Source: Actinomycetota bacterium (GTDB taxonomy: Bacteria; Actinomycetota; Humimicrobiia; Humimicrobiales; Humimicrobiaceae). From it: 26,606 nt of DNA. Each line of letters opens with the position of its first letter. The stretch's first letter is position 1. This document shows, one piece after another, positions 1 through 26,606 of this stretch. The translations under genes were made by a program, and so were the position numbers. The notes beneath the pieces were generated by a model. The model was not told the origin of the DNA. It saw nothing but the letters and a program-made list of their open reading frames with translations, and did no database searches. The stretch is taken from positions 1-26,606 of the forward strand of contig JADHVN010000003.1 in NCBI GenBank assembly GCA_016783995.1, written 5' to 3'.

Positions 1-1
1 A

Positions 2-865
2 ACAAGTCTGGCCTTAAGGGAGCTTGTAAAATCCAGGGAATTGCTTATAGGAGAGTCTACAAGGATAAAAAACAGGCTCCATGTGCTGATATTTAACCAA
101 TATATGGAAGTTTCAGGTATATTTTCTGATCTTTTTTCAAAATGTGCTCTTGCTTTCTTTGCCAGATACCCGGATCCTTCAAAGCTAGAAGGAGAAAGCC
201 TGCCCACCCTTACAGCATTTTTGAAGAGTAATTCCAGGGGAAGACATGGCAATAAAAAGGCAATAGATATATTATCCTTAGCCAGTACTGACATCACGCC
301 AGATATTTTAACTGATGCAAGGTCTTCAATAATTAAAAAACATATTAAAAGACTTACATCTATACAGGAAGAGTTAAAGGAAGTTTCTGATATGCTTTTC
401 CAGCTGGTTTTAAAATCTCCCTATAGTACTTTAACTTCAGTCCCCGGGATAGATATAGTAACAGCAGCTAAAATAATATCACAGGTTATTGATATTGGCC
501 GATTTTCTTCCTCATCTAAACTGGCTAAGTTTATTGGTGTAGCTCCTGTTGAAAAAAGTAGCGGTAGAAAGAGAAGGTATCAAAAATCAAAACATGGGAA
601 AAGATATCTTTACTCTGCTATTTTTTTTATTGCTCTAAACCATATCAGCAGAACCAGGGACGGGAGAGATAATAATCCAATATCCCGGTCTTATTACTTA
701 AAGAAAATATCGGAGGGTAAAACAAAAAAGGAAGCAGTAACCTGTCTGGCAAGAAGACTCACTGATGTAATTTATGCAATTATGAGAGATGGAAGCATAT
801 ATAGTATTTCAGAGGTGAAATCTTCTGGTGACATAAAGGTCCTGGAAACGGTAGCTTCCCTGTAA
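2..865 (+). CDS. IS110-family transposase, 5' part outside the window
   Basis: The reading frame is open from base 2, so the protein continues to the left of the window; the TTG at 41 is not a credible start because residues upstream of it (LALRELVKSRELL) already match the IS110 linker region. What is visible is the basic helical linker and the C-terminal Transposase_20 domain, with the helix-hairpin-helix-like stretch LTSVPGIDIVTAAKIISQV (about residues 145-163 counted from base 41) and the block FIGVAPVEKSSGRK that carries the conserved serine region. The N-terminal RuvC-like DEDD domain must lie off the edge. Family knowledge: these enzymes move an insertion sequence by DNA recombination guided by an element-encoded RNA. 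The visible part has no stop or frameshift and ends naturally at 865, so the copy may be intact. No link with the redox genes beyond position. Confidence 0.85.
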   Translation, partial: TSLALRELVKSRELLIGESTRIKNRLHVLIFNQYMEVSGIFSDLFSKCALAFFARYPDPSKLEGESLPTLTAFLKSNSRGRHGNKKAIDILSLASTDITPDILTDARSSIIKKHIKRLTSIQEELKEVSDMLFQLVLKSPYSTLTSVPGIDIVTAAKIISQVIDIGRFSSSSKLAKFIGVAPVEKSSGRKRRYQKSKHGKRYLYSAIFFIALNHISRTRDGRDNNPISRSYYLKKISEGKTKKEAVTCLARRLTDVIYAIMRDGSIYSISEVKSSGDIKVLETVASL

Positions 866-981
866 ATTTTTACTATTTATTTTGACGTTCTTTGACAATT
901 TAATAATTTTTTTAAAATAAACATTTACATAGAATAACTAATATAAAAATGTAAACAAAATTGTTTTAATTATAATATCTA

Positions 982-1022
982 CTCCTCTATATTTAAAGAC
1001 AAAAACTTTAAATATAGAGGAG
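982..1022 (+). repeat. Perfect 17-bp inverted repeat covering a ribosome binding site
   Basis: Left arm 982-998 (CTCCTCTATATTTAAAG) and right arm 1006-1022 are exact reverse complements with a 7-nt loop, ACAAAAA. The right arm contains GAGGAG, the Shine-Dalgarno sequence of the ATG at 1028. In RNA this stem would hide the ribosome binding site of the transposase remnant. The rest of 866-1027 is AT-rich non-coding sequence between the two transposase genes with no other gene visible. Confidence 0.8.
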
Positions 1023-1027
1023 GAAAG

Positions 1028-1303
1028 ATGTTAACTATGTGGCAAAAAAAGGCAGTAATAGCTGAATTTAAAAAAAGATACAGCAGGCTATCTAAGAAAG
1101 AAAAAGTGCTGGTTCTGGACCAATTTACTACCCTTACTGGATATAACCGCTCATATGCATCGGGGATCCTAAATTTAAGAGAAGGAAAGGTGGTAGGATA
1201 TGCAAAAGTATATGGAATGAGGATAAGGTATGTTATAGGTAAAAATAAAATGATAAAAAGAAAAAGAGTGGAATATATGGCTTTGGATATATTTTCTGTT
1301 TAA
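1028..1303 (+). pseudogene. N-terminal remnant of a DDE/integrase-type transposase
   Basis: The 91-residue product resembles only the N-terminal helix-turn-helix part of integrase-like transposases (ISNCY-type by eye): the segment SKKEKVLVLDQFTTLTGYNRSY matches the usual 'KKEKxxILDEFxxxTGYxRKYA' pattern at residues 22-43. Full proteins of this kind are several times longer and carry a DDE catalytic domain, absent here; the frame stops at 1303 shortly after the KRKRVEY stretch, and no continuation is visible in 1304-1552. Start chosen at the ATG 1028 behind GGAGG (1019-1023). I read it as a truncated, inactive relic left by a deletion or insertion. The family assignment is from pattern memory and is moderate; the truncated state is more certain. 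Confidence 0.6.
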
Positions 1304-1390
1304 TACTAACTCCTTGCCCTCTCCCAGTTTTTAGAATTCCTCTATAAACTTATCCTTAAGAAGTTTTCCTAAACAAAAATTTTTTTCTCC

Positions 1391-1418
1391 TTGACAGGAA
1401 ATAAGGACATATTATAGT
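1391..1418 (+). promoter_or_regulatory. Candidate housekeeping promoter of the hdr operon
   Basis: TTGACA at 1391-1396 and TATAGT at 1413-1418 are separated by 16 bp, close to the sigma-70/sigma-A consensus. It lies 135 bp upstream of hdrC and is the only strong promoter-like pair I see in the 249-bp gap 1304-1552. Transcription would start near 1425, upstream of the Rex-like site. Confidence 0.55.
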
Positions 1419-1439
1419 ATGTTACAAAGTATGTTACAA
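1416..1439 (+). repeat. Tandem 12-bp direct repeat at the promoter
   Basis: AGTATGTTACAA occurs twice in exact tandem at 1416-1427 and 1428-1439. It overlaps the last bases of the candidate -10 box and the expected start point. A binding site for an unknown regulator is possible; a simple duplication is the alternative. Confidence 0.6.
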
Positions 1440-1443
1440 TTGA

Positions 1444-1461
1444 TTGTGAAAAATTTCATAA
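1444..1461 (+). promoter_or_regulatory. Rex-type redox operator
   Basis: TTGTGAA-AAAT-TTCATAA at 1444-1461 matches the Rex consensus TTGTGAA-N4-TTCACAA with a single difference (T for C) in the right half. Rex is a repressor that leaves DNA when NADH is high relative to NAD+. The site sits just downstream of the candidate promoter and about 90 bp upstream of hdrC, a suitable place to block transcription of genes that re-oxidise NADH. The sequence match is direct; binding is inference, and no rex gene is in the window. Confidence 0.6.
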
Positions 1462-1505
1462 ATAGTTGCTACATTAAGTAAAGTAGGCAATTCATAAATC
1501 GTGTG

Positions 1506-1538
1506 TCGTGATAATTTTCGCAGTGAAAGGTATCACGA
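1506..1538 (+). promoter_or_regulatory. Leader hairpin next to the hdrC ribosome binding site
   Basis: TCGTGATA (1506-1513) and TATCACGA (1531-1538) are exact inverted repeats with a 17-nt loop. The right arm runs into the Shine-Dalgarno sequence GAGGAGG (1537-1543) of hdrC, so folding could affect translation or mRNA stability. Confidence 0.4.
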
Positions 1539-1552
1539 GGAGGATTAAATAA

Positions 1553-2140
1553 ATGGAAGATGGGAAAAAAGCCATAGTTGTCAATGAGTTAAAACCTAGT
1601 TTCCGTGAGGAGATTACTTCCCAACCAGGTGGAGAGAATATAAAAAGATGCTTTGCCTGCGGAACCTGTGTCGCGGGCTGCCCCATTACTGAAGTTGATG
1701 AGGAATTTAATTGTAGGAGGATTGTGCACCAGATACTACTGGGCATGCGCGAGGAGGTTCTTTCTTCTCCTGCAATATGGCTTTGTTTAGAATGTTATCG
1801 TTGTTATGCACGATGTCCTCAGAAAGTGAATTTTACTGATATTATGAGAATCTTAAGGTATTTGGCCATCAAAGGTAATTATATGCCACCTCAGACATTG
1901 GAACAGGTAGAGGATTTAGATCGTTTTATTCAAGAAATTCGCTGCAGTTTTATAAAACATACCTTCAAACCGGATGAAAAGATAGCTAAGGAAATAAAAT
2001 CAAAGATTGACCAAAAGCTAAACATAATAAAATCTTATCATTTAGAAAGAAATAAACCCCAATCCTCTCTTATAGTTCATAGTTCGTCGATAAAAACAAC
2101 GAGCAATGAACTACGACAAACAGAAGATTCTGGTCTATGA
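1553..2140 (+). CDS. hdrC: Heterodisulfide reductase subunit C-like iron-sulfur protein
   Basis: This soluble HdrC carries electrons between HdrA and a partner through two [4Fe-4S] clusters. Both motifs are visible: C33-x2-C36-x2-C39-x3-C43-P and C78-x2-C81-x2-C84-x3-C88-P. Length (195 aa) fits HdrC. The ATG at 1553 follows GAGGAGG at nine bases. It is the first gene of the operon, behind the promoter and Rex-like site, and hdrA follows 66 bp later. HdrC normally pairs with HdrB, whose CCG cysteine motifs hold the catalytic non-cubane clusters, but no HdrB is encoded here, so its partner must be elsewhere or different. The last 20-odd residues are encoded by an inverted-repeat sequence and look foreign to the family. 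Confidence 0.88.
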   Translation: MEDGKKAIVVNELKPSFREEITSQPGGENIKRCFACGTCVAGCPITEVDEEFNCRRIVHQILLGMREEVLSSPAIWLCLECYRCYARCPQKVNFTDIMRILRYLAIKGNYMPPQTLEQVEDLDRFIQEIRCSFIKHTFKPDEKIAKEIKSKIDQKLNIIKSYHLERNKPQSSLIVHSSSIKTTSNELRQTEDSGL

Positions 2141-2155
2141 ACAACGAACAATGAA
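2073..2155 (+). repeat. Repeat element forming the 3' end of hdrC
   Basis: TAGTTCATAGTTCGTCG (2073-2089) and the segment 2097-2113 are inverted repeats matching at 14 of 17 positions. ATGAAC followed by ACGA-like sequence recurs near 2106, 2138 and 2151. The pattern resembles small interspersed repeats seen between genes in many uncultured bacterial genomes. It overlaps the end of hdrC and the hdrC-hdrA gap. Confidence 0.5.
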
Positions 2156-2206
2156 CACAAAAAGGGGAGAGGAATTAATGAGGATAGGAGATTAAAGGAT
2201 ATATTT

Positions 2207-5200
2207 ATGCATAAAAGAGTCCTTGTTGTAGGTGGTGGCATAGCTGGCATCCAAGCTTCTTTGGATTTAGCCGAAATGAATATTGAAGTATATCTAATAG
2301 AAAAAGATCCGAGTATAGGCGGCAGGATGGACCAGCTGGACAAGACTTTCCCTACAAACGATTGTGCTATGTGTATTCTCTCTCCGAAATTAGTGGAAGC
2401 AGGATCCCATCCCTATATTAAGATTATTACCAATGCTGAGCTGGAGAATATAACTGGCGAGGCTCCTAATTTTGAGGCAACCATCATCAAGAAACCCCGT
2501 TACATAAACGAAGAAAAATGTACAGGTTGCGGTATCTGTGTGAGTAAATGCCCGGTGAAAATACCTGATGAATATAATAAAGGTCTAAGTAAGACCAAGT
2601 GCATCCATATCCCTTTTCCCCAGGCTGTCCCTGCAATACCAATAATAGATAAAGAATATTGTGTTTATCTCAAAAGAGGCAAATGCAAAAGATGCGAAGA
2701 ATCCTGCGAGATGAAGGCAATTGATTTCAATCAGAAAGAAGAAATTATTAAAGTCAATGTGGGGAGCATAATTCTGGCTCTGGGTTCGGAAGAGTTCGAT
2801 GCTACCCTTAAGGATGAATATGGTTACAAAACTTTTCCAAATATAATGACTTCAATTGAGTTTGAAAGAATTTTAAGTGCTTCCGGCCCTACCCAGGGGC
2901 ATATATTAAGACCCTCTGATGGAAAGGAACCTAAAAGTATCGCCTTCATTCAGTGTGTTGGTTCCAGGGATATGCAGCTGGGCAATGAATATTGTTCTGC
3001 CATTTGCTGTATGCAGGCAACCAAGGATGCGATACTTGTCCAGGAGCATCTTCCCGGGGCCAAGACTTCCATATTTTATATGGATATTAGGGCTTATGGT
3101 AAAGATTTTGACAAGTTCGTGGACAGAGCAAAGAATGATTATAAAGCGCGTTTTATCCATAGTCGTATTTCTTCAATAGAAGATAATCCAAATACTGAGG
3201 ATTTGATAGTTGTTTATGCTACTGATGACGGCAGGATAAAAAGAGAAGAATTTGGATTGGTAGTTCTCTCGGTCGGCCTGTTATCTACAGGCAGGATCAA
3301 AGAAACAGCCGGAAAATTGAATATTGAGTTAAATGAATGTGGTTTTTCAAAAGCATCCTCATTTGCGCCAGTTTCCGCTTCACGGGCAGGTATATTTATA
3401 GCAGGGACCTTTTCCGGACCGAAAGATATACCGGAAACAGTGATGGAGGCTTCAGGAAGCGCATCCAGTGCATCCTCTTTACTGGCGGAGCTTCCAGTTA
3501 AAGAGATAAAGGAAGAACTACCCGAGGAAATAAATATTGAAGGACAGCCACCGCGAGTAGGCGTTTTTGTTTGTAGGTGTGGTATTAATATCGCTGCTAC
3601 TGTTGATGTACCCCGGGTTGTTGAATATGCTTCAACTTTAGCCGGAGTTGTTCATTCTCAAGAGTTTATGTTTGCCTGCTCGCAGGATTCACAGAAGTCA
3701 ATCAATGAGATGATAAAAGAGAAAAATCTGAATAGGGTTGTGGTTGCTGCTTGTACCCCGAGGACCCATGAACCCCTGTTTCAAAAAACTCTTCAGTCTT
3801 CAGGATTAAATCCTTATCTTTTTGAGTTTGCTAATATTCGTGAACAGTGTTCCTGGGTACATCAGAAAGAAAAGGATTTAGCAACGCAAAAGGCTTGTGA
3901 CCTGCTGCGTATGGCAATTTCCAAGGTAAGGCTGTTTAGCCCTCTTTCCAAAGCAACTCTTACTATAAATAAAAAAGCTCTGGTTATCGGTGGTGGGGTA
4001 GCTGGTATGGTTGCCAGTCTTGACCTGGCTGCCCAGGGATTTGGAGTTCATTTGGTGGAAAAAGAATCTGAACTGGGAGGAAATTTTCTCCATCTTCATT
4101 ATACTTTGGATGGCGAGGAAACCAAAGATTTCCTTGTCTCGCTTATTGATAAAGTAAAGTCTAATAAGATGATTAATCTCTATATAAAGAGTGAGATTAA
4201 AGAAATAAACGGCTATATGGGTAACTTTAAGACCCGGTTAGATGTTAATGGAAAGAAGCCATCGGAATCCATAATTGAACATGGGGTAATTATTGTAGCT
4301 ACGGGGGCTGAGGAGTATAAACCCACTGAGTACCTTTATAGTAAGGATGATAGAGTTGTCACTCAAAGACAGCTGGAAGAATGGTTAGCAGCTAGTAATG
4401 AGCAGCCAGAAGCTGGCGCTGTCAATAAAGATAAAAGCACCGGTTCCCCGGTACTAAAAAATGACCCCCGGGTGCTGAAAAACGTGGTTATGATTCAATG
4501 CGTGGGTTCACGAGAAGAAGAGAGGCCATATTGTAGCCGGGTATGTTGTTCCCAGGCCATAAAAAATGCCTTAAAGCTCAGGGAATTTAATCCTAAATTA
4601 AATATTTATGTTATTTACCGGGATATAAGAAGCTATGGAATAAAAGAGCTCTATTACAAAAAAGCCAGGGAAGAGGGAGTAATTTTTATTCGTTATGAAG
4701 AAGAGTCCAAACCAGAGGTAAGAAATGATAATGGCAGGCTCAAGATAAAGGTAAAAGACTTAATTCTAAATCGTGACCTTTTAATCGATACGGATCTTTT
4801 AGTACTCAGCTCTGGTATTATTGCTAATAAGGGAAACAAGAATTTATCACAGATGCTTAAAGTACCATTAAATGACGATGACTTCTTCCTGGAAGCACAT
4901 GTTAAATTGCGCCCGGTAGATTTTGCTACTGACGGTATTTTTGTATGCGGATTAGCTCATTATCCTAAAGACATCTCAGAAGCGATTACTCAAGCTAAAG
5001 CTTCAGCTGCCCGGGCAGCGACTATCCTGACAAAAGATTATTTCCAGGCCGAGGGCAAGGTCTCTGAAATACGAAAAGAGAGATGCTCGGGCTGCGGACT
5101 CTGTGTTGAGCTCTGTCCTTATAAAGCGATAGAGCTTGACGAAAAAGAAAAGGTTGCCGTAATAAACGAAGCGTTATGTAAAGGTTGTGGTGCTTGTGTC

Positions 5201-5278
5201 TCTTCCTGCCGGGCAAATGCTATAGATTTAAAGGGTTTTAAAGATGAACAAATTCTGGCGGTACTGGAGGTTGTCTGA
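2207..5278 (+). CDS. hdrA: Heterodisulfide reductase subunit A, long two-flavin-domain form (copy 1)
   Basis: HdrA is the FAD subunit that splits electron pairs between a high-potential acceptor and ferredoxin. Domains in order: a thioredoxin-reductase-like FAD fold with GGGIAG at residues 9-14, then DQLDKTFPTNDCAMC; a ferredoxin motif C105-x2-C108-x2-C111-x3-C115; a second cysteine group CKRCEESC; IQCVGSR...YCSAICC; the HdrA-specific CRCG (from C456) and CTPRTHEP region; a second dinucleotide fold with GGGVAG near residue 595; and two C-terminal [4Fe-4S] motifs beginning at C960 and near C985. At 1023 aa it is longer than the methanogen form of about 650 aa, because of the second flavin-like domain. 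The ATG at 2207 follows an AAAGGA. Its last codons (GGAGGT, 5266-5271) serve as ribosome binding site for mvhD, two bases downstream. It is the intact reference for the split copy later in the window. Confidence 0.92.
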   Translation: MHKRVLVVGGGIAGIQASLDLAEMNIEVYLIEKDPSIGGRMDQLDKTFPTNDCAMCILSPKLVEAGSHPYIKIITNAELENITGEAPNFEATIIKKPRYINEEKCTGCGICVSKCPVKIPDEYNKGLSKTKCIHIPFPQAVPAIPIIDKEYCVYLKRGKCKRCEESCEMKAIDFNQKEEIIKVNVGSIILALGSEEFDATLKDEYGYKTFPNIMTSIEFERILSASGPTQGHILRPSDGKEPKSIAFIQCVGSRDMQLGNEYCSAICCMQATKDAILVQEHLPGAKTSIFYMDIRAYGKDFDKFVDRAKNDYKARFIHSRISSIEDNPNTEDLIVVYATDDGRIKREEFGLVVLSVGLLSTGRIKETAGKLNIELNECGFSKASSFAPVSASRAGIFIAGTFSGPKDIPETVMEASGSASSASSLLAELPVKEIKEELPEEINIEGQPPRVGVFVCRCGINIAATVDVPRVVEYASTLAGVVHSQEFMFACSQDSQKSINEMIKEKNLNRVVVAACTPRTHEPLFQKTLQSSGLNPYLFEFANIREQCSWVHQKEKDLATQKACDLLRMAISKVRLFSPLSKATLTINKKALVIGGGVAGMVASLDLAAQGFGVHLVEKESELGGNFLHLHYTLDGEETKDFLVSLIDKVKSNKMINLYIKSEIKEINGYMGNFKTRLDVNGKKPSESIIEHGVIIVATGAEEYKPTEYLYSKDDRVVTQRQLEEWLAASNEQPEAGAVNKDKSTGSPVLKNDPRVLKNVVMIQCVGSREEERPYCSRVCCSQAIKNALKLREFNPKLNIYVIYRDIRSYGIKELYYKKAREEGVIFIRYEEESKPEVRNDNGRLKIKVKDLILNRDLLIDTDLLVLSSGIIANKGNKNLSQMLKVPLNDDDFFLEAHVKLRPVDFATDGIFVCGLAHYPKDISEAITQAKASAARAATILTKDYFQAEGKVSEIRKERCSGCGLCVELCPYKAIELDEKEKVAVINEALCKGCGACVSSCRANAIDLKGFKDEQILAVLEVV

Positions 5279-5280
5279 AA

Positions 5281-5709
5281 ATGAAAAATGCCAATAACTG
5301 GGAACCTAAAATAGTTACTTTTCTCTGTAACTGGTGTTCATATGCAGGCGCTGATCTGGCCGGAGTCTCGCGAATTCAATATCCACCCAATATACGGGTT
5401 ATTCGCGTGCCCTGTTCGGGAAGGGTGGACCCTTTCTATATTATCAAGGTATTACAAAACGGTATTGACGGGGTTTTAGTTTCTGGCTGTCATCCTGGAG
5501 ACTGCCATTATATCAGTGGGAATTTGATTGCTCGAAGAAAGTTTGCACTACTGAAAAGTTTCCTGGAATATATTGGGATTGAACCAGGCCGAGTACAGTT
5601 TTCATGGGTCTCAGCAGCGGAAGGCGGCCGCTTTGCTGATATTATTGAGAAAGTTACCAGCGAGGTAAAAAAATTGGGTCCGATTAGAAAAATGGTAAAA
5701 AGAAACTGA
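5281..5709 (+). CDS. mvhD: MvhD-like [2Fe-2S] subunit (copy 1)
   Basis: MvhD hands electrons from a hydrogenase or dehydrogenase to the flavin of HdrA. The 142-aa product has the family's full length and its cysteines: C16 and C19 in LCNWCSYAGAD, C45 in VPCSGRVDP, and C70/C75 in GCHPGDCHY. The gene starts two bases after the hdrA stop, so translation is likely coupled. In this neighbourhood, followed by Flx-like subunits rather than hydrogenase genes, it corresponds to FlxD of the FlxABCD-HdrABC complex. It is the most divergent of three MvhD copies in the window: it has LCNWC and CHPGDC, while the other two share FCCNWC and CHIGDC. Confidence 0.9.
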   Translation: MKNANNWEPKIVTFLCNWCSYAGADLAGVSRIQYPPNIRVIRVPCSGRVDPFYIIKVLQNGIDGVLVSGCHPGDCHYISGNLIARRKFALLKSFLEYIGIEPGRVQFSWVSAAEGGRFADIIEKVTSEVKKLGPIRKMVKRN

Positions 5710-5730
5710 CTATAATAAAGAAACATTAAA

Positions 5731-6723
5731 ATGATTAAAAAAATAAAAGAAACAGTAAAAAAATTATTCAAAGAAAAAAAAATTGATATTTTTATCGGCT
5801 ATTGTGAGGGAACTTTACCTTTGAAGTCAACGCCCTGTTTTATTACCAGACCGGAAGATATAGAAAAATTAGTCTGGAATTCTTATTGTTTTAATAATTT
5901 AGCTGTATACCTTCCCAGGTTTTTTATCCCCCAGCCAAGAGAAAAAGATGCAAAATTGCCTAGAATAGGTATCCTGGCCAAAGGATGTGATGGCCGTTCC
6001 ATAGTGGGTCTAATAAAGGAACATCAAATACCCAGAGAAAACCTTTATATAATTGGAATTAACTGCGAGGGAATGATAGATATAAAAAAGATATGGGATA
6101 CGGGGTGTAAGATGCAGGAAGCTGATATTGTTGCAGCTGAGGAAAAAAATGGCAAGGTGCTGGTTGAAGATGAGGATAAAAAAAAGGTAGAAATTAAAAA
6201 AGAAGAGTTATTGGCTGATGTATGTAAAAGCTGTCAATATACTGCTCCGGTGGTTTATGATATTTTAATTGGAAAAGAAAAAGGAAAAACCAAAAAGGAA
6301 GAGCGAGTGGCTATTATTAAAGAGTTTGAAAAGAAGCCAATTGAGGAAAGATGGAAATATTTCCAGGAACAAGTGTCAAAATGTATCAGATGCAATGCCT
6401 GCAGACAGGCATGCCCTAATTGTTATTGTAAAGAATGCTTTGCTGAACAGACTAAGCCAAGATGGATAGGGGCATCTAATGATATTTCAGATGTTATGTT
6501 TTACCAGATTGGCCGGATATTCCATCAGGCAGGACGTTGTGTTGATTGCGGAGCTTGTGTACGGGCTTGCCCGATGGGCATTGACCTGAGAGTTTTTACT
6601 TATAAATTGGTGAAAGATGTGAAAGAATTTTTTGAATATGAGGCAGGGATTTCCCTGGAAGAGGCTCCGCCACTGGCAACTTTTAAATCAGATGACAAAC
6701 AGGAATTTATTACTGAACCGTAG
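5731..6723 (+). CDS. FlxC/FrhB-like iron-sulfur subunit with two ferredoxin clusters
   Basis: This cytoplasmic electron-transfer subunit belongs to the broad F420-hydrogenase/formate-dehydrogenase beta group. The N-terminal half has the family blocks KGCDGRSIVGLI, IIGINCEGMID and DVCKSCQYTAPVVYD; the C-terminal half has two ferredoxin motifs, C218-x2-C221-x2-C224-x3-C228-P and C270-x2-C273-x2-C276-x3-C280-P, with extra cysteines (NCYCKECF) just after the first. Start at ATG 5731, 21 bp after mvhD, without a strong Shine-Dalgarno sequence. Between mvhD and the AsrA-like gene it occupies the FlxC position in a flxD-C-B-A order. Which of the two middle subunits deserves the name FlxB or FlxC is uncertain, so no symbol is given. 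True F420 use is unlikely to be decidable from sequence. Confidence 0.75.
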   Translation: MIKKIKETVKKLFKEKKIDIFIGYCEGTLPLKSTPCFITRPEDIEKLVWNSYCFNNLAVYLPRFFIPQPREKDAKLPRIGILAKGCDGRSIVGLIKEHQIPRENLYIIGINCEGMIDIKKIWDTGCKMQEADIVAAEEKNGKVLVEDEDKKKVEIKKEELLADVCKSCQYTAPVVYDILIGKEKGKTKKEERVAIIKEFEKKPIEERWKYFQEQVSKCIRCNACRQACPNCYCKECFAEQTKPRWIGASNDISDVMFYQIGRIFHQAGRCVDCGACVRACPMGIDLRVFTYKLVKDVKEFFEYEAGISLEEAPPLATFKSDDKQEFITEP

Positions 6724-6735
6724 ATTGAGTTATAA

Positions 6736-7815
6736 ATGGAAAATGTAAAATTAAAGATTATTAAGAAGAAAAAAGTTTTAAGCTTACTGGATAGTTTAAG
6801 CAAAGAATACAATATCTTTATCCCGGTAGAGAAGAACAGTGATATTCGATTCTCTGAGTTCAAATCCGGACAGAATATTTCATGGGATTATCGAAATACA
6901 AAAATCTCACCCAAAGAAATACTATTTCCTCAAACAGAAATACTATTTTCTTTTGGAACAGAAACTGAGGTAAAACCTGAAGGCCCTACTCCTGGGGGAA
7001 AGGAATATTTGATTTTTGGTATCAGGCCTTGTGATGCTAAAGCTATTTCTCTACTGGATAAGGTCTTTGAGGGAGATGATTTTCAGGATCCTTACTATCT
7101 GAAGAAAAGAAAACAGGCAATTATTATCTCGCTAGCCTGCAACAAACCACAGATTGACTGTTTTTGTACTTCATTGAAAGGGAAACCAGACAATGAAGAA
7201 GGAGCGGATATTATTTTATTTGATCTGGGGGAGGATATCCTTGCCAAGCTGTTAACCAAGAAAGGCGAGAAATTTATTGAAAATTTAAGTAATTGGTTTA
7301 AAGAAGCTAAGAAATCCGATGTGGCTAAGAAGGATAAGCTCGTGGATTTAAGTTTAAAGAAAATTCGGTCTCAGGTTGACATTCAAAATATAAAAGAAAA
7401 ATTAGATAAGTCTTTTGATGCATCTTTCTGGAATGAAATTCATCAGAAATGTTTAGGTTGTGGCATTTGTACTTATCTTTGCCCTACCTGTCACTGTTTT
7501 GATATTACTGATGAAATAAATCCTGGAGCAGGGGATTCAGCTACGCCTGAAGGCAAAAGAGTGCGCTGCTGGGATTCTTGCATGTATCCATTGTTCACTT
7601 TACATGCATCCGGACATAACCCACGGCCGACTTATAAAGAAAGAATGCGGCAGAGAATTATGCACAAATTTAATTATTGTCCAGAAAATTTTAAGGAAAC
7701 ATTCTGTGTAGGTTGTGGCCGTTGTATTAGAAATTGTCCGGTAAATCTTGATTTGAGAGAAGTATTGGTATCGTTAATGTCGTTAGGGTCGTTGTGTGAA
7801 GATAAGAAGATTTAA
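6736..7815 (+). CDS. FlxB/AsrA-like ferredoxin-type subunit (sulfhydrogenase beta family)
   Basis: The 359-aa protein matches the 4Fe-4S subunit family of anaerobic sulfite reductase AsrA and sulfhydrogenase HydB. It has the central block FGIRPCDAKAISLLDKVF, followed by DPYYLKKR, and two C-terminal [4Fe-4S] motifs, CLGCGICTYLCP starting at C239 and CVGCGRCIRNCP starting at C324. Family role: it passes electrons between the flavin NAD(P)H subunit (next gene) and the rest of the complex. The gene starts 12 bp after its neighbour. The last 15 or so residues are encoded by short TCGTT repeats (7771-7797) and are probably not a conserved part of the protein. Confidence 0.8.
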   Translation: MENVKLKIIKKKKVLSLLDSLSKEYNIFIPVEKNSDIRFSEFKSGQNISWDYRNTKISPKEILFPQTEILFSFGTETEVKPEGPTPGGKEYLIFGIRPCDAKAISLLDKVFEGDDFQDPYYLKKRKQAIIISLACNKPQIDCFCTSLKGKPDNEEGADIILFDLGEDILAKLLTKKGEKFIENLSNWFKEAKKSDVAKKDKLVDLSLKKIRSQVDIQNIKEKLDKSFDASFWNEIHQKCLGCGICTYLCPTCHCFDITDEINPGAGDSATPEGKRVRCWDSCMYPLFTLHASGHNPRPTYKERMRQRIMHKFNYCPENFKETFCVGCGRCIRNCPVNLDLREVLVSLMSLGSLCEDKKI

Positions 7816-7841
7816 GGAGTTAGATTGTTGGAAGGAAGATC

Positions 7842-8687
7842 ATGAATAATCCGTATCTACCTATACCAGTAACAATAAAAAAGATTACTATTGAAAATGA
7901 AGCCAGGGATATTAAAACATTTGATCTGGTATTTAATGGTAAGAAAGACGCTGGGAAGTTTAAGTATACTTGTGGGCAGTTTGCAGAGATATCTATATTA
8001 GGTGTTGGTGAGGTACCCATTGGGATTGCTTCATCCCCTATGGATGAAGAGTTAGTGCAGTTCACTGTTAAAAAATATTCCACAGGTGTAGTTACTAGTG
8101 CTCTGCATAATCTTTGCCCAGGGAATATGATTGGTATAAGAGGTCCTTATGGGAATGGATTTCCTATGAAAGATTTTGAAGGAAGCAATCTTGTAATTGT
8201 AGGTGGAGGATTTGCTCTTACTACTTTAAGATCACTTACTAAATACATACTTCATGAAAAAAACAGAGCTCGTTTTAAAGATATCACTATACTCTATGGT
8301 GCACGTAGTCCCGGCGAACTTATTTATAAGTCGGAATTAAAACAGTGGGAAGAAAGAGAAGACATCAATGTCTACCTCACAGCGGACAGGGGAGATGAAA
8401 ACTGGAAAGGCCGTGTTGGATTGGTACCAAATGTATTAAGGGAGGTAGCGCCAAAGTCTGAGAACAGCATTATTCTTGTCTGTGGCCCTCTTCTCATGGT
8501 AAAGTACACTATGCTGCCAATATTGGACTTAGGCTTTAGGCCTGAGAAGATCTTTTTTTCTCTGGAGATGCGTATGAAATGCGGGATTGGTAAGTGTGGA
8601 AGATGCAATATTGGACCTAAATATGTGTGTAAAGATGGACCTGTATTTACTTATGAAGAATTGCAAGGATTACCACAAGAGTATTGA
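7842..8687 (+). CDS. flxA: FlxA/AsrB-like FAD and NAD(P)H-binding oxidoreductase
   Basis: This 281-aa ferredoxin-NADP-reductase-type flavoprotein would oxidise NAD(P)H for the upstream Hdr module. Visible parts are the FAD fold with PIGIASSP (59-66), the nucleotide-binding glycine run VIVGGGFALTTLR (118-130), the NAD-domain motif LVCGPLLMV (212-220), and a C-terminal [2Fe-2S] site with C247, C252, C255 and C263 (KCGIGKCGRC...YVC), as in AsrB and PyrK. The ATG at 7842 follows GGAAGG. It closes the hdrC-hdrA-mvhD-flxC-flxB-flxA block, whose content matches the FlxABCD-HdrABC NADH-oxidising complex described in sulfate reducers except for the missing HdrB. NADH versus NADPH cannot be told by eye. 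Confidence 0.82.
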   Translation: MNNPYLPIPVTIKKITIENEARDIKTFDLVFNGKKDAGKFKYTCGQFAEISILGVGEVPIGIASSPMDEELVQFTVKKYSTGVVTSALHNLCPGNMIGIRGPYGNGFPMKDFEGSNLVIVGGGFALTTLRSLTKYILHEKNRARFKDITILYGARSPGELIYKSELKQWEEREDINVYLTADRGDENWKGRVGLVPNVLREVAPKSENSIILVCGPLLMVKYTMLPILDLGFRPEKIFFSLEMRMKCGIGKCGRCNIGPKYVCKDGPVFTYEELQGLPQEY

Positions 8688-8717
8688 TGCGAGGATGCGA
8701 GGTGTGGGATGCAGGAT
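8686..8717 (+). repeat. Short GATGCGAG tandem repeat in the flxA - hdrA/nuoE gap
   Basis: GATGCGAG occurs at 8686-8693 and 8694-8701, and a related GATGCAGG at 8708-8715. It begins within the flxA stop codon region and makes the first ATG of the next gene (8709) part of the repeat, which argues that translation really starts further downstream. Confidence 0.5.
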
Positions 8718-9644
8718 AGAAAAGATAAAAAACAACGAGAGAATAACATGAATCATAAATCAGGCATCATGAATCGGAAGAAGGTTGGTGCAGCAATGGT
8801 CGTTGGTGGAGGGATTGGCGGCATGCAAGCTGCACTTGATCTTGCTGAGTCAGGGATAAAGGTATATTTGGTAGAGACAAAATCCTGTATTGGTGGAGTA
8901 ATGTCCCAGCTGGATAAGACCTTCCCTACCAATGATTGTGCCATGTGTACTATGGCTCCACGATTAGTTGAAGTCGGCCGTCACAAAGATATTGAAATAA
9001 TTACCTTAGCTGATATAGAAGATATTGAAGGTCAACCTGGTAATTTTACTGTAACTTTGAAAAAAAGACCGCGTTATATTGATGAAGAAAAATGCACCGG
9101 CTGTGCATTATGTGTAAATAATTGTCCTGTAAGAAATATAGTCTATACTGAACCGGAAAAGGAAGAGATAAAACTTTCTGATGAAGATTTACAAAGAGTA
9201 AGGGTAATAATAAAGAATTATAAAGATAAGAAGGGTACATTGGTGCCCGTGCTGCAAGATATTAGCAGCCAGTACAGATATTTACCTGCTGAAATATTAA
9301 GGTATATCGCTGTTGAACTAGGCTATCCATTGAGTCAGGTGTACAGGCTTGCAACATTTTATAATGCCTTTAGCCTGGAACCCCGGGGAAAATATTTAAT
9401 ATCTGTCTGTTTGGGTACTGCCTGCCATGTCAAAGGTGCTCCGAGTATTGTAGAAGTACTGGGAAGAGAACTTGGTATAAAACCAGGTGAAACTACTGAA
9501 GATATGAATTTTACTTTAGAGACAGTACGCTGTATTGGATGTTGCGGCCTGTCACCGGTTATGAAAATTAATGAAGATTTATATGGAAAAGTGACTCAGA
9601 AAAAAGTTCCCGGAATAATCAATGAATATAGGATTAAAACATAA
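8709..9644 (+). CDS. Fusion: N-terminal HdrA fragment plus NuoE-type [2Fe-2S] subunit
   Basis: Residues 25-141 are an HdrA N-terminus: GGGIGG at 33-38, then SQLDKTFPTNDCAMC, PRYIDEEKC and the ferredoxin motif C129-x2-C132-x2-C135-x3-C139-PV. Counting from the glycine run, it aligns with hdrA copy 1 without a gap and stops at the same CPV. From about residue 150 to 311 it is a NuoE/HndA/HydC subunit with the thioredoxin-like [2Fe-2S] ligands C234, C239, C275 and C279 (CLGTAC...CIGCC). Half a flavin fold cannot hold FAD alone, and the missing part of HdrA is the C-terminal portion of the gene at 14766. The frame is open throughout. Start is uncertain: ATG 8709 lies in a repeat, and ATG 8748 or 8769 better fits the HdrA start. 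First gene of an NADH module with hndB and nuoF. Confidence 0.85.
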   Translation: MQDRKDKKQRENNMNHKSGIMNRKKVGAAMVVGGGIGGMQAALDLAESGIKVYLVETKSCIGGVMSQLDKTFPTNDCAMCTMAPRLVEVGRHKDIEIITLADIEDIEGQPGNFTVTLKKRPRYIDEEKCTGCALCVNNCPVRNIVYTEPEKEEIKLSDEDLQRVRVIIKNYKDKKGTLVPVLQDISSQYRYLPAEILRYIAVELGYPLSQVYRLATFYNAFSLEPRGKYLISVCLGTACHVKGAPSIVEVLGRELGIKPGETTEDMNFTLETVRCIGCCGLSPVMKINEDLYGKVTQKKVPGIINEYRIKT

Positions 9645-9673
9645 TAATAAAATTAAAGGAGAGTGTGCCAGAA

Positions 9674-10057
9674 GTGCCAAGAATAAAAATTGAAGATTTA
9701 GATAAAATAAGTAAAAAAGTAAAAAGAACAGTTATTTTACGTGAAGGAGCCGGCAGGGCAAAAATTACTGTCCATATGGGAACCTGCGGTATATCTGCAG
9801 GCGCAAGGGAGATAATGAGTACGTTACTGGCAGAGATAGAAAAAAAGAATATCAAAGATATCATATTGACCACATCTGGTTGTGCCGGCTTATGCAGCAA
9901 GGAACCTATGGCAACAGTCGAATTAAAAGGAGAAACTCCGGTTAAATACATTGAACTCACGCCCGAGAAGATTAAGAAAATATTTAACGAGCATGTGCTT
10001 GGCGGCAAAATAGTCAAGGATTATGCATTGGCAAAAGGTAGTGAAAGAGTATTTTAA
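9674..10057 (+). CDS. hndB: HndB-like thioredoxin-fold [2Fe-2S] subunit
   Basis: This is a small ferredoxin of the kind found between the NuoE and NuoF subunits of NAD(P)-reducing and bifurcating hydrogenases. Cysteines expected for a [2Fe-2S] cluster are visible in MGTCGISAGA and SGCAGLCSKEP. The start is placed at GTG 9674, which gives the usual 'M-P-R-I-K...DL' opening, with AGGAG at 9657-9661; the GTG at 9665 is in frame but only three bases from that site. It sits 29 bp after the HdrA-NuoE gene and 11 bp before nuoF. Role inferred from family: it receives electrons from, or stabilises, NuoF. Confidence 0.8.
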   Translation: MPRIKIEDLDKISKKVKRTVILREGAGRAKITVHMGTCGISAGAREIMSTLLAEIEKKNIKDIILTTSGCAGLCSKEPMATVELKGETPVKYIELTPEKIKKIFNEHVLGGKIVKDYALAKGSERVF

Positions 10058-10068
10058 TTATTTAAATT

Positions 10069-11916
10069 ATGGATAATCAAAATATACAACCAATAAACGA
10101 GCAAATTGGCAAGCATTACAGGATGCATCTGATGCTTTGTGCAGGTACGGGTTGCGTGTCTAATAAATCATTCAAAATAAAAGAAGTTCTGGAAAAGGAA
10201 CTAAAAAAACAAAATTTACAAGATGAGGTGCTCGTAGTTATGACAGGTTGTAACGGCTTTTGTGCCTTAGGGCCTGTTATGGTGGTCAAACCTGACGGAA
10301 TTTTCTACCAACAGTTACAGGAAGATGATATTCCTCATTTAGTGGAGGAGCATTTCTTAAAAGGAAGGCCTGTAAAAAAATTGATGTATACCCCACCTGA
10401 AGAAAAAGAGCCGATCCCAAAAATGATGGAAATAGGGTTTTTTGCCCGCCAGAGGTTGATCGCTCTTAAGAATAGGGGGTTGATTGACCCGGAGAATATT
10501 GATGAATATATCGCAAGTGATGGATATAAAGCATTAGCGAAAGTATTGACTAAAATGACTCCTGTAGAAGTAATTGAAGAGGTAAAAAAATCAGGCCTTA
10601 GGGGTAGGGGCGGTGCCGGATTTCCAACCGGTTTAAAATGGGAATTATGCCATAAAGCAAAACCGAAAAGCAAAAAGCAAAATACAAAATATATTATATG
10701 TAATGCTGATGAAGGAGACCCCGGCGCATTTATGGATAGGAGCATAATCGAATCAGATCCCCATGGAGTATTGGAAGGTATGATAATAGGCGCTTATGCC
10801 ATCGGTGCAAATAATGGTTATATATATATCAGGGACGAGTATCCCCTTGCTATGGAAAGATTGGAACTGGCAATCAAACAAGCCAAAGATTACGGCCTGC
10901 TTGGTGAAAATATATTTGATACTGGCTTTAGTTTAGATATAAAGATTCAAAAAGGAGCTGGTGCTTTTGTATGCGGTGAGGAAACGTCGTTGATGGCTTC
11001 AATTGAAGGCAGGCCTCCTGAGCCAAGGCAAAGGCCACCATTCCCGACACAATCAGGACTTTGGGGAATGCCAACCAATATTAATAATGTAGAAACCTGG
11101 TCTACTGTACCAAGTATAATTAATAGGGGTGCTGAATGGTTTGCATCAATCGGAACTGAAAAAAGTAAAGGTACAAAAGTCTTTTCTTTAGTTGGAAAGA
11201 TAAATAATACTGGTTTGGTTGAAGTCCCTATGGGTACGACTTTAAGAGAGATAATTTATGATATCGGTGGTGGTATCCCTAACGGAAAAGAGTTAAAAGC
11301 TGTGCAAACAGGCGGTCCTTCGGGAGGATGCATCCCTAAAGAAATGCTTGATTTACCGATAGATTACGAACGATTAGCAGAAGTGGGTTCTATTATGGGT
11401 TCAGGGGGAATGATCGTACTTGATGAAGACAGCTGCATGATTGATATCGCGAAATATTTCTTGCAGTTTACCAATGACGAGTCCTGTGGAAAATGTAATT
11501 CTTGTCGTGAAGGAAGCGAAGCTCTTCTTGAAATTTTAGATAAAATATCAAATGGCAAAGGTGAAGAAGGAGATATAGAATTCCTTGAAGAGTTAGGGCA
11601 GGCAATAAAAGACGCTTCCTTATGCGGACTTGGACAAACACTTCCCAATCCTGTTCTTTCTACATTAAGACATTTTAGAGATGAATATGAACAACATATA
11701 AAACATAAAAAATGCCCGGCAGGAGTATGCAAAGCTCTGATCCAGTATTTTGTAGATGAGGAGAAATGTACAGGATGCACGCTGTGTGCAAAAAATTGTC
11801 CACAGGATGCTATTAGTGGTAAAAGAAAAGAACCACATACTATAGATCAGGATAAATGCATCAAATGCAATATGTGTTATGAAGTATGTAAGTTCAACGC
11901 TATACAGAGGAAATAG
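10069..11916 (+). CDS. nuoF: NuoF/HndC/HydB-type NADH-binding flavoprotein with extra ferredoxin domains
   Basis: This is the NADH-oxidising (or NAD-reducing) FMN subunit. Order of domains: an N-terminal thioredoxin-like [2Fe-2S] domain (CAGTGC...GCNGFC, residues 25-70); the FMN/NAD fold with GLRGRGGAGFPTGLKW from residue 176, NADEGDPGAFMDR and GAGAFVCGEETSL; an SLBB-like part; the NuoF [4Fe-4S] site C473-x2-C476-x2-C479 in ESCGKCNSCREG with a later cysteine; and two C-terminal [4Fe-4S] motifs starting at C567 and C597. At 615 aa this is the HndC/HydB layout of trimeric or tetrameric bifurcating hydrogenases, not the shorter complex-I NuoF. A lysine-rich insert (KAKPKSKKQNTK, near residue 200) lies just before YIICNADEG. 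No H-cluster hydrogenase gene accompanies it. Confidence 0.93.
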   Translation: MDNQNIQPINEQIGKHYRMHLMLCAGTGCVSNKSFKIKEVLEKELKKQNLQDEVLVVMTGCNGFCALGPVMVVKPDGIFYQQLQEDDIPHLVEEHFLKGRPVKKLMYTPPEEKEPIPKMMEIGFFARQRLIALKNRGLIDPENIDEYIASDGYKALAKVLTKMTPVEVIEEVKKSGLRGRGGAGFPTGLKWELCHKAKPKSKKQNTKYIICNADEGDPGAFMDRSIIESDPHGVLEGMIIGAYAIGANNGYIYIRDEYPLAMERLELAIKQAKDYGLLGENIFDTGFSLDIKIQKGAGAFVCGEETSLMASIEGRPPEPRQRPPFPTQSGLWGMPTNINNVETWSTVPSIINRGAEWFASIGTEKSKGTKVFSLVGKINNTGLVEVPMGTTLREIIYDIGGGIPNGKELKAVQTGGPSGGCIPKEMLDLPIDYERLAEVGSIMGSGGMIVLDEDSCMIDIAKYFLQFTNDESCGKCNSCREGSEALLEILDKISNGKGEEGDIEFLEELGQAIKDASLCGLGQTLPNPVLSTLRHFRDEYEQHIKHKKCPAGVCKALIQYFVDEEKCTGCTLCAKNCPQDAISGKRKEPHTIDQDKCIKCNMCYEVCKFNAIQRK

Positions 11917-11962
11917 AAAACATTTTACATTAGAAAGATAAAAGTTTATCAGTAAAAAAGAA

Positions 11963-12319
11963 ATGACACTTAAAGAGATAAAAAAAATACTTAACGCAGA
12001 GGTAATTGTAGGTTCTGATGTCTTGAATATAGATATAAAAATGGGCTGTGGATGTGACCTGATGAGCGATGTTTTGGCCTTTGTAAAGTCAGATTCCCTT
12101 CTTTTAACAGGACTGACAAACCTACAGGTTATCCGAACAGTGGAGATGTCTGATATAAAAGCAGTATGTTTTGTCAGAGGAAAAAAGCCGGATAGGGAGA
12201 CTATTGAACTTGCAAAAAGTAAAAATATCCCTTTGCTATTGACAGATTTCCCCTTGTTTGAAGCATGTGGGAAATTATATAAAGGGGGACTGGCTGGGTG
12301 CTCTGAAATAAATGAATAG
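11963..12319 (+). CDS. DRTGG-domain protein (first copy)
   Basis: The 118-aa protein resembles the small stand-alone DRTGG-domain proteins often encoded beside bifurcating hydrogenase genes. Conserved-looking parts are the N-terminal VIVGSDVLNIDI, the central MGCGCDLMSDVLAFV and the C-terminal NIPLLLTDFPLFEACGKLY. A second copy with the same pattern lies at 13225. No catalytic residues or ligand can be named; the family is thought to bind small ligands, and its function here is unknown. It starts 46 bp after nuoF and overlaps the next gene by eight bases, so it belongs to the operon. The Shine-Dalgarno sequence is weak. Confidence 0.7.
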   Translation: MTLKEIKKILNAEVIVGSDVLNIDIKMGCGCDLMSDVLAFVKSDSLLLTGLTNLQVIRTVEMSDIKAVCFVRGKKPDRETIELAKSKNIPLLLTDFPLFEACGKLYKGGLAGCSEINE

Positions 12320-13247
12320 AGAGATTACTAAGGTTCAAGAACTTGCTTATGAATTAACGGTTGAACAGGCAATGACAAGAGATATTGTTCAAGTTCATCC
12401 TAAAAATCGTATGGGTGAATTAAGGGAAATATTAAGGGTCAATCGTATTTCAGGAGCACCGGTTGTAGATAAAGATAAATTAGTTGGTATAGTGAGTATT
12501 GAGGATTTTATTAAATGTCTGTCAGATGGAGAAATAGATTCTTTGGTAGAGGATAAGATGACAAGAAAGGTAAAAACTTTGAACGCAGATGAACCACTTA
12601 TTCATGCTGTTAACAAATTTAATAGGCATGGTTTTGGCCGTTTTCCCGTAATTGAACGGAGTAGCGGAAAGTTGGTAGGCGTTATTGCCAAGGGCGATAT
12701 TATAAAGACCTTGCTTAAAGAACTAGAGATTAATTATCATGAGGAAGAGATTCATCGCTACCGTGCTTCGCATATATTTAGCGATATAATTGCTGATAAA
12801 ACCACTCTTATTTTTGAATACAATATTGCCGGCCAGGATTTCAAGCATGCAGGAGAATCTGCAAGCAGTCTTAAAAAAAGTTTAGCCAGATTAGGTATAA
12901 CACCGCAAATTCTTCGTAGGATAGCCATTGCAACCTATGAGGCGGAGATGAATATTGTTATTTTTACTTCCGGAGGTTATATTACTGCTTATGTCAAACC
13001 AAATAAAATCAGGGTTGAGGCAGTAGACTCCGGTCCTGGTATTCCTGATGTTAAAAAGGCAATGAAGCCTGGCTTCTCCACTGCTCCAACTTCAGTACAG
13101 GAGCTGGGTTTTGGGGCTGGAATGGGTCTTCCGAATATTAAAAAGTGTGCAGATAAGATGAATATTAACTCTGTAGTTGGGAAAGGAACAAAATTAGAAG
13201 TAATTATCTATACCGGGGGGGGAAATGAAACTTTACCAGATAGTTAA
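12312..13247 (+). CDS. CBS-pair protein with anti-sigma/HATPase domain
   Basis: Two CBS repeats (about residues 14-70 and 80-138: MTRDIVQVHP, GAPVVDKDKLVGIVSIEDF; DKMTRKVKTL, RFPVIERSSGKLVGVIAKGD) are followed by a GHKL ATP-binding domain of the anti-sigma/RsbW type, with N214 (N box), VDSGPGIPD at 238-246 and the glycine-rich lid GFGAGMGLPN at 266-275. CBS pairs usually sense adenosine nucleotides, so the protein could link energy state to phosphorylation or partner binding. It overlaps its neighbours on both sides. An eight-G run (13215-13222) in its last codons acts as ribosome binding site for the following gene. The target of the ATPase domain is unknown; the other GHKL protein (14311) may be a partner. 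Confidence 0.82.
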   Translation: MNREITKVQELAYELTVEQAMTRDIVQVHPKNRMGELREILRVNRISGAPVVDKDKLVGIVSIEDFIKCLSDGEIDSLVEDKMTRKVKTLNADEPLIHAVNKFNRHGFGRFPVIERSSGKLVGVIAKGDIIKTLLKELEINYHEEEIHRYRASHIFSDIIADKTTLIFEYNIAGQDFKHAGESASSLKKSLARLGITPQILRRIAIATYEAEMNIVIFTSGGYITAYVKPNKIRVEAVDSGPGIPDVKKAMKPGFSTAPTSVQELGFGAGMGLPNIKKCADKMNINSVVGKGTKLEVIIYTGGGNETLPDS

Positions 13248-13563
13248 AGAGTTAGGGCTCGAAGTCAAATCTAAGGTTTTTAATTTGGATAAAGAAGTAA
13301 ATGGTGGTTATGCGAGTGATTTGTTAAGTGATGTTATAGCAAACGCAAAAAAAGATAATATCTGGATTACTTTACAAATTCATCAGAATATTGTTGGAGT
13401 AGCCGCATTAAAAGAACTAACGGGAATTATAATAGTTAATGGAAGAAAACCTGAAGAGGAAGCCTTAAAAAAAGCAGAGGAAGAAAATATACCAATTATG
13501 GTAACAGAACTTCCGGCTTTTAAGATAATTGGAAAATTATACAGGATGTTAGGCGGATGTTAA
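13225..13563 (+). CDS. DRTGG-domain protein (second copy)
   Basis: This is a 112-aa paralogue of the gene at 11963: it shares the pattern '...GGYASDLLSDVIANAKKDN...' against 'GCGCDLMSDVLAFVKSD' and ends with 'NIPIMVTELPAFKIIGKLY' against 'NIPLLLTDFPLFEACGKLY'. It lacks the GCGC cysteines of the first copy, so metal or cluster binding there, if any, is not shared. The ATG lies inside the end of the CBS gene behind a G8 tract, and its end overlaps the PHP gene by seven bases. Role unknown; the pair may form a heterodimeric regulatory unit. Confidence 0.65.
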   Translation: MKLYQIVKELGLEVKSKVFNLDKEVNGGYASDLLSDVIANAKKDNIWITLQIHQNIVGVAALKELTGIIIVNGRKPEEEALKKAEEENIPIMVTELPAFKIIGKLYRMLGGC

Positions 13564-14306
13564 GAGAATTTAAAGCAGATTTACATATTCATACTGCTCT
13601 TTCGCCCTGTGCGGACGAGGAGATGTTTCCAAAAAGAATAATTGAACAGGCAAAAATGAATAATTTAGATATAGTGGGGATCTGTGACCATAACTCAGCA
13701 GAAAATGTCGTAGCAATCCAGAAAATAGGACAGAGAGAAGATATAGCTGTTATTGGTGGGATTGAGGCTACATCGCAGGAGGAGGTCCATATCCTTACAC
13801 TTTTTGACAATGTTAAAGAGTTGTTTGAGTTCCAGGATATTATTTATGAGAAATTATCAGGTCTTAATGATGAGAAGGTTTTTGGAAGACAACTTATAAT
13901 CAATGAAGATAACGAAGTCGTAGGTTCCAATAGCAGGCTTTTGATCGGAGCAACATCACTGTCTTTACAGGAAATAGTCCAGGCAATCTGTTCTCTGGGA
14001 GGGCTTACAATTGCCTCCCATATTGATAGAGAGAGTTTTAGTATTATTTCTCAACTGGGATTTGTCCCTGAAGGATTACTGCTGGATGCTCTGGAGCTGT
14101 CTCCAAATTACAAGCAACAGACAACCTGTGGCACAGACAGGCAGGTAAATCCGGAACTTTATGGTTTTTCACTGGTTACTTTTTCTGATGCCCATTTTTT
14201 AAAAGATATCGGTAAAAGTTTTACCATCTTTCTTATGGAAGAAGCAAGCATAGGGGAGATTAAGAAAGCTTTATCAGGAGAAGATGGAAGAAAGGTGATG
14301 ATTTAG
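13557..14306 (+). CDS. PHP-domain metal-dependent phosphoesterase
   Basis: The 249-aa protein has the metal-binding set of the PHP family: DLHIHT with H10 and H12, D44-H45 (CDHNS), E70 (GGIEA), H78, H155 (ASHIDRE) and D211-x-H213 (SDAHF). These residues normally hold two or three metal ions for hydrolysis of phosphate esters such as nucleotides or phosphorylated small molecules. The substrate cannot be read from sequence. The start overlaps the DRTGG gene, and a GHKL ATPase gene follows after four bases. PHP genes of this kind are recurrent neighbours of HydABC-type hydrogenase genes, which supports a role in controlling the complex rather than in DNA metabolism. Confidence 0.8.
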   Translation: MLREFKADLHIHTALSPCADEEMFPKRIIEQAKMNNLDIVGICDHNSAENVVAIQKIGQREDIAVIGGIEATSQEEVHILTLFDNVKELFEFQDIIYEKLSGLNDEKVFGRQLIINEDNEVVGSNSRLLIGATSLSLQEIVQAICSLGGLTIASHIDRESFSIISQLGFVPEGLLLDALELSPNYKQQTTCGTDRQVNPELYGFSLVTFSDAHFLKDIGKSFTIFLMEEASIGEIKKALSGEDGRKVMI

Positions 14307-14310
14307 CCAG

Positions 14311-14769
14311 ATGGAGGATTTGTCTTTACATATTTTAGATATAGTAGAAAACTCAATCAAAGCTTGTGCCAAAAAGATTGAAGTAAAAATTATTGAGGAT
14401 AAAAAAAAGGATCTACTTACTATTGAAATAATCGATGACGGAGAAGGTATGGATGAGAAGACATTAAAAGATGTACTGGACCCATTTTTTACAACGAAGA
14501 ACACAAGAAAAGTCGGATTGGGCCTTCCTCTTCTTGCCCAGTCGGCAGAAGAAAGTGGAGGAAATATTAAAATAGAATCAAAGCCAGGTCAGGGGACAAA
14601 GGTAAAGGCCACATTCGGCTATAGCCATATTGACCGCAGACCTTTAGGTGATATTCATGAATCGTTAAAAGTTTTAATTACTGCAAATCCTGATATAAAT
14701 TTTATTTATGAATATCAAGAAGATGGTATAAGTTATCATCTGGATACAATAAAAGGAATTAAAAAATGA
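14311..14769 (+). CDS. Stand-alone GHKL/HATPase domain protein
   Basis: The 152-aa protein has a histidine-kinase-type ATP-binding domain: E13-N14 (N box, IVENSIKA), DDGEGM at 42-47, PFFTTK at 58-63 and the lid GLGLPLLAQSAEESGG near 69-84. There is no sensor domain, no dimerisation/phospho-acceptor histidine domain and no membrane segment, so it is not a complete sensor kinase. It may act on a partner protein such as the CBS-HATPase or DRTGG products. Its stop codon overlaps the ATG of the NuoG-HdrA gene (ATGA, 14766-14769), a tight translational coupling that ties it to the redox subunits. Confidence 0.78.
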   Translation: MEDLSLHILDIVENSIKACAKKIEVKIIEDKKKDLLTIEIIDDGEGMDEKTLKDVLDPFFTTKNTRKVGLGLPLLAQSAEESGGNIKIESKPGQGTKVKATFGYSHIDRRPLGDIHESLKVLITANPDINFIYEYQEDGISYHLDTIKGIKK

Positions 14770-17700
14770 TATCACTAACTATAAATAATAAAAAAATTAA
14801 AGTAGAGGAAGGATTAACTGTTCTTAAAGCTGCTGATAAAGCTGGAATAAAAATTCCGACTCTATGTTCACACAAAGCACTTTCACCCTACGGTGCCTGC
14901 AGAGTCTGTCTTGTTGAAATAAGCCGAAATGGAAAGCCTCCGGAGATTCAGGCATCCTGCACCTATCCGGTAATGGAAGGTCTGGTGATTCAGACTGATT
15001 CAGAAAAGGTTATAAAGACAAGAAAAATAATGATAGAGTTGCTGATGGCCAGATGCCCGGATTCAGAAGAGATTAAGAATCTTGCTAAAGAATTAGGTGT
15101 GAAGAAAACAAGAATCAAGCCCAAAGATAAGGACTGCATTCTTTGTGGTCTATGTGTGAGGATGTGTGAGGAGCGAATGGGAAGGGCGGCCATAAGTTTT
15201 TCAGGTCGTGGCCCAAGACGAGAAGTAACCTCACCTTTTGGCAAACCTTCTGAGGTATGTCAGGCTTGCGGTGCCTGTGATTTTATCTGTCCCACAGGAA
15301 AAATCAGAATTACTGAAGTGAGCAAAAACGAATCTCGACCTATACCCTTTGAACATAATATGGGTTTAAATTCCAGGCCGGCTGTATATATTCCCTATCC
15401 ACAGGCAATACCCAACAAAGCAACTATTGACAGCAGATATTGTGTCCATATGCTTAGTGATGAATGTGAAGTGTGTAAGGAATTTTGTGAAGCAGGGGCT
15501 ATTGATTATAACCAAAAAGAAGAAAAGCTTGATTTAAAGGTTGGTTCAGTAATTTTTTCTCCTGGCTACGATATTTTTGATGCAGGGGCAAAGTTAGAAT
15601 ATGGTTATTTAAACTATTCCAATGTTATAAATGCACTCGAATTTGAAAGAATATTAAGCACTTCCGGCCCTTACGAAGGTAAGGTTTTGAGGCCCTCAGA
15701 TAAACTTGTACCGAAAAGAATCGCTTTTATTCAATGCGTTGGCTCACGGGATACAGAAAGAGATTACTGTTCTTCAATATGTTGTATGTATGCCACCAAG
15801 GAAGCGATTATTGCTAAAGAGCATGCCGGCGAGGAATTAGAATGCCATATCTTTTTTATGGATCTGCGTGCTTTCGGTAAAGGTTTCGATGCTTATTATG
15901 AAAGAGCAAAAGAACTTGGAGTAAAATATATAAGATGCCGCCCCTCATCTGTAGAAGAAATACAGGAGACAAAAAATCTTAAGATTAATTATGTAACCGA
16001 TGACGGGAAGGTGTTGACTGAACAATATGATTTGGTAGTTTTATCTGTTGGCATGCAGCCGCCAGAACTAGCCAAAAAGCTGAACAGTAAATTTGGAATT
16101 AAACTTAATGAGCATGGGTTCTGCTGGACCGATACTTTTAAGCCAGTTGAATCCAGCAAAGAGGGAATATTTGTCTGCGGGCCATTTACCGAGCCCAAAG
16201 ATATACCGGAAACAGTGACTCAAGCAGGTGGTGCAGCATCTAAGGTTTTATCTCTTCTTTCTGAAGTGCGAGGAACTTTGATTAAGACTAAAGAATATCC
16301 TCCAGAAAGAGATGTTACCGGACAGGCTCCGCGTATTGGTGTATTTATCTGTCATTGCGGGTCAAACATTGCTGGTGTAGTAGATGTTCTCCAGGTGGTA
16401 GAATATGCAAAAACCTTACCTGATGTGGTTTACGCTGAAAATAATCTTTATACCTGTTCAAATGATACCCAGGAGAGGATTAAAAAATTGATTGGGGAGC
16501 ATAATCTCAACCGGGTGATTGTTGCTTCCTGCACTCCCAGAACGCATGAACCCCTGTTCCGGAATACCGTCCGCGAGGCAGAACTCAATCCCTACTTGTT
16601 TGAAATGGCTAATATTCGTGACCAGTGTTCCTGGGTGCATATGCATGAGCCAGAAAAAGCTACTCAAAAGTCAAAAGATCTGGTGCGGATGGCCGTATCC
16701 AAGGTGCGTTTATTAGAACCGTTACAGAGGAGGAAAGTCAGTGTAAATCACAGCGCTCTGGTTATTGGTGGAGGTCTAAGTGGTATAAGCGCAGCCTTGG
16801 AGATAGCGGAGCAGGGTTATGAGGTACATCTGGTAGAGAAAGAGAAACAATTAGGTGGGAATCTAAAGCGTATACATTTTCTATTCAATGGAGAAAAACC
16901 GCAGGAACAGCTGACTTCTTTAATTGAACGTGTTAAGAAAAATGATAAGATTCACCTTTATACTGATACAAAGATATTAAATATCGAAGGGTTTTTTGGT
17001 AATTTCAAGACAACAATAGAACCAGGCAATGCAAAGCAGAAAACAGGGAGTAGCAGCAAGAAAAACGAGATAAACCATGGTGTTGTAATTGTTGCCACCG
17101 GTGCTCGAGAATACAAACCAACTGAATATCTCTATGGTGAAGACGAAAAAGTAATGACTCAACTCGAACTGGAAAAATGGTTAGCGGTTAGCGCTGAGCA
17201 CAGGAAACCAAGCATTGATACACAAGCGCTGAAGACAGTGGTTATGATACAGTGTGTTGGTTCAAGAGATGATGAGCGGCCTTATTGTAGTCGAGTATGC
17301 TGTTCTGAAGCGGTCAAGAATGCTATAAAAATAAAAGAGATTAACCCACGAACGAATGTATTTGTTCTCTATAGGGATATAAGGACCTATGGATTTAGAG
17401 AAAGCTATTACTCAAAAGCGCGCCAGATGGGAGTAATTTTCATTCGGTATGAGGAGGATAAAAAACCGGAGGTAGTAAAACAAAATGGTGTGTTAAAAGT
17501 TTCCTTAGTTGATCTAATACTTAATATGCCGGTTACTATCAATGCTGACCTTTTAGTATTATCTGCGGCAACTATTCCTCACCCAGAAAATAAAGACCTT
17601 GCTCAAATGTTAAAAATATCATTAGATCAAAATAATTTCTTTTTAGAAGCACATATGAAACTTCGTCCTGTTGATTTTGCTACAGAAGGGGTCTTTTTGT

Positions 17701-18062
17701 GCGGCCTTGCCCATTCAGCAAAATCAATTGAAGAAAGTATCGCTCAGGCTTGTGGTGCGGCAGCACGAGCAAGTACTATACTTTCTAAAGAAACTATAGA
17801 ATTAGAGGCAAATATATCCCAGGTAATAGATGAAAATTGTGATGGTTGTGCATACTGTATAGACCCATGTCCATATAAAGCTATAACCTTAATTGAGTAT
17901 ATGAAGGATGGAGCAATAAAGAAAACTGTTGAAGTGGATGAATCTGCTTGTAAAGGATGTGGTGTTTGTCAAGCTACCTGTCCTAAAATGGGTATATTTG
18001 TTAGAGGATTTAAACTTGAACAAATATCATCTATGGTTAATGCTGCATTGGAGGTATCCTAA
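14766..18062 (+). CDS. Fusion: NuoG/HydA-like iron-sulfur domain plus HdrA lacking its N-terminus
   Basis: Residues 1-180 are a NuoG/HydA-type N-terminus: [2Fe-2S] ligands C34, C45, C48 and C65, then two ferredoxin motifs starting at C124 and C165. The His-Cys3 cluster site usual in NuoG is absent; the stretch reads ARCPDSEEIKNLAKELGV instead. From P192 (PIPFEHNMGL, matching residue 118 onward of hdrA copy 1) the protein is HdrA: IQCVGSRDTERDYCSSICC, CHCGSN, CTPRTHEP, a second flavin-type fold with GGGLSG near 668, and C-terminal [4Fe-4S] motifs from C1025 and C1062. The first GxGxxG flavin motif is missing here and is found instead on the HdrA-NuoE protein. It should carry electrons from NuoEF to the bifurcating FAD. 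Its last codons contain GGAGGT, the ribosome binding site of mvhD copy 2. Confidence 0.9.
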   Translation: MISLTINNKKIKVEEGLTVLKAADKAGIKIPTLCSHKALSPYGACRVCLVEISRNGKPPEIQASCTYPVMEGLVIQTDSEKVIKTRKIMIELLMARCPDSEEIKNLAKELGVKKTRIKPKDKDCILCGLCVRMCEERMGRAAISFSGRGPRREVTSPFGKPSEVCQACGACDFICPTGKIRITEVSKNESRPIPFEHNMGLNSRPAVYIPYPQAIPNKATIDSRYCVHMLSDECEVCKEFCEAGAIDYNQKEEKLDLKVGSVIFSPGYDIFDAGAKLEYGYLNYSNVINALEFERILSTSGPYEGKVLRPSDKLVPKRIAFIQCVGSRDTERDYCSSICCMYATKEAIIAKEHAGEELECHIFFMDLRAFGKGFDAYYERAKELGVKYIRCRPSSVEEIQETKNLKINYVTDDGKVLTEQYDLVVLSVGMQPPELAKKLNSKFGIKLNEHGFCWTDTFKPVESSKEGIFVCGPFTEPKDIPETVTQAGGAASKVLSLLSEVRGTLIKTKEYPPERDVTGQAPRIGVFICHCGSNIAGVVDVLQVVEYAKTLPDVVYAENNLYTCSNDTQERIKKLIGEHNLNRVIVASCTPRTHEPLFRNTVREAELNPYLFEMANIRDQCSWVHMHEPEKATQKSKDLVRMAVSKVRLLEPLQRRKVSVNHSALVIGGGLSGISAALEIAEQGYEVHLVEKEKQLGGNLKRIHFLFNGEKPQEQLTSLIERVKKNDKIHLYTDTKILNIEGFFGNFKTTIEPGNAKQKTGSSSKKNEINHGVVIVATGAREYKPTEYLYGEDEKVMTQLELEKWLAVSAEHRKPSIDTQALKTVVMIQCVGSRDDERPYCSRVCCSEAVKNAIKIKEINPRTNVFVLYRDIRTYGFRESYYSKARQMGVIFIRYEEDKKPEVVKQNGVLKVSLVDLILNMPVTINADLLVLSAATIPHPENKDLAQMLKISLDQNNFFLEAHMKLRPVDFATEGVFLCGLAHSAKSIEESIAQACGAAARASTILSKETIELEANISQVIDENCDGCAYCIDPCPYKAITLIEYMKDGAIKKTVEVDESACKGCGVCQATCPKMGIFVRGFKLEQISSMVNAALEVS

Positions 18063-18064
18063 AA

Positions 18065-18487
18065 ATGAGCAATACTGAAGAAAAATTCGAGCCATTGATT
18101 ATCGGATTCTGCTGCAACTGGTGTTCCTATGCCGGAGCCGATTTAGCTGGGACATCGAGATTGCAGTATCCTACTAATATTCGTATAATTAGAGTAATGT
18201 GTTCAGGGATGATTCATCCAAATTTAGTGATAGATGCCTTAACAAAAGGTGCTGATGGTGTCATAATATGTGGGTGTCATATCGGGGATTGCCATTATTT
18301 AGAGGGTAATTTAAAAGCGGAAAAGAGAGCAGATGCAATCAGGCTTATGCTTGAGGATTTTGGAATAGAAGATGAGAGATTCAGACTGGAATGGATTTCA
18401 GCTTCAGAGGGTCCTAGGTTTGCTCAGGTAATGACTGAATTTACGGCAGCAGTAAAAAAATTAGGACCCAGTCCATTTAAAACGTGA
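18065..18487 (+). CDS. mvhD: MvhD-like [2Fe-2S] subunit (copy 2)
   Basis: The 140-aa MvhD has FCCNWCSYAGAD, VMCSGMIHP and CGCHIGDCHY, the full cysteine set. It begins two bases after the NuoG-HdrA stop, with its Shine-Dalgarno GGAGGT inside that gene (18050-18055). The place directly behind an HdrA and upstream of hydrogenase genes fits its known job of linking a NiFe hydrogenase to HdrA. It is clearly closer to copy 3 (21353) than to copy 1: FRLEW(I/V)SASEGP and the ending LGPSP(F/Y)KT are shared, showing that the two arose by duplication of this cassette. Confidence 0.9.
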   Translation: MSNTEEKFEPLIIGFCCNWCSYAGADLAGTSRLQYPTNIRIIRVMCSGMIHPNLVIDALTKGADGVIICGCHIGDCHYLEGNLKAEKRADAIRLMLEDFGIEDERFRLEWISASEGPRFAQVMTEFTAAVKKLGPSPFKT

Positions 18488-18497
18488 AAGGTAAAAA

Positions 18498-18704
18498 GTG
18501 CAATTAGCAAGAATAATTAACGGAAAAAAATATATGTGGGATAAGGGGAATTATTCTACCGAAACTGAAGCTAATGAAAAAATAAAAAAATATGAAGGAG
18601 AAGGGTTTGAAACCCAACTTGTCGAGGAAGAGAAAAAATATTTTATTTATAGCAGGCGCGTAGTTTCTGAAATAGTTCTTGAAGGAGACGCACCGCCAGG
18701 ATAA
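18498..18704 (+). CDS. Small protein of unknown function, MvhD-linked (copy 1)
   Basis: I do not recognise a family. The 68-aa product begins MQLARIINGKKYMWD, is rich in Lys, Glu and aromatic residues, has no cysteine, no signal peptide and no membrane segment, and ends FIYSRRVVSEIVLEGD. Start is GTG 18498, 10 bp after mvhD, with GAAAGG upstream. A paralogue of 67 aa sits in the same place behind mvhD copy 3 (21781), with the same opening and the same 'YxxxRRVVxExVxEG' ending. Conservation of both ends and of position argues for a real protein, perhaps a small structural or adaptor subunit of the HdrA-MvhD unit. Confidence 0.75.
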   Translation: MQLARIINGKKYMWDKGNYSTETEANEKIKKYEGEGFETQLVEEEKKYFIYSRRVVSEIVLEGDAPPG

Positions 18705-18717
18705 AAATAATTTCCAG

Positions 18718-18759
18718 GTGACAGTGAAGCTGTCACTGCGAGCTTGTAAAACAGGCTCG
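18718..18759 (+). repeat. Paired hairpins in the gap before hdrA copy 3
   Basis: GTGACAG (18718-18724) and CTGTCAC (18730-18736) form a perfect 7-bp stem. It is followed directly by CGAGCTTGT (18739-18747) and ACAGGCTCG (18751-18759), a 9-bp stem with one G-T pair and an AAA loop. The double-hairpin form, followed by GGCAATCT, resembles a REP-like interspersed element (the 'GTCATTGCGAG...GGCAATC' type). There is no run of T directly after the stems, so it is not a classical intrinsic terminator, though it could protect or attenuate the transcript between the two cassettes. Confidence 0.55.
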
Positions 18760-18822
18760 GCAATCTTTCTTTAAACATTGGTAGATAATAAAAGTAAAAG
18801 TATGAGAGGGAGGTCAAATACT

Positions 18823-21351
18823 ATGATAGGGTCTGTACTTATTGTTGGAGCAGGTCCTGCCGGAATGCTCGCGAGTGCCGAATTATTAAACCAAGGATTT
18901 AAAGTTATTCTTGTTGAAGAAAAGCCTACGATTGGTGGTAAAATGGCGCAAATTGATAAAATGTTTCCTTCAAATGAATGTTCCACATGTACAATACTGC
19001 CACGCATGCTTGAACTTACCAGTAATCCAAATATAACAATCGTTACCTTTGCAGAAGTTAAAAGTATTGACGGAAAGGCAGGGGATTTCAGAGCTAAAGT
19101 AGTCAAAAACCCAAGATATGTTGATCCGATTAAGTGTACTGCCTGCACTGATTGTTTTCCTGTTTGTCCTGTTGGAGGAATTCCTATGGAATTTAACTTT
19201 GGCAGGGGAGCTTCTAAGGCAATTTCTTTTTATTCACCTTTCCCACCGAGAAAAGCATTGATTAACCCTGAAAAATGCACTTATATTCTTGAAGGTAAGT
19301 GTGGTGATAAAGAAACCCCGCCATGTGTTGAAGCATGTAAGCCGGAGGCAATTGTATTTAACCAGAAACCTGTAGAAGTAGAATTTAACGTAGGAGCTGT
19401 TATTTTAGCCACAGGTATGGATGAAATGAAAACAAAATCATTAGAAAGGTTTGGATACAGAAAGTTTTCAAATGTACTTACCGCGCTTGAGTATGAACGT
19501 CTGCTTTCAGGCCTTGGCCCGACTGGCGGTGTTATAAAACGTGACGATAAAAAAGAACCAAAATCTGTTGCGTGGTATGTGCTTAATAATCCTTCGCCTG
19601 TTGGTTTTATGACTGCCGTGGCAGAGACCATGGGCACTATTGAAAGAAACCCTGATGCTTCTGTTTCTATTTTTTATGAAGATATGAATCTGGTAAGAGA
19701 CGATTATAATGATTTTTACCTGAAGGCAAAAGAATCTAAAATTAAATTTATTAAAATAGATTCTGTAAAAATTGCTGAAGGAAAAGACGGGAATATTGAT
19801 ATTTTTTATGATAAGGAAACTTTTAATACAGAGATGTTTGTTATTGTTCCGCCTTATGCTCCTACTGAAAATACGCGTTCTCTTGCAGAAAAAGCAGGTT
19901 TAGAACTGGATCAATGGGGATTTTTTAGTAAAAAATCAGAGAATTCTCATCCAATTTACACATTAAAAGAAGGAATTTTCGTATGCGGAAGCGCACAAGA
20001 GCCAAAGGGAATAGATGATGCAATCATTCAGGCATGTTCTGCAGCATCGCATGCGGCTGCATTGTTAGCCCCTTCCCGCGGCAAGGAAATGACAGCTCTG
20101 CCTGAAAAAGATATTTTGCCTGTAAAAGTTGATGATGAACCGGCAATTCTCGTAGTTATATGCCGCTGTGGCATAAATATATCAGGGCTTCTCAATATTG
20201 ATGAACTTGTGAACTATACAGCATCACTTCCTTATGTGAAACACGTAGAATTAACTCCTTTTGGATGTGACGGTGTGAAAGTCAGGGAACTATTAAAAAT
20301 AAAAAAATTCAACAGAATTGTAATAGGCGCATGTTCGCCAAAAACCCATGAAGACCTTTTTTTTCTTCATACAGAAATGGGTGGTTTAAACCGTTATTTA
20401 ATGGAAATTGTAAACTTGCGTAACCATTGCACCTGGGTGCATTCAAAAAATAAGGAAAAATCCACGGAAAAAGCAAAGACACTTATGAGAATGGGAATAA
20501 ACCGCGCTGCATTACTTGAGTCTTTAAATGATATTCACGTGCCGGTAACACCTACCTGCCTTGTAATCGGCGGGACACCAAGTGGCATTGCCTGTGCTTT
20601 AAAACTTGGACAGGCAGGTCTTAATGTTTATCTGGTTGAGGAAGAAGTAGACCTTGGCAAAATAAAAGAAAACGATAGCAAGTTTGTGAAAAATTTAATA
20701 GATGAGTTAAATAAAAATGAGAAAGTAAAGATTTATACAAGGGCTAAAGTAGGAAGAATTGAAGGTTTTGTAGGGAATTTCAGAGCTGAAATAGTGAAGT
20801 CAAGTGGGAAGAAAAATGTAAATATTGGTTGTATTGTTGTTGCAACCTGTATTGATATGAGAGCAGAATCAGAAAACGACGATTTTGAGAATGACTTACT
20901 TCTTCAAAGAGATGAAAAGAATTTCTTTGTTGGAATGCTTGGTATTTTAAACCCTCTTGACTTTAATACTGATGGGGTATTTAGATGTGGGCCTGCACGA
21001 AAGAAAATGGGTATTCCTGATTCTATTATAGATGGCGAAGGTGCTGCATCGCGAGTTGCAGGAGTTATTTCAAAAAAAGAACTGGTTAAATCTCCTGCGA
21101 TTTCATTTGTGGTAGACGAGTATTGTGATGGTTGTGCATACTGCATAGATCCGTGTCCTGCCAAAGCAATAACACTTATTGAATATATGCAGGAGGATGG
21201 CAGTATAAAAAAGACAGTTGAAGTCAATGAAGCAATCTGTCGCGGATGTGGCGTCTGTGTGGCAACATGCCCCAAAAAGGGTATTTATGTCAAACATTTT
21301 AAGCCTGAATATTTTGAAGAAATGATTAAATCTGTTATGGAGGTTTCATAA
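18823..21351 (+). CDS. Divergent HdrA-like protein (copy 3)
   Basis: The 842-aa HdrA relative begins MIGSVLIVGAGPAG. The ATG at 18823 is chosen because GAGGGAGG (18806-18813) lies nine bases upstream; an in-frame TTG at 18778 lacks such a site. Kept: the first flavin fold, DKMFPSNECSTC, the ferredoxin motif CTACTDCFPVCP, CRCGIN, CSPKTHED, and two C-terminal [4Fe-4S] motifs (CDGCAYCIDPCP, CRGCGVCVATCP). Lost: the IQCVGSR...YCSxICC cysteines, replaced by AWYVLNNPSPVGFM, and much of the second flavin domain, whose glycine motif is GGTPSG and whose CVGSR...CC segment is deleted. It may therefore bind only one flavin and relay electrons rather than bifurcate. Its C-terminus is very like that of the NuoG-HdrA protein. 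Last codons carry the ribosome binding site of mvhD copy 3. Confidence 0.85.
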   Translation: MIGSVLIVGAGPAGMLASAELLNQGFKVILVEEKPTIGGKMAQIDKMFPSNECSTCTILPRMLELTSNPNITIVTFAEVKSIDGKAGDFRAKVVKNPRYVDPIKCTACTDCFPVCPVGGIPMEFNFGRGASKAISFYSPFPPRKALINPEKCTYILEGKCGDKETPPCVEACKPEAIVFNQKPVEVEFNVGAVILATGMDEMKTKSLERFGYRKFSNVLTALEYERLLSGLGPTGGVIKRDDKKEPKSVAWYVLNNPSPVGFMTAVAETMGTIERNPDASVSIFYEDMNLVRDDYNDFYLKAKESKIKFIKIDSVKIAEGKDGNIDIFYDKETFNTEMFVIVPPYAPTENTRSLAEKAGLELDQWGFFSKKSENSHPIYTLKEGIFVCGSAQEPKGIDDAIIQACSAASHAAALLAPSRGKEMTALPEKDILPVKVDDEPAILVVICRCGINISGLLNIDELVNYTASLPYVKHVELTPFGCDGVKVRELLKIKKFNRIVIGACSPKTHEDLFFLHTEMGGLNRYLMEIVNLRNHCTWVHSKNKEKSTEKAKTLMRMGINRAALLESLNDIHVPVTPTCLVIGGTPSGIACALKLGQAGLNVYLVEEEVDLGKIKENDSKFVKNLIDELNKNEKVKIYTRAKVGRIEGFVGNFRAEIVKSSGKKNVNIGCIVVATCIDMRAESENDDFENDLLLQRDEKNFFVGMLGILNPLDFNTDGVFRCGPARKKMGIPDSIIDGEGAASRVAGVISKKELVKSPAISFVVDEYCDGCAYCIDPCPAKAITLIEYMQEDGSIKKTVEVNEAICRGCGVCVATCPKKGIYVKHFKPEYFEEMIKSVMEVS

Positions 21352-21352
21352 A

Positions 21353-21769
21353 ATGTCAAACGATTATGAACCGGTAATTATAGCATTTTGTTGTAACTGG
21401 TGTTCTTATGCAGCTGCAGATTCTGCAGGTACTGCACGAATACAATATCCACCAAATATTTACATAATCCGTTGTATGTGCTCCGGTATGGTGCATCCCA
21501 ACTATGTAATGGACGCATTAACCAAGGGCCGCGCTGATGGAATTCTAATTTGTGGGTGTCATATTGGTGACTGTCATTACCAGGATGGAAACAAAAGGGC
21601 AGAAGCAAGGGCAGAAGCGATTAAACTAATGCTTGAAGATTTCGGTTTGGAAGAAGAACGCTTCAGATTAGAATGGGTTTCAGCTTCAGAAGGGCCTAAA
21701 TTCGCCAAGATTGTAGAGGATATGACAAGAGCACTCAAAGAGCTGGGCCCAAGTCCATATAAAACGTGA
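21353..21769 (+). CDS. mvhD: MvhD-like [2Fe-2S] subunit (copy 3)
   Basis: The 138-aa protein has FCCNWCSYAAAD, CMCSGMVHP (one additional cysteine compared with copies 1 and 2) and CGCHIGDCHY. It begins one base after the stop of HdrA copy 3, with GGAGGT at 21339-21344 inside that gene. It lies just upstream of the second small unknown gene and of the hydrogenase subunits mvhG and mvhA, so it is the MvhD most directly placed to accept electrons from the NiFe hydrogenase. Sequence is close to copy 2. Confidence 0.9.
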   Translation: MSNDYEPVIIAFCCNWCSYAAADSAGTARIQYPPNIYIIRCMCSGMVHPNYVMDALTKGRADGILICGCHIGDCHYQDGNKRAEARAEAIKLMLEDFGLEEERFRLEWVSASEGPKFAKIVEDMTRALKELGPSPYKT

Positions 21770-21780
21770 AAGGTTAAAGA

Positions 21781-21984
21781 ATGCAATTAGCAAGAATAAT
21801 TAACGGAAAAAAATATATGTGGGATGGAAAAGATTATCCTGATAAAAAGAGTGCTTTGGATGTTGCTCAAAAATATAAAAATGACGGATTTGAAACGGAG
21901 GTGTTTGAAGAAAAGCAAAAATATTATGTTTTTAACCGTAGAGTTGTAGAAGAAGTTGTAGTTGAAGGTGAGCCTACTATTTAA
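21781..21984 (+). CDS. Small protein of unknown function, MvhD-linked (copy 2)
   Basis: This 67-aa paralogue of the gene at 18498 again follows mvhD by about 10 bp and precedes mvhG. It starts at ATG with AAAGG upstream. The first 14 residues are identical to the earlier copy (MQLARIINGKKYMW), and the DNA for this part is identical over 44 bp (21782-21825 against 18499-18542), while the middle has diverged strongly. It has no cysteine, signal or membrane segment. Family unknown to me. Confidence 0.75.
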   Translation: MQLARIINGKKYMWDGKDYPDKKSALDVAQKYKNDGFETEVFEEKQKYYVFNRRVVEEVVVEGEPTI

Positions 21985-22010
21985 AATATTTTATAGAAAG
22001 GAGAGAAATT

Positions 22011-22937
22011 ATGCCAGTAAAGGTTGCAGAAGAATGGTTAAACATTTGTGGTGGCTGTGAAGTAACTATACTAGATATTGGAGAACCGTTACTTGATTTA
22101 TTGCCTAAATTGGAGTTTGTACACATGCCTGTCCTTATGGATCACAAGTATTTTGGCCAGATAGGTGAAAAAACAGTATTAGAAATTCCAGAAGCAGATG
22201 TTGGGATTATCTCAGGAGGGATAAGAAATGATAAGGAAAAACATGTTGCAGAAGAAATGAGGAAAAAATGCAAAACACTTATATCACTTGGCTCCTGTGC
22301 ATGTTTTGGTGGAATTCCTGCTTTAGCAAATCAATATCCTTTAATAGATCTTTACGATAAGGTTTTTAGACAGTCAAAAACTACTGATCCAGCCGAGACA
22401 CCTGCAGATGATATTCCACCACTAACGGATAGGGTTTATGCAATTGATGAGGTAGTTAAAGTTGATGTTTACATTCCTGGTTGTCCAACATCGCCAGAAC
22501 TTATTGCAAATGCTCTAACTTCACTTCTTGAAGGTAAGCCATTTGAAATACCAGAACGAAGCGTCTGCGATGATTGTCCAGTAAAACGAGAGAAAAAAGC
22601 AATTACATCCATAAAAAGGCCGCTTGAGTCAATAATACCACCAGGCCAAAAATTGGAGGATTCAAGATGTTTTATGGAGCTTGGCTATTTATGCCTTGGC
22701 CCTGTAACTAAGTCTGGTTGTGGTGGGAGTGAAAAAACACCAAGGTGCATTAAGGCAGTCATGCCCTGTAGAGGCTGTTTTGGACCAATAAGAACTGGTG
22801 CAAACCCAATGGTAGAAATGATGGGCGCACTTTCCAGTATTGGTCTAGATCCCAAGTTGATTCTTGATAGACGTTCAACATTTCAGAGGTATATTGGAGC
22901 ACAGGGCAGGTTAAGACCATTACCAAAAAGATCATAG
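22011..22937 (+). CDS. mvhG: NiFe hydrogenase small subunit, Mvh type
   Basis: The small subunit conducts electrons from the NiFe site of MvhA through iron-sulfur clusters to MvhD. Proximal-cluster ligands are visible as C13 and C16 (ICGGCEV), C96 (LGSCACFGG) and C158 (IPGCPTSPE); C-terminal cysteines for further clusters include C186, C189, C220, C228, C237, C246, C253 and C256 (CLGPVTKSGC, MPCRGCFGP). The 308-aa length and lack of a twin-arginine signal fit a cytoplasmic group 3 enzyme. ATG 22011 follows AAAGGAGAG. The position next to mvhD, HdrA and mvhA points to group 3c (Hdr-linked); subgroup by eye only. Confidence 0.9.
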   Translation: MPVKVAEEWLNICGGCEVTILDIGEPLLDLLPKLEFVHMPVLMDHKYFGQIGEKTVLEIPEADVGIISGGIRNDKEKHVAEEMRKKCKTLISLGSCACFGGIPALANQYPLIDLYDKVFRQSKTTDPAETPADDIPPLTDRVYAIDEVVKVDVYIPGCPTSPELIANALTSLLEGKPFEIPERSVCDDCPVKREKKAITSIKRPLESIIPPGQKLEDSRCFMELGYLCLGPVTKSGCGGSEKTPRCIKAVMPCRGCFGPIRTGANPMVEMMGALSSIGLDPKLILDRRSTFQRYIGAQGRLRPLPKRS

Positions 22938-22954
22938 GAAACTATTAATTAATT

Positions 22955-22992
22955 TCGGTCTTAGATTGATTGATGATATCAACTAATACCGA
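22955..22992 (+). promoter_or_regulatory. Hairpin between mvhG and mvhA
   Basis: TCGGTCTTAGATTGAT (22955-22970) pairs with ATCAACTAATACCGA (22978-22992), with one mismatch and one bulged base and a 7-nt loop. It fills most of the 79-bp gap, ends 15 bp before the GAGGAGG of mvhA, and is not followed by a T run. RNA processing or protection that adjusts large-subunit expression is more likely than termination. Confidence 0.45.
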
Positions 22993-23016
22993 TAACCAAA
23001 TTAAAGAGGAGGAAAA

Positions 23017-24459
23017 ATGGGTAAAAAAATTGTTATTCAACCGGTAACAAGAATCGAAGGTCATGCAAAAGTTACTATACAGTTAGATGATAGCGGAAAT
23101 GTCAGTGATTCCAAATTTAGTGTTGTAGAACTCAGGGGTTTTGAAAAGTTCTGTGTGGGCAGGCCTGTTGAAGAACTTCCAAGAATTGTTACCAGTATTT
23201 GTGGGGTATGCCCCTGGTCACATCATTTAGCGAGTGCAAAAGCATGCGATGCTGTTTTTGGAGTAAAGATACCATCTGCTGCAAGAAAGCTACGGGAACT
23301 TTGTAATTCTATTGCTTTCACTGAAGAACATATTTTACATTTTTATTTCCTAGCAGGAGCTGATTTTGTTATGGGGCCTGATGCAGATTATAGTATAAGA
23401 AATGTAATTGGTATTGCTCAGAAGTTTCCTGATATAGCAAAAAAGGTTATAAGAAACAGGCACTTGGGTGCAAGGATGCTTGAAATTATTTCCGGAAAAT
23501 CCATACATCCTGTTGCTGCAGTTCCTGGAGGTTTCAGTAAGGTTCTTAATTCTGAAGAAAGAGATGAATTGCTTAAAATGGCAAATGAAGTTTTAGAATT
23601 TTCAAAGTTTTCAATTGATTATGCCAAGAATAATATCTTCCCACAATATATTGAAGTAGTTAAGACACTGGGAGTTATAGAAACAGGATTCTTAGGTACA
23701 GTAACAAAAGATGGGACACTTGAACTTTATGATGGAGTTTTAAGAATGATGCAGGCTGATGGTAGTTACGAGGACTTTAATTATGAACAGTATACTGATT
23801 ATATTGGGGAGCATATTGAGCCATGGACATACTTAAAATTTCCATATATGAAAAAAGCAGGTAAACTTTCTATGGACTTAGGTAATCCTGTAGGTGTTTA
23901 TAGAACTAACACACTGGCAAGAGTGAATGTTTGTGACAGGATCAGGATGCCACTTGCACAAAAGGAATTTGAAGAATTCCGTAATGAATTTGGCAAACCA
24001 ACACAACTGACTCTTCTTTATAATTGGGCAAGATTGATTGAATTACTATATAATGCAGAATATGCAGTCCAGTTATTAGAAGACCCTGAAATAACTTCAA
24101 AGGATATTAGAGTTCCTGTTAAGCCGCGTGCTGCGCGAGGAATTGGTTGTGTTGAAGCACCAAGGGGTACGTTGATTCATGACTATGAGACAGATGAAAA
24201 TGGAATTGTTACCAATGTAAATTTAATTGTGGGTACCACTCATAACAATGCTCCAATTAATATGTCAGTAAAAAGAGCAGCAATGGATTTAATCAAAGAT
24301 GGAAAATATGACCAGGGTATTTTAAACAGAGTGGAGATGGCTATTCGTGCATATGATCCCTGTTTATCTTGCTCAACTCATAATCTAGATGGCAGTATAG
24401 CAGTTAGAGTAGATATTGTAGATGCTTCCGGCAAAGTGGTTAAAACTTATAAAAACTAA
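23017..24459 (+). CDS. mvhA: NiFe hydrogenase large (catalytic) subunit, Mvh type
   Basis: This is the catalytic subunit for reversible H2 oxidation in the cytoplasm. The four Ni-Fe ligands are present: C62 and C65 in SICGVCPWSHH and C449 and C452 in DPCLSCSTH; the N-terminal RIEGHAK block is also there. After H455 comes a 25-residue tail, the peptide that the maturation protease removes once nickel is in place; the protease gene follows three bases later. ATG 23017 follows GAGGAGG. 480 aa is normal for group 3c/MvhA. With no membrane partner and with mvhD and HdrA beside it, H2 electrons should enter the HdrA complex. Confidence 0.93.
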   Translation: MGKKIVIQPVTRIEGHAKVTIQLDDSGNVSDSKFSVVELRGFEKFCVGRPVEELPRIVTSICGVCPWSHHLASAKACDAVFGVKIPSAARKLRELCNSIAFTEEHILHFYFLAGADFVMGPDADYSIRNVIGIAQKFPDIAKKVIRNRHLGARMLEIISGKSIHPVAAVPGGFSKVLNSEERDELLKMANEVLEFSKFSIDYAKNNIFPQYIEVVKTLGVIETGFLGTVTKDGTLELYDGVLRMMQADGSYEDFNYEQYTDYIGEHIEPWTYLKFPYMKKAGKLSMDLGNPVGVYRTNTLARVNVCDRIRMPLAQKEFEEFRNEFGKPTQLTLLYNWARLIELLYNAEYAVQLLEDPEITSKDIRVPVKPRAARGIGCVEAPRGTLIHDYETDENGIVTNVNLIVGTTHNNAPINMSVKRAAMDLIKDGKYDQGILNRVEMAIRAYDPCLSCSTHNLDGSIAVRVDIVDASGKVVKTYKN

Positions 24460-24461
24460 GA

Positions 24462-24959
24462 ATGCAAAATAATATTCCTGATCGTTACAGAAAACCAATC
24501 CTTGTATTAGGATGTGGAAATATTCTATTTGGCGATGATGGATTTGGTCCTCAGGTAGTAGAATATTTAAAAAAGAACTACTCAATTCCAGAAGATGTTG
24601 AAGTGATAAATGCTGGATGCAGCGTTAGAAATATCCTGTTTGATATAGTTCTTTCCCCTGAAAAGCCGGATAAGATAATTATTATTGACGGATTGGATGT
24701 CAGAAAAGAACCAGGTGAAATTTTTGAAATTGAGATTGAAGACATTCCAGAAAACAAGATAGATGATTTTTCAATGCATCAACTGCCTACTTCTAACTTG
24801 CTGAGGGAATTAAAGGACCACTGCAGTATTTATATAAAAATCTTTTCATGTCAGGTAGAAAATATTCCTAAAAGTGTATCTACAGGCCTTTCAAAAAGGG
24901 TGCTTGATTCAATTCCAAAAGTATGTGATATGATAATTAGAGAGATTAAAAAAGATTAA
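24462..24959 (+). CDS. Hydrogenase maturation protease (HycI/FrhD family)
   Basis: The 165-aa endopeptidase cuts the C-terminal tail of the large subunit after NiFe assembly. The family motif is visible as LGCGNILFGDDGFGP (16-30), with the acidic nickel-sensing residue in the DDGFG block; FSMHQLP further on carries the conserved histidine, and IKIFSCQVENI matches the later 'G...P' strand region loosely. It starts two bases after mvhA, so it probably serves that enzyme. The Shine-Dalgarno sequence is weak. Symbols such as hycI or frhD are used for different relatives, so none is assigned. Confidence 0.88.
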   Translation: MQNNIPDRYRKPILVLGCGNILFGDDGFGPQVVEYLKKNYSIPEDVEVINAGCSVRNILFDIVLSPEKPDKIIIIDGLDVRKEPGEIFEIEIEDIPENKIDDFSMHQLPTSNLLRELKDHCSIYIKIFSCQVENIPKSVSTGLSKRVLDSIPKVCDMIIREIKKD

Positions 24960-24994
24960 GTTTTAATGGCTATAAATTTTATTTTTAAACCATT

Positions 24995-25339
24995 ATGCAT
25001 GAGTATTCCATTACATGCTCGATATTAGATATACTAAATAAAACAGTAAAAGAAAACAAGGTAAAAAAAATAAAAAGGGTCAATTTTGAAATTAGTTCAA
25101 TTGCACATATCGAGCCATGTTCAATTGAGTTCTATTATAATTTTTTAACTAAGGATAATAGTGTTTTAAGAAATGCCCAATTAAAATTCAAAAAGATAAA
25201 AACTCAAGTTAAGTGTGAAGATTGTAAAAAGGTATCTGATGTGAAAGATTATTTTATTACAGAATGCCCGAAATGCTCAAGTAAAAGGATAAAGATTGTA
25301 GATAATGACGAAATTAAAATAATTTCAGTAGAAACATAA
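24995..25339 (+). CDS. hypA: Hydrogenase nickel-insertion protein HypA
   Basis: HypA delivers nickel to the hydrogenase large subunit together with HypB. The start MHEYSI carries the nickel ligand H2 and E3, and the zinc finger is C74-x2-C77 and C91-x2-C94 (VKCEDC...CPKC). 114 aa is full length. It lies 35 bp after the protease gene; the gap is AT-rich with no clear Shine-Dalgarno sequence before ATG 24995, but MHEYSI fixes the start. Other hyp genes, apart from the broken hypE, are not in the window. Confidence 0.92.
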   Translation: MHEYSITCSILDILNKTVKENKVKKIKRVNFEISSIAHIEPCSIEFYYNFLTKDNSVLRNAQLKFKKIKTQVKCEDCKKVSDVKDYFITECPKCSSKRIKIVDNDEIKIISVET

Positions 25340-25419
25340 TATAAAATGTGCCAAATTCTTATACTGATATTAAAAGAGGTGTGTTATTAAATGAAATGTA
25401 TTAAGTACTTTATGTAAGT

Positions 25420-26397
25420 CTAGCATATTCTAGGAAGCTACTCACTATAATGCAAATCGAGGACTCTTCTGGTACCCAATTCTGTATTTAAAATAACCAG
25501 ACCTTCACTATTATCAGTTACTTCACCTATAATTTCTGAATTTTTTCCGTATTTATTTTTTTTCATAGCTTTTAGTATCTTTTCTGCATCATTTCTATCT
25601 ACAAATGCTGCTATTTTTCCTTCATTTGCCATATACAAAGGGTCTAACCCTAGAAATTCACATATCCCAAGTGTTTTTTTATAGGAATTTTGTCTTGGTA
25701 TATACTTATATTTGTTTTTGAACTTCTTGCCATCTCAATAAGCATTGTTGCAAGGCCTCCACGTGTTGCATCTCTTAATGCATGAATTTTTTTTGATATA
25801 ATTAACATATCACTAACAAGGGAGTTTAGTGAAGCACAATCGCTTATAAGATTAGCATTAAAGTTAAATTCTTTTCTTTGGCTTAAAATTGAAATACCAT
25901 GCTCTCCGATACTTCCATTTATTAATATTTTATCTCCAACTTTTATATTATAAGACGATATATTAAGGTTTTTATCAATTAAGCCCACTCCAGAAGTATT
26001 TATGTGAATTTTGTCAATACTTCCTTTTTCCACAACCTTGGTATCTCCAGTTATTATTTTTAAATTAGTTTCCTTGAGTGTGTATTTAATCGAAAGAAGG
26101 ATCTTTTCTAAATCTGAAACTAAAAAACCTTCTTCTAATATGATTGCCAGACTTAAGGCTATTGGCATACACCCAGTTGTCGAAAGGTCAGTTATAGTCC
26201 CACATATACTTAATTTTCCAATATCTCCCCCTGGAAAAAAAATAGGGTCAACAACAAAACTATCAGTTGTAAAAGCTAATTTTTTATTATTGTGATTTAA
26301 AGTTGCGCTGTCTTTCAGTTTATTTAATATATCATTACCAAGATATTTAAGCAGTACATTATTTATGAGTTCTCCTGTTTTAATGCCACCATCTACA
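25420..26397 (-). pseudogene. hypE: Broken hypE (hydrogenase expression/formation protein)
   Basis: Read on the minus strand, the sequence is HypE from near its N-terminus (DGGIKTGELI, LAFTTDSFVVDPIFFPGGDIGKL, ITGDTKVVEKG, DATRGGLATML) to its end. Three lesions are visible. (1) At the A7 run (forward T7, 25674-25680) the frame shifts: IPIKK continues as HLGYVNF-stop, whereas one more A would give IKKTLGICEFLGLDPLYMANEG, the family sequence. (2) An in-frame TAG (25438-25440) stands before LPRIC, the invariant C-terminus whose last cysteine carries the thiocarbamate; LPRIC and its own TAG follow at 25420-25437. (3) The first few codons are missing at a junction near 26398. HypE makes the CN ligands of the NiFe site, so an intact copy should exist elsewhere if the hydrogenase works. 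Confidence 0.85.
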
Positions 26398-26407
26398 TAA
26401 TAAATTT

Positions 26408-26606
26408 GAAATAGTAGATATTATAAAAGCTTTAATTGTTGGTAAAAAGCCAGAAATTCTAAATTATCCTGTATGTATAGAATGTAAGAGAAATGGTAAT
26501 ACCTGTGTTTACGAACTAGGCATGACCTGCATGGGCCCAATTATAAGAGCTGGGTGTGATTCGAGATGCCCAAACAGCGGTGAAGGATGTGATGGCTGCA
26601 GGGGCC
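26408..26606 (+). pseudogene. 5'-truncated second hydrogenase small subunit, running off the window
   Basis: The plus-strand frame reads EIVDIIKALIVGKKPEI, then YPVCIECKRNG, TCVYELGMTCMGPI, RAGCDSRCPNSGEGCDGCRG, the C-terminal cysteine-rich part of a group 3-type NiFe hydrogenase small subunit (HoxY/HydD/MvhG family). The frame is open back to 26384 but has no start codon and no upstream homology; the N-terminal two thirds, with the proximal-cluster cysteines, is replaced by the start of the reversed hypE. It differs from mvhG in the same region, so it belongs to another hydrogenase. It continues past 26606. Confidence 0.75.

Follow-up and report, generated by a model that had tools for sequence, protein, structure and literature searches.

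One HdrA is, as far as its sequence indicates, encoded by two genes that lie around an NADH-dehydrogenase module in the window, i.e. the whole 26,606-nucleotide stretch of DNA analysed here. This view, already proposed in an earlier note on the same DNA, is supported by the consecutive profile positions of the two halves, by "Rosetta-stone" relatives whose single chain contains the two halves, by the co-occurrence of the halves, and by a second HdrA type that is cut in the same way. The two half-proteins likely reassemble into one composite HdrA, and a Bfu-type NuoE-NuoF-NuoG module is predicted to connect to its inserted ferredoxin.

Organization of the Locus

The first gene (8709..9644, on the + strand like all features given here; 311 aa; ORF, alignment, and domain/profile matches) fuses the N-half of HdrA to NuoE. 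The N-half (residues 25–141, 8781..9131; alignment and profile) carries the Rossmann GxGxxG, a DCAMC loop, and ferredoxin motif 1 (C129, C132, C135, and C139; 9093..9125), and is followed by a BfuC-like NuoE domain of the thioredoxin type with a [2Fe-2S] site (9174..9641; PF01257, residues 166–308). Next come a [2Fe-2S] subunit that we take to be HndB-like (9665..10057; PF01257, weak) and a BfuB-like NuoF (10069..11916) consisting of an N-terminal [2Fe-2S] part, the FMN/NADH domain, SLBB, and a C-terminal 2[4Fe-4S] part. The presence of a NuoF-like protein with extra N- and C-terminal Fe-S parts together with a NuoE-like protein (PF01257, PF01512, PF10589, Fer4, and Cys positions) corresponds, at the domain level only, to the Bfu family. 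A small regulator-like protein (11963..12319; no Pfam match at 1e-5) and a second small protein (13225..13563; ORF), both presumably DRTGG-like, are interspersed with a CBS-HATPase regulator (12312..13247), a PHP-domain protein (13557..14306), and a HATPase (14311..14769); CBS, PHP, and HATPase genes are typical of hyd operons.

The second gene (14766..18062; 1098 aa) begins with the N-terminal Fe-S part of a NuoG/HydA-type protein without the H-cluster domain (residues 1–191, 14766..15338; NF040763 matches at residues 2–184 only) and continues as the C-half of HdrA (residues 192–1098, 15339..18061), which comprises the remainder of TrxR/FAD domain 1, an N-terminal-type Fe-S domain, a second TrxR domain, and a C-terminal ferredoxin. 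Ferredoxin motif 2 (C226, C234, C237, and C241; 15441..15488) lies on this chain, as do Glu294 (15645..15647) and Lys345 (15798..15800), the equivalents of E356 and K409 in the proposed signature of a bifurcating FAD.

Directly downstream is MvhD (18065..18487; a sister MvhD at 5281 matches PF02662), through which electrons likely enter HdrA at its C-terminal ferredoxin, and further on an MvhG-type hydrogenase small subunit (22011..22937; PF01058) and an MvhA-type large subunit (23017..24459). The latter has both nickel-site Cys motifs of a [NiFe]-hydrogenase, SICGVC and DPCLSCSTH, the general forms of L1 and L2 being CGxC and DPCxxCxxH. An intact HdrA (2207..5278) served as the comparison copy, and a divergent third HdrA is located at 18778. 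HdrB was not found in the window (best tblastn E 0.13), which leaves no evident high-potential acceptor there for true HdrA bifurcation.

Position of the Cut

The HdrA2 profile NF040770 is matched at model positions 141–256 by HdrA-NuoE (whole-protein E 1.4e-46) and at positions 257–562 by the best stretch of NuoG-HdrA (E 1.7e-258), so that the second gene resumes where the first stops, as the earlier note had claimed; the intact copy at 2207 covers positions 139–562 by itself. In the alignment, residues 30–142 of HdrA-NuoE pair without a gap with residues 6–118 of the intact HdrA, and residue 192 of NuoG-HdrA corresponds to residue 118 of the intact copy, the match then extending to near the C-terminus, which agrees with the placement of the N-half at 8781–9131 and of residue 192 at 15339 in that note. 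The cut thus separates cysteine motif 1 of the inserted ferredoxin from motif 2, and the halves are carried by two genes 6.2 kb apart rather than by one polypeptide.

It has to be noted that the description of this break as clean holds for the consecutive halves but not for the junction itself: the NuoG part ends with its own CxxCxxCxxxCP motif (C165–C175), which stands roughly at the place of HdrA motif 1, and the local alignment continues, weak and gapped, through the NuoG stretch before residue 192. HdrA motif 1 is therefore found on the NuoE chain, with the NuoG motif ahead of motif 2 on the other chain.

Recurrence of the Split Form

The split form is widespread and not unique to the window. 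Among 80 loci that were fetched, an N-half adjoins NuoE in 44, which come from many phyla; it is fused to NuoE in 35 and a stand-alone gene in nine, so the NuoE fusion is not required for the split. The NuoG-HdrA partner is on the same fetched DNA in 33/44 loci, several of them shortened by the contig end, and is found elsewhere in the genome at full length for four loci (L006, L007, L017, and L040) and in part for three (L015, L032, and L056). In L015 the halves lie far apart in the genome (at about 0.3 and 1.0 Mb), from which it follows that a single operon is not required. An N-half with NuoE but without an N-truncated HdrA had been named in the earlier note as the finding that would speak against a split protein; both halves are present in 40/44 loci or genomes, some partner genes being cut by contig ends, and no partner was found in the genomes of L005, L024, L027, and L035, whose contigs stop within ~3.2 kb of nuoF. 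The C-half of L036 is itself broken into two frames.

Among the matches listed, 120 proteins have 85–99% query coverage, and 114/120 in a further list carry NuoG-HdrA without the N-half; an N-half motif of their own is present in 0/34 C-half chains, the window included. In samples of 151 and 99 genomes from two phyla, where in many genomes only part of the candidates was scored and absences were left out of the counts, the N-half and NuoE occurred in one match in 2/99 genomes of the second sample. An assembly chimaera is ruled out by the presence of the same fusions in many proteins and in loci of many phyla, and the broader notion of a chimaera or a decayed gene, which strong conservation also contradicts, has a negligible probability.

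Relatives that keep both halves together are represented by P0153 and four more proteins (1515–1524 aa), in which GltD occupies the same ferredoxin loop and which are 89–92% identical to the window in the N-half and 84–92% in the HdrA block that follows. The inserted GltD begins 36 residues past the N-block in 21/21 one-chain proteins with an insert of >400 residues. In the window, NuoE/F/G take the place of the GltD that marks the ferredoxin domain of type III HdrA. A second HdrA type, type I, is cut at the same site, with the N- and C-halves on one contig in 6/6 clusters that have a C-half. Within these six, the DNA read contains hdrC and hdrB in 5/6, MvhD in 5/6, and MvhG/MvhA in 4/6, and HdrB adjoins the HdrA N-half in 6/7 type I clusters (L149 and L162–L166), L150 ending at that point. 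A single clade of all split HdrAs is rejected (p 7e-74 in an AU test with the tree of C-halves), and at least 15 changes between the split and one-chain forms are required on that tree, which is unrooted and compatible with repeated cuts or repeated re-joinings. A second tree was computed without the long-branch row of the third HdrA (win_T).

Residue Conservation and a Probable Selenocysteine Variant

The features of an HdrA flavin subunit are distributed over the two chains, with a TrxR-type FAD domain that has GxGxxG, E356, and K409 and a two-motif inserted ferredoxin, of which the NuoE chain provides motif 1 and the NuoG chain motif 2. GxGxxG is kept in 43/45 N-halves, the other two being interrupted by masked bases or by the end of a contig, and motif 1 in 45/45; in the alignment, E356, K409, C386, C399, C403, C404, and the motif 2 cysteines are present in 34/34 C-halves. 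The N-terminal-type domain retains C529 and C531 in 33/34 and C564 and C589 in 32/34, and the second TrxR domain the E equivalent in 25/34 and the K equivalent in 23/34. HdrA-N is the most conserved of the four segments (mean distance 0.374 vs 0.551 for NuoE), and its distances track those of HdrA-C best (r 0.645, compared with 0.601 for NuoG and 0.538 for NuoE), a weak difference. AlphaFold models of each chain alone have a mean pLDDT of 64.8 and 63.5, with low confidence in the split ferredoxin region and equally poor confidence in the unsplit C-terminal ferredoxin (1014–1098); the top structural matches of the NuoG-HdrA model are HdrA 5odh/5odc.

Cys80 of the NuoE chain, the equivalent of HdrA Cys197, is encoded by TGT in the window (8946..8948) and by TGA in 9/9 stand-alone N-halves, where an 18-nt hairpin is likewise invariant; among 36 Cys genes, all seven pairs are found in three, the AGGU loop in two, and both in none. 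A tRNA-Sec scored above the cut-off in 6/9 genomes with stand-alone N-halves. These TGA codons likely specify selenocysteine, a case that is built on the base-by-base invariance of the hairpin, since the folding z-scores of this region against codon shuffles are not significant (−0.05 to −0.97). The in-frame TGA, SECIS-like hairpin, and tRNA-Sec expected of a selenoprotein HdrA are thus found in the relatives only.

Proposed Composite Enzyme and Its Alternatives

In the model that we favor, a single FAD, like the two clusters of a single ferredoxin, would belong to both chains jointly, and C80 from the NuoE side would ligate the Fe-S cluster in the N-terminal-type domain of the NuoG chain. In the methanogen enzyme, Cys197 ligates in this way between two HdrA copies. 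Electrons from H2 would pass through MvhAG and MvhD to the HdrA FAD, which would be built from both chains and be bifurcating, and would be exchanged between this FAD and NAD+/ferredoxin via the composite ferredoxin, NuoG, NuoE, and NuoF, replacing free ferredoxin at that port. By its net reaction, the enzyme would most likely be an H2:NAD+,ferredoxin oxidoreductase that works reversibly, comparable to HydABC except for its [NiFe] hydrogenase.

An alternative that is doubtful yet carries appreciable weight is that the composite HdrA is an electron wire only, its FAD connecting the hydrogenase with the NuoEFG (Bfu) core and bifurcation taking place at the NuoF FMN alone. The Bfu-core domains of NuoE and NuoF and the lack of HdrB in the window agree with this, and for Bfu the NuoF FMN with its clusters has been proposed as the site of bifurcation in the part of the source available (PMC9304861), but the C-halves without exception retain E356 and K409, by which a bifurcating HdrA flavin is proposed to be marked, and this argues against it, as does HdrB beside the N-half in type I clusters. 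Quite improbable is a repurposing of the halves as separate domains, with HdrA-N a ferredoxin or docking arm of NuoE, the C-half lacking its first FAD, and no shared site between them. The cysteine motif that NuoG supplies at the junction, the fusion of a different subunit to each half, and the unlinked halves of L015 would fit such a scheme; it is contradicted by the retention of GxGxxG and the FAD-side residues across both chains, by the TGA and hairpin at the Cys197 site of nine stand-alone N-halves, by the C-half chains invariably lacking an N-half, and by the one-chain relatives. That the N-half completes further HdrAs in the cell rather than NuoG-HdrA is suggested by the additional HdrAs at 2207 and 18778, but these have their own N-half, the distances of HdrA-N correlate best with HdrA-C, and in type I clusters the halves are paired locally, making this very unlikely.

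Should the halves reassemble, as favored here, two gene products, each tied to a different subunit of the NADH dehydrogenase, would jointly form a bifurcating flavin site, and this would explain structurally why no electrons could escape to free ferredoxin at this port. The arrangement would also provide interchangeable modules at one site in a natural series (none, GltD, and NuoEFG), and it would make it possible to ask directly which flavin bifurcates when Bfu and HdrA share a complex, a question that also arises for Bam-Bfu. It is about an even call whether the ferredoxin inserted in HdrA has acted in evolution as a general socket, repeatedly accepting NAD(P)H dehydrogenases as GltD in the chain or by a two-gene cut around a whole NuoEFG operon; in the cut form, a single FAD, a pair of [4Fe-4S] clusters, and a Cys/Sec ligand acting in trans would be assembled from two polypeptides, placing two bifurcating centers, the Bfu FMN and the HdrA FAD, in series. 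For annotation, neither an N-truncated HdrA nor a "NuoE with an FAD domain" in a MAG should be taken for a broken gene, and nine N-halves are hidden by TGA.

Comparison with Known Systems

The earlier note knew of no described example, which stands insofar as a NuoEFG-split HdrA was not found in open-licence papers, but a GltD/NfnB NAD(P)H domain within the HdrA ferredoxin domain has already been published, according to the available parts of PMC12054007, PMC9012536, and PMC9430772 (Moorella). As described there, type III HdrA, HdrA9–11 of ANME-1, and Moorella HdrA likewise accommodate an NAD(P)H module within their ferredoxin/TrxR part; they do so in one chain with GltD, whereas the window has separate NuoE, NuoF, and NuoG genes and HdrA on two genes, with the cut closer to motif 1 than the GltD insert. 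HdrL of Desulfobacterium autotrophicum, an Hdr/glutamate synthase fusion, shares an HdrA-type protein with an NADH-binding region, an adjoining MvhD, and selenocysteine, the part of the source available (PMC2702500) describing no NuoEFG and no split. Similarly, a one-line published report of an insert inside hdrA, in a selenocysteine HdrA, concerns a single gene and, in the part available, notes neither NuoEFG nor a split.

Members of the Bfu family, especially Bam-Bfu (BamEFGHI), have a BfuABC-like NuoG/NuoF/NuoE module that works with an HdrA-type module, HdrA halves on BfuC and BfuA not being described in the part available (PMC9304861, section 5). The HdrABC-MvhAGD complex of methanogens (PDB 5odc) has the HdrA residues, MvhD, and MvhAG in common with the window; unlike it, the complex has a single-chain HdrA, an open ferredoxin port, and no NADH module. 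The electron-bifurcating [FeFe] hydrogenase HydABC shares the nuoE/nuoF/nuoG-like genes, alongside which the window also has the CBS, PHP, and HATPase genes, but the H-cluster domain of HydA is absent from the window (NF040763 covers only residues 2–184 of 1098), and the C-half of HdrA stands in its place.

Division of HdrA between Two Genes

In the product of the HdrA-NuoE gene (8709-9644), residues 25-141 correspond to the N-terminal 117 residues of an HdrA and residues 166-308 to NuoE; in that of the NuoG-HdrA gene (14766-18062), residues 1-191 form a NuoG/HydA-type N-terminus and the other 907 residues are the rest of an HdrA. The former protein matches positions 141-256 of the curated HdrA2 model, and the best stretch of the latter begins at position 257, the very next one, which bears out the claim of the earlier note that one HdrA is divided over two genes; the intact HdrA at 2207 matches positions 139-562 in a single stretch. 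The half genes are separated by HndB, NuoF, and five small regulator-type genes. Three of these are CBS-HATPase, PHP, and HATPase by Pfam, and two are presumably DRTGG-like.

Mapping onto the Methanothermococcus HdrA (PDB 5odc) places Cys194, Cys197, and ferredoxin motif 1 (Cys246, 249, 252, and 256) on the N-half and motif 2, E356, Cys386, Cys399, Cys403, Cys404, and K409 on the C-half. The cut therefore falls within the inserted ferredoxin, itself an insert in the HdrA FAD domain, and NuoG's own Cys motif (C165-C175) stands at the junction. PMC9012536 describes the inserted ferredoxin of methanogens as the way out to free ferredoxin and counts Cys197 among the ligands of the N-terminal Fe-S cluster in the partner HdrA copy. 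K409 and E356 have been described as the residues that hold the bifurcating FAD (PMC12054007, PMC9430772).

The window also holds a second Hdr set with an NAD-binding partner, namely an HdrC-like gene (1553-2140) followed by the intact HdrA, MvhD, and AsrA/AsrB-like (sulfhydrogenase beta/gamma) subunits (2207-8687). A third HdrA (18778-21351; 857 aa) is strongly diverged, with an end branch of 2.4 and an incomplete Cys set, and has one MvhD gene before it and one after. HdrB was not found within the window. The ORF at 2-865 is one that we take to resemble an IS110-type transposase.

Recurrence and Conservation

Of 7997 candidates scored against HdrA-NuoE, 6464 matched, the 120 listed having 85-99% coverage and 64-94% identity; for NuoG-HdrA, 7365 of 7998 matched. 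Among the 120 of the latter listed, 114 have NuoG and the HdrA middle without the N-half, five have the N-half and GltD, an NAD(P)H domain, with NuoG absent, and one has the HdrA middle only; near relatives include an Actinobacteria MAG (92%) and Candidatus Hydromicrobium (84-86%). The assembly chimaera that the earlier note had set as the alternative is not borne out, the same fusions recurring in both searches, and on this sequence evidence it is excluded.

One scan of genome contigs yielded at least 80 loci, in 44 of which, as listed, the N-half adjoins NuoE (35 fused, 9 as separate genes). A NuoG-HdrA lacking the N-half lies on the same fetched DNA in 33 of the 44, several trimmed by a contig end. 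Whole-genome searches for the other 11 gave a full-length partner in four (L006, L007, L017, and L040), partial ones at contig ends in two (L032 and L056), and an 875-residue frame in L015. The two halves thus co-occur, some partners being partial, in 40 of the 44 loci or genomes; these searches found no partner for L005, L024, L027, and L035, whose contigs stop at nuoF or at most ~3.2 kb from it, the partner in relatives lying ~3 kb on.

Labels of the split loci listed comprise Neomarinimicrobiota, Cloacimonadota, KSB1, Bacteroidetes, Ignavibacteria, Acidobacteria, Gemmatimonadales, Aminicenantes, Spirochaetes, Planctomycetes, Stahlbacteria, TA06, Bipolaricaulota, Fibrobacterota, Fermentibacteraceae, Sumerlaeia, Desulfobacterales and other Deltaproteobacteria, Dehalococcoidia, and one archaeal MAG. 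The L025 cluster is on a contig labelled uncultured archaeon LFW-68_2. In L015 the halves are on one chromosome yet distant, at about 302 kb versus 1016 kb, and in L036 (13837-17110) the C-half is itself broken up, with a 588-aa NuoG-HdrAm frame and a 567-aa HdrAx-HdrA2nd frame.

Motif 1 is retained in 45/45 N-halves and GxGxxG in 43/45 (window included in both), the two without a visible GxGxxG being at a contig end (L035) or having masked bases (L015). All 34 C-halves, window included, keep motif 2, E356, K409, Cys386, Cys399, Cys403, and Cys404 unchanged. Of the four segments compared over 34 loci, HdrA-N varies least, and such conservation indicates strong constraint on the N-half.

Type I and Stand-Alone Forms

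Six clusters (L150 and L162-L166) have a type I HdrA, with an N-terminal Fe-S domain of its own, that is cut at the same place; the parts are a frame of 287-311 residues and a NuoG-HdrA(C) of 587-598 residues. Both halves are on one contig in 6/6, and the C-halves form one clade (100/100 support). Upstream are hdrC and hdrB in 5/6 (the L150 contig ends there), downstream MvhD in 5/6 (none seen in L166), and MvhG with MvhA are present in 4/6; regulators are present in L162, L164, and L165, and none were seen in L150, L163, and L166. The gene order in L162 is hdrC, hdrB, hdrA(N), regulators, nuoE, hndB, nuoF, nuoG-hdrA(C), mvhD, mvhG, mvhA; an NADH operon is placed inside an hdrCBA-mvhDGA operon. 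In L149, the N-half accompanies HdrB and HdrC on a contig that stops after nuoF.

At nine loci labelled Desulfobacterales, Desulfobacteraceae, or Deltaproteobacteria, a separate gene of about 127-133 codons encodes the N-half and stops after motif 1; an in-frame TGA occupies the exact Cys197 codon in all nine. Selenocysteine-containing HdrA is already known in bacteria and archaea (PMC1794560, PMC2702500, PMC12054007), and these N-halves are probably selenoproteins. An 18-base hairpin, 18 bases past the start of the TGA codon, is identical in 9/9; of 36 Cys-coding N-half genes (window included), three have all seven hairpin pairs, two the AGGU loop, and none both. Its folding z-scores against codon shuffles (-0.05 to -0.97) are not significant. 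A tRNA-Sec scores above cut-off in 6/9 of these genomes and in 5 of 14 control genomes, all 14 matching at a loose E-value.

Proposed Working

NuoE adjoins NuoG in related complexes, and fusion of the halves to these subunits would therefore set motif 1 against motif 2, with the FAD domain rebuilt. Electrons would then pass among the MvhAG hydrogenase, MvhD, the HdrA FAD, and NAD(H)/ferredoxin via the composite ferredoxin. It is likely, judging from sequence, that the halves are reassembled around the FAD domain with such a route; predicted single-chain structures of the halves were poor and not diagnostic. In domain make-up, the NuoE, NuoF, and NuoG parts match the Bfu bifurcating module (PMC9304861), and the same source proposes a similar Bfu-HdrA series for Bam-Bfu.

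Comparison with GltD-Inserted HdrA

Five close relatives (P0153, P0155, P0164, P0184, and P0185) have both halves in one chain with GltD inserted in the same ferredoxin loop. The window clusters with them on the C-half tree (100/100 support), and P0153 is 92% identical to it both in the N-half and in the HdrA block after it. On that tree a single clade of all split forms was rejected, and at least 15 switches between split and one-chain forms, in either direction, were counted. In L019 (10479), L011 (4058), and L034 (10858), the NuoF frame next to split HdrA is 1031-1110 aa long and ends in a GltD domain, so that a single cluster carries NAD(P)H modules of both kinds.

The earlier note knew of no described example, and none of a NuoEFG-split HdrA was found in searches of open-licence papers. 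A GltD/NfnB domain within HdrA is already published (PMC12054007, type III; PMC9012536; PMC9430772, Moorella), the Moorella enzyme oxidizing NADH at 190 U/mg as quoted in PMC9430772. Inserts at the ferredoxin loop occur in 22/55 one-chain HdrAs of the fetched loci; 21 match GltD and span 460-561 residues, and the other, in L069, has 295 residues. In 21/21 the start motif of GltD follows the N-block by 36 residues, which puts the GltD junction a few dozen residues past the NuoEFG cut and still ahead of motif 2.
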